Positions 1-64,000 of a stretch of DNA of 64,000 nt are shown here, piece after piece (position 1 is the stretch's first letter; each line of letters starts with the position of its first letter). The stretch is taken from assembly GCF_009730915.1 (NCBI RefSeq), contig NC_052473.1, positions 18,248,100 through 18,312,099 of the forward strand, in the 5' to 3' direction. The position numbers were made by a program, and so were the translations under genes. Source of the stretch: Dioscorea cayenensis subsp. rotundata. Its lineage: Eukaryota; Streptophyta; Magnoliopsida; Dioscoreales; Dioscoreaceae. Below the pieces are notes generated by a model, which was not told the DNA's origin, did not search any database, and saw only the letters and a program-made list of their open reading frames with translations.

Positions 1-60
1 TTTTCAAAACTTCCCAAAAACCCCCTCCTACTTTTACACACCCCGGACAGCCCTTCCGAA
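1..60. repeat. Inner part of left MULE terminal inverted repeat
   Basis: The first ~50 bases are C- and A-rich and align loosely with the reverse complement of about 8,590-8,660, the inner part of the right terminus. The outermost bases of this end lie outside the window. Confidence 0.45.
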
Positions 61-261
61 ACATCCTTTAAGACGGAGTTGATGTTTATCACTTGAAAAT
101 TTTTGTTACCGTTTAAGAACCTTACGTTAGTGTACAAATATTACTTTCTGTGTTTAACTATCAGGATCTTCGCTTAAGTCATACCATGACACATTGATTA
201 ATAGGCGTTTTCATGAATGTGTTTGCTTAACCTTTTTTAATGTGTTTCATTCTACGTTGTG

Positions 262-430
262 CAGGTTCAAGTTGATGCGCATGTTATTCAACCGCCGTGA
301 GCAATCGAATGTACAGACACTTGGTGAGTCAAACCGAAATCTTAATAGACAAACGAGGGTCGACTCGCGAGTGTCTAAGGTCCGAGAAGATGTTGTAAAT
401 GTTGTAAATGTTGTAAATGTTTTAAATGAA
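262..430 (+). pseudogene. Duplicated transposase exon start plus 9-bp tandem repeat
   Basis: After a polypyrimidine tract and acceptor-like AG, 262-305 encodes RFKLMRMLFNRREQSN, nearly the same as RFKLMRMLCNRREQAN at the start of the transposase C-terminal exon near 3,058. The match fades after about 45 bases, so this is a stray copy of the exon boundary in the 5' part of the element. It is followed at about 391-430 by three to four copies of a 9-base unit (TTGTAAATG). No functional product is expected. Confidence 0.5.
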
Positions 431-499
431 ACAAGCTTATTTGAGTGTGAACTTATGATATTTAATTTAATCAGATTCTCCATTGTAAACGTTTAAATA

Positions 500-890
500 T
501 TTTAAATAAACAAACCTATTTGAGTATCACCTTGTGATAACTTGTGAAATTTAAACAGAGACATAACAATTTGAGAAACAAAGAATGCCATTGTAAACAA
601 TACAAAAAGTTAAACAATAATCGATTTACTCTTTAAACAATGACAACGGTGTTTAAGCACATACATAAAGATGTTTAAACAGTGACCCAGGAGGTACCCA
701 TCTTCAATGCGATGTCAGTGAAAGCATTCAATTTAAACAATAACATATATTTTAAACAGTTAAATCACTATATTTAAACGGTTTACATATTATTTACATG
801 ATATACACTTTAGTTAAAAAGTTAACCGTTATTTTAAACACTATATGTATCTGTTTAAACATAAAAAGCTTGACGTTTAAACAGAGATTC
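500..890. repeat. TTTAAAC-rich interspersed motif array (one of several)
   Basis: The heptamer TTTAAAC, often extended as TTTAAACAnnnAC, recurs about every 20-40 bases here. Similar clusters sit near 1,550-1,640, 3,660-3,840, 4,190-4,390, 5,330-5,520, 6,790-7,010 and 7,850-8,040, always between coding blocks of the MULE. The spacing is irregular, so this is not a simple tandem satellite. The function is unknown. Confidence 0.6.
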
Positions 891-1648
891 ATGTTGAGGT
901 GAGAACTTTCATTCGAGCGATGACAATATGTCTTCCTCGTGACATTAACATATATTCCCTTTTTGCCCTAAGGATGGAGGGAAAAATACTGCCCAATAGA
1001 ATTGTGCATACAACTGTGCATTTTTTTGTTTGCCTATCATACTGCCCAATAAAATACTGCCCATATATGTCTTCTTTTTGTTCTTCATTTCATTTGGTTT
1101 GTACGATTTGGTTTTCGGCCGATATATTATGGAGAGTTTTTGTGGTATTGCTAGATTCAACGGGGAGGGAAGAGTGCTAATATTCACGGCTCAGACTTCT
1201 TGGGAGTTGATGTTAGTGAGATATGTGAGCGATGGGGTCTCAAGTTTTCCCTTGTCGGGGTGAAGTTTATCACACCCGGATGGATATAAAACGGTTTGTC
1301 CAATAGAAAAACGATGTTGACTTCCGAAACAATGTGTCACGTGCACTCCATCTTCAAAATGCGTCAGTAGTTGATCTTGTTGTCGAGACAGCATAATGTG
1401 CCATTGCGGAATCCTAATGAAAACGAGTTTTACTCGTTCTAAGTTACTTCTCTTTTATTTGATCCAGTTGTATGGGTTCATTATTGTTTAAATATGTCAG
1501 TCACTTGTTAACATATTGTACTATTCTTTTACGTTAATTGGTAACGGTTTAAGTATTTAATTTAACGTTTAAATATTGGCATTATCAGTTAAATATTATA
1601 TTCTCCGCTTAAGATATTGATCTTTTCATTTGACTGAAGTGTTGGCAG

Positions 1649-3600
1649 GAATTCAGATTCTTCGAGTGCTCCCGTTCAATCCCATGGTGACCCTGACGGT
1701 GTGAGATGTCTTCCTTCCTCGTCAGATCATTCTGAAGTGCTGTCGTTGGATATTGGACAACGTTTTGACGGTGTTGAACATTTCAGGGACGTATTTCGAA
1801 ATCATGCAATCAAACGGAATTTTGACTTCAAATTCATAAAGAACGAAAAACATCGGGTGACTGTGGAATGCGCTGCCGATGGTTGTCATTGGCCCCTCAT
1901 TCTTCAAAAGAGTATAATAAAAATACTTTTAGAATCAAGACAATCAACCCGTCACACACTTGCGGTGGTGGCATAGGTTCGGCGTCACATCCAAAAGCGT
2001 GCAAAAAATGGGTAAGTGCACGAGTGATTCAGAGCTCAAGGACCGCCCTCGTATAGAGGCCATCGACATTCGTAAGGACATGTTGCGGGGAACATGGTGT
2101 CCACATACCATACAAGCGAGGCTTGGTTGGGAAAAAGAGCATACCCGGGTGGTCCTCGACTGCAGTAACATCTCCACTCACGATCGCTTTGCTTTGGTAT
2201 GTGGATAAGGTGGGTCGAGACAAATCCCAGCAGCCGTTGCAATCGTGGAAAGAGATGGTGATCGTTTTAAACGTGCATTCTTTTTCTTTCGGGACGTGTA
2301 TTGTGGGAAAATATCGGGTACACTCATCGGGTGCCACAGGGGAAAGATAAAAACAATGGTTTTTTCCACGTCGCCTTCGGTATAGTCGACAACGAAACCG
2401 ATGCCAATTGGACTTGGTTCATATCTAAGTTACGCGATGCTTTATACGAGGAAGGAGATTATCATGAGATAATTACCTTCGGTACGATACGGTGTCGAAG
2501 GGCCTTGTAAACGCAATTGCTGAGTTTTTCCCTTCTTCGCCACACGCATACTATCTTCGACATTTTGAGGCCAATTTTTATGAAAAGCCAATTTGATTTG
2601 GGAAGGCATTGAGGAGGAGTCTTTGGTCGATATGCTTCCGCATTACGTAGGCATCCACGGCTAAAGAATTCGATGATACCGTGAATGAATCTGCCGGTCA
2701 CATCACCAAGCTCATCATCGGTTGATTAATAAATCGAGATATGGCACATTGGTCGAATTATCTCGCTCGGAGGTGATCGTTGGGGTGAGATGTATTCAAA
2801 TGTCGCGAGTCGCTCAATGCTTGGATCAAAGAAGCTCGTCGTTTCTGCTGACGAAAAGCGGTCGAAACTCCATAAGATCTGCGAATGTTGATTTACACTT
2901 AACATTTAGTGTTACCCTTTAAAAATTTTCCATCTTTGTTTAATTAGACTTCTCCGACATTAGATATTGATCTTTTTGCTTAACTATTTACAATAATGTT
3001 TAAACATGTTTACGAATTATTTAACCATCACTATCTTTGTTTAACGTTATTTGCCAGGTTCAAGTTGATGCGCATGTTATGTAACCGGCGTGAGCAAGCG
3101 AACAAATGGGAGACCTACTTATGCCCAGATATACATTCGAAGGTAGAGATAATTGTTGAGGATAGCCGAAATCTTCGTGTTGGTTGTTGTGTCGATGATC
3201 ATTACGAAGTGATCGACGACTGCAGCAACTCTATAGATCTTACCATCAGAACTTGTTCATGTCGAAGGTGGCAAGTTTATGGTATCCCTTGCAAACACGC
3301 TTGCGCTGCAATAATGCAGACATACACCAACGTTCATCGATTTATTAGCGGTTACTTCACCGTCGACAATTACAAAATCAGGGCGATAAGGAAACTATAT
3401 TCCCCATACCGACGACGATGAGCCTTCAAACGAAATCGTGAGCTTCGCTTTTGCATCACCGTGACGAGAAGGCATCCCGGGCATCCTAGACGAAAGAGGA
3501 TCGAGCAGCAAGCGCTTTGATGTCCGCGAGTTACATTGCGGTACATCGCCATGGATCCATCACAATCGTAGATCTTGTAATGAAACTGTCAGCCGACTAG
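1649..3600 (+). pseudogene. MURA-type MULE transposase, frame-disrupted
   Basis: The transposase that would move the element reads in three domains in the expected order. (1) A MuDR N-terminal DNA-binding domain at 1,740-1,960: FRDVFRNHAIKRNFDF, then ECAADGCHWPL and, after a frame change, FRIKTINPSHTCGG. (2) The MULE DDE core at about 2,280-2,660, with FHVAFGIVDNETDANWTWF and, across a frame change, HAYYLRHFEANF. (3) A SWIM zinc finger in an open exon at 3,050-3,421, with CSCRRWQVYGIPCKHACA, followed by a zinc-knuckle region. An intron probably lies at about 2,900-3,056, ending in CCAG. The frame changes several times between 1,950 and 2,720, so no full protein is readable. Some breaks may be sequencing errors. 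It is inactive as written; the first catalytic Asp cannot be confirmed. Confidence 0.75.
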
Positions 3601-4510
3601 GGTATTGTAAATAAGTCGACTTCTAAAGAGAAACAATCTGAATTGATCGGGCAATTTTTTTCATATTTAAACTCTTATTCTTTACAGTGTTATCAGTTAT
3701 TTAAACAGAGAAAGTGTTATGTTAAACAGAGAACCTGTAATTTTAAATGTTTCAAACTAATATTTAAACGATAGATGGTAAAGTTAAATAATTAAAATGA
3801 AATGTAAACAATCACACTGTAAATTAAACAATGAAATGAAACTGAATGGAATTTAACCTGCTTTACAATTGAAAACAAACAAAATTTACATTGACATATA
3901 CAAGTCATGTTCTTCGAAAAAATGAAAACAATGAATTGAATTTGTCTTGGTTTACATTCGAAAACAAAATCGGGAGCTTCGTTTGCGACCATCTGTGACG
4001 AGAAGGCAGCCTGGGCGTCCTAGACGAAAGAGGATCGAGTCGCAAGCGTTTGATGTCCGCGAGTTACATTGCAGTCGCTGCCATGGATCCGGTCACAATC
4101 GTAGATCTTGTAATGAAACTGTCACCGACTAGGCATTGTAAATAAGCTGACTTCTAAAGAGAAACAATCTGAATTGACTGCCAATTTTTCATATATTTAA
4201 ACTCTTATTCTTTACAGTGTTATCAGTTATTTAAACAGAGACAGTGTTATGTTAAACAGAGAACATGTAATTTTAAATGTTTCAAACTGATATTTAAACG
4301 ATAGATGGTAAAGTTAAATAATTAAACTGAAATGTAAACAATCACATCAGAAATTAAATAATGAAATGAAACCGAATGGAATTTAACTCGCTTTTACAAT
4401 TGAAAAACAAACAAAATTTACATTGACATATACAAGTCTTGTTCTTCAAAAAATGAAAAGCGATGAATTGAATTTGTCCCGGTTTTACATTCAAAACGAA
4501 ATTGACATCG
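3430..4510 (+). repeat. ~535-bp direct tandem duplication of the transposase 3' end
   Basis: Two adjacent units (about 3,430-3,964 and 3,965-4,510) share the zinc-knuckle exon and the following TTTAAAC-rich DNA. The second unit keeps a readable zinc knuckle at 3,947-4,132, RELHCSRCHGSGHNRRSC, preceded by GRPRRKRIES. In the first unit the same knuckle is broken by small indels. Which unit is the natural C-terminus is unclear. The duplication is present again at about 14,040-15,170 in the second copy of the locus. Confidence 0.65.
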
Positions 4511-4597
4511 ACATATACAAGTCCCTGCTCATGAAAACAAAAATTTAACCCGCCTTGGACGACCCCTCTTTCTCATGGATGCCGACTGCCTCCCTCC

Positions 4598-7500
4598 TTA
4601 AGTATCGCGGGTAACATACTTTAATCTCAAGTAAGGAACGTGCATGCTGCAGTGGCAGTAGCTTCTCACCCCAAAGTAATTACTCGATAAACCGCATGAC
4701 ATTAGCCGCTTGATCGACGCCTTGCTTGTTTTTGCCGTGGGGTTTCCATGTCGTAAAGGAGGGTACTTCTGAGTGTCAGCCAACTCGCTGAACTCCATAT
4801 CGACTGTACCGTGTCGAATAGATTTCACTGTCGAGATATGCGAGTTGAGATTAAAAATACTTTGAATTAAATAACAAACAATCGTCAATCGGACATAATT
4901 AAAGAACTTACCCATGTCCAACGCGTCTTTTTCAGTCACGCGCATGAAGAATAATGCATGTATTCTTGTTTGTCATTGTCAAGGACGGCTGACATGGAAG
5001 TGGCCATTCATTATTATAGGGAGGGATGACAATTTGAACTTCATGTAAGTCAGCAAGACGACATCTCCGATCATAGCCAGTAGTTGTCACGTATGTGCTC
5101 GTCTCGCTTTGACATAAACAAGACCAACGGTCTTGTGATGGAGGCGTGCTTTCTTGTAGGGATATGGCACTTTACTCGTGACTTTTGTATTATGCATACA
5201 AAGCGTCCATCACATCATCCGCTGACCGTCTCCTTCCCCTCAGCGAGTGTATAAATTATACACGAGTGTAGATATCGTGATTCTTCCACACTGACAGGTC
5301 TTTGAGATTAAAGCGATAGCAGTATATAATTAGACCATATTCTAAATAGTTAAAATGATATTATCAATGTTCAAATGATATTATAAATAATTAAACGTTA
5401 AGTAGATAAATTAAATGATAACATATAAACATTTAAACACTATCAAAAGAAAGTTAAACACTATCACAAAAATTTAAACACTATCATGAAAACTTTAAAC
5501 TTACCATCCATCTGGCGCTTAAGGAAGATCCTTATCAACTCCCGCTAGTATTTGTTAAAGGCACGAATCGACCAACCCATTTTTCTTCTTCGAACTGAAG
5601 ACTTGCTGAGCCGTCTCTGTCCCCATTGTTGATTGGCCTTGATCATCTCTCGCGTTGCTCGGTCGAGGTCTTCAGTCGGGCTAATCGCTGCTGAGCCATG
5701 ATGGTGATTCGAGACCGACCGCATCTTCCGTCGATGTGACGAGCGACAACATCAACAGCAGACACATCCTTACGTGGTTGTTCTTATTGTGGGATTGTGC
5801 TCGCCCGGGATCGCGGGGGACGACGGTGACAGCATCAACCGCAGACACATCCTTACATGGTTCTTGTTGTTGTGGGATTGTGTCTTGCTTCGATGCCGTA
5901 CTGTTGGTCACGGCCACGGCCACAACAATAGATTCAACAATCTTCTCAGTCGTGGCCACGGCAATAGCATCATCCTGAGACAAACCCTTAGCTTGTTCTT
6001 GTTCTTCAGGGATTGTGTCCATCTTTGATGCCGCAATCTCGGCAGTCGGTTCCACCGGGTTGGGGATTTCGTTAACAAGAGAGTTAACAATTTTCTCAAC
6101 CGCGGCAACGGCCACATCATCTACGATGTCCTCACGCGTCGTGGCCATGTCATCAACGGCGATGCACTCGATATGACATCACCGCCGATGGTGTTGCTAT
6201 TGTTTCATTATGTCGCTGGTGGAGAGCAGAGGCGATATTATTCTCCCTCTTTTTCGCAAGTCTCTTCGAATGTGGCGTCTTGGAATGGCCACTCGATGAT
6301 ATCGTCTCGTCGCATTAACGCCTCGCTCGTCCCGAGTGCTTCAGTTTTTAGAGGATTGCGTGAGTACATCGTGAGCGTCCCTTCCGAGCCTCGACACGAG
6401 CGACAAGCCGAGGAAACTCAGTGATCGATATCTGGCGCGCTGCGCGATAAGAGTTGCGGTGACATCTTCGCCTAATGTCGCTGCGTGCGTCACGGCTTGA
6501 GGGGCCGCCATGGTCGAGTCGCCCTATCGGGGGACCGCATCGTTGTTGTGGTAGGGGGTTGTTGCTAATCTGGCGTGGGGAGGGCTCTCGCGTCGAGGAA
6601 TGCGTGCGCGCGTGGTGGGGTGGAAGTAGGAGAGCAGGCGTTGGAGGCGCGCGATAGAGGCGCCCCTCTCGTCCACGCCCGAGCAAGTGGTTCGTGAGCG
6701 ATAGCATCCATCCGCTTGGCTCCCAACAAATATTTCTTCTTAAAGACTACGTAGGAACCCATTTCGGAAACTAACATATATAAACCAAACAATTTCAATA
6801 AATCATTCGGTTTTAAACTATAACAACTATATTTAAACAGAGTTTTTATATATTAAACATTATAGAATATATTTAAAGCGGAGAACAAAAATATTTAAAC
6901 CTTTATTAATAACTTTTAAACTGTAGAATAATAAATTTAACGCTAAATAAAATGTTTAAACATTAAAGACTTCTGTTAAACATTGTCCATGATTTATTAC
7001 TTCTTTTCCTTCGAGCGATGACAAGTTGGTTTCTACTTCGTCTCTTCCTTGCAGTAACTACTTTCACATGGTATGACGAGCATCCTTGGGATCTTGCTTT
7101 GAAATGGACTTTTCTTTTCCCGTTCGAGCCATCATGAAACCATCGTTAAGCGCTTTAAACCGAGCACCCTTATAATATATCCCCGTGTTGGTCTTCTTCC
7201 GGGCTCTATCTGTGACTCGAGCTGGCCGTTGTGGAATGTCCTCCATTGACCACTTGTCGTCGCCTCGCGCCCGTCGTGTCGCCCATGGCGGGCTAGATCA
7301 TCGACTTTGATAATCAGCGATCCGAGTTGAGCCGGGCGTGATGTATTTGGGAAGGGAGATACCTGAGCGAGGCACCCATCGAGGAGTTTGAAAAATTTTT
7401 CTTCTTCCCCTGCAGTCGAGACAAGTTGGACAAGAGTGCTCTTGATGGAGTCTCAGCGTGTCTCTCATAAGTTTTTGATAAATACCTACCTTGAGCGTTG

Positions 7501-7751
7501 AGGCGGGTTTTATTCTTCTTAAACCGACTGGCGTCGCCATCTCAACGAGACCAAGCGAGAACCACATCTTGAGGCGCTGAAACTCGGCCGAGCTTTCCCC
7601 AGATCTCGAATTTATTGATGCTGACCGTCGTACACTGCGATAGAGAATCGAGAGGGCCCTCTGCTTGGTATATAGCTTCCGACTTTCGGTGAATCATAAG
7701 CGGTTTCCTTCGGATGATGCTTCCGGTGTCGAGGGTCGTGTTATCTTTCAA
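4598..7751 (-). pseudogene. Second MULE gene on reverse strand, possibly Ulp1/C48-protease type, disrupted
   Basis: Several open stretches follow one another on the - strand: 7,751-7,542, 7,567-7,298, 7,246-7,064, 6,707-6,348, 6,148-5,681 and 4,945-4,598. TTTAAAC-rich, intron-like gaps fall at about 6,780-7,010 and 5,330-5,520. The 6,148-5,681 part begins MATTREDIVDDVAVAAVEKI and repeats the pattern EKIV.S.V twice. Near 5,040-4,950, across a frame change, NGHFHVS and LDNDKQEYMHYSS resemble the strand around the catalytic His of Ulp1-like (C48) proteases. Some plant MULEs (the Kaonashi type) are known to carry such a protease gene. I cannot see the Asp and Cys of a catalytic triad, so the family call is a hypothesis. 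The gene is converging with the transposase and unreadable as one frame. Confidence 0.35.
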
Positions 7752-8639
7752 TTCGGCAAAGGTCTCCCACTACTGCGTTGTCAAATAGGATCGCGCGTTA
7801 ACTAGGTTGAGCCGCTGTAGTCAAAAGCTGCGGCAATGTAACAACATTAAGCGGAAATATAAGATTTTAAGCGTTAACCTTCGGGTTCTTAAGCGGATAT
7901 ATCAATTGTTAAAGCGAGAGAACTAGTTTATTAAGCAGAGAACAATCTTAAGCAGAGACAACAAAATTTAAAGCTGTAACATCTCATTTGTTAAACATAA
8001 ACCTCATTTTTAAAAGCGAAACCATATCAAATGAAAGGGGAAATGTCATTATAAATATTACCTGAATCATAACAATCGAAAAACTATTTCGATAGTGTAT
8101 CTGAACGAAAGCGCAAAAACAACACAAAAGCCGTGGCCGAGAAATGCCTTTGAGACTAACAAAACCCGGTGAGGAGAAATCGTGCAGACTTGATATCTTC
8201 CAACAAAAAGCAGGAGCCTGAAAGCGAAACGAAAAATCTTTCTTTATGTGACGAATGAGTTACTGCATAAAGCCCATACTCGATACCTTAGATCAGAATC
8301 GATGAAATAGCAACTCACTTGCGCGGGACTACTCCTTGAGATCTGGGTGGAAAGGGAAAAAGCTTGATTACTGATGCCGACAGAGAGAACTTCGGAGACA
8401 GACTGGAAATGGTTTAGCGAAGATGCTAGTTGAGAAAAATAACTAAAAGGCTTCGATGAATTCCTCTTGCGGGTTATCCTACGAGGAAAAACCCCCACTT
8501 CCTCTCATCTGCCTGAAATGGGCTGCGATCGCGACTCCCCATGTAAGGGTATTTTTGTCCATAAAATTTTAAAATCACTCCGTTGACATCCGTTACATGC
8601 TTTGGGGGGTTGAAAAACATGGAATTAAAAAGGAAGGAG

Positions 8640-8713
8640 TTTTTGGGGAGTGCAAAACTAACGGGGTGTTTTTGGCAATATTGCAAACTTAGAGGGTGTT
8701 TTTGGCAATTTCC
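8640..8713. repeat. Right MULE terminal inverted repeat
   Basis: G- and T-rich terminus ending in GGCAATTTCC, containing the motif GGGTGTTTTTGGCAA twice at a 30-base period. Beyond 8,713 the sequence becomes AT-rich and unrelated. The equivalent end in the second copy is 19,448. Confidence 0.6.
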
Positions 8714-9330
8714 ACAATTGATAATGAGGCATTGAAATTTTTAATAAAAATTTATGAATAATATTAATAAAATTTATAAAATAATTTAATGATTTTAAAG
8801 AAATTAAATTGATAATGTGTTGAAGTGTTAAGTTTTTTATACTTTTACTGATTAACAAGTTTTCTTATTTTCAAAAAGTTACCGAAATTTTATATTTTAT
8901 AAAAATTTAAGACAAATTAAGTTGATAATGTGGCATTCAAATTTCAAATTTTCAATAAAAGTTTCTGAATAATATTAATAAAATTTATAAAAACAATTTA
9001 ATAATTTTAAAATATTAAGTTGATAATGTAGCATGGCAAGCATAAATTATTTGTTCTAATATAATAATATACATGTTAAAATAAATGAATGATTGTTTAG
9101 TTGATACAGTTAAATATAGTTATAATCGGATCACACCATGCTTGACAACGATAGAAGTTCAAATTATAGTTAATATTTTTACTATATGTATATTCAAATT
9201 GTAGTAATATTATTGAGCTATTTTTACGTAGATAATTATTTTATTTGATAATTTTTCTGACTCTAGTTTTGAAACTTCTCTACGGGTAGAAGTTTTTGGT
9301 TCGCTCATTGATTCCATGGAATTGAAGGAA
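8714..9330. other. AT-rich intergenic DNA
   Basis: No gene seen. The stretch is rich in short repeated phrases such as AAATTAAGTTGATAATGT. It matches 19,449-20,040 closely, with differences mostly in A/T run lengths. Confidence 0.6.
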
Positions 9331-9351
9331 TGGCCTTTTCAGAGTGCTCGA

Positions 9352-11185
9352 TGGAGAGAAAAGGCAGGGCGTGGACTCACCGTAGGGCGACACTGAGGTG
9401 GCGGCGGGCCGGGGAATGGGCACGGTGGGGACGAGGCAAACGTCGTGCTGCCATTTTTCGAAATCGAGGAGAGCGGAGGAGAATGAAGACGATGGAGACG
9501 ATGTTGACCTAGAACGAGACTTGGCTGACTTGTCCACGTTCCTGGGAGCGTATATATATACATGTATATTTTAGTAGTGAATGTGTGAGAGTCCTTATCG
9601 CGAGACGATTGATGATCGGCTGAGATTTTTCCAAAATTAAGGAATCCACAACGCGAGGGCAGCCCATCATCGCGAGACATCATGCAAAGGATGGGTGCAA
9701 ATACCGAGGCGAGATGGTTTCTCCTTCCAACCAATCTTCATCTTGTGATGGATGATCCATCTCGAGGCACCAAAACTCAATCCGAGGCGATCAGATCTCT
9801 GTTGTTACCAGCCTTGTCAAACACCAATCCCGAGGGCAAACTGAGCAATACTCTGCTGCATCTGGCATCTATTTCAAATGGTTAGGATATGCGAAATTAT
9901 AATGAAGTGACAAGTGGATGCAAAGCCCTTGAACTTGCTTGTAGTGATCTCAAGAATGGTTAGGATATGCGCTTATATCTCTGTATATTTCCTTTTATCT
10001 TGTTTAAAAAGTAGTTACTGCGCCATTGATGATTGAATCATGAAGGATGACGCTTCAACTGCAATTTGAATGCTTTTGAGATGAAAAGAAACTCTCTATT
10101 TTGATGTTTCTGGTATATATTGGCATGGAACATGCTATATTCTTCTTTGCTATACATTGAAAAACAGTTGTTTGATGATTATCAGTTAGTAGATAATTTT
10201 TGTGTAAATCTTGGACTTTTATAAGTTTATCAGTGATGACACATGTTTGTTTATTAGAACTAATTAATAAATTTTATGGGAGCATTCTTAATTCTCATAG
10301 TTCCCTTGAGCATTTCTCAAATAGAAATTTATGTAGCTGATTGTATTTTTTGCTATATGGATGAATGGTCCTCTCTATGCTTTTTATGCAACAATTTGAA
10401 ACATGTCCGTATGCATGCATGTCTAGGCACATGTAAGTTCAGCCTAGTTTCATTCCATCAGTGTAAGAGAATTTTGAATGTCTCTGCAGATAGTTAAGGA
10501 GCCATGCTTGATGAAAATCTCAGTAGCCTGTGACAATCGATTTTCTAAAATTATAAGTAATGAAGGTTATGCATTATGCAGCAGAGTATCAAGAAATTCA
10601 TGATTTAAAAGACTGGATTCTAGTTGAACAGGAAGAGAAAAAGGAGTTGCAAAAGAAGCTCCAAATGCAGAATGCGAATGTAAGACTTCCATAGACATAA
10701 TTGCTGCTGAATTAATTTTCAAGATCGATCTACTACGCATGCACCTATTTTTGGTTCTTATTGACGAAACTCTTGGACTTGTATCCATCCTGCTGTTCTT
10801 CATCTGGGGAACTGCTTCATCTGCCAGATTGAACACTGAAACTGGTTTATGTACTTCAAAAGTTTACTTTCCATACAATGGTTCCTCAACATTTTGCAGT
10901 ATGGTTGTACAGTGCTAAAACCTCAAGACGAAGCAAGCGGAAGAGCAAAGGGTGACAATCTCCATCCATCATAAAGAGACTTTAAAGCAGAAGATAATTA
11001 AACTAAGAAAGAAAAACGAGAGTCTCTAAAGAGGCAGCTACATGTCGTGGTCTATGAACTTTGATGTTGTGGCATTGCACTCTTCAAAATCATCTACTAT
11101 TCATGTCTTCCTGTTTTTCATGGAACTAGAAGTTTGTATACAGTACAGGATCATATTTTTGGCAAATGTACTCAGTTTTACATAG
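9352..11185 (+). pseudogene. Coiled-coil protein gene, first (left) copy, frame errors near its 3' end
   Basis: This is the same gene as at about 20,095-21,919. A coiled-coil exon at 10,582-10,679 is intact, with acceptor TATGCAG and donor GTAAG. It encodes EYQEIHDLKDWILVEQEEKK followed by more Lys/Glu/Gln-rich residues. The final exon (about 10,900-11,185) carries several one- or two-base insertions that break the frame present in the other copy. The errors are densest towards the N gap at 12,118, so they are more likely unpolished sequence at a contig end than real decay. The 5' exons (9,352-9,890) are uncertain. I do not recognise the protein family. Confidence 0.45.
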
Positions 11186-11533
11186 AACTTTGCATGGTGG
11201 CTAAATTGTTGATTGCCATGAGTTGTTTTGAGCTGCTATTGTAATACAAATCCCAGCTTCTTAGCATTGATCTTTTCAGTTTACTTCAAACTGTTTCCAA
11301 CAAACAACTGCAGCAATCAGGACTTATGAGATAACAGGCAGTGTGATATCAACTATAACAGCATTGAATGAAAAAGCATGTTATCACTCTAAAGTTTCAA
11401 AAGTTTATTTGCAATAGTTTCATCCAATTTCCTTGAACCTACACTCATGTTCTGATTCTAAAGTAAAAGATATAAATAAGCTACCGTAATGGCATTTTGT
11501 AAGTTATTTCTATTGAGCCCTACTGATCTTCAT

Positions 11534-11793
11534 TCAGAGGTCTTTTCTTTCAACACCAAGAAGTTTCGCCAGTTTACTGCTTTTCATATGCTTCAACGGT
11601 ATCTGAAATTTTATAAGCAAATGTAAGTAGCAGAACAATTTGAAGATGCACACATGAGAAGAAAAGAATTTAAAAGAAAAATGGGGTTCATTACCATCAG
11701 ATCCACCCAAATGCTTCCCATTGATAAAAACTTGTGGGACAGTTCGCCTCCCAACACTTTTCGAAAGGAGCATCTGTATGTCCCATCCATCAT
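11534..11793 (-). pseudogene. Glutaredoxin 3' exons, first copy, truncated by the assembly gap
   Basis: Exon 4 (11,534-11,602) and exon 3 (11,695-11,793) of the CPYC glutaredoxin complete at 22,270-24,255 appear here. Exons 1 and 2 are absent because the sequence runs into the N run. Exon 3 still reads [19 protein letters not shown]. Exon 4 lacks three bases (an in-frame codon loss) and has one extra base that shifts the frame, and exon 3 has offsetting small changes upstream of RRTVPQ. These look like end-of-contig sequence errors of the same locus. Confidence 0.75.
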
Positions 11794-12117
11794 CTACGTG
11801 ATATCATTATTAATGGACAATGAAAAGTTCAAAGGATTTTTAAATATAGTTTTACTGAACTTTTCACAGCATATGAAGTCATAAAATGGAGAACATAAAG
11901 TTGTTGTGCTAGTTAATTGAGAGAGAGTAGGGATTTTGCGTAGGGCATCTTCAGTAGAGAGGAGGATATTGGAAACAACTCTTGACTAAGCATCAAGCAA
12001 CCAAATGCTATGTAGTTCATCATGCAAAGTTTGACGGACACAACAGCAGGCTTTGGGAATCAACAAAAGGGAAAGAGGATTTGTGCACAAACAAAAGAAA
12101 CATATTCTTGTACATAA

Positions 12118-13117
12118 NNNNNNNNNNNNNNNNNNNNNNNNNNNNNNNNNNNNNNNNNNNNNNNNNNNNNNNNNNNNNNNNNNNNNNNNNNNNNNNNNNN
12201 NNNNNNNNNNNNNNNNNNNNNNNNNNNNNNNNNNNNNNNNNNNNNNNNNNNNNNNNNNNNNNNNNNNNNNNNNNNNNNNNNNNNNNNNNNNNNNNNNNNN
12301 NNNNNNNNNNNNNNNNNNNNNNNNNNNNNNNNNNNNNNNNNNNNNNNNNNNNNNNNNNNNNNNNNNNNNNNNNNNNNNNNNNNNNNNNNNNNNNNNNNNN
12401 NNNNNNNNNNNNNNNNNNNNNNNNNNNNNNNNNNNNNNNNNNNNNNNNNNNNNNNNNNNNNNNNNNNNNNNNNNNNNNNNNNNNNNNNNNNNNNNNNNNN
12501 NNNNNNNNNNNNNNNNNNNNNNNNNNNNNNNNNNNNNNNNNNNNNNNNNNNNNNNNNNNNNNNNNNNNNNNNNNNNNNNNNNNNNNNNNNNNNNNNNNNN
12601 NNNNNNNNNNNNNNNNNNNNNNNNNNNNNNNNNNNNNNNNNNNNNNNNNNNNNNNNNNNNNNNNNNNNNNNNNNNNNNNNNNNNNNNNNNNNNNNNNNNN
12701 NNNNNNNNNNNNNNNNNNNNNNNNNNNNNNNNNNNNNNNNNNNNNNNNNNNNNNNNNNNNNNNNNNNNNNNNNNNNNNNNNNNNNNNNNNNNNNNNNNNN
12801 NNNNNNNNNNNNNNNNNNNNNNNNNNNNNNNNNNNNNNNNNNNNNNNNNNNNNNNNNNNNNNNNNNNNNNNNNNNNNNNNNNNNNNNNNNNNNNNNNNNN
12901 NNNNNNNNNNNNNNNNNNNNNNNNNNNNNNNNNNNNNNNNNNNNNNNNNNNNNNNNNNNNNNNNNNNNNNNNNNNNNNNNNNNNNNNNNNNNNNNNNNNN
13001 NNNNNNNNNNNNNNNNNNNNNNNNNNNNNNNNNNNNNNNNNNNNNNNNNNNNNNNNNNNNNNNNNNNNNNNNNNNNNNNNNNNNNNNNNNNNNNNNNNNN
13101 NNNNNNNNNNNNNNNNN
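12118..13117. other. Assembly gap, exactly 1,000 N
   Basis: A run of exactly 1,000 ambiguous bases, the usual placeholder for a gap of unknown size. Reading frames that span it are meaningless. Confidence 0.99.
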
Positions 13118-16100
13118 CATGCTATCTTGACATTTGGAAGCGGTTATGAAAGCCAATTTCAGATTTGGGAAGGCATTGAGGGAGGAGTGCTGAGCGATGT
13201 GCTTCCGCGTGCGTGGGCATCACGTAAGGAATTCGATAATCTGCGTGAATAGGCTAGCAGTCGCACTCGCCCCGAAACTCGCTGTTGGATTGATTGTCAT
13301 CGGATAGCACATTGGTGAATGCTCTATTCGGAGGTGATCGTTGGGGTGAGATGTATTCAAATGCTCCAGGCCGATCAGTGCTTGGATCAAAAGAAGCTCG
13401 CCATTTGACCGCTGTGAAACCGGTCGACTCCATAGAGATCTCGCCGAATGTTGATTTACACTTAACATTTTGAGCGTTTACCCTTTAAAAATCCATCTTT
13501 CGTTTACACTAGACTTCTCCGACGTTAGATAATGATCTTTTGCTTAACTATTTACAATAATGTTTAAACATGCTACGAATTATTTAACCATCACTATACT
13601 CTTTGTTTAACGTTTACGTTACCGACTTGCGCCTGCTCGAGCTGAGCGCACGTTACGAAATCCCAGCGAGCAAGCTGAGGCAAACGGGAGACCCTGCCTG
13701 CTGAGATATACATCCGAGCGTAGAGGATAATTGTTGAGGATACGAAATCTTACGCGGTTGGTTGTTGTCAGTCGATGATCAATACGCATGCATCGACGGC
13801 ATGCACCGAACTCGGTAGATCTTACCATCGAGAACTCGTTTCGTGCTCGAGGTGGCAAGTTGTAAAGCTATCCTTCCGCGAGCAACGTCATGCGCAATAA
13901 TCTGCAGCACATACACGCGCTACATCGACCGACTTTATTAGCTGGATTACTTCACCCGGCCGACAATTTACAAACCGGGCGTATAAGGAAAGCTATATTC
14001 TACACATCTCGGCGTATACGCCAGACTGCATGACGGAAATCGTGAGCTTCGCTCAAGCGACCGCTGACGCGAAGGCGTCGAGCGTCCTGTAGCGCGAAAA
14101 AGAGGATCGAGTCATGGCTGCTTTGATGTCCAGCGAAGCGCATTCTTGACCCGGCGCTATGGATCCACGCACTTGTCGGCCGAGATCTTTGTAATGAAAG
14201 CTGTCGCCCGACTACGTATCGTCAGGAATAAGTCGACTTTCAAAGCAGAAAACAATCTGAGATCGACTTTGCGATTTTTCATATTTAAACTCTTATTCTT
14301 TCTACGGTAAGTTATCCAGTTATTTAAAGCAGAGAAAGTGTTATGTTAAAGCGGACAGGGAACACAGCAATTTTAAATGTTTCAAACTAATATTTAAAGC
14401 GATAGGATGGTAAGAGTTGAAATAATTACCAAATGAAATGTAAACAATCACTGCTGTAAATTAAACAAAATAGCGGACTGAACTGGAATTTAACACGCTT
14501 TACAATCGAAAACAAACAAAATTTACATCGACATATACAAGGTCATGTTCTTCGAGATGAAAACAATGAATTGAATTTGTCGTGGTTTACGATCTGCGAA
14601 ACACAAAATCTGAGACTTCGTGTCGATACCGTCTCACAGCAACTGAGAAAGGCTGACGTCAAGAGCAGATTTAGAAAGAGGATCAGACAGAGCGTGTCAT
14701 CGTCTCATGAAAGTTACATCACGCCGGGCCCGCCATGGATCCTGGCGCAATGTCAGTAGATCTCATGTAATGAAAGCTCGTCGCGAAACTAGTGCATCGT
14801 GAAATAAGCCGACTTCTAAGAGAAACAATCTGAATCGACTGCCGATTTTCATATATTTCAGCTCTTATTCTTTACAGAAATACTGTCGCTATTTAAAGCA
14901 GTAGCCAGGTGTTACGTTAAAGCCAGTAGGAACATGTAATTTTAAATGTTTCAGGCTGATATTTTGACGAGTAGGTGGTAGGAGCAATGATTAAAACCTA
15001 TGACAGCAACAATCACCTCAGTAAATTAAATAATGAAATGAAATACGACCCAGACGGAATTTAACACGCTTTGCAATCGAAAACAAAACCAAAAATTTAC
15101 ATCGTACATATACAAAGTCTTGTTCTTCATGAGTAACGATGAATTGAATTTGTCCTCGGTTTTTACGTCCAGCGAATCGACGTCGACATATACAAGTCCT
15201 CGATCACCGAAAGGCAAAACGCAACCCGCCTTTGGACCACCTCTTTCTCATGGCGGATGCCGCTACCGCCCTCCCCTCCTGTATCGCGGTGTAAATACGC
15301 CGCTAATCTCTCAAGCGCACGCGCGATGCAGCCGGTAGCCGTGGCTTCTCACCCAAGTAATTACTGGAAGTAAAGCATGGCGTTAGCGCTGATCGGGCGA
15401 CAGCTTCAGTTTTCTTACTGCGGGTTTCATGTCGATGAGAGCTGGCGATTGCTGCGCGCCAACTCGCCCGAACTCCATGCCCGACCCGGTACCGCGATGG
15501 CGATTTCACTGCCGAGGATATGCGAGTTGAGATTAAAATCAAGTTTAATTAAATAACAAACCTCGCACGCGGACATACTAAAGGACACCATATCATGGCA
15601 ACGCGCCTTTTCGTACTCACGCACGCTGAAGAACACACGCACAGTAAATGCATGTGTGCTCTGTGTCGACACTGACGACTATGGACGCGCGGCCAGTCAT
15701 TATAGGGAGGACGACAAGAGTTGAACTTCATGTAAAGTCGCATACAGACAAAGCTCTCCATCCATAGCCGTAGTCAGGAGTCATGTCGGCCGTCCTCGCT
15801 CTGCTAGACATAAAACGACACCAGCGGTCTTAGCCGAGTAAGGAGGCGTTGCTTCTTGTAGGGATATGGGCACTTTACTCACGACTTTTTGCAGTATGCA
15901 TACAAAAGCGCCCATCACATCATCTCAGTCGACCATCTCCTTCCTCAAGCAGGGTAAGATGTAGTAAATTATACTGTCAAAGGCCGGATAGACTATTCTT
16001 CCACACGACAATACGAGATTAAACGATAATGATATAATTAGACCATATTCTAAATAGTTAAATGATATTATCAATGTTCAAATGATATTATAAATAATTA

Positions 16101-19100
16101 AACGTTATAGAGTAAATTAAACGAGTAACATATAAACATTTAAACACTATCAAAAAGAAAGTTAAACACTATCACAAAAATTTAAACACTATCATGAAAA
16201 CTTTAAAACTTACCGTCCATACCGGCAGCTTACAGGAAGATCCTTATCAACTCCTCGCTTGTATGTTAGCACGCCGAACGAGTCAAACCGTCTTCTTCTG
16301 AACGAAGACTTGCCGAGTCGTCTCGGTCTCATGGTCGATCGCTTTCGATCATCCTCGCGCCGTCGGCCGTGGGGTCTCTCATGGAACTGTCAGTTGAGCC
16401 ATGATGGTTCGCAGCACCAGATCCTCCTTCGCCGTGGGGACGACGACGACAACATCAACCGCGGATACATCCTTACGTGGTTGTTCTTATCGTGGGATGT
16501 GTCCGCTTCGATGTCGGATCGACGCCGCAAGATCAACCGCGTACACATCCTTATACGGTTCTTTTGGTTGCGGGATCGCTGGCCTCGCTTCGACGCCGCA
16601 TCTTGTTGATCACGCCACTGCCACAACAATAGATTCAACAATCTTCCTGACACGGCTACTTCAAGTAGCATCTATCCCGAGACAAACCCTTAGCTTGTTC
16701 TCGTGTTTCTGTGGATCGGTCCATTCTCACGCCGCATCTCTGGCACTTTGCCCCACCGGTCAGGATTTCCTCGGAGTCAAGATGTTAACAATTTAATTTT
16801 CTCAACCGCAGAATTCAGCCCACATCATCTACGATGTCCTCCACCGTCACGGCCATAGTCATCAATCTACATGACTTTCGTCATGACGATCACCGCCACT
16901 GGTGTCATGCTATTGTTTCACTGTCACCGGCCATGGGGAGCTAAGAGGCAGATTGTTCTCCCTCTTTTCGTCAAGTCTCTTCGAATGTGGCCGCTTGAAA
17001 CGGCCAATGACGATGCTCGTGCCGCTGCCAAATCTCACGCGCCCTGCTTCGTCCCAGAGTGCAGTTTTTAGAGGGATCACAGTGACCGCGAACGCCCTTC
17101 CGTAGCCTCAACACGAGCTGATAAACCCGAGGAACTCGTATGATCAATATTCGCGCTACCGCGATAAGAGCTGCAGCTGACATTCGCCTAATGTCGCGGG
17201 CCACATGCGGTCGCTATGGGCTGCCATGGTCGGGCCGCAGCATACACGGACCGCTCGCATGGTGGGTAGGGGGTTACTGTAATCAAGCGGTGGGGAGGGC
17301 TTCTCTGGCCGAGGAATGCGCTGCGCGGTGGGGTCTGGAAGTAGGAGAACGACAGGCCGAGCCGCCAGACAGAGGCGCCGCCTCCTCATCCCGCCTTCGA
17401 TAAGCTGGTTCCCGAGTAATAAGATTCCATCCGTCTTAGCCTCCAACAAATATTTCTTCTTCACAGACTACGGAACCAAATCTCAGAAACTAACATATGT
17501 AAACCAAACAATTTTCAATGAAATCATTCAGTTTTAAACTATAACAACTATATTTAAACATGAAGTTTTTATATATTAAACATTATAGAATATATTTAAA
17601 CGGAGAACAAAATATTTAAACCTTTATTAATAACTTTTTAAAACTCAGAATAATAAATTTAAACGCTTAAATAAAATGTTTAAACATTAAAGACTTCAGT
17701 AAAACATCGTCTATGATTTATTACTTCTTTCCTTCGAGCTGATGACATGTTGGTTTCTACCGCTCTCGCCTCCTAGAATTACTTTCACCGTGAGGACAAA
17801 GATCCTTGGGATCTCATTAAATGGACTTTTCTTTTCCCGCTCCAGCCACTCAGAAACTATACGCTAAGCTTTGACCGAAAGCACCCCTTAATATATCCCT
17901 GTGGCTGAGTCTTCTTCCCGCTCTATCTTGCGACTCGAGCGGCTCGCCATGGGAATGTCCTCCATCGACCACCAGTGCGCCGCCTACGCCAGTACGTCCT
18001 ACCATGGCGGGTAGATCATCGACATAATCACCCATCCAGCCAGTAACCGGGCATGATGTATTTGGGAAGAGGGATCGCATCGTACGAGGTACACCATCGA
18101 GTTTGAAAAATTTTCTTCTTCCCCTCTCGTCGAACAAGTCGACAAGAGCGCTCTTCACGGAGTCTCGTGTCTCTCATAAGTTTTTGATAAATACCTACCT
18201 TCGAACGCTGAGCCGGGTTTTATTCTTCTAAACACGATCGCTGTCGCCATCACAACGCACTCAAGAACGAGGAACCACATCTCGAGGCCTGCGAAACTCG
18301 AAAGAAGCTTTCCCGATCCCCGAATTTATTGGTGCGGCCATCGTATTTCTGCAATAGAGAATCAAGAAGTGGCCCTCTGGTATATAGCTTCCACTCAAAT
18401 TGAACGCTAGAAACGGCTTTCCTTCGATGATCTTCCAGGCTGGCGGGGTCTGTTATCTTTCAATTCAAAGAAGGTCTCCCACTACGCTGTCAAATAGGAT
18501 CGCCCATTAACTAGGGTCGACCGCCATAGTCAAAAAGTCTGCCACAATAACAACACATTAAGCTGAAATATAAGATTTTAAACGTTAACCTTCGGGCCTA
18601 AACGGATATATCAATCTGTTAAACAGAGAACTAGCTTTATTAAACAGTAGACAACAATACTTAAAACAGAGACAACAAAATTTAAACTCAGTAATATCTC
18701 ATTTGTTAAACATAAACCTCATTTTTAAAACTCAAAACCATATCAAAACGAAAAGTGAAAATGTACATTATAAATATTACACAAATCATAACAATCGAAA
18801 AAACTATTTCGATAGGATAGTGCATCTAAAAGCGAAGAAACAACAGCAAAACCAGTAGGCTAGAAATCGCCTTTGCAGACTAACAAAACCCCAAAGCAGA
18901 AATCCCCATGCAGACTTCAATATCTTCCAACAAAAAACAGTGGAGCACAAACGAAACCCGAAAAAATCTTTCTTTAGAATGGAATAGTTACCATAAAACC
19001 ATACTCAATACCTTAGATCGCAACCCGATGAAACTGGCAACTACTATGCGGGACTCTCCTTCGAGATACCGGTGGAAAGGGAAAAGCTTCAATTACAGAG

Positions 19101-19448
19101 GCCGCGCCGGTAGAGAGAACTTCGGAGACAGCTTCGGAAATGGTTTAACTGAAGATGCTAGTTGAGAAAAAAATAACTAAAAAGGCTTCAAGAATTCTCT
19201 CGGGGTTATCCTCACTGAAAACCCCCACTTCCTCCTCATACCGCGAAATGGTCACTGCATCACGACTCCCACTGTAAGGGGTATTTTTGTCCATAAAAAT
19301 TTTAAAATCACTCCGCTGACATCCGTTACATGCTTTGGGGGTTGAAAAACACTGGAATTAAAAAGGAAGGAGTTTTTGGGGGAGTCAGAAACTAATCAGG
19401 TGTTTTTAGCGATATTCAGAAAACTTAGAGGTGTTTTTAGCGATTTCC
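13118..19448 (+). mobile_element. Second, left-truncated and very noisy copy of the same MULE
   Basis: Collinear with about 2,546-8,713 from the first base after the gap. It contains the end of the transposase core, the broken SWIM exon (about 13,560-14,010), the ~535-bp tandem duplication (about 14,040-15,170), the reverse-strand second gene (fragments at 18,158-17,850, 17,464-17,156 and 16,671-16,390) and the right terminus at 19,448. It differs from the first copy by frequent one- to three-base insertions and substitutions, which break every frame. The right terminus and the flanking DNA are the same as in the first copy, so this is the same insertion and not an independent element. Confidence 0.75.
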
Positions 19449-20040
19449 ACAATTGATAATGAGGCATTGAAATTTTTAATAAAAATTTATGAATAATATT
19501 AATAAAAATTTATAAAAATAATTTAATGATTTTAAAAGAAAATTAAATTGATAATGTGTTGAAGTGTTAAGTTTTTTTATACTTTTACTCGATTAACAAG
19601 TTTTCTTATTTTTCAAAAAAGTTACCGAAATTTTATATTTTATAAAAATTTAAGACAAATTAAGTTGATAATGTGGCATTCAAATTTCAAATTTTCAATA
19701 AAAGTTTCTGAATAATATTAATAAAATTTATAAAAACAATTTAATAATTTTAAAATATTAAGTTGATAATGTAGCATGGCAAGCATAAATTATTTGTTCT
19801 AATATAATAATATACATGTTAAAATAAATGAATGATTGTTTAGTTGTCTAGTTAAATATAGTTATTTTTTTTTAGTCAGATACACACCATGACAACGATA
19901 GAAGTTCAAATTATAGTTAATATTTTTTTCACTATATGTATATTCAAATTGTAGTAATATTATTGAACTATTTTTACTGTAGATAATTATTTTATTTGAT
20001 AATTTTTTTACACTCTAGTTTTAGCCCCCCTACCGGTAAG
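19449..20040. other. AT-rich intergenic DNA (second copy)
   Basis: Matches 8,714-9,270 closely, with differences mostly in the length of A and T runs. No gene seen. Confidence 0.6.
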
Positions 20041-20094
20041 TTTTGGTTCCGCCATTGATTCCGCCAAATTGAAGGAATGGCCTTTCAGTGCCTG

Positions 20095-21919
20095 ATGGAG
20101 AGAAAAGGCAAGGGCGGGACTCACCGTAGGCGACCTGAGGTGGCCGCGGAGCCCGGGAATGGGCACGGTGGGGACGAGCAAACGTCGTGCTGCCATTTTC
20201 GAAATCGAGGAGAGCGGAGGAGAATGAAGACGATGGAGACGATGTTGACCTAGAACGAGACTTGGCTTTGACTTGTCCACGTTCCTGGGAGCGTATATAT
20301 ATACATGTATATTTTAGTGTGAATGTGTGAGAGTCCTTATCGCGAGACGATTGATGATCGGCTGAGATTTTTCCAAAATTAAGGAATCCACAACGCGAGG
20401 CAGCCCATCATCGCGAGACATCATGCAAAGGATGGGTGCAAATACCGAGGCGAATGGATTTCTCCTTCCAACCAATCTTCATCTTGTGATGGATGATCCA
20501 TCTCGAGGCACCAAAACTCAATCCCGAGGCGATCAGATCTCTGTTGTTACCAGCCTTGTCAAACACCAATCCCGAGGCAAACTGAGCAATACTCTGCTGC
20601 ATCTGGCATCATTTCAAATGGTTAGGATATGCGAAATTATAATGAAGTGACAAGTGGATGCAAAGCCCTTGAACTTGCTTGTAGTGATCTCAAGAATGGT
20701 TAGGATATGCGCTTATATCTCTGTATATTTCCTTTTATCTTGTTTAAAAAGTAGTTACTGCGCCATTGATGATTGAATCATGAAGGATGACGCTTCAACT
20801 GCAATTTGAATGCTTTTGAGATGAAAAGAAACTCTCTATTTTGATGTTTCTGGTATATATTGGCATGGAACATGCTATATTCTTCTTGCTATACATTGAA
20901 AACAGTTGTTTGATGGTTATCAGTTAGTAGATAATTTTTTGTGTAAATCTTGGACTTTATAAGTTTATCAGTGATGACACATGTTTGTTTATTAGAACTA
21001 ATTAATAAATTTTATGGAGCATTCTTAATTCTCATAGTTCCCTTGAAGCATTTCTCAAATAGAAATTTATGTAGCTGATTGTATTTTTTGCTATATGGAT
21101 GAATGGTCCTCTCTATGCTTTTTATGCAACAATTTGAAACATGTCCGTATGCATGCATGTCTAGGCACATGTAAGTTCAGCCTAGTTTCATTCCATCAGT
21201 GTAAGAGAATTTTGAATGTCTCTGCAGATAGTTAAGGAGCCATGCTTGATGAAAATCTCAGTAGCCTGTGAAAATCGATTTTCTAAAATTATAAGTAATG
21301 AAGGTTATGCATTATGCAGCAGAGTATCAAGAAATTCATGATTTAAAAGACTGGATTCTAGTTGAACAGGAAGAGAAAAAGGAGTTGCAAAAGAAGCTCC
21401 AAATGCAGAATGCGAATGTAAGACTTCCATAGACATAATTGCTGCTGAATTAATTTTCAAGATCGATCTACTACGCATGCACCTATTTTTGGTTCTTATT
21501 GACGAAACTCTTGGACTTGTATCCATCCTGCTGTTCTTCATCTGGGGAACTGCTTCATCTGCCAGATTGAACACTGAAACTGGTTTATGTACTTCAAAAA
21601 GTTTACTTTCCATACAATGGTTCCTCAACATTTGCAGTATGGTTGTACAGTGCTAAACCTCAAGACGAAGCAAGCGGAAGAGCAAAGGGTGACAATCTCC
21701 ATCCATCATAAAGAGACTTTAAAGCAGAAGATAATTAAACTAAGAAAAGAAAACGAGTCTCTAAAGAGGCAGCTACATGTCGTGTCTATGAACTTTGATG
21801 TTGTGGCATTGCACTCTTCAAAATCATCTACTTTTGTCTTGCCTGTTTTTCATGGAACTAGAAGTTTGTATACAGTACAGGATCATATTTTGGCAAAATG
21901 TACTCAGTTTTATACATAG
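20095..21919 (+). CDS. Unidentified coiled-coil protein (second, cleaner copy), exon structure partly inferred
   Basis: Two 3' exons are well supported. One is 21,320-21,417 (acceptor TATGCAG, donor GTAAG), coding EYQEIHDLKDWILVEQEEKK and a further Gln/Lys-rich stretch. The other is 21,638-21,919 (acceptor TTTGCAG, stop TAG), coding YGCTVLNLKTKQAEEQRV and a Lys/Glu-rich coiled coil (KQKIIKLRKENESLKRQL). The two join in phase. Upstream, an ATG at 20,095 opens a basic stretch. After probable indels it gives an acidic segment, EENEDDGDDVDLERDL (20,220-20,265). Another open stretch lies at 20,423-20,650, and a possible short exon near 20,640-20,698. The 5' assembly is not certain. The gene converges on the glutaredoxin gene, 350 bases between stops. 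I do not recognise the family; a nuclear or cytoskeletal coiled-coil protein is only a guess. Confidence 0.5.
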
Positions 21920-22269
21920 AACTTGCATGGTGGCTAAATTGTTGATTGCCATGAAATTGTGTTTTGAGCTGCTATTGTAATACAAATCCCAGCTTCTTAG
22001 CATTGATCTTTTCAGTTTACTTCAAACTATTTCCAACAAACAACTGCAGCAATCAGGACTTATAGATAACAGGCAGTGTGATATCAACTATAACAGCATT
22101 GAATGAAAAAGCATGTTATCACTCTAAAGTTTCAAAAGTTTATTTGCAATAGTTTCATCCAATTTCCTTGAACCTACACTCATGTTCTGATTCTAAAGTA
22201 AAAGAAACATAAATAAGCTACCGAATGGCATTTTGTAAGTTATTTCTATTGAGCCCTACTGATCTTCAT

Positions 22270-24255
22270 TCAGAGGTCTTCTTTTCTTTCAACACCAAGA
22301 AGTTTCGCCAGTTTACCGTTTTCATATGCTTCAACGGTATCTGAAATTTTATAAGCAAATGTAAGTAGCAGAACAATTTGAAGATGCACACATGAGAAGA
22401 AAAGAATTTAAAAGAAAAATGGGGTTCATTACCATCAGATCCACCCAAATGCTTCCCATTGATAAAAACTTGTGGGACAGTTCGCCTCCCAACAATTTCG
22501 GAAAGGGCATCTTGTATGTCCCATCCATCATCTACGTGATAAAAAAAAAATCATTATTAATGGACAATGAAAGTTCAAAGGATTTTAACATAATTTTACT
22601 GAACTCTTTCACAGCACAATGAAGTCATAAACGGAGAACATGTAAGTTGTTGTGCTAGTTAATTGAGAGAGTAGGATTTTGCACGTAGGGCATCTTCAGT
22701 AGAAGAGGATGATATTGGAAACAACTCTTGACTAAGCATCAAGCAACCAAATAAGTAGTTCACATTGTGTTGATGGACACAACAGCAGGCTTTGGGAATC
22801 AACAAAAGGGAAGAGATTTGTGCACAAACAAAGAAACATATTCTTGTACATAAAATAAACAGACCTGGAGATCTAACAAGAATGAAATGCTTGAAACTTT
22901 TAATCACATAAATCTAGACTCAGAATTTCATTGTCAATAGAGGAAAAAATAAAGAAAGACGAATAGGACAAACCCAAAGATTTTGGATCTTCTTTCCTTC
23001 AATAAATTAAGTATCACATAAATCCCTTATTGATAAGTGGGTATAATTTCTATGAGATGATTGTGTTGCCCCTACTTTTCTAATCAAGTACACTTCACAA
23101 TTCACAGCACACTGACAAAGATTTAAATGAAGTTCTCTCCAGAGTTTCCTGTCTTCAACCTTTAGTGCACAATACGATCAAACAATAACTTTCACAAGAA
23201 AACCGATCATATGCCACAAGATGATCTAAAGGAAGCATCAACAAACCTCTTTCATCAAGTTCTACAACATATGGCACCTTGCTCAGTGACTTGAAGACAC
23301 CCTTTGCTCTTCTGCAATACCTGCTCAAAACCATGCCATGCTCAGTGCAGAGGTATAACACAGCCCCAAAATGCAAAATTGAAGCATAAAACTAAGTCAA
23401 TAATGGATGCTTATCAATACAAACATTCAAACACACATTCAAGTATACAAATAAGTCAATAGTGAATATTCACCAACCTAAAAGCTTGAACTGGGCATTC
23501 ATATAAAAAGGTAAGTAAATAATGACTATTTCTCAACAGAAAACTCAAAATGCACATTCAAGAAAAGAAGCAAGTCAATAATGAATGCTCCTAAAAAAAC
23601 ATTCACATTCAAGCACAAAATCAAATCAATAAAGAGTTTTCATCGATACAACCTCCAAAATAAGCATTTAAAAGCAAGTGAACAATGAATGTTCAACATC
23701 ACAAAATTCAAAATGCACATTCAAGGAATTCCAAGACAACAACTTTCAGAAATCATTCTCATACAAGCAAACAGAAACAAACACAAGGCAACAACTTTAG
23801 GCTTAATCGCGCACTAAACCAAAAATTAATTTATCTGGTTAAAATCCAATCCTGAAGGAGAAACATTGCATAAGTTCAACACTGAGTTTCAACTACACCA
23901 ACCTCACAAAGCACATACACATACAAATAGCCCTAAAGACAACACCTTTCAAGACTCACAAAGGATTTACTCCATAAAATCCCAAATAAGCACTCATCCA
24001 AACAAATCACATGAAACAAAGGACTTAAAATGAATGAAAAAGGCAAGGAGTGATCTACGAGAAGGAAATCAAAAGTAGAGAAAGCGCGTACGGGCAGTAA
24101 GACTTGGAGAAGATGACGATCTCGTGGGCAGCCACAGTTTTCTTCACAAACGCCGATGGAGAGGCCCCCATTGAGGAACCAAAGAGAGACGCCGCCGCCA
24201 TCGCAGCCAGAAGCGCTGCCGCCGCCACAGCCCCACTCCTCCTCGCCACTGCCAT
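22270..24255 (-). CDS. CPYC-type class I glutaredoxin with N-terminal signal-like extension
   Basis: A glutathione-dependent dithiol oxidoreductase. Four exons join cleanly: 24,255-24,092, 23,320-23,247, 22,531-22,433 and 22,340-22,270 (135 residues). All introns are GT-AG. The active site CPYC (C54-C57) is split by intron 1 after the second base of Pro. The glutathione-binding motifs TVP (97-99) and GGSDD (109-113) are present, and the C-terminus is [13 protein letters not shown]. Residues 8-25 are a hydrophobic Ala-rich stretch after two Arg, which suggests secretory-pathway targeting as in plant GRXC3/C4-type proteins. The ATG at 24,255 was chosen because it directly precedes this signal; an in-frame ATG at 24,300 would add 15 residues. 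The 3' exons also occur at 11,534-11,793 because of the duplicated assembly block. Confidence 0.9.
23391..23726. repeat. Degenerate ~55-60-bp minisatellite in glutaredoxin intron 1
   Basis: About six diverged units, each containing a phrase like AAGTCAATAATGAATG followed later by ACATTCAAG. Starts are near 23,391, 23,452, 23,513, 23,572, 23,624 and 23,677. Confidence 0.55.
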
Positions 24256-24329
24256 GAACGCAGATCGCCTGATCTCGATCGAAACGTACGAGAAGAACAA
24301 AGAGCGTGGACGAGTTTAGAGGATTTTTT

Positions 24330-25090
24330 AGCTTTTATAAATTTTACTGACGGAAATACCCCCGGTTTGTTTCTCTTTGTTTAATTGAACCAAAAAAAAA
24401 GTATGAAATTTCAAATTAATTATAAGAAAAGTAAAATTATGTTTAATTGAATAGAAATAAATAGCGATGGTCACAATAGCCGAACAATAAGACACTTTGA
24501 TTTCTACGGAAAGGTTAGTTTTATTAAAAAAAAGATTAAAAAAAAATACGATAAACACTGAAAAGAAAGAGTGCAGAAGAAAACAACAAAAATAGATTAA
24601 TATCCCACCAGGGATGAAGTTTACAAAATCCAAAAAGAGCAAGAATAAAAATAAAAAAGAAGAGAGAGTTGGACAGGCGAAGGCTATCTCCTGGAGACAC
24701 AAACATGCTCTAACTATTGAAGAGAGTGGATTACTTTCAGGAGGTTGAAGATTCAACTCCTTAAAACATAATTAAAATCTAATAATAAAAAATTTGTGCG
24801 AATGATTCACCACATTTAAAAAAAATTTGAAATTTAGGGGAAAAAAGCAAAATTTTCTGATCTATGCATTCAGATTTCTAAACCCAGTTTCAACCAGTGC
24901 TCAGTATCTTAGCTCAAAACTAAAAGAAACACCAGGGTATTGAAGGCAAAGAGGAACTATATTCAATTGCTGAATGAACAGTTGGTAACAAGACAAATAA
25001 ATATTCCGAAAACTATACATCAGTCATGCAAATTTTGATGATACACTGCTATTCAAACAAAGTTATAGATCAATGGTTTGTACCTATATA
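24330..25090. other. Intergenic, no gene seen
   Basis: AT-rich DNA between the divergent 5' end of the glutaredoxin gene and the ADA1-like pseudogene. An open frame on the - strand (24,756-24,328) is a low-complexity Phe/Leu run and is not supported as a gene. Confidence 0.5.
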
Positions 25091-25326
25091 AGTTACATGA
25101 TAGCATTCCAGCAAAACTGTCTACAGGTTTCTTCTGCAGAACTGCAAGTTAAGTGAAGATTATAAGTGACAGCTTCTAAGGCTAGGAATGTTCATCTGAC
25201 CATATCAACCCCATGTAACAGCATTTAGGTGTTATCTAGAGATGAAGCAAGTGGCAATTTCAACAAATCCAGAAACTTGGTGTGCATCTTTCTTATTTCT
25301 CAAATGAATGGAGACAAATCTTCTAC

Positions 25327-26524
25327 TTAATCAAAGGCCAGTCTTCCCCAAGTTGGTGAGGATTTTAACCCCCAAGCCGCCTTGAAATCCTGCACAGATA
25401 TGGGGCAGTGTTTTTCCTGCTTATGCATACTACTTTGTAGATACATGTGTACATACATGTGGCTTTCTTGCCATTCACCATTGATAGGCTTCCCCTGAGC
25501 CTGCACAACCCTCGTTCTCATGTATGACCTACAAGGGCCCAAACATTAATTTGTATGTGCATATGTCTTCCTTGCCTGTCCTTGCTCTTAATAGATAAAC
25601 TGACGAGCTAATCAACTGCTTCAAATATGCATCCAGACCATAATTCAATAGATTGGCACAGTCAATTGTCTCTCCTTCCAATCCATGTCTTTGTGCTATT
25701 TTCTCCATCCTGTATTCTTAAATCCTCAGAATTGCATAATTCACCACAAACATGGCTGGTGATAGAACCAAGAATGCTTCCACTGATATTCTCAGGCAGA
25801 TCTTCATGCCCCACCAACACTAGCAGCACAAAAGGGCATTCCAAGCGGAGCCTGGAGAGGACAATCTCTCATGCATTCTAGATCATCTTTTCACTCCACA
25901 TCTTCCTGGCCATCAACAACAGGTAATTCAACCAGTCTCTTGCTGAGTATGGAAAACCGGTCATACGGCAAAGGCTTCTCCATCCGCTGCCTCTTTGCAA
26001 GCCACTCTGCACTGCCTGATTTATGATGCTGCGCCAATCTTTTTAAAGCACTGGAGCTCAAATCACCGTCCCACCATACAACAATCTCACTGGGTGGTAC
26101 CAAAGATTGATGGGCACTGGGAAGCACCCTTCCAGTCCATTCAAGAGGATTTGACCAATCTTTGTAAGACCTTGATCTGCCTGGGGAAAGTGACAATGTC
26201 TCGCCAGTGGACAGATGGGACCAGCAGTTGCCACATGATTTTGCAAAGCTCTTATCATGAGCAACTGGGGGTTGGGATTTTTGCATGACATGCATTCCTA
26301 AAGGAAGACCAAATGAGCTTGTTGTGCAACATAACATTCTCTTGACCAAGAGTTGAAATGCAAAGTTTGCTAAATTCATGCTTACCATGCTTCTGCAAAA
26401 GCAACAGATCGAGGTGATGAAAGTAGCTATTTTTCGGACCAAGCTTTTTCAAAATCTGAAACTTCAAATCACTGAGATTGATACGGGGCTGCTGCAGCGG
26501 GAGTGGCAGCAGAAGTGGCTGCAT
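25327..26524 (-). pseudogene. ADA1/HFI1-like SAGA subunit pseudogene, paralogue of the gene at 48.7-49.8 kb
   Basis: Starts MQPLLLPLPLQQPRINLSDL and follows the paralogue through KLGPKNSYFHHLDLLLLQKH, PPSEIVVWWDGDLSSSALKR and CGELCNSEDLR to QAQGKPINGEWQESHMY near the C-terminus. It has at least three lesions: a frame change near 26,270, an in-frame TGA near 25,890 where the paralogue has an Arg codon (EDVE-stop against EDVGRKDD), and an extra base near 25,705 before the MEK-like segment. Similarity to the 48-50 kb locus continues upstream into the 5' untranslated exon (27,100-27,250) and intron, so this is a DNA-level duplication and not a retrocopy. A truncated product is possible but a full Tad1-like protein is not. 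Confidence 0.8.
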
Positions 26525-27296
26525 CTGTCAGTGATCAGTAGCCATTCAGCTCACCAGATCAACCATAATTAAGCTAATTATAAGTTTTTTTCTCTCTCTC
26601 TCTACATTTCATCTAATAAGGTACCTAAAAATCAAAGCTTGTTCCTTTTCAAACAAAAAACTACATCCAAATCGTACAAAGAGAACAATGCCGATAAAAA
26701 CCTCATCTTTTCCGCGTAAAAACCTAGAAATTGACAAAATCCGAGAACCGAGAGTCAGCAAAAGAAATTTAGAGAAAGAACCAATCCATGAAAACAGATC
26801 AGAGCCTCAATTAAAGCATCAACCAGCGAAAAAAACCAAACTGAGACTCTCTGAGCTCGATCAAAAGCCTCATTTCTATTGATCATAGCCAGGGCGAAGT
26901 TCAGGAAGACAAAGCCGGGACTTCCCGATCCGGAAATCCACCCCGGCGGATCACTGCAGGACCCAATCCCGATTGAAAATGAGAAAACTCGAAGATAAAC
27001 CCAAGAATTAACACAAAAACGAAGCTCAAAACAGAACATCAGAACCATTAATGGAAGCACAAGCTGACCTAATTGCGTTCTTGAAGTAGAAGCTGAGAAG
27101 GAGATCATTCGACTTCGCTCTCTCCACTGCGTCTTGTGAAGAGCTTCACTCCATTCAATTTCGCATCTACCTCTCGATTTCCATCTTTTGAATTGGAGAC
27201 GATCGGAGGGGAAAAGCTCGACCTCGCCGATTCCCTCTCCCTCTCGATCTCCGAATGTAGACTTTTTGGTAATTATTTTTTACATTTAACCCCCTG

Positions 27297-27812
27297 GCTG
27301 TTACGTATTTTCTTTTCACTCCCTGAGATCATTTACCATTAATTAACTAATGTAAAGTTTTAATCTATTTAATCTTTGGTTCATTTTCTTGTATGATATA
27401 ATAATTTTTCCCTTTATTTTATGTATCAAAAAGATGAATTATTAGCAAAATATATAATATTTATCGGTTATTTCTAAATTGACCACTTGTTTATTGATTC
27501 AATTAATACAACTTTTAAAATACATAAAATAATTGTGAAGGAGTCATTCCTGGTTGTTTCGTATTTTCTTTTCACACCCTGAGATCATTTACCATTAATT
27601 AACTAATGTAAAGTTTTAATCTATTTATTCTTTGGTTCATTTTTTTGTATGATATAATAATTTTTCCCTTTATTTTATGTATCAAAAAGATGAATTATTA
27701 GCAAAATAGATAATATGTACCGGTTATTTCTAAATTGACCACTTGTTTATTGATTCAATTAATACAACTTTTAAAACACATAAAATAATTGTGAAGGAGT
27801 GAGTCATTTCTG
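27297..27812. repeat. Direct tandem duplication, ~254-bp unit
   Basis: Unit 1 begins CTGTTACGTATTTTCTTTTC at 27,297. Unit 2 begins near 27,551 with GGTTGTTTCGTATTTTC. The units are nearly identical (for example GATCATTTACCATTAATTAA in both). No coding content. Confidence 0.85.
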
Positions 27813-28400
27813 GCAATCAAACAAAGTCTTTATTTTGTGAGATTTTTGACTTTCACCCTAAAGGATCTATTGTCAGTGAGCCTTCCACGCGGAACAAATT
27901 GACATTGATCATACATATGTTTTCTTTATTTTCTTGCAACAATCTCTATCCACCTCTGTGAACTAATGTCTTTTTGTTTTTTTTCATATTTGTGTTGTTC
28001 TAGTTTTCTAGTCTTTCTTTTGTTGCATGTATCTCTTTTTATCTACTTTATTTAAAGTTTTTTTTACTACTATTTTTTATTTTCATAAAAATTTATAAGG
28101 TACCCATTTTATAAAAAAAAAAAACATACATAATATATATTATCATTTAAATTATAGGAATTGGATTGTAATGATTTAAAAAAAATCTACTCAACCATTA
28201 AATCTCATAACACCATAGATAATCACCAAAAATTAAGTAAATCAGAAAAAAAAAATCTGATTTAATTAACAAAAACCAAAACCAAAAAAGACATCTACAT
28301 ATACACAATATATAGAAGAACAAACTCTATACAATTATAAAGTCCAAGTTGCACCATTTAAGCAACATTTAACCTCTCTCTCTCTCACTCTCTTTCTTTT
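27813..28400. other. AT-rich intergenic DNA
   Basis: Poly-A/T tracts and (TA)n-like stretches. No gene seen. The 3' part may be 3' untranslated sequence of the small gene that follows on the - strand. Confidence 0.5.
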
Positions 28401-28421
28401 AAAAAAAAAAATTTTGAAAAA

Positions 28422-28911
28422 TTATTTTTTCCTCTTGTTAATGGAGTGAGAGAGTTTCATGTCTGATCTTTGAAGCATCATCATCTCCCACATCACTTGC
28501 ACATCTTTGTATTCACAAGTTTCCACCTCATCCTGCAGCTTCAAAATCCCACCTCCTGCAATCAAACAACCATTTTTATCATTATTATTATTAATTCCAC
28601 TTAAAAATTGAATTTTTTTTTCTTTAAAATTGTTAAATTTAATTAAAAAAAAAATTTCTCTATAATAGAGATCAACTATTCACTAATCCTCATCCAATGT
28701 ATATATATATATATATTTGCAGAAAATTCCTTCAATCTTTAAAAATTTCAAAAACAACCCTCTAAAATCCTCATTTCAAAATACCAAGTTCCAGATATCT
28801 CAGTCGCATTTTTGCAGAAAACCCCCCAATAAAAATAAAAATGAAAAAAGAGATAGAGAGAGAGAGAAGCCTCCATTGATCCCCTTCTTCATCTCCACAT
28901 CCATTCACAAC

Positions 28912-28955
<44 letters not shown>

Positions 28956-29045
28956 TGGATGACCTTCTTTGCGGGATTTGACGCGGGAGGCGACGGAGAC
29001 GAAGGCACGCTTGACGGGAACGACCATGCGACGCCACCACTCCAT
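28422..29045 (-). CDS. Small two-exon plant protein of unknown function (71 residues)
   Basis: Exon 1 (29,045-28,964) encodes MEWWRRMVVPVKRAFVSVAS and RVKSRKE. Exon 2 (28,555-28,422) encodes GGGILKLQDEVETCEYKDVQ, VMWEMMMLQRSDM and a short basic tail. The junction is canonical: donor GAAG|GTCATC and acceptor GATTGCAG|GAGG, in phase. The protein has a basic, Trp-rich N-terminus that could be amphipathic, and an acidic middle with a Cys. I believe short proteins beginning MEWW(K/R)(K/R)M occur in other flowering plants, but this is memory and not a search. CT/GA microsatellites lie in the intron next to the donor (28,914-28,953) and in the 5' leader (29,172-29,191). No known domain is visible and the function is unknown. 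Confidence 0.7.
28914..28953. repeat. (GA)n microsatellite
   Basis: About 19 GA units in the intron of the small gene, roughly 10 bases inside its donor site on the - strand. A shorter (GA)n lies at 29,172-29,191 upstream of the start codon. Confidence 0.95.
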
Positions 29046-29299
29046 AGATCGATGATATCTCTTGATCTCCAGCGAAGAGAAACGATGAGAAACAATGAAA
29101 TCAGTGAGGGATTGATGGATTGATCGATGATCGGAGCGAGATCAAAGAGTGAGGGAATAGAGTAGAATGTGAGAGAGAGAGAGAGAGAGAGATGAAGACG
29201 AGGAGAACCTCAAATAGTCGGCAATGGAGGAAGAGAGAGAGAAAAGTCGGGGGAGAATTGAACACGTTTCTCGTGAAGAGCGCCAGACGCCTCGCTCTC

Positions 29300-30354
29300 G
29301 CTTGCTTGCTTGCTTCTCATACCACCTCCCCCTATTTATTTATTTTTTTTTATTTTATTTTATTTATATTATTTATTTATTTTATTTTATTTGTTGGTTT
29401 GTTAATTTATTTGATGATTTATTAGTCATGTCCGGCTTCCGCGCAAGTGCGGCGCGGGGATGGTTTGGGGGCACGTGAAAGTTATATATATTTCTGATTT
29501 TTTTTAATATATAAATAGTTATTTTTATATATATATATATTTGAAATTTAAAAATATTTATTGAGACAATGATAGTAGGAGATCAGTTGTTGTTGATGCA
29601 ATTTGTAGTTTAAATTCTGTCACCAATGGGCGTTTATTTCACGGTAAATGAGGAGGAAGTCAGAAGTGGGAGAAGTGTCATAATTCTGAAAGGGAGAAGT
29701 GATATTGCTTTCAGGACTTCTGATGTTTATTTGTCAAAAAGTGAGAATGATACCGAAGAATTTAGGTGTTGATGAAATTCTATGATTTAAAAAAAAATTT
29801 TAGAAGTGAAAAGAAATTAGTTTTTATAGATTGACTCACTTCTCCCCCAAGTTCAGTAAAAAAAAATACTGAAGTGGACTTAGTTCAAAATCTATTTCAG
29901 TCGGAAGTAAGGAAGTGTTATTTCCTCCACTTCAGAACAAATAAACACCAGAATTGGGAAAAGTCAGACCACTTTCTCCACTTTTATTAAATGAACGTCC
30001 CAGAGTATATAGATTGAACAATAATTTTTTTATTCATGTACGCACCCCTGACTATATTATGCTTGTCTCATTGGTTAAAAATTAAAAAAAAACATATTTT
30101 ATATCATGTAACAGTATACATGGAGTAAGAATATGTATTGTAGTTTGGGTGTAGCAATTTGAATAGTTAAGACATTAGTTGTTATTTTTTTTATTGACAT
30201 ATGTGAATAAGCCATATGTTATGGTGCATATGTGTGAGAAGTGCATACTTAGTATAACAGGAATATTCTATGCAAAGTACTTAATATTTATTAGTAAAAA
30301 ATTATTGACATCTTTATTTTTTTATTAATATATGAAAAATATATAATAAATAAT

Positions 30355-30390
<36 letters not shown>

Positions 30391-30760
30391 TTCATTTAAC
30401 AATTTGGTATATTTCAATATTTCATCACTTTAATTAAAGAATAATATGTTATGGTGAATAACAAAATATTTGTATAGTAAAAAACAAAATAATAAATTAC
30501 AAAGAAAATTTGTCAACTTAAAAAGTTTTTTTTTCTCAAATAGTTCAACTATATTCAAAAGAGATGTTTGTTTCCATCCACTCTACAAAGAAAAATCTAT
30601 TTTCTTAGTAAATTTATGTGTTTTAAAAGAAATTAAACATAATTAAAGTCTAATAAAACACATGATTTTTTTTAAACAAGCAACTCGTAGCCCAATGAAT
30701 TTGTTACAAGAAGCGATAAGTAAGGAGTTAGGTTAAAAATCCTTACTCTAAAGTACTGTA
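29300..30760. other. AT-rich intergenic DNA with a MITE-like segment
   Basis: No gene seen apart from the MITE-like segment at 29,628-30,001. A (TA)n run lies at about 30,357-30,386. Confidence 0.5.
29628..30001. mobile_element. MITE-like element, imperfect terminal inverted repeats
   Basis: Starts GGGCGTTTATTTCACGGTAA and ends with the inverse-like AAATGAACGTCCC. AGTCAGAAGTGG near the start and AAAGTCAGACCACTTT near the end extend the inverted similarity. About 374 bp, non-coding. No convincing target-site duplication seen. Confidence 0.45.
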
Positions 30761-30764
30761 ACAC

Positions 30765-31713
30765 AATTTAATGTAACATTTTTGTAGCATACTATTTATC
30801 ATTGTTCTTAAGAAAATCTCATGGGCATGCATGTGAGAGTACTTTTATTGCCCATGTTATGTTTGATCAGGTTAATAAATTTTCCGATAGTTAATAAATT
30901 ACTGTAATTAATGTATCACTTTATCAATTTAAACAATTTTTTAATGGGCGGCTCTTGTGGTATTAGTAAAAAAAACATGATTTATGAACAAAAATATATC
31001 TGATTTAAATACTCAAAAAGGTAGCAATCTAATCAAAAATATTTGTCACTCTATTACAAGAAATCATTGCATTATGTACCATATAATAAAAAGAAACAAC
31101 TTGTTTTCCAAATGGTGTTGTTAATTGGTCTAAGTCTAATTAAAAACATTGTACTAAAAACACGTGATTTAAAACAAGAGTTTCATTAGATTCAAAGTTC
31201 AGTGAAGAAAAAACATAGAATTAATATAATTGATGTAGTAGTTTTGTGGCATACTATTTATTATTTTGTTTTTTTAAAAAAAATTATAGACATGCACAAA
31301 AAAAAAAAAATACCACTAATGTGATATTTAATTAAATTAATAAAATTTTAAAATATTTATAAAAATATTATAACTGGTGTATCACTGTATTTGTCTATAT
31401 TTTTTTACAATATTTTAATATGATGATTTTTGTGGTTTTCGTTAAAAAAAAAAAACTATTTATGTTTTTTTTACAAAATAAACAAAAATATCTCTGATTT
31501 AAATACTTAAAAAGGCAGCAATCTAATCAAAATATGTCACTCTATTACAAGAAATCATTGCATTATGTACCATATTAGAAAAAAGAAACAGCTTTTTTCC
31601 AAATGGTGTTGTTAATTGGTCTAAGTCTAATCAAAACCATTGTACTAAAAACACGTGAATTAAAACAAGAGTTTCATTAGATTCAGAGTTCAGTGAAGAA
31701 AAAGCAAAGAATT
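30765..31713. repeat. Old ~480-bp direct tandem duplication
   Basis: Unit 1 (about 30,765-31,224) and unit 2 (about 31,230-31,713) share GCATACTATTTAT near their starts and, near their ends, long matches such as CACTCTATTACAAGAAATCA and TGGTGTTGTTAATTGGTC. The left halves have diverged more than the right halves. Non-coding. Confidence 0.7.
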
Positions 31714-31840
31714 AAAAAAACAAAGGGACCCATGAAGTATGTTTGGTCGGACTCGGTTTAGTCAAAGTGGTTGGAAAAAAAAGAATCCCAAAGATTAGAT
31801 TTCATTTTCCGTTTTCCATTTTCTATTTTCATTTTCAACG

Positions 31841-32032
31841 ATGGCGTCTGACCCGGCCCTTCTTCTTGTTTTACTTTGTCGTACTCGCCGCCACACCACC
31901 GACACACTCAATCTAACCAATATCCATCCTCTCGTCATGCACGACTCTCAAGACATTTTTTTATTTATGAAATATTTATACATATTAATTATCATCCGTC
32001 TTTATTTTATTATTATTATATTTCATCTATGA
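31841..32032 (+). other. Short open frame, doubtful
   Basis: A 63-residue frame beginning MASDPALLLVLLCRTRRHTT. The first ~40 codons look GC-balanced and coding-like, then it turns AT-rich. It could be the 5' remnant of a gene cut by the hAT-like repeat that starts near 32,090, but no homology is recognised. Confidence 0.15.
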
Positions 32033-32089
32033 TTGGAATCAAAACGAGAAGATAACTTTTATTAATATATATACACACTAAGTCTGATT

Positions 32090-32900
32090 TGACACAATAC
32101 AGGTAGTAGACTCCTCGCAAGTCACTCAAAGTTTGATTCGATCATTCATTAAGTAAATGAATCGAGCTTGACTTTTGAGCTCGATTAATTAATTGAGTTG
32201 AACCCGAGCCACATACTACTCGACTCATTAAAGCTCATGAGCCTAGAAACAAACTTGTTAAATGAGATTGCTCGTAAGTCTACTAATTAGTATGTCAAAC
32301 AAATATGATAATGAATCTACTTTCAAGCTTGCTAAATGAGCTTGCTAAATGTGTGTTTTTTCTCAAGTAAGGTTGTAAATGAACTAAAATATAGTTGAAA
32401 GCTCGAAGGTATAACTCATTTATAGTATTATTAAAAAATTGTTTATTAAAATGATTAAGAGGCTCATTTATATTATTATTAACAAGCTCATTTATAAGAA
32501 TCATTATTAAAATTGTTTATATTATTATTAATAAACTCATTTATTAAATTGTTCATATTAATGTTAAATGGTTGTTTATGGGATAATTAATAATAATCTA
32601 TTATAAAAATATCACACATAAATTTAGTATAAATTTAAGTAAAAGATAAAATTAATTTATAATTTTTTATTATAATTAGGTTTAACATTATTTTTAAAAT
32701 AATAATAATAAATTATTTATGGAAAAAATGACTGAGCTTTATCAAGTTAATGAATCGAGTCTGAGCCTCAAAATTTCATGAAATTCGGAGTAGACTCAAG
32801 CTCAGTTGAAGTAAGCTCGAGCTCGGCTCAGGCCCGGTTAAAACAGTGAAGAGCCAAGTTTGAGCATAGCCTAGTTCGGTTCGGCTCATTTGCATCCCTA
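32090..32900. mobile_element. hAT-like non-autonomous element(s) with GCTCGAGC-type internal repeats
   Basis: The right end at 32,900, read in reverse, is TAGGGATGCAAATGAGCCG, a typical plant hAT-type terminus. The interior is rich in GAGCTCG, CTCGAGC and GTTCGGTTCGGCTC phrases, as in common dispersed plant repeats of this kind. A degenerate left end may be near 32,366 (AAGGTTGTAAATGAAC), implying a ~535-bp copy with a second fragment to its left. No clear 8-bp target duplication. Confidence 0.5.
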
Positions 32901-33889
32901 AATATAGGGCAATACATGTGGTTGAATTTATGCTTATATTGTTGTATGTTTAATGTTCAATAAACCGAACATTTTTTTTTTTTAGTACTTTTTCTTTAAT
33001 TTTTATCATGCTTTATTTTTTTTAATAAATAGATAAATCACATTTTTGTTGAACTAAAAAAAAGAATACAAATACATCTAGAAAAACAACACACAAACAT
33101 AAAACAGGGTCCAATGAGAATGGAAACAATACATAATAAAAAAGGAAAAAAAAAACTATATAAGCTTCTAATAAAAAAAAATAGTTTCCTCCTTGGAAAT
33201 TACGGAAAATAGTTTTTTTATGATGCTATAATTTGACAAAATTTTGGTATCAAGTTTTTTAATTAAAAAAATATATTAATATTTAACCTTTTTTTTTTAC
33301 TTTCTTACAGTACGTATACCATATTTACAAATCATTCTATTATATTTAATTATTTCATGCAACATTATTTATTTGGAAAATCAATGCATACTTATTACTA
33401 CGTGCAGTGTTTTTTTATATTAAAATTGAATTGAATGCTTGGAGTGGGTTCATTGAACCATGACACAACATAAACAATAATAATCTCCATAATACTCCGT
33501 AGTACTTAAAACGGTTAAGCAGGTTCAATGCATGTTAGAAGGTGCAGTGCACTACGCAACCAGACTTAATTAGACCGACCAAACCGCCTAATCTTGTCCG
33601 TTGTACCAATTCATATATATAATCCCTTCTTAACAATGTAATAACTCATTTCATTTTTTTTAATTTTTAATACTTACTACGTCCCTGGTTTCATTATGTA
33701 TCCAAACTAGTTAACAAAGTTGTTTGTTTGTTTTTTCCTTTCTTTGTTAAATCTAATGGCTAATATATATATATATATATATTAATAATAGACGACAAGC
33801 GTTCTTTTTATATGAATATAAACAGTACTGGAATCCGGATATACAGTATATATACAGTATGAGAATAATATAAAAATCCCAGATAAATA
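32901..33889. other. AT-rich intergenic DNA
   Basis: Poly-A/T-rich DNA with a short (TA)n near 33,763-33,782. No gene seen. Confidence 0.5.
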
Positions 33890-34510
33890 GTGTATGACAG
33901 CACAGTGAACAAAACTGTCGGGGAAGGGATTTGAACACATGACCTCCCCTTACTTTGGTGTCATACCATTTGTTAAATATTGGCTTGATATCCTTGTGAT
34001 AAAGCCAAAATCTTGATCTCTTTTGATCCAACGGTCTAGATTGCTCTATTGTTTATATAGGGTTATGTTTGTTGGGTGTTGAATAATGAGAGAAAGATAG
34101 AAAGGGTGAGTTCTCTTGTATTTGGAGAGTGAAAAGAGTGGTGTAGATCGGAGAGCTCTTGTTCTTGCTTGATCTCATTAAAGCAAGGTATGACCCTTGT
34201 TTTTGAGGTAAGGCTAGTTCTTAGAGCTTGGTAATCCTCTTGTGGTTTTATGCCTATTTTTATACTCTTGTACTCTTGTTATCCCCTATGATATAGTGAA
34301 GCATTGTTCTCCCGTGGATGTAGGCTTGTTCTTAGCCGAACCACGTTAAATTAGTGTCTCTTACTTTATTCTTGTGAGATTGGTTGTATGTTATCTTTGC
34401 ATTGCTCATTCATTGTGTGATTGCTAGGTATTGTGATATTGCACACCAAGTGTTCGACGAATTGCCACACTAGTTCCGCGCTTCCTCACCCGCATCACCA
34501 TTGGGTATTC
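33890..34510 (+). mobile_element. Fragment of a copia-type LTR
   Basis: The phrases GATCCAACGGTCTAGATTG (about 34,026), GTTCTCCCGTGGATGTAGGC (about 34,307) and GCCGAACCACGTTAAATT (about 34,336), in this order and followed by AAGTGTTCGACGAATTGCC, are typical of plant Ty1/copia LTRs. No gag-pol coding DNA lies alongside, so it is a solo LTR or a relic. Exact ends not determined. Confidence 0.45.
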
Positions 34511-35780
34511 AATAGTTAACTAATGGCTAATATATATAAACACATGCAATAACTTAATAGATTAGAGGTTTATCTGTTTAAAAATAAATAAAATAAATAA
34601 AATAAATAAATAAAATACATGCAATAACGGAATGCTTCATGACTTTATTCACTCTCCTCTCAAGTATGAGTTGAGAGTTCAGTTCCCTCTAATAACAATA
34701 CTTTAGTGTTATAATTTATCCATATTTATTAAAATTAAAAATATAATATATAGATGTTAGAAAATATCAATGGCATAGTGAAAAACTATAAAATAAAAAT
34801 ATTATCACGATAGCAAACTTGGTATTTTCTCCCTTTTAAACCAAAGGTTAAGGGTTTGAATCTCTCTCAAGAATATTTATAAAAAATAAAAATAAAAATC
34901 TCAAAGAAACTTGTTAAAAAGAACCGATGGTTATAAGGTAATTTTTCTCATTTATTATCACCTATGGGTTATGGCCTATAATAAACTTATGGGTGTATGA
35001 ACAATAGGAAGTTGATCATTTAAAATAGCCTCACTATTCTATAAAAGAGTTTGTATGTACTCTATGTATATATAGCCTGTGTTTTCTATGAACAACCGCA
35101 GGTTGTTATTAAATTTTAACCCCATCTATTACTTTCAAATTCCTTTTTTACTTTTCATTATGAAAGTCTGTAAATGATGTTTAGCAATATATAATTTATT
35201 TATTTATATTTTTCTCAAGTTGTTTAGTTATTGGAAGGACAAACATCACCAACCGAGCATACATACCGTACGAGTTAAATTGTAAATATGTAAACAATTA
35301 TGCATTAAATATACACTGAAAATTTGGGTAGATCCATTGGCCTTCTGTAATAATTTTCTGAAATTTTATAATAGAAGTCGATTTCAATTTTAAATCAAAA
35401 TAAAAAAAATTTAAAAATCAAATATTCATTTAATAATATTGCTATACCAATGAGAAGATAACCTTTTGTTTAAATTCTTATTACCAAAACACCAACTTAA
35501 TATATTTATAAAATTAAAAATGTTTTCCAAAAAAAGAAAAAAATCAAACTAACCCATCTCCCGCTCAATGAACCCGCGTTTTTTTTTTAATATATATATA
35601 TATATATAGTATTTTTTTAAAACAAAAATTGAATAGACATAAAAAAAAAATCAAACTAAAAACAAGAGTTACAGAGATCATTGAAAAACAATAATATAAA
35701 GCCGACTAGCAATGGAGAATATAATTAAAATACATAAATAATGTGTAGACATAGAATAAAAAGATTTTTCTATACACATC
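34511..35780. other. AT-rich intergenic DNA
   Basis: Includes (AAAT)n near 34,580-34,615 and (TA)n near 35,591-35,608. No gene seen. Confidence 0.5.
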
Positions 35781-35981
35781 AAAAAAAAAAATAAAAAAAA
35801 TTCAAGATGTTCATATTGATAAACTTCAATTTTATTAAATTCTTACACTCATAATCTAGCCATGCTATTGATCTCTGTTGAGGATATGCAGACTGAATGA
35901 TCAATTCCTGACTCATAAACAGACTACAAATGAATATAATTCTTATTGCATTTATCAAAAGAAGAAAAAAAAATTCTGAAA

Positions 35982-36513
35982 TCACAACCTGTAATCCATG
36001 CAGCCAGAAATGACAGCATGATCCATAGCAAAACAAAGCTCACCATGAACTCTAAACCCCCAAACACAAACCACATGTTGTCCAGCCTTCAACTCATTAT
36101 TCACCAAAAAGTTTCTCCAATCACTACCAATAATCCTATGCCCTGTCAGTGATTTATAATACCTCATTCTCATCTCATAATCTCTCCCAGAACTATCAAT
36201 CACTCTCACTCTCATTACAACTTCATTTCCCAAATTTACTCTCTCTTGTTCTGTCAAATAAGGTATCACTTCATAATTCATATCTGCTTTTGAAGGCAGT
36301 AATCTATTTTGCTGACTTTCTACATCACTTCTTGTCAGTTCTTTCTTAAACAAAAGCTTCAAATTCTCTCCACCAATATTCTTTATAACATTTACTATCC
36401 ACTCTGGTGGTGGATGTTCTTCATGTTGGTGTTCAACCACTTCATTAATATTTTCAACTCTATCTTGTTGAAGTTCTCTAACTTCATTTTCAACAGGTTG
36501 AATAACTACTTCC

Positions 36514-36544
<31 letters not shown>

Positions 36545-36752
36545 GCATTCTTTCTTCTTGGATGGTTTCTTCCTTTAATCTTTTTAGCCTTTTTTCAGTC
36601 ATGACAAGTAGAACTTCAAGCTTGTTATAAGGATTGGAAAACTCTTTGGCTTTGAAGTGTGTCCTTAGTTTCCGAGAAAAAGGTTTTCTCTTCATGTGGC
36701 TCTGCAATGAGCTTGGAAGAATCCAGTTTTGCCGGGATGGATCAGAACTCAT
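35982..36752 (-). CDS. Intronless plant B3-domain protein with polyglutamine run
   Basis: A 256-residue putative DNA-binding protein. Residues 1-69 are basic (MKRKPFSRKLRTHFKAKEF, then KRLKRLKEE) and may carry a nuclear signal. Residues 70-80 are a run of 11 Gln encoded by an almost pure CAA repeat, followed by an acidic linker to about 115. Residues 133-256 form a divergent B3 fold of the plant At2g31720-like/DUF313 type: LFKKELTRSDVESQQNRLLP at the start, MRVRVIDSSGRDYEMRMRYY, then DWRNFLVNNELKAGQHVV and CVWGFRVHGELCFAMDHAV at the end. This subgroup is usually intronless, as here. Targets are unknown. The hexamer repeat at 37,009-37,063 lies about 250 bases upstream. Confidence 0.8.
36509..36545. 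repeat. (TTG)n / CAA microsatellite coding polyglutamine
   Basis: Near-pure trinucleotide repeat inside the B3 gene encoding about 11 Gln. The uniform codon use makes it prone to length change. Confidence 0.85.
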
Positions 36753-37008
36753 CTTCTTGATATTGAAAAAAAAAAACTCTAATAAACCACCGTATTTAGT
36801 GCACTACTGTATTTTTCTGTTGTTTGACAACTTTTTGTGCGGCGGCGCTAGTAACCTTTGTTAAAATAATAATAATAAATAAATAAAAGAAAAAAAAGCA
36901 AAAAAATAAAGGTGTAATGTTGGAGTGATATGAAATGAAGGGTGAGTTGTGCTTTAATGGAGTTTGAGAAGCTGGGTTGAATGAAGAGGTTTGATTCAGA
37001 ATAAGACT

Positions 37009-37063
37009 TGGATTTGGATTTGGATTTGGATTTGGATTTGGATTTGGATTTGGATTTGGATTT
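37009..37063. repeat. (TTGGAT)n hexanucleotide tandem repeat, about 9 units
   Basis: Nine perfect TTGGAT units upstream of the B3 gene. It is not the plant telomere unit TTTAGGG. Confidence 0.95.
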
Positions 37064-37444
37064 AATCCAATTTTTTTTTTTTTTGGGTGTTTATATATCT
37101 TTTTAAAGTTTTAGAGATAATTAAATTGGTTTGACATTGAATTGTTACCGAATTAGAATGGGATAACTATGAGTTTTGTTATTAATTTTTGAGTGTGTTG
37201 ATGATCTTGAGGCAATTTGATGGTTATGATTAAGTTGTTTAAAGTGTTAATTGATTATGTTTGATGGTTTTGGATATGCTTTATTTTCATTAACAGGATT
37301 CATAATTATCAAGTGGAATAATAAAAAATACATGTATTTTTAGGATTTGCTATGTATTTTTTGGGAAATTTACAATGATTATTTAAATCAATTGGAAGTT
37401 TAATCTTTTTCTTATCCGTTCTTTGGCAGGTTTTTTTTAAAATC

Positions 37445-37477
<33 letters not shown>

Positions 37478-37880
37478 TTCTTTCCCTCCAAAACAAAAAT
37501 TAAGAGGGAATTAAAATATATATATATATATATATATTATAGATCTTAAAAATCATAAGCCTATGTAATGAACCACCATCATCATCCTCTATTTTTAATA
37601 TAGTGAAAAAATCTCCCATTTTATTCCTCATGATTATTTCCCTAATTTTGAATTTTTAAAGTAATTAAATTTATATTATCTTATTTTTATTTTATTTTTG
37701 TTTATTTTCATTAATTATTTCTTCTCACAATCACACATTCAAAAGAGATCAAATATATTATTGTGTCATTCAAACAAGTATATATAAAAGGAACATTCAC
37801 AAAGAAAAAAAAAATTAACAAATTAAACAAACATAGAAAAAGAAACACCTCAATGAATCAATAGTTCAATCAATCAGACT
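37064..37880. other. AT-rich intergenic DNA
   Basis: Contains (TA)n runs near 37,450-37,478 and 37,517-37,537. No gene seen. Confidence 0.5.
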
Positions 37881-37890
37881 TAATTTTAGT

Positions 37891-39077
37891 CTATACTGAT
37901 TGACTTGAATGCAGTGTAATATTGCTCTCATCTTCTTCTTTTGCTGCATGGTTTCCTTGCTGACCACCTTCAGGTTCCTGCAATGAAATAACAGTCTCAA
38001 AAGCCCCTACCAAAGCCAACACCCTGTTCTTCCTTGATGCCAACCTGCCTGCCGTCTTTTCGATCACCGCATTGCCGTCCGGTGCCGCCTCCTTCCTTCT
38101 CCCGGCCGGCATTTCCTCCGACTTCTTCACCGTCTATATAAAATAATAATATGTTATAAATACTAACATACTGTCATACGTATCAACTCTTATATCAGAG
38201 TTGACTGTTTAATTCTCTCCTAATACATGATTGAGATATAATAATAAAATAATTTCTCTGCATTGTTAATATAGACGAAGAAAATGATGACTAACATGAT
38301 ATCATATGTAATGATATATACCTCAATATTCTCAGTTTTCATCTCTATATCTACTTGTTCGTCTTCGGCCTTCTTTTCGTCTTCCTCTTTGATAATCTCT
38401 TCCTTATGTTGTTCATGATCTTCTTCTTTAGCCGTCTCTAATACATCGGCCGAAGCTAACTCTTCATGGCGAAGCTCCGGTGCTGGCTCCGGCAACACCG
38501 AGATCTCCTCCAATGCATTATGATGATCTTCGACGGCCACCGGAGTAGTACTCTCAACAAGTTCTTCATGCTTTTCCTCCTCATTAGTATCATTTGGTGC
38601 AACTGTTTCATTGGAGTGATCATCAATGATCACTTCTTCATGTACTTTCTCATGAACCTTATTCTTCACTGGAGTTTTAATTGCTTTAGAAGATGGAAGT
38701 GATCTTGAAGTAGTAGAACTCCTAGTTAGAGTTTTCGAAGCCGAAGTTTTATCCAAAATGGTTCTCGAAAAACTCGTCGATTTAGGCAATGAAGAAGGAG
38801 CTCTCAGGGCTCTATCTTTCAAGGTGGTAGGCATTGGTGATCTTACAAGAGGTTTCTTTGTGGTGGCAATTGAGGTTGAAGATGAAGGTGTTTTAATAGT
38901 TTTAGTAGTGGTATCACCGCGAGAGCTCGCCGGAGACTTGACTTGGCCGGCAATGGGCTTCTCCGGTGTTTTCCGATCTCGCGGTCCCGGTGATGATCTT
39001 GGAGTTCTTCTCCCATGTGGAGTACTAGTATTGCCATTGCTCCTCTCAGAGAGGTTTGAAGGTCTTGTTGTTGCCAT
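37891..39077 (-). CDS. Plant calmodulin-binding-domain protein
   Basis: Two exons, 39,077-38,322 and 38,133-37,891, join in phase (donor GAG|GTATAT, acceptor TATATAG|ACG) to give 332 residues. Residues 1-140 are Ser/Thr/Pro/Lys-rich and disordered (RRTPRSSPGPRDRKTPEKP). Residues 145-252 are strongly acidic (EEDEKKAEDEQVDIEM). Exon 2 holds the conserved C-terminal plant calmodulin-binding domain at about 270-306: AVIEKTAGRLASRKNRVLAL then VGAFETVISLQEPE. The AFETVISLQ core is the hallmark of the family, whose members bind calmodulin and are mostly otherwise uncharacterised. The protein is short for the family and has a single domain. It is probably cytosolic or nuclear. The leader, with possible 5' intron signals, is near 39,180. 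Confidence 0.85.
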
Positions 39078-39239
39078 GAGCTTGTTAATTAACTAAGTAA
39101 TTAAACAAGATAAACATTGCTATTAGTGTTAATTAATGATTGAGAAACATAATTAAGAAAGTTAGGAAGATAATTATACCTTGATTAGAGAAAGAGAGAG
39201 AGGTTGAGAGGTTAATGAGGAGTTTGATTGAGAATGGAA

Positions 39240-40283
39240 GGCATGCTTGAAAGAGAAGGGAAGATGAGATTAATTTGAAGGTTGGAAAGTAAAGGACATG
39301 AAGGTTAGTTAAAGAGTTGTTAAATTTAGTTCATTTGCTAAAGTTGGGTTGGAACTGGTCTAACTAACACCGGAAATATGTCATCATTGACTAAATTTTT
39401 TTGGCAACATGGGCCATTCATAATTCTAGGTAATCCTACCATTAATTTTTTTAATTTATTTTTTTAATTTGCATTTATGGAAAAAAAAAAATCAACACAG
39501 AAACCTTGATTAATTTATTTGATGGAGTTCTTGTTTAGGAAAGTAAGTTGGATAATTAATTCTTTCCCTATATGTATTTTATATATATATATATATATCT
39601 ATATAAGATATATAATTTTGCTTCTTCAAAATATATAAAAATTTATGTTATATTATCGTAAACTTATCTCACCAAATTAAACTGTTTTTGATCCAGTGAT
39701 ACCAATCTCATTACGCAGCAACAAGATGTCTTTTAAAAATTTTTATTAATTATAATTTTAAAAATTAGACTTGATGGTATAGAAAAAAAAAAAAAAAACC
39801 CCTTGGCTATGGGAGAAGTCTTACAATACAATCTCCATATTTGATGAGTAAATGTGCATGAGTCCAATGATCAATTATTACATCCTCCTAAAAAACCAAC
39901 AAATGAGAGAAATTAAAAAATAATTTAAAAAAATTAAAAAATAATTTAAAAAAATTAAAAAATAATTTAAAAAAATTAAAAAATAATTTAACCAAAATGA
40001 TTTTTCAATTCATATTAAAATATAAATTTGAGTGATGAGATAAATTAGGCTAAAATTCCAGTTTTAATGTTTATACAACCATGTTTTATATATATATTTT
40101 TATTACTTGATTTAACAAATAATATTTATGTAATCAATAGCTATATATACAGTTATTGATCTCTAAGTGTATTGAAATCGGTTCCTCAACGAAGACACAA
40201 TATATTTATATCTTATAAAAAAAAAAACATATTCAAAACTTGGTTCATGCATGATAAAGACATATATGTGTTGAAAAAATTAA
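39240..40283. other. AT-rich intergenic DNA with minisatellite
   Basis: No gene seen. The distinct repeat at 39,913-39,989 and (TA)n near 39,579-39,598 are included. Confidence 0.5.
39913..39989. repeat. ~22-bp minisatellite, about 3.5 units
   Basis: The unit AAATTAAAAAATAATTTAAA plus two bases is repeated almost perfectly. Confidence 0.85.
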
Positions 40284-40285
40284 TA

Positions 40286-40532
40286 CTACTCCCTCCGTTC
40301 CTATTTATCTGTCATAAACCCATGTTTCTTTTTATCCGTCATTTTTTAACATAAAAAAATATTTATTATTTTTTTCTTCTAAAATTACCCTAACACTCTA
40401 GAAAAATGTGAAGATATAAATTAGAGTAATTTTAAAAAATTAACTAATTTTTTATTAAATTATGTGAAATAACCAACTTTTTTAGTATATAAGATTCGGT
40501 TATTCATAACAAATAAAAAGAAACGGAGTGGG
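40286..40532. mobile_element. Stowaway-like MITE with TA target duplication
   Basis: The left end CTACTCCCTCCGTTCCTATT and right end AAATAAAAAGAAACGGAGTG form the inverted termini typical of Stowaway (Tc1/mariner) MITEs in plants. TA dinucleotides flank both sides (40,284-40,285 and 40,533-40,534). 247 bp, about 200 bp upstream of the start of the activase-like gene, so it lies in its promoter or leader region. Confidence 0.85.
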
Positions 40533-40735
40533 TATTTTTCAACACATTTCTGACGGGACTTATCTATATTTCATAATATATATATATATATATTACATAA
40601 TTTCTCTTACATTATTTGCTCACGCGCATGTCACGTGCTACCATATCCCAAATGGGAACGGTTATACCTTCAACTTTCTCAAGCTTCGTTCCCCGCCATC
40701 GTCTCTTCTCTTCCTCTCGACAGTGAGAAAAAAAA

Positions 40736-43700
40736 ATGGCGCTTTGCTCCGAGCTTCGCATTCCCTTCCGGCCAATCTCCACAAATTTCAAAGCAACGAA
40801 GAAGATTCCGACAAGGCTCTCATGCTCCCGGCAATCGCCGGACGGTGACGATGAGCCTCCCCGACCATCGGACGGGCTGAAGAAGAGGATCTCGGAGCAA
40901 TCATCGTGGGAGACCAAGGATTTGGAAGGAAGGGATTATCTTTATAGATTAGGGCAAGAGGCTGACAACATGAACATCACCGTCGGGGCGAGAAAGGGCA
41001 TTGTTGATGATCTCTTCGTTGGCAATTTCCTTGGCAGAGATGGTATGTTCGCATTCTACTACTCTTTGTTTGTTCCTATCTGAATTTATTTGTTCAATTT
41101 TCCCTAAATTTCCTTTTTTTCTTGGAATTTTGGCAGCGGATATAGTGTTTGATTACAGGCAGAAGGTCACTAGGTCATTCCAGTATCTCCAGGGGGATTA
41201 CTACATCGCCCCTTTGTTCTTGGTGAGTTGATTTTGTCTATGAATGGAGAGATGATCTACTGTTGTTCTAGATTTTTGTGGAAGAGAACTGTCTTGTGTT
41301 TCTAGTTCTTGTTATTAGCTTTAAGTGATGCTCAGAGTTTAATAGAGAGAAAGATGGAGAGCAACCAAACCAAGTCGTAATCCAAAGAGTGACCTTTGAC
41401 TAAACATTGCTTGGTTTTTTGGTTGCTGTTGCATTGAGTCATTGACAGTGTAATTAGGGATAGAAGTTAGAACCCTAACAATCTAACTATTCTAGCATTA
41501 TGAGTTACAGCTACAGAGATTTTTTGGATAAATGTATATTTGATTGCCTTATTTTAATGCTGTATTGCATGATATATAAGGATTTAATGATTAGATTTTG
41601 ATTGTTTGATATTTTTGCATATAGTTTGTGACTGGAGAGTTTCCATTGGTGAAATTCCAGGGCTTTTGTTACTGTATCACCTTTTTTATTATAAAGGAAT
41701 AAGAAGCAATTCTTGTGCTATGTTCTTTTGAATATGTGCTTTCTTGGTCTATCCGCATTTCAGTATATATTTTTGTGCGGGTGATTGTTATTACATTATA
41801 GTTTAAATATATGCTCTGTGGTCAAATATTTACTGATGTTTCCCCATTTGATTCACTATATCTATCTGTTCTACAGGACAAAGTTGGTAAGCTCTGTGAA
41901 CCTTTGTTGGGGGTTAGCACTTTGCTAGCATGACATTTTATGAGGTAGCAGATTAATAAGAAAAGTGAACCATTAAAATATCTTACACTGGCTTTCTCCA
42001 AATAATCTGAACAATATGTGCTTGATTTGTGTTTAGGTTTATGTAGAAATTTTATTTTCTTTCATTCATAGTATGTAATAAAAAATTCAGATGTTCAGTT
42101 AAAGCAAAATAAATATTTTATTATCTCCTTAGAACCGTTGCTTTATATCAGGAAGCTGTTGCATAGATAATTTTATTGTATTGGTATAAAACCTTTTATA
42201 TTAAGCCAGGAAGAGAGAAAGAGCACTCAATAAGACCTAGATCATAAAATCAGTTCAATACAGTTCCTTGCTTAGTATGTCTAACATCTTTTGCCAGTCA
42301 CCAATAAGCTTAGCTTGTCAAAAATCAGAGTAGTTTGAGGCAACAATTCCAGAATTTTCTTAATGTTTTAAAGAAATTGGTTATGAGATTCCGTTGCTGT
42401 TAAATAGAAGGATGGAATTTAATTAATGAAAGAAATAGCGCATTATATAACCTTTGTCTGCAGCTTTTGAAGAATTCAACACAAGATATATATTTTTCCT
42501 CATGTATCTTAATATGTACCTTTTTTTATTTTCTCTCGCAGCTTGTCACATCGTGAAGAACTATATTGCTCATCTTCTCGACATCAAGGTTCCATTGATA
42601 TTGGGTAATTCATGATGTTATTTTAATAGTTAAATACATGACTGCCCATCTATCTTGATTTTGACTTTCTCAATCTGAGAAGCATAACTTTAAAATGGCT
42701 TTTGCTTCTAGTGGGTAATATGTATGACATACATGTCATGTGATCCGGCCTCATCAGAATCGAATCCTGTGAATTGATAATTTGTGATTAGCAATATTTG
42801 TCTTGAAAAATTTGAATTCTGCTTCCAGTGGGTAACATGTGCATATTTTGTGACACCATCCCCATGACTAGACCATTAGTTTCTATTAATGATTCAAAGA
42901 GAAGCCATTTTGGCCTACCCATTCACTATATACGATTTCTTTTGCTATTCATGAAACTGAATGTAGTAATCATTTTATTTGACTTAACTGTTCGTGGAGG
43001 TAGAAACACCATCTATTGCAATCTGCTGATTGAGTTGCAAAAATTTTTGAGCTTTTAGGTTTTAGGTAAATCTTTGTGCCCTCCTTGATCAACCTTTACT
43101 TGCTTTTTCTTTTTCACTAACATTGCACGTGTCAATAATTTGTTATCAAGAATTGTCTTTCTTATTTTTGGTTGGTTCTGTCATCTTAAGAATAATTTTA
43201 TATTTCATTCTTTCTTATATATATTTTTTCAACTTGAAAATATAGTCCTTTGCCTTTAATTTTGTGTTTTATTATTTACATGATGTTTGGCACATGCACC
43301 AAGGTGTTGGAAGTTCCATATCTTAGGTCATATAATACTTACTATTTGATTCTTTTAGGTGTCTGGGGTGGTAAAGGACAGGGGAAGACATTTCAAACAG
43401 AACTTATCTTTCGGGCAATGGACATTGAGCCTGTCATCATGTCTGCAGGCGAACTGGAATCAGAGAGAGCAGGTAAGTGGGGACCTATATCATTGTTTGC
43501 GATGGACCTTAATTTCTCTTGAAAATCTTGCTGCATTGCAATGTTTCTTCTTAGAATGACAAGAAATTAACTCTTTATAGCATAAGAAGAAATCTCAAAT
43601 TTTGTATAAATCAGCAACTGTGGGCTCTCCATTTGAATGCTCTTGCCCATGGAGCATGGACCAAAGCAATTTTTTTTTCTTTTAATTTGCAAATGGGTGC

Positions 43701-43758
43701 TGTTTTTCTTAAAATAATGCTCAAAAGAGACACATGAATGTTTAATCTTTCTAATATA

Positions 43759-43803
<45 letters not shown>

Positions 43804-46297
43804 CTTTTATCTTCACAATCAAGATGAACCTAGAGGAAAGAAGGGGAAATTTCTATGATGTGTATGAAATTATACTGAATGGTATCATCATTAGAATTGA
43901 CCAAAGAAGAAAGGAAGACATTTTAGCACGCCAGATATTTGAAGTCCCTTGGGTCAAATAATTTTAAATATTTCTCACATATGCATCATTTGGCTAAAAG
44001 ATTGTCAATCAATTCTCTCTTTTTTTTAAAAAAATTTATTTATACATGTTTAATGGGTAAACTCATAGGAATGGAAGAAGCTTATCATTAAAAGAAACTG
44101 ATTTTCATGAGATTATGTGTATCATTTTTTCCCCCAGGAGAACCAGGGAGGCTTATACGTGAACGATATAGAACAGCTTCCCAGGTGATCCAAAACCAAG
44201 TAAGAAGCACTTGTATTTTAACAACAATTTAATCTTCAGCTATTCTGTGTTACAATTTTCATTACTATTTGCACTTTCGGTACAAATGATTTAGGTCACT
44301 TAAGGTAACTTATGCTTCATCTTGAATTTAAGAATCTCAACTTCTTTATTTGCATATATTATAGCAATGCAACATGTTTTTATCTTCCACTTATAATAAT
44401 TTGGTTTGCAATATTTTTATTTTCTTGTATTGCACCATCAGCACCACATAGGATCTTATAAGCACAATTAAAAGAAAAATTAAAAGAAAAATAAAAAGCA
44501 CATTGAAGATAATATACCAAAATAAGAAAAAATGATTAGATGAAACTGAAAGTGAAGCTAATTAGCTACAAACATGTTAGTGAATTAATAAATTTTCTCA
44601 CAGAATTACTGTATGCTCAAGGCAATATATTATTCATGCCTTAGACTCCATTATTTTTGGGGCAGGGAAAGATGAGTTGCTTGATGATAAACGATATTGA
44701 TGCTGGTCTAGGAAGATTTGGTGAGATTTCCGCTTCAATTCTGTATTATATATTCATCCCAATTTATGTGCAATGAGGAAGACCACAAGAGCATGTGTAA
44801 TATAGATTGTGGCTAAAATGTTATGTAGATTTTTTGATAACCTTGCAGGCTTCTTCTTCAAATTCCTCCTCTTACCTCTCTTTTTTCTGAAGTTTCACCC
44901 AGTTGTGAATTTTTAATTTAAAATTCAATTTATTACTGTTGGAAATTTAGTTGGTTGAAAAAAAAGAACTATCTGTACTCCATTCTCTGAGTAGTGTTTT
45001 ATTCATTTCATGTGTGTCCATGTAGGAAACACACAAATGACTGTCAACAATCAAATTGTGGTTGGAACACTGATGAACCTATCAGATAATCCTACAAGGG
45101 TGAGCATTGGACAAAAATGGAGAGAATTTGATGTAACCCATAGAGTGCCCATCATAGTTACTGGAAATGATTTTTCAACACTTTATGCACCCTTGATTCG
45201 GGAGGGGAGAATGGAGAAGTTCTATTGGTGCGCATCTTTATTGATATTTTATTATGTATATTCTAAACTGCACTTATCTGTCGATCACAATTTCAGAATT
45301 CTAATCACTGGTAAATTTATCAGTTATTTTTATCTTGTGCTGGATCAGGCAGCCGGACCGTGAAGATATCGTCAACATTGTTCATAAGATGTATGCTAAA
45401 GATGGTATATCTAAGGAGGAAGTAGAAACTGTTGTAGATGCTTTTCCTAACCAAGGTATTTCTCTGGTTTACAATTAAACTGTTCCTTAATACCTTCAGA
45501 TTTTTAGCACGACTAAATACTCACAGAGACATCAAGTACAAATCTCTACTAGTCAATTGAATGTCAGTCTTCATAACTTCATGGTTATGTTTATACTTGT
45601 CTTTTTTTTTAAATTATTCTAAAATATAACACTTCTATCGATCTATTCATTTACTATCTGTTGTGCAGCTTTAGATTTTTATGGAGCTCTCAGATCCAGG
45701 ACATATGATCAGTCAATTTCCAAGGTCTTTAACAATTTGGCGAATATAAATATTTCATTGTTCTTTGAAAAGCTTAGTTGATATATTCCCATATGCCAAT
45801 CCTTAGCTTGTGATAACTGCTTTCATATTTAACATTTGAGAAGCAATTAATTCCTAATATTTTTTTCCCAATACTTTTTGATGCTTTCATTTCTAGTATC
45901 ACCAACAAATGAATTCTCTCTTTGAACAAACAAGACATGTCTTTATTTATTTATTTATTTTATTTTACAGTGGGTAAATGATATTGGTGGCTATGAAAAT
46001 CTCGGCAAAACACTTCTCAAAGGAAGGAAATCTGGGGATCTTCAGACATTTGTTCCACCAGAGGTACAAAGTTCTTATGCAGAATTACAGTGTTTCAAAG
46101 GTTACCGAACAATTTGCAACACAAAATTTACTGCATAAATAAATCAATGAACTTGCCTTTGAATCTAATTTGAATACTTCATCAAACAGCAAACTGTGGA
46201 AGCTTTGCTTGAATCCGGACATTCGCTTATCCGGGAGCAGCAACTGATTGTGAATTCCAGACTGTCAAAGGAATACATGAAGAACATAGATGATTAA
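40736..46297 (+). CDS. Rubisco activase-like AAA+ ATPase, plastid-targeted
   Basis: Twelve exons join in phase to 420 residues: 40,736-41,042; 41,137-41,222; 41,877-41,886; 42,542-42,604; 43,359-43,472; 44,138-44,199; 44,666-44,720; 45,026-45,227; 45,349-45,455; 45,669-45,724; 45,971-46,063; 46,190-46,297. All junctions are GT-AG. Walker A is GGKGQGKT (159-166), Walker B CLMINDID (219-226), and the sensor region is VPIIVTGNDFSTLYAPLIR. The order matches Rubisco activase, including MSAGELES and GRMEKFYW. The Ser/Arg-rich, acid-poor start MALCSELRIPFRPISTNF looks like a plastid transit peptide. It is closer in style to the divergent activase homologue found in Arabidopsis as At1g73110 than to true RCA, with no redox-type C-terminal extension. 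Whether it acts on Rubisco is unknown. Exon 3 is only 10 nt. Confidence 0.88.
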
Positions 46298-46299
46298 GA

Positions 46300-48290
46300 A
46301 TGCGCAAGCATTGATTATTAATTACTGTATGAAATGTTTCTCAGATTAGTACACAAAAAATGAGTATTGGTTGAAATTGTTTCTCAGAACAATGTCAGAT
46401 GTTGTGTACAGTGTGGAAATCAAATGTTTTTAAGGCGAGTTTTGATGCTCGTATTTGATCGATGAAAAATGCCGACAATATCATGATCTTGTATACATAC
46501 TGAAATTCATATACTATTTCTCCAACAACATTGAATCTGAAAACATCATTTTTACTTATTCATTGCAGTAGAGAAAGAAGTGGCACTTTATCTGTTCATA
46601 AGATACTAATGTTAATCAACAAAGCAAGTACTTCGACATCTTGAAACAAACCCGAGGTAGCATACAAGTTATGAACAAACCATACATGAAAATTTTATTT
46701 CGTTTATCGAACAAGACACTAGGCTGTGTACACAACATGTGGCAGCACAACAATATTAATTTGATAAAAGAAAAAGGTGTAGTTCATGTGTATATCTGTC
46801 ATTTTTATTGACACTACATTGGAAAGAAATGCAAAACCATTGTAATAAAACAAAATAAAATTCAAGTTTTCGAAAGATGAACAGACAAGCCATACGAGAA
46901 GGGCATTGTATACAATGTTTATTCCTTGCATATTGCGCCGTACCTGAAGAAAAAGAATAAATTTGTAAGAAACTTGACACAAATTCAACAGCTTCACTCT
47001 TTCAAAATTAGGTAGCATGACATCAGCCTCAGCTTGTACAGAAAAAATTTCAGAGGTGAAAACAAAATCCCATTTTAAGTCAGCCAAACAAGATAAAACT
47101 TTGAGCTTAAGTACCTAATTATGTTGCTAACCTGCTATTTCCTTAATAACACAGCAGAAAAGGTATTCTGTATCGATGTTGTAATTGGAAAACATATTTA
47201 AATTATATATATATTTACACACATAAAAGAGAATCAAAGTTCAAAGCAGGCCAAATATTAAACTAATAACTCTACCAGAAGATTAGGATAAATATATAAA
47301 ATCATCTCTGCTTTGGGATTTAGACAACAATACAAACAATAAGTGCATACAGGACTAAATATTCTGCATAAGTATAAACAAGAATAAACAGATAGTCAAA
47401 TAGACAATTCAATTCCAAACTATATAGAAATTTTAAACAGTAGAATCAACAATGATACATCAATTGATTAAATTTCAGGATTTCAGCTATTGATTAAATT
47501 AACTTTCCTCCACTAGCATAAATTCTATGTCAAGTCTATAATGGAGAAGTAGCGAATTTCAAGCATGTACAACAAATTTTAAAGTAATCAGATATAAGTT
47601 ATACAATTAGAGCACTCCATAAACACAGCAATTCTAGTAAAGTACCAAACAGCCTTGCTTTCTTTTGATGAAAAATATAAGTTTTACAAGTGGAAGAAAT
47701 TGACCTTTCACAACTGCCACCAGAACAAATCATTTTTACTCAAATATCACAAAGTCTCATGCGTTTGTAAATGATATAAAAGTATCACATCTTCAACCAA
47801 AATTAGAATTTGCAACCTGACTTGAGTAGTATGTTGGCATCTTACATCCATTTAAAGGCAGCATGAATATGAAATGCAACACAGAATATTGCTTATCTCA
47901 TTTAAATATATAAACAAAAATTTGATGACCTTGAATTCAGTGATAGATGCTTACATGTCTAAATGCCGCAATAGAGATGCTTCAGCAAAAACATAGACAA
48001 TTAAGTCTCATTTAAGATGTCATTGAGCCACTAATACATGAGAGTTCAAAGAACTTTCCTTGCAATATGATACAAACATCATTAATTACCAACTAAGACA
48101 GAACAAGTCTAAAGAAGACCAGGAACACCTAGCATGCATAAGATTCGAATTTCTGAATTGAAATTAATAACAAGATAAAAATTTCCCAAAAAGGAGACAT
48201 GAAATGGTATTGCAATGTCACACCATGGAAAACATCCATGGAAATGTTGATGATACACCGTTACCCCATGAAACTTATAGAACATATTTG
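46300..48290. other. Intergenic or untranslated region, no gene supported
   Basis: AT-rich DNA between the activase-like gene and the ADA1-like locus. A 122-codon - strand frame (47,087-46,719) has no recognisable domain and turns into low-complexity Phe/Leu. The first ~150 bases are likely 3' untranslated sequence of the activase-like gene. Confidence 0.4.
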
Positions 48291-48671
48291 TACCTATAAC
48301 AAGTAACACGAGAGCATTGCTGCAAAACTGTCTTCAGATTCCATCCGCATTGACTGCAAGTTACACAAAGGATTGACTTGTTGGTTCAAGTGGCGAGCAA
48401 GTCCCTATTGAATGTTACTGTACAACATACGGACAGAATAGAAGGGTTTTCTAACTCCATCAGGAAAGATAAATCTGACAGACTTGTTATTCTTCAGGAG
48501 TGGAATTCTACAGAATCTTTTCCTCTGACATGGAGTTACAATAAAGGAATGGTTTTTTATGCCACAGAGCATTCATTTAACTGGACTAGCACCGAAGACC
48601 CAGCCCTTGGATTTCAGAAATGAAAATGCATCATGATTTCAGAAGACCCAGAGATTTGGTGTGGGTCTGTC

Positions 48672-49807
48672 TTATTCTTCAAATGAATGAAGACATATTT
48701 TCTCAAGAAGCAATGGCCAGTCTTCCCCAAGTTGACAAGGGTTTAACGCCATAGCCACCTTAAAATCCTGAAGAGATATTGGACTGTGGTTTTCCTGCTT
48801 ATGCACAATCTCGAAAGGTCCAACGTTATTTTGTATGTACATGTGGCTTCCTTGCCAAACACCATTGATAGGTTTCCCATGAGACTGCAGCTTGAACATT
48901 GGCTGCTTTAACAGTTCCTGGCCTGTCCTTGCTCTTAACAAATCAACCGATGAGCTAATCAACTGCTTCAAGTATGCATCCAGACCATAATTCAGTAGAT
49001 TGGCACAGTCAATTGTCACTCCTCCCAATCCATGCCCTTGTGCGATTTTTCCATCCGTGTTCTTAAATCCTCAGAATTGCACAATTCACCACAATTATAA
49101 CTGGTAACAGAACCAACAGTGCCACCACTGATATTCAAAGGCAAAGATCTTCGAGCCCCACCTACACTAGCAGCACAAAAGGGAATTCCAAGCGGAGCCA
49201 GGAGAGGACGACCTCTAATGCATTCAAAATCATCTTTTCGTCCCACATCTTCCTGGTCATCAACAGCAGCCACCTCGACCAGACTCTTGCCATGTAACGA
49301 AAACTGGTTGTGCAGCAAAGGCTTGTCCGTCCGCTGCCTCTTTTGAAGCCGCTCTGCACTGCCTGATTGATGATACTGTGCTGGTCTTTTTAAAACAATG
49401 GAGCTCAAGTCACCGTCCCGCCGTGCAACAATCTCACTGGGTGGTACAGGACTAGGCCGATCTTTGTTAGACCTTGATCTGCATGGGGAAAATGGCAATG
49501 CCTCGCCATTGGACAGGTGGGACAACCGCTTATCATGAGTGACTGGGGGTGGGATTTTTGCATGAAATGCATTCCTGAGGACAGCCCTAATGAGCTGGTT
49601 GTGCAGCATGACATTTTCTCGGCCAAGAATTGAAATGCAAAGTTTGTCGAATTCATGTTTGCCTAGTTTCTGTGAAAGCAACCGATTGAGGTGATCGAAG
49701 TACCGATGGGCCCGATCAGGGCCAAGTTTTTTAACAATCTGGGACTTCAAATCACTAAGATTGATCCGAGATTGCTGCGGTGGGAGTGGCAACGATGTTG
49801 GCGGCAT
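48672..49807 (-). CDS. ADA1/HFI1-like SAGA coactivator subunit, one frameshift
   Basis: A structural subunit of the SAGA histone-acetylation coactivator (SAGA-Tad1 family), nuclear. It starts MPPTSLPLPPQQSRINLSDL. The N-terminal Tad1 region follows with FDHLNRLLSQKLGKHEFDKL and ENVMLHNQLIRAVLRNAFHA. The middle has a Ser/Arg-rich linker and KRQRTDKPLLHNQFSLHGK. The C-terminal half, in another frame, reads TIDCANLLNYGLDAYLKQLI and PISLQDFKVAMALNPCQLGE to the stop at 48,672. The frame is lost at 49,046-49,050, where five A (on the - strand) stand where six are needed. The paralogue at 25-26 kb keeps the longer phasing there. With the missing base the protein would be 378 residues, a normal family length. 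A 5' leader and intron lie at about 49,830-50,560 (donor near 50,386). This is probably a homopolymer error in a working gene; a recent pseudogene is possible. Confidence 0.78.
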
Positions 49808-49829
49808 CTCTCAGTGAACAGTAGCCATT

Positions 49830-50590
49830 CAATCTCACTAAATCAATCACAATTAAGCTAATTATACTCCCCTTCTCACTGTTCACTTCATCTAAGCTAC
49901 CCACATATCAAAATATGTTCCTTTTCAATCTCAGAACAGCCTCCAAATCACTGGAAGAGGGCAATGCAGCTAAAAATCTCATCTTTTCCGCTTTAAACCC
50001 TAGAACGGGAAATAATAACCGAAAACCTCAAGTCAGTAACCAAATATAAGAATGCCAAAATTCACCAAAAAATTAAATCTTTAAAAATGAAAATTCCAAC
50101 ACAAACAGATCAGAACCCTAATCAAAACATCAATCCAAGAAAAAAGAACCAAATTGGGATACTTTGAGCTTAAAAAAAAGCCTCATTTCAATTGATAATC
50201 GCGAAGATGAAGCTCGGGAAGACCCACACGGAAGTTCCTCGATCGGGAAATCCACTTCACTCCGGCAGATCGCGGTGGGACCCAGTTCGGATTCAGTACG
50301 AAAACTCGAAGCAAAACAGAGAAAGAGCACGAAAACGAAGCCAAAAACAAGATACCGGATAATATGAAAGGAAGCCCAAGCTGACCTAATGGAGTTCTCG
50401 AAGTAGAACGTGAGAGATACTGAGACTCGCCGAACGAGAAGTAGCTTCTCCGATTCCACTCACTCCACTGCGTCTTCTGGCGAGCTTCACTCCGCTCAAC
50501 TTCGCCTTTGCCTCTCGATTTCAATCTCTCAATTCCTCGCGATCGGGGGAAAGAGCTCGAGCTCGCTGCTACTTCTCTCTCTCTTTCTCT
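49830..50590 (-). other. 5' leader and leader intron of the ADA1-like gene
   Basis: On the - strand, a GC-richer leader (about 50,560-50,390) ends at AACTCCATTAG|GTCAGC, a possible donor. An AT-rich stretch then leads to the start codon at 49,807. The same arrangement is recognisable at 27,250-26,530 beside the pseudogene, so leader and intron were duplicated with the coding part. Confidence 0.5.
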
Positions 50591-50599
50591 TGTTTTGAG

Positions 50600-51660
50600 G
50601 TTTTTACCAATCACCCCCTTGACAATCTCAAAACTTTTTTTAAATCCCTGACTTTTCAAAATTATCTAAAACCCCTTAAATTAAGAACCCGTAGATACTG
50701 TGACTAGTGTTTTTATGGTTGATAAATTAATAAACATAAAATATATATATATATATATATATACATATATATATTTAAAAATAATCAACAAAATAACAAT
50801 TTTTTTATGCATCAATTATTTAAGACACTTTATGGCAACTTATCAATTTAATTATTTTTCACCATTTTTCCCTACAATAAAAAAAAAAAAAGAATTGAAG
50901 GTTTAATCCCGTAATTTGACGTCTCAAGGGGGGCTATTCATAAAATTGAGTTAATTTGTGGTTTTTTATACAAGTGATCTTTTAGTGTGGCAGAGTGGAT
51001 ACAAAAGAGAAGAAAGATTTATTTCCTTCTTTAGAAGTGTTATGGGATTTGGAACCCCAAAAAGTGGGAGAAAAATAAAAATAAAAATTCAAAAATAAAT
51101 AAAATAAATAAATAAAAAGTCAACGCAAAGGAAAGGTTGTCATGCTAGTGTTTTAGTCAACTCTAATGGTCATCTTGTTGGAGATGATCCGACAAAAGAT
51201 TTTGTTGTGTTTTTAAAGCACTTGTGCAGTAATAATAATGTGCATGGCTCTAAACTCTCAAGTCAGATGTTGATGGAATGGAATGAAATGAACAACATTT
51301 GAATTTGGTAATAAAAATCAAAATAACAATAACAACAAAATACATAGTCTACATCATACACCACAACATCCCCCAAAAAACTACAACAACACTGGTTTTG
51401 AAATTCATAACTAATTATCAGAAGAGCAAATGGTCCTGCTTCCCAGTTTCCATCTCTTTTCTTTCTTTTCTACATCCATTTGAAAACTAATTTGTTTTTC
51501 CTTCCATGTCCTCCAAGAAACCGGAACCGGGAACCGGGACCGATACGCCTGTGTATAGAGTTCAATGAGATGTTAATCGGAATCGAATTCAAGTTTCGAT
51601 AGTATTTTAAAGTAGTTGCATTGTAATTTGTATGCATACCTTGATAAATATTTACCTGGC
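50600..51660. other. AT-rich intergenic DNA
   Basis: Includes (TA)n at about 50,740-50,774. No gene seen. Confidence 0.5.
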
Positions 51661-51670
51661 TGAGTTTGTT

Positions 51671-54600
51671 TTATCCATTAACAACCCTTTGAGGATCCAA
51701 TTGGCCACTGCAGTAACTGGAAGGAACTGCAGAAAGCTCTAACCTTCCTTTCCATTCCTGGCCTGCCTTCAGAGTGATCTGTTTCTCAACGGTAGCCGCC
51801 TCGACACATAACATATACTTGTACTCATTGTCACCGAAATCGGGCATGGCTTTAGCTTTCTTGTCCCAGGGATTCCACACAACTGACAAATAGGAATTTT
51901 TTTATATATACTGTTAAGTTTGCGAAATTTGTATTGAATAAGTGGCATGAAGTTGTTTAGCTTACCGATGTCTGGAAGACCGTCTTTACGCAGAACGAAC
52001 GTTCTTTTTCTTTGATGATCGATGATTGCAATCTTGGTTGGTGCACCGAGATACACTCTGTCCACCTATTTGTGCATAAGAGTGTTAATTTCATGGTTCA
52101 GGCATTATGAACTAACTTATGTTGGTCATATACTCACTTCAGATTCAAATGTTAGAGCATCTCCTTGCTCTGTAAACCTTTTCTTTCCTTGTAAATTATC
52201 GAGATAGTCCAATGTCTCAAGACCTTCAACACGGACTTCGCTGAAATTTACATTCGATTTTAGTCTCACGGGAAGTGGGAAATCGAAGACTGAAAGCTCA
52301 ACAAGTTAGCAGATTTTCAAAGCTTTTCAAATGTGATCAACATAACAATGATCGAAAAAAATTAATTTGTGTAAGCTTACTATTCTATCAAATAAAAACA
52401 ATACAGAGTGTGGACACAGAACAAGCAATGGGAAAGACACATTGTACTGAATTTGCTCATCCAGATTAAAAAGTTTGCATGTGCATAACAATATGCACCT
52501 GTTTAAGATGGTTATGAGGATAAACATGACAAGAAGTTGAAAATTGATGGCCAAACCTGATATCAGTGACCTGCAAGCATGTGTGATATGACGCTGTGAA
52601 CGAGAAAGACTTTCCATCGACACTGGTGTTTCTTATGCGCGAGGTGAGCAACAGATCTCCTCCAGGTCCAAGTGTGACTCTCAGACGGCATTCACAGCTG
52701 CAGTCACAAAGAAAACCAGTAACTGAATATGTTAGACGACAATGTGATTAATAATTATCTTTCACTGAAATCAAACAAATTTTCAGGTTCAAACCAGTGA
52801 GGCCAAATCCTGTGATCTGCTTCAGATAACTTGAGTATTAAATCAACAAAAGTCCTGTTGGTACTGGTAGGTGGAAAAGGAGGAGGATCAGGATCAATGC
52901 TCCACATCATGTTCCTTGCAAATCCATGATGTTCAACAACTCCATGGGTTCCAAACTGTGGTTGCACAATTTCACATTAGGAAGCCCAGTACAACCCAAA
53001 CAAAGAACTGTTTGCTTCATAACATATATATATATATATATATATATATCAAAGGAACGTACTTGAGGAAAGGATAACGCAATGCCGCCACGTACTGCTT
53101 TTGGAGAATTAAAAGTTGCCTACAAAGATCAGAAACGACAAACAGGAATGCCGTAAAAAAACATTTTTCAGATAAAACCAGCAAGCATCAGAAGATCATA
53201 AGATGAATAAAAGAAAAAAAAAACAGAATTAAAACTTGTCTACAAAGATCAGAAACGACAAACAGGAATGTCGTTAAAAAAACATTTTTCAGATGAAACC
53301 AACAAGCATAAGAAGAATCAGAAGAATCATAAGATGAAGGAAAGAATCCTTGCTTTTTCTTTGATAAACACTCAAAAGCAACTAGAGTACATGCTTGGCT
53401 ATAGGCATATGAACATGTCCTACTGACCTAGCATTCAAAGATTTGAACTGCAGCTGACAACATGTCAATTGTGAGTTCCAATAAAACCTTCCAATCACTA
53501 TAGGCAAATGACAAGTAATCCCATACAAGATCCTTTACAACAATGACGTAAAATCTCTATACATCATGTCAAAACGACAAATCAAGCAAACGACAAGTCA
53601 AGTAAAATAAGTGCTGTTGCTACCTTGTTGCTGATAAAAAGCAACTCTTCTCCGAGATCATTTTTCCAAGATGTCACTTGGCCACCACGTAGATACACCT
53701 GCACCCACGCAAATGGATATTGAAAAAATGAGTGAAACTGTGGAAGGAAAACAGGAAAAATGGCAACAAATACAGTAAGAAATCCACTTTGATCAAGAAG
53801 TTCATTTTTTTTTTTCAATCAGACTAGTCAAGGAATTGTTCAAAACAAATGACAAATGCCCAACCATCTGGATAATGATTCCATGTCAATGAGTTTCTAA
53901 CAAGATATCCATAGCACAGAGAAGCACATCAAAGCTTTTCAAATTTGTTAAGTCTTCACCAAATTACATGACACTATATATAAATAACAGAACTTGATCA
54001 GAAGATGGACTTCAGAAGAAGTATTAGTAGAACTAAAAAGTACCAACCAGAACCAGAAGTCCTGTGAGATTTTCCTGAAAAATCATGTCAGAGTCACTTC
54101 ATAGTACAAAGCAACACTAAAAACCATCATTTTGGAATTTGGAGTACTATAGGCAATGGTTGTACAGTGCCTTTTCACAAGTCTGAGAAAAACTCAACAA
54201 CTACTTAAATTTCCAACATAAAGTCGATACTTCTAGGCCTCTTTTTCCAAAGCAATGATGATGATAAGCATATGCAAAAACTAAAGGAACATCATCAAAC
54301 AGTGTCCTTAACCTTATCCTCATCTCCCTACACATTATGAACATTAGATGAACATAAAACAACTAAAATTACTAATCTCATACATCAAAATTGTCTCTTT
54401 TTTTCTTCAAAATCAAATTAACTCCCAAAAAAACCACAAAATTAGATAACATTCATGAATCCTATCAAAAAAAAAAAATCACCAAAATCCTTTCATTTTC
54501 TCCAATGGAATTCACATTAATTAAAGATAACGAAACCAAAGTTCATAGCCACCATCAGATCCAAAAGAACCCCTTCGATTGCATCTCCATCAAAGATCAA

Positions 54601-54719
54601 AAGAGAGAGATATATAACGAGATAAGAAGAACCTCAGCAGCGCTACCGCGAATCTCTTTGAGAACAAGCTTTTGGAGGCCATTCACGCCCTCGCAAAGCC
54701 TCACTGAAGGACTCTCCAT
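51671..54719 (-). CDS. Glucose-6-phosphate 1-epimerase (aldose-1-epimerase family)
   Basis: Interconverts alpha- and beta-glucose 6-phosphate. Eight GT-AG exons join in phase to 311 residues: 54,719-54,633; 53,698-53,624; 53,119-53,063; 52,955-52,795; 52,697-52,557; 52,240-52,138; 52,065-51,966; 51,882-51,671. Family landmarks are GGQVTSWKNDLGEELLFIS, RGGIALSFPQFG, EHHGFARNMMW (catalytic-type His at about 83), GPGGDLLLTSRIRNT, TKIAIIDHQRKRTFVLRKDG, VVWNPWDKKAKAM, MLCVEAATVEK (Glu at about 269) and SSYCSGQLDP near the C-terminus. No targeting peptide is apparent, so it is probably cytosolic. The length is normal for plant members. Exon 5 begins with CCECRLRV after WPH, where I recall a less Cys-rich sequence in relatives; this could be natural variation. 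A tandem duplication alters the intron before exon 3. Confidence 0.9.
53104..53342. repeat. ~120-bp tandem duplication across an intron acceptor
   Basis: Unit 1 (about 53,104-53,215) contains the acceptor and first bases of epimerase exon 3. Unit 2 (about 53,225-53,342) lies inside the upstream intron and retains an altered acceptor. Both share TACAAAGATCAGAAACGACA. Confidence 0.85.
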
Positions 54720-54772
54720 CTCCCACACTCTCCAAACCAGCCAAGAACCCAAACCCTCTTCTCTCCTTCTCT

Positions 54773-54791
54773 CTCTCTCTCTCTCTCTCTC
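54773..54791. repeat. (CT)n microsatellite in epimerase 5' leader
   Basis: About nine CT units roughly 55-70 bases upstream of the start codon on the gene's strand (GA in gene orientation). Confidence 0.85.
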
Positions 54792-54899
54792 GGTCTCGCT
54801 CTTGCTCGGCGGAGAAGACGACGAGAACAATGGAAAAAAAGAAGGAAGGGAAAGACAGCAGCAAATATAGCACTAGTGTATGGACCGTTTCCCAACCCG

Positions 54900-55370
54900 T
54901 TTCCCAATCCTTGTTACGTTTCCCAACTTTTTGACTTATCGGATTCGGGTCCCATTTTTAATCCTAAATCATCACAAATTATGTATACATCCTTAAAAAT
55001 ATTTCCACTCTCATTGTATTTTTATATGATTTTTTTTAAAATTTCTGGTTGTAATTATTTATAAATATATTATATATCAATGTATCCGGAAAATATTATT
55101 AATTATTAGAATAAAATTTTAAAGATAATTACATATACAGATTCAAAATGTTTCCACTTTCGTATATTTTTTTTATATATTTTTTTGCATTTAAATTTAT
55201 AATTATTGATAAAATAAGTAAATGTATCTTGGAAAATAGAATTGATAGAATAAAACTTTCAAAATAATAAAATTTTGGTCAAATGAGTTTTTTTTCTAAG
55301 AGGAATGATTAATTATTATATATATACAATCTAGGAATATATCCAAAAATAAATAAATAAATATATATAT
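54900..55370. other. AT-rich promoter-side DNA, no gene seen
   Basis: Upstream of the epimerase gene. It contains the repeated phrase CGTTTCCCAA three times near 54,890-54,930. Confidence 0.4.
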
Positions 55371-55372
55371 AT

Positions 55373-55750
55373 TTAGGCGGTGCGGATGCGGATTTTGGAG
55401 TACCGAACCCATTAATAGGATGGAAACGGGTGAGAAATGGTGAAAAAGGAGAGAAACGGTTTCCCTTTGCCACGCGGAACCGAGCTTGGCTTTTAACACG
55501 TGGACAGACAGTTACGAAAGCAACATATATCCTCAATAAAAATAAAAATAAAAATATATATAATATATATTTATATTTATTCTTTTTTCTTTAGGCGGTG
55601 CGGATGCGAATTGGGAATATAGAACCCGTTAGTGAAGATGGAAACGGGAACGTATGAAAAAAAGGAAGAGAAACGGTTTCCCTTGGACAGGTGGAAACAA
55701 GCATGGCTTTTAACACGTGGACAGGCAGTTACGAAAGCGGTGCGTCGCAT
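55373..55750. repeat. ~218-bp tandem duplication with CACGTG in each unit
   Basis: Both units begin TTAGGCGGTGCGGATGCG (55,373 and 55,591) and share AGAGAAACGGTTTCCC and GGCTTTTAACACGTGGACAG. They lie about 0.65-1.0 kb upstream of the epimerase start codon. The G-box-like CACGTG is at 55,497-55,502 and 55,714-55,719. Confidence 0.8.
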
Positions 55751-55899
55751 TCGGATTATGACATGCACCCCAAAAAGTGACCAAGAAACCGACACGCATG
55801 CAAGATGTCTTACACTAACCAATGAAATTTGTCTCGTTTGCCAAGGTCACTCAATATTTACTTTTTTTTCTTTATTATTTACTAGGAAAATTTCATGAA

Positions 55900-57200
55900 A
55901 TAAATATTTTTAGAAGATTAATCCGCCAATTCTTTCTCACCTTCATCCACTTTTGTGTTGTATTACTTAATAATAGATGTTTTTTTTGAATATAAAGATA
56001 TGACAGTCGACAATCTGTGGGAGATTTGACCCATGGCTCACTTCATTATCAATTTAAATTTATCCAATGGTTGACTTGTGTTGTATTAATTCCACATTTA
56101 AATAACTTAGTTAAAAATTTAAAATCAAGTTTAATGAATTAATTCTTCCCACCTTTTTACTTCTCTCATTTCAAAGTTTTTATTTACTTTTTTTACTTAT
56201 TTATTTAAAAAATTTAAGAAACATTAAATATAGGTTTTCTAAATTTATTCTACACGTTTCAATAAATCATATATGTTCTATTAAATTATATTTTTAAATA
56301 AAAAAATAGTATTTTAGTATACTTTATTATAAATTTTAAATTATTAATTAATATTAATTTATTTTTTTAATCTTGTTAAACAAGTATAATAAAATCCAAA
56401 AATTTCATATTAAATGGCTCATCACTATCAAACATTAAATAAATATAATTTTAGAATATTAATATACTTTATTATAAAATTTAGATTATTAACCAATTTA
56501 ATTAATTTTTTAATCCTGTAAACAAGTAAAAATAATCGGTGAGAGTGTATTAAATATTAAAATCCAAAAAATTAATATTAAATGACTCTTCACTATCAAC
56601 ATCAAAATTGTCGGATTTCTTGTACTAAAACACTGTTATATATATTTTTTTAAAAATAATAATAAGTTAAAAATGAAATGATTGGTTAATTCCATAAGAT
56701 ATTCTAACTAATAATTAAGTTATGAAGCTTTACGTGGCGATTGATGTGCCATGCATGACTCGGCAACTAGGAAACTTGCCAAGAGAATAATGCAATGGTA
56801 AATACATTATTGGTATAAACTTCATAAATTGTATTAATGTCATGCCACGTATCACATGCAAATCAATTCCTTCAATGAATGATTGAATTAATCATAAGCA
56901 TGGATTGAATCATTCAGGAACATTTAACATGCTCTTAAAATTCAATTGCCATTTTCCTTTGATTATGATTGACTCTTGCTTCCATTAATTAATAAACTTA
57001 CATTATTCAAAACATGCCTTACTTTGGCACTCTCACCATAAATCCGCTATCTTGGATTTAGACTCAAACTCTGTTAAAACACTTATTATTTTTTACAACT
57101 TCACTTTTGAATATATGAAATATTTTGATAATTTTTTTAATGTTATATATATCTCATATGAAATTAATATTCTCTTTTTATTAAGATCGATGCTACTATT
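55900..57200. other. AT-rich intergenic DNA
   Basis: Two related AT-rich phrases near 56,390-56,430 and 56,560-56,605 (AATATTAAATG.CTC.TCACTATCAA) hint at an old duplication. No gene seen. Confidence 0.4.
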
Positions 57201-57223
57201 ATAAATATATATATATATATATA

Positions 57224-57494
57224 TAGGATCAATCCTCTATGCACGTTCACAGATTAAAAATCTGTGAACGTTGCTTTGGACTGCTGGATTTCGATCCAAC
57301 GGTCGGACACTATTCAATGAACAGTGTTGCTATGCTTATGAACAGTAGTACAGTAAAAAATGGGTTGTACAGTAAAAACAAAATTAAAACTAATGAACTC
57401 ATTAATTTAAGATTAGCTCTACTGCAGCTAAAGGTTAGCATTACTGTAGCTCTATGTGGACGTCTATGCACGTCCACAGAGAACCTTTTCTCAT

Positions 57495-57497
<3 letters not shown>
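57224..57497. mobile_element. MITE-like hairpin element between (TA)n runs
   Basis: Begins GGATCAATCCTCTATGCACG. A perfect 13-bp inverted repeat (ACGTTCACAGATT / AATCTGTGAACGT, 3-bp loop) lies at 57,243-57,271. A second hairpin, GTGGACGT...ACGTCCAC, lies near the other end (about 57,455-57,478), with CTATGCACGTCCACAGAGAA after it. (TA)n runs flank it at about 57,202-57,223 and 57,496-57,522. This resembles micron-type MITEs, which sit inside (TA)n microsatellites. Confidence 0.5.
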
Positions 57498-57528
<31 letters not shown>

Positions 57529-57549
57529 ATATATGAATATGACATACCT

Positions 57550-58500
57550 TTAGATAGTTAGTTTAGTTTTTATTATTTATTTGTAATAGTATTTTAATTT
57601 TTTTTAATGAAAACGTGATTTATTTAATTTTTATAAATTAATAATATAGTTATTTTATTATTTTAAAAATAGATAAACTAAATTTTGCTATTAAAAATAA
57701 ATAAATGTGACAAAAGAGATAATATATTAAAAAAATGTAATATGAATACTCTTATAAATAAACTTAGTTTGACTAAATTTTTTATTTTTTATTTTTAACC
57801 ACGTTCATTTTAATAAACAAGAAATATGAATGAGTAAAATGACCAACAAGAATTATACAAATTAAGACAATAGTCCACCATAAGTGAAATATGATGAAAC
57901 AAAAAACTGCAATAACCAGAAAATGAAATAACTAAAAAAACACATGAAATTAAACACATAAAAATAAATATTGAACCAATACACTGTAAAAAATAGACAA
58001 ACAATAAAATATTGAAAATCACTTGAAGAGATTATGGCACACCCGAGCAAGGAACTTAGAGTTAGGAGTCCGTTACATGACTGGCCATATCTGCATGATA
58101 CCCTGAAAACTCCAAGTTATACTTTTAGTTGATAAATTATTCTTAAATCACAATCAATATTAATATTGAGTTAAAAAAAATATTATTTACTAATTTATTA
58201 TATAATTTATTTAGTGAAATTAAAACTGTGTTCGTTTAATAAGAAAAATTTAAAAAACATGAATAACCATTTTTAAAAATACCAAGCATATAATTTTGTG
58301 CCCTATTTTATTGTGTATTTATAATCAATAGTGTTATAAAACAAATAATTTATTTTTTTAACATTTATTTAAAATATTGATTGATAATTTATTTATAATA
58401 ATAATTTACAACATGTTTAGGCTGGCATATCATGAGAAAAAAAATAACAATATAATTTTAATGTTTAATTTAGCTTGATTGAGAGGAAAAAAAATAGATA
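57550..58500. other. AT-rich intergenic DNA
   Basis: No gene seen. - strand frames at 57,810-58,050 are Phe/Tyr-rich low-complexity translation. Confidence 0.4.
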
Positions 58501-58657
58501 AATAGATATCGGATCCGAACCTGATATCGGATGCTACTTAATGATCCGATAACCTTATCGGATCCTACTCTATATAATGCCTTCTTTCGAATCCGACCCG
58601 TTTTGTCGACTGGTTTGCATTCTCGTCCTCCCTCGCGTTCCGAAGATGTGCGCGATA

Positions 58658-58666
58658 AAACCCTAG
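58658..58666 (+). promoter_or_regulatory. Telo-box-like AAACCCTAG in leader of CENP-O-like gene
   Basis: AAACCCTAG about 100 bases upstream of the start codon. Such boxes are frequent near the starts of plant genes active in dividing cells. Chance occurrence is possible. Confidence 0.3.
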
Positions 58667-58765
58667 TTTTTCTTTTTTTGAGCTATTTTTTTAGCAAATT
58701 TTTCTTTGTTTTTGATCTAATGTTTTGATTTCTTTGCATGCATTGCGCATTGATGCAGTTGTGGG

Positions 58766-61700
58766 ATGGATAGTGATACCGATGAATCTGGGAGAAGGAA
58801 AGGCGGAAGGAGAAATCCTTTCAAGGTCCTAAATTTTCTCAACCATTTGGTTGTCTGATTTTGTGAATCATTGAATGCATTGATTACTTGAATCAGGGAT
58901 TTTGTGTTTTTTTTTAAAATGAAATCTCTTTTGATGAATTGGAGTGATTTTGAGAATTGGGAATGAATGTGTTTGCGCTAATGATGAAGCTTCTGTGGTG
59001 ATGAAAATCTTGAGTTTTTTGTTGTTGTTAATGTGTAGAGTGAATTGGTTTTTGATTATTTGTGAAGTTGGTTTGCTAGGATTGCCTTTTGCAAGGAAGA
59101 GATTGGGAACTTCTTTCAAATTTGTGTGCAGGAGAGACAATATTAAAGAAAATTAATGTGTTGTATTGATTTGATTTGGTTTATCTTTTTTAGTCTGAGT
59201 TGAATTCATGGTGTGGATAGAGATGGGACACCAAGTCTGTCAGGATTTTGTTTGTAACTGGCATGATTCAAGCTTTTGCCTACTTAAACCTTTTCTTGTG
59301 AGATTCTGTATGCATAGGGTTTTTGAGTGAGAGGTTTAAACACATGGTTATTCTGTCTTTCTGGTCGGATTAACTTTTAACCTAAAATTTTTAGGTTAAA
59401 TATGTTGGATGTGTTTGATTACTTTTTTTTTTTTCTTCCATATGGCTGTTAATAAATTACTTGAACTTCTTGTCTGTATACACTATACAACATATCTGGC
59501 ATATAGTTTGTCAGGAAAGAAGGTTAAGTGTCTTGAGAACAATGTATGAATCCAAGGATAACATGAATAATCTTATATGTTGTTGTTGTTGTTGTTGTTG
59601 TTGTTGTCGTTATTGTTATTTTGATTGTGATCAAACTATATTTTGTAATCTGTAGTTGTTTGTCTTTATGAGCCTTTATTTATGAAATTGGAGTATATGA
59701 TTTGAAACTGATATTTACTTTATGTTGATGTCAATTTTTTTTTTCTCTGAAACATATGCTAATTACATTGTCATTCATGTGCTACAGCAACTCGAACAAT
59801 TGAGGGCGCGTGCAGATGCAGTAACAGATGGCATTGTACGTAGCGTTGTATTCCTTAGTTTTGTTTTCCCATGTTTTATGCTAAAGGCTTTCCTTGTAAA
59901 CTCTTGGAGGATCTAATGAATTATGTCATGCCTTGCAGAACTTTGCTAGGGAAGATGATCGTAGCTTGGAGGCTTCAAGGGAAAGATGTGGGATTTACAT
60001 TAATGGCAATAGAATTGTTGTTGTAATATGTTTTTATTAAAAAATATTGGCTATGCTATTCTAATGGTGGAGTTTTTGAAATGCTCTCTTTTCAGTGTCA
60101 AAGGTTCTCAAGAGATATGAAGACTTGAAGGACCGCTTGTCAAGGTAGTCCAATTTTGGGATAATTTGTGATTAGTGGTACCATATATCTTCTTCATGTA
60201 ACATTGGATCCTTTTGTCAATGATTAGTTTCCATTATTTATTTATTTATTTATTTAAAATCTGTATTCATGATTCATCATGCCCCATTATTGACCTGCCA
60301 AATATGTGAATCTATTGACATTAATATATTAGCCTTTCTTATGTCCTCTCATGTTATTCTCTCCCTCTTTAGTACCATATAAGTTCTGAATTATATCTAA
60401 TTTTGGATGAAAACAATTTGGCGAAGAAACAAAAGAGATCTAGATCCTATTCTGTCTGGTAGAATGCCGTGTCATTGATTTCCAACTTCACATGTTAACT
60501 TTTTATGGGATAATGCTTTTTTAAATGTTCCTTGAGAAATTTCCAAGGACAGGAGACTGATTGGGGCATGCGGACAGTGTTCCTCTGTGCCTAGTATCAA
60601 AGCCTGCAGATATGCTATGCTTCTTAAACAGCTACTTGATTCTCCACCTGCATTTTTTGTGTACATTGTTTAATACTGCTTGCTAAAATGACATGTGTTG
60701 GCATTGTAATTGATGTTTCTGATATTTTTGTTCCAGTAATTTGCAATTGCGAATTGAAGTCTAGATAAATCTCTTTTTTGTTAAAATTATCTTCAATTAT
60801 TGGCTTTAAGTGAGTCAATGGGCTTCTATTCTGCCTGACATATGAAGAAGTTTGCTTCTTGAAGACATCCCAGCCTCATTTTCACGTAGTTTTGCAACTA
60901 ATTGCTTTTCTATATGGTTTCACTTCCATTAAGAACTGTGAAAGATGTTTAGATTGCAATGTTTGAAGTTGCTATTTTTCCTAAATTTCTTTACTGCTCA
61001 AAATTTTTAGTCAGTGTGAATATTATAATTCTTCCATTGAACATAAGTTGTTCCATTTCGTATGAGATACTAAATTTTTTTCTGACGAAATGAAGACTAA
61101 ATGTCTTTTACCTTTGCTGTTTTATAGAGATTCTGATAAAATGATCTATGAGCGTTTGCTAAAGGACTTTGAAGCTGCGCGAGTTGCTCAAAGTGAAGGT
61201 ATTTATATATGATTAATGTGTGCAGAGTCCTATAGTTTACAAGCAAACTTTTGTTCATTTTGATTTATTCTTCAGTATTTTTTTTTGGTCATAGAATGCC
61301 AATAACAGCTTTTATTCTTTCATATCAATTTTCATGAAGCTCTACTTGCATACTTTCCCAATAGCTTCTCTATTATTTTCTTCACTTTGGATAAATTATG
61401 GCAAACTCCTAATGGTTTCATGGGAAAGGTAGTTAAGGAATTGTGGCATCCATCATGGCAAAGAATCATAAGAAGGTTTCTTTTCATTTCTTTTGTAGCT
61501 TTGCAATTATGGTATTGTCGCTCTAATTGTGGTGCATTTTTTTGTTACATACAAACTACATACAGTGAATTTTTTTTTGCAGAAATTCTTTTGGAGGCTG
61601 AGCAGTGGAATGATGGATTATTAGCCACAATTCGAGAAAGGGTATTGCTAGCTTGTGCTCTTGAGGCCTTTGGTTATCTTTCTTGTGATTGTTTTAATTT

Positions 61701-63002
61701 TATTTCAGTCAGTTATGCATTTTTATTCAAATAGAGAACTTGATATCTTAAGGGATTAATTTTCTGAATTTAAGAATTCTTTTTTAATCCTATATGCCAA
61801 AAAATTTTGAAGCCATTGATGCTAGTTTTTAACTTGTTCTTGATTATGTGCTAAAGCTAGGAACTAACTGCCTTGATCTTGTAGACCAGGTCCACATGGA
61901 AGCTGATAGAAAAGCAATGGGTCAAACTGGCATGCCTCTGGATCCTCATTTCAATGAGAAACCTTCTTATAGAATTGGAAACAAGGTGATTATTAGCTGA
62001 TGCTCTTCAAAGGTCTACCTATGTTGGCCTCATGTCCTTTTATGGTAGTGTTTTTTCTTCTTTGAAACAAGTTCTATTAGTGTCCATTTTGACGTTTATA
62101 TTGTGTCAATACTGTTTGTTTTTGTCATAATAGCTATGTCACATTCACCAGGTATGTCTTTTTGGGTTAACATAAATTTTTTTCAAAATGTTAAGATGCT
62201 GAAATGTTTAGTAGAAGTAGAACAAGGTTAATATTTTTTCTACTGTTGAATTGCAATATCGGTTGACTTCAGACAATACTTTGCTTTTACGACTCAAAAG
62301 GTTGGGTTGTAGAAATCTTCCATATGAAAGTTAGATATGGTTGCGATCAAGTTAACAAACACTAACACCTCAAATATTATGTTTTGTTCAGTAAAGTAAC
62401 ATATTTCTAGTTGTATTAGAATTATCTGCATTTGAAATTTGATCAGTTCCTAGTTGTTTTTAATATTATATTGCTTCATTTGGATTAGGCGGGGTCTAAC
62501 TCTTCAGTTAGAGAACAATCTTGTTTGAGGTTTTATTTTATATTTCAATTTCTTATTTTTTACATATGATGCCAATAAAATAATATCATTCAGTGGCAGT
62601 GTTTGATGGTATTCCTTGTTGGACACTTCAAACATGGACTTGTCCCTTAGTTTATTTTTATTCCTAGTGTTATGACCAGTGCAATTAGTACTTTAATAGA
62701 TTTTTTTAATGCTATCTATTATAATTATCCTTTCTCATATTTTTGGTGTCTGCCTTTGTGTGTGTGTTTAAATCTGATCCATGAAAAAGCAATTGTCTAC
62801 CTGCTTAACCCGTAGAGCATCTGACACTTGAAGTTAATGAAAATCAGAGATGTGGACACTGCCAGAAAAATATATATACAAACTCATGTAAATGTTTGTT
62901 TATATATTCTTACTCATTCCATTGTTAACTGATTTTTTGGGCAGGTACTCTTTTGTTTGGAAGGTTCTAGGATAGGCATACAATATGAGACATCTTTTGC
63001 CG
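58766..63002 (+). CDS. CENP-O-like kinetochore protein, 5' part (gene continues past the window)
   Basis: Eight GT-AG exons join in phase to 163 residues before the window ends: 58,766-58,825; 59,788-59,835; 59,939-59,987; 60,096-60,144; 61,128-61,198; 61,583-61,641; 61,890-61,985; 62,945-63,002. The start MDSDTDESGRRKGGRRNPFK is short and charged. The next part is a coiled coil (QLEQLRARADAVTDGI, then KVLKRYEDLKDRLSR and MIYERLLKDFEAARVAQSEE). The last exons read KPSYRIGNK and VLFCLEGSRIGIQYETSFAG, which fits the start of the conserved CENP-O/Mcm21 domain of the constitutive centromere-associated network. The rest of that domain is outside the window, so the call rests on the coiled coil and the YETSFAG region. 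A further exon might begin near 63,939 but I could not support it. The 5' untranslated exon may end in an intron with acceptor GATGCAG at 58,758. Confidence 0.65.
59578..59606. repeat. (TTG)n microsatellite in CENP-O-like intron 1
   Basis: About nine TTG units. A frame through them gives a Cys run that is not a real protein. Confidence 0.9.
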
Positions 63003-63129
63003 GTACTTTGTTTCACGAGGCTTGCATACTTTTGTGGTTTATAAATTGTTGTTTAATTGTATAGAAAATTTAATGATCTTCACTCAAGTCATGTATAACT
63101 TTGTGCACATATAATCAATGTTTTATAAT

Positions 63130-63650
63130 TAGGGCAGAGCATCGGTAACCGAACCGAATTATCGGTTAACCGAACCAAATTACATTAAAAAATGAGAGGG
63201 GAAAAACTGAAATTAACCAAACCGAAATCTTTCGGTTCGGTTATTAACCGAAATTTGTTATTTAACTGAAATTTTATAAAAATGCTTTTAAATCATTTGT
63301 AATTTTTCGGTTTGGTTATTAAACCGAAATTTTGTAAATTAATATGATTATTATATAGTAATACTGGACCTGGCCCATTTGGGTTTGGGACCTTGGTGAT
63401 AATGGTAATGGGCTTATAAATTAATAATATTAATATATGACTTATACAACATATATATTTTTTTAATGTATGTAATTTATTCGGTTCGGTTTCGGTTACA
63501 CCGAATTATTTTACAACAAAACCAAACCAAATACCAAATTATCAATAAAATTGTTACCAAACCAAACAAAAAAAAAATTCGTGAACCGAATTTCTTATTC
63601 GGTTTGGTTCGGGTTTGATATTCGGTTTTTCCGAATAATGCTCACCCCTA
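63130..63650. mobile_element. hAT-type non-autonomous element in an intron of the CENP-O-like gene
   Basis: Inverted ends TAGGGCAGAGCATCGG and (in reverse) TAGGGGTGAGCATTCGG enclose 521 bp rich in CGGTTCGGTT/AACCGAACCG phrases. Flanking octamers TTTATAAT (63,122-63,129) and CTTATAAT (63,651-63,658) match at 7 of 8 positions, as expected for a hAT target-site duplication. Confidence 0.8.
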
Positions 63651-64000
63651 CTTATAATGGAGTATACCTGGTTGATGAAATTAACTCTAGTTCATTAATT
63701 TTCTTTGTGTGGCTCACTTGAAAACATTGACTCCTGCGAAAATGGAACTAACACAACTGCCATTTTATCGTTTTCTTATTTTTCTCTTTATTTTTTATAT
63801 TTTTCCTATTTTATTTGAGGATGGTTTCTTCTTCCCTGGCCTTGTTACTAGGGAAGAAGCACATCACTTGCTTACTTGATCAATCTCTTCTTTTCTTGTT
63901 TTGTCTTGGCAATGCTCAATTTTTAATATTTCCATGTAGATGCAGATGCTTGCATTTCATTCATGGTATCTTGTAACAAAATGATGTTTTTCTATTTCCT

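Follow-up and report, generated by a model that had tools for sequence, protein, structure and literature searches.

Among false duplications in assembled genomes, the homotype cases are described in the accessible text of Rhie et al. 2021 (PMC8081667) as lying at contig boundaries, with about the length of a read and with differing consensus quality. In the accessible parts of that study and of Ko et al. 2022 (PMC9516828), such cases are classified by read depth and k-mer multiplicity. Here we analysed a stretch of 64,000 nucleotides (the window) from C3 of Dioscorea cayenensis subsp. rotundata. It shows the arrangement of the homotype cases so described: a collinear pair in one scaffold, with a gap in between and at contig boundaries.

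Two collinear copies beside a placeholder gap

The sole N run of the window consists of exactly 1000 N, and a further run of 1000 N was found at C3:18242067-18243066. The contig between them begins 5,033 bases to the left of window position 1 and has a length of only 17,150 bp. It carries the first copy (A), while the second copy (B) is located at the beginning of the following contig. The features of this arrangement are:

1..12117, plus strand: in-window part of the small contig, which bears copy A (limits from the 1000-N runs at C3:18242067-18243066 and window 12118-13117)
2547..12117, plus strand: copy A, probably the right end of the small contig, where it overlaps the next one (blastn)
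12118..13117, no strand: placeholder gap of 1000 N (length of the N run)
13118..22853, plus strand: copy B, probably the left end, where it overlaps the small contig, of a contig of 57,033 bp reaching from window 13118 to C3:18318249 (blastn, gap positions)

A single blastn alignment pairs the two copies over 10,056 columns with 83.1% identity, 895 mismatches, 510 gap openings and 8,898 bits, which is far beyond chance. Thus, the collinear copies beside the gap, which had been proposed earlier from the letters of the window, were recovered, and on either side the match stops at the N run, as the same proposal held; its start of copy A at 2546 has to be moved to 2547. The length of the match is 9.6-9.7 kb.

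The earlier note also argued that a real tandem duplication is excluded because both breakpoints coincide with the gap. This argument is weaker than claimed: a gap placed over the junction of a real tandem duplication would give the same pattern, with both copies cut at its edges, and the gap-edge pattern alone is therefore not decisive. All six distinct gaps examined were exactly 1000 N long. At the four gaps with comparable flanks (those on C4 and C18 were left out of the comparison) the dovetail arrangement was seen only here, and the three negative gaps each had one short flank of 1,967, 6,850 or 2,699 bp.

The MULE insertion in both copies

Most of the duplicated block belongs to a Mutator-like transposon (MULE). 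A Pfam scan of 13 open reading frames (ORFs) assigned a family to three of them and none to ten; the domains found in the element, PF03108 (E 2.4e-18) and PF04434 (E 8.6e-11), identify a Mutator-type transposase. The features of this part are:

58..8715, plus strand: MULE in copy A, with a MuDR DNA-binding domain and a SWIM zinc finger (Pfam PF03108 and PF04434; limits from relatives)
3428..4502, plus strand: internal tandem duplication of the MULE of approximately 530 bp, with units 3428-3970 and 3962-4502, also in copy B (self match 90%)
13118..19450, plus strand: right-hand portion of the same MULE insertion as represented in copy B, rich in errors (comparison with relatives, right flank)

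The left limit (approximately 58) was set by one relative (L022+L037) and the right limit (8715) by 15 relatives. MULEs are characterized by terminal inverted repeats and by a target-site duplication of 9-11 bp. Between the ends of this element only short inverted matches were found, and no target-site duplication was assigned at the junctions.

Several observations indicate that A and B contain the same insertion. For the comparison 16 relatives were fetched, drawn from those most similar to A, so that the sample favours clean copies; one of them stops short of the right end, leaving 15 for the flanks. The right flank is identical in A and B and different in all 15 relatives which reach that end; MULE copies elsewhere in the genome have differing right flanks. 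The internal duplication is present in A and B, while each of the 16 fetched relatives has one unit only. Furthermore, A and B have 91 private substitutions in common, against approximately 7 expected, and each of the 12 bins, as far as B extends to the left, contains some of them.

The claim that both copies have the same insertion point and flanks therefore stands for the right flank; the left flank is absent from B, which begins inside the element. Similarly, the description of the outer flanks as unique needs correction on the left side, where window positions ~58-8715 are one MULE with many genomic copies. As a separate observation, paired matches in four other MULE copies (on C2, C7, C11 and C20) suggest internal repeats in the same area with other limits, and duplication of this area is thus not unique in kind.

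Differences between the copies

When aligned with each other by a gap-tolerant global alignment, which was taken since MAFFT misaligned the noisy part, A and B are 77.3% identical in the MULE part and 95.3% identical in the remainder (gapped identity; non-identity 22.7% versus 4.7%). In the MULE part, 733 gap openings stand against 396 mismatches. Such differences appear technical: seven relatives compared pairwise (best alignments, 21 of 21 pairs) have 89.7-94.5% identity and 0.1-1.7 gap openings per 100 columns, whereas B has 72.6-75.8% identity and 6.2-6.5 gap openings per 100 columns when compared to each of them. Private indels amount to 3.6 per 100 columns in A and 8.6 in B, but to 2.0 at most in the 16 relatives; private mismatches amount to 5.1 and 8.0 per 100 columns in A and B, respectively.

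The private substitutions are skewed in opposite directions. Among those found only in A, A>G changes prevail over T>C changes (53 vs 17, p 1.9e-5), while among those found only in B it is T>C over A>G (81 vs 25, p 4.5e-8); the corresponding numbers in the relatives are 194 and 162. The possibility that the asymmetry stems from bases also present in relatives was rejected, as it persists among variants carried by no relative (A: 40 vs 10; B: 65 vs 19). Under-corrected long reads of opposite strands would be expected to leave such opposite asymmetries, and the reads behind A and B may well have had this orientation. The CA/TG context fails to separate the strands, with minority-direction odds ratios of 4.1 and 3.1 versus 6.3 and 3.6, and the trinucleotide rates of A and B correlate only with rho 0.45 (p 0.08).

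A long-read platform probably lies behind the assembly. In B insertions exceed deletions (5.1 vs 3.5 per 100), while nanopore reads were reported to have more deletions than insertions and to drift towards A and T (PMC8486125); thus, the indel balance of B does not single out a platform.

Noisy copies of this kind are not confined to the gap. A 13-base motif at which B departs from the relatives occurs at 88 places in the genome, two of them in B, versus 6 for the reversed control. Eight loci with the B-type motif were fetched, two with a gap within 4 kb and six with none. Six of the eight gave long matches to their best relative, at 2.9-6.0 gap openings per 100 columns, and the other two gave short matches only; four of the eight are indel-rich across long matches with no N within 4 kb. 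Since error-rich MULE copies are also present far from any gap seen in this range, a noisy sequence is by itself no sign of a contig tip. Indel-rich copies thus exist elsewhere too, and the motif may be either a natural variant or an error.

To the right of the MULE, the copies continue into a low-copy part:

8716..12117, plus strand: low-copy part of copy A, with a poorer fit to paralogs than B (genome search, paralog alignments)
22266..22550, minus strand: ORF of copy B encoding the C-terminal portion of a glutaredoxin domain (PF00462, E 1.6e-07)

The counterpart of the low-copy part in B is 19451-22853. When window 9500-12117 was searched against the genome, only the two places were found, besides diverged paralog pieces at C3:18319318-18322030 (74-93%) and on C17 (84%) and two short matches; no further near-identical copy turned up in the searched sequences, which included the unplaced contigs. 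The 119 differences in 3,467 columns comprise 84 indels and 35 substitutions. Only five of the substitutions are isolated (0.14%), and one identical run extends over 323 columns. Three paralog stretches score better with B than with A (820/726, 787/769 and 680/630; for one, L031, the alignment with B is also longer). This part was probably corrected better, since reads would map to it unambiguously.

The PF00462 match of the ORF in B spans profile positions 29-59, and tblastn revealed altered residues in its counterpart in A. A regex search for the missing glutaredoxin half gave no convincing match. It is plausible, as the earlier note proposed, that copy A ends in the middle of a glutaredoxin locus.

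Origin of the duplicated block and comparison with known systems

The analysis established the dovetail geometry, the small contig between 1000-N gaps, the same insertion in A and B, and differences which are not evolutionary in kind and show opposite asymmetries. Together with the shared private changes, the two divergences and the indel excess, this supports the earlier proposal of unmerged overlapping contig ends, and we consider it highly probable that one locus appears twice in this way, be the two versions allelic or not. Our verdict is that the duplicated block is an ordinary assembly artefact. Two overlapping long-read contigs would have been joined in the scaffold, unmerged, through a spacer fixed at 1000 N: the 17,150-bp contig would finish with the last ~9.6 kb of the locus, and the following contig of 57 kb would open with the same stretch. 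The likely cause is that most of the overlap consists of MULE sequence which is high-copy and error-rich in both contigs, so that the overlap seemed too repetitive or of too low quality.

A sub-case of this explanation is a heterotype false duplication, in which a heterozygous plant contributed one contig end from each haplotype and the primary assembly retained both. The scaffold geometry would be equal, and the five isolated low-copy substitutions could be allelic. However, these make up only 0.14% of the columns, indels dominate the low-copy differences (84 of 119 events), the substitution asymmetries of A and B are opposite, and the genome search brought up no third version of window 9500-12117 at near identity. 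A low-divergence case could combine allelic differences with errors, which keeps the heterotype origin as a minor but appreciable possibility; more probably, both contig ends come from one haplotype.

A real and recent tandem duplication with its junction within the gap, such as unequal exchange between MULE copies could produce, is improbable. It would share the geometry, and B does start within a MULE. Against it, all of a single duplication would be of one age, but the divergence is 22.7% in one part and 4.7% in the other; indels outnumber substitutions, the asymmetries are opposite, and the contig with A is very short. Exchange with another MULE copy was also rejected on the ground that the shared private changes show no switch up to the left edge of B. 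Finally, an old segmental duplication, as the diverged paralog pieces might suggest, with two independent insertions of one MULE family next to paralogs, can be practically dismissed. The insertion site is exactly the same in A and B, which also share the internal duplication and private substitutions, and their low-copy parts resemble each other much more than either resembles any of the paralogs recovered.

Unmerged contig ends have consequences for annotation, which may list, as spurious features, a pair of glutaredoxin-like genes with one of them damaged, a second MULE and too high a transposon divergence. Where two supposed copies have opposite substitution asymmetries, this may serve as a read-free sign of an artefact. 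It is tempting to speculate, although we hold it for somewhat doubtful, that high-copy transposons in the finished assembly still carry strand-oriented raw-read errors, and that read strand and such false duplications are legible from the assembly alone. If such errors persist in transposon copies, transposon ages derived from them are too old.

Compared to Mutator-like elements, the MULE with its MuDR DNA-binding domain and SWIM zinc finger is an ordinary resident element. With the heterotype (haplotypic) false duplications the locus shares the scaffold geometry, but substitution-rich allelic differences would be expected there, while indels dominate here. With the homotype ones, as far as they are characterized in the accessible text of the studies mentioned above, it also shares the unequal consensus quality, B being noisier in the MULE and fitting the paralogs better in the low-copy part. 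In contrast to the approach described there, the present analysis relied on the asymmetry of substitutions and on a transposon family as reference, in place of read depth and k-mer multiplicity.

The duplicated region and its gap

The two copies lie at 2547-12117 (A) and 13118-22853 (B), on either side of the only N run in the window (12118-13117). With blastn they form a single end-to-end alignment of 10,056 columns (83.1% identity, 895 mismatches, 510 gap openings) that stops at both edges of the run, in line with the earlier note's description of collinear copies abutting it. The window, at C3:18248100-18312099, belongs to a genome of 584 Mb in 2,249 contigs; bounded by the flanking 1000-N runs listed below, A's contig is 17,150 bp long and B's 57,033 bp. 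Since all six distinct gaps covered here measure exactly 1000 N, this is very likely a placeholder length. Flanks were compared at four gaps, and a dovetail exists at one of them, the window gap; there was none at the three others compared, each of which has one short flank (1,967, 6,850 and 2,699 bp).

C3 (NC_052473.1):18242067-18243066, 1000-N run
C3:18318250-18319249, 1000-N run
Window ~58-8715, Mutator-like transposon (MULE) with PF03108 MuDR DNA-binding domain (E 2.4e-18) and PF04434 SWIM zinc finger (E 8.6e-11)
C3:18319318-18322030, diverged paralog pieces of the low-copy part, 74-93%
C17, diverged paralog piece, 84%
C5 and C2, short matches to 9500-12117
Window 25257-27251 and 48636-50589, two direct repeats of ~2 kb in the second contig, 72% identity
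Window 27293-27544 / 27549-27800, local tandem duplication, 96% identity
Window 30768-31224 / 31230-31715, local tandem duplication, 77% identity

MULE copies are scattered over the genome (at least 47 matches to 1 kb of query, A's own counted), and 16 relatives, picked among the copies most similar to A, were taken as ~10-kb loci (L012-L027). A and B are the same MULE insertion, because they have in common the right flank, an internal duplication and private substitutions. At the right end of the element both enter an identical flank, and the flanks differ in all 15 relatives reaching that end (L026 stops short of it and was left out). Of the flanks that the earlier note calls the same, only the right one is present in both copies: B begins within the element and lacks its left end; the left limit in A is based on one relative. 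The internal tandem duplication of ~530 bp (3428-4502) is missing in 16/16 fetched relatives. In four more MULE copies (C2, C7, C11, C20) paired matches hint at internal repeats whose limits differ. In 5,095 columns with at least 80% agreement among relatives, 91 private substitutions are common to A and B, while ~7 are expected by chance (sum over 12 bins); they occur in every bin, reaching B's left edge.

Differences between the copies

The A/B differences are technical in kind. In a gap-tolerant alignment the high-copy transposon part (A to 8715) has 5,280 of 6,827 columns identical (396 mismatches, 733 gap openings), and the low-copy remainder 3,308 of 3,472 (25 mismatches, 95 gap openings). 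A second alignment of the low-copy part with other penalties gave 119 differences, namely 84 indels, 43 of them in homopolymers, and 35 substitutions, of which five are isolated (3,467 columns); one identical stretch there spans 323 columns.

Seven relatives share 89.7-94.5% identity in all 21 pairs, with 0.1-1.7 gap openings per 100 columns (best alignment per pair). Against them A reaches 83.8-86.9% (2.7-3.9 gap openings) and B 72.6-75.8% (6.2-6.5). Private mismatches, deletions and insertions per 100 columns amount to 5.1, 1.6 and 1.9 for A and to 8.0, 3.5 and 5.1 for B. The 16 relatives range over 2.0-3.5, 0-0.85 and 0-1.2; one of them has zero indels by construction, being the coordinate reference. 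Private indels tend upward as A approaches its gap edge and downward as B moves off the gap, both unevenly.

PMC8812927, on bacterial assemblies, describes polishing with short reads as unreliable for repeats, where errors often persist; we infer that poor polishing may have made the high-copy transposon part noisier than the low-copy remainder. A 13-base motif by the right MULE end of B (19401-19413, 19432-19444) occurs at 88 genome places, these two included, versus 6 for the reversed control. Several of the copies that carry it are rich in indels, and it may be an error signature or a natural variant. Indel noise is not exclusive to contig tips, since 4 of 8 loci fetched by this motif are indel-rich over long matches with no N within 4 kb.

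A search with 9500-12117 returned A and B only, besides the diverged pieces and two short matches. The pieces on C3 (L030, L032, L033) are inverted and lie ~7-10 kb past the window end, directly after a 1000-N gap. A holds at least part of the low-copy errors, because B fits three paralog stretches better (B/A scores 820/726, 787/769 and 680/630; the L031 pair comes from alignments of unequal length) and two of its reading frames are damaged in A. For an open frame of B with a partial glutaredoxin domain, the counterpart in A shows altered residues as well as a change of frame close to its end, and B's open frame 21578-21919, without a Pfam family, is broken in A.

Origin of the duplicate

The duplicate is best explained by two overlapping contig ends left unmerged, as first proposed, and the two apparent ages inside one block, the technical differences and the small contig of A favour this over a real tandem duplication. 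The two ends could be allelic in origin, which we regard as unlikely: the five isolated substitutions would mean low divergence. A real tandem duplication with its junction inside the gap would also be cut at both gap edges, so the earlier argument from the breakpoints is not decisive, but the same three observations that favour unmerged ends make it highly improbable.

Substitution asymmetry and known systems

A-only substitutions comprise 53 A>G versus 17 T>C (p 1.9e-5) and B-only ones 81 T>C versus 25 A>G (p 4.5e-8), while the relatives have 194 versus 162 for the same two directions. Among variants carried by no relative the asymmetry is 40 versus 10 in A and 65 versus 19 in B. A>G is enriched after C in A (odds ratio 6.3) and T>C before G in B (3.6). 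Since the minority directions have similar odds ratios (4.1 and 3.1, from fewer events) and the correlation between the trinucleotide rates of the two copies is rho 0.45 (p 0.08), the asymmetry is supported by the counts, not by the context. Under-corrected reads from opposite strands would give such opposite asymmetries.

In the part of PMC8486125 that deals with nanopore reads, A/G substitutions, with the strand respected, are three to five times commoner than transversions, which fits the A/B pattern; the excess of deletions over insertions and the drift towards A and T described there fit it poorly. Explained as an unmerged overlap, the A/B duplicate would be of the same kind as the homotype false duplications outlined in PMC8081667 and PMC9516828.
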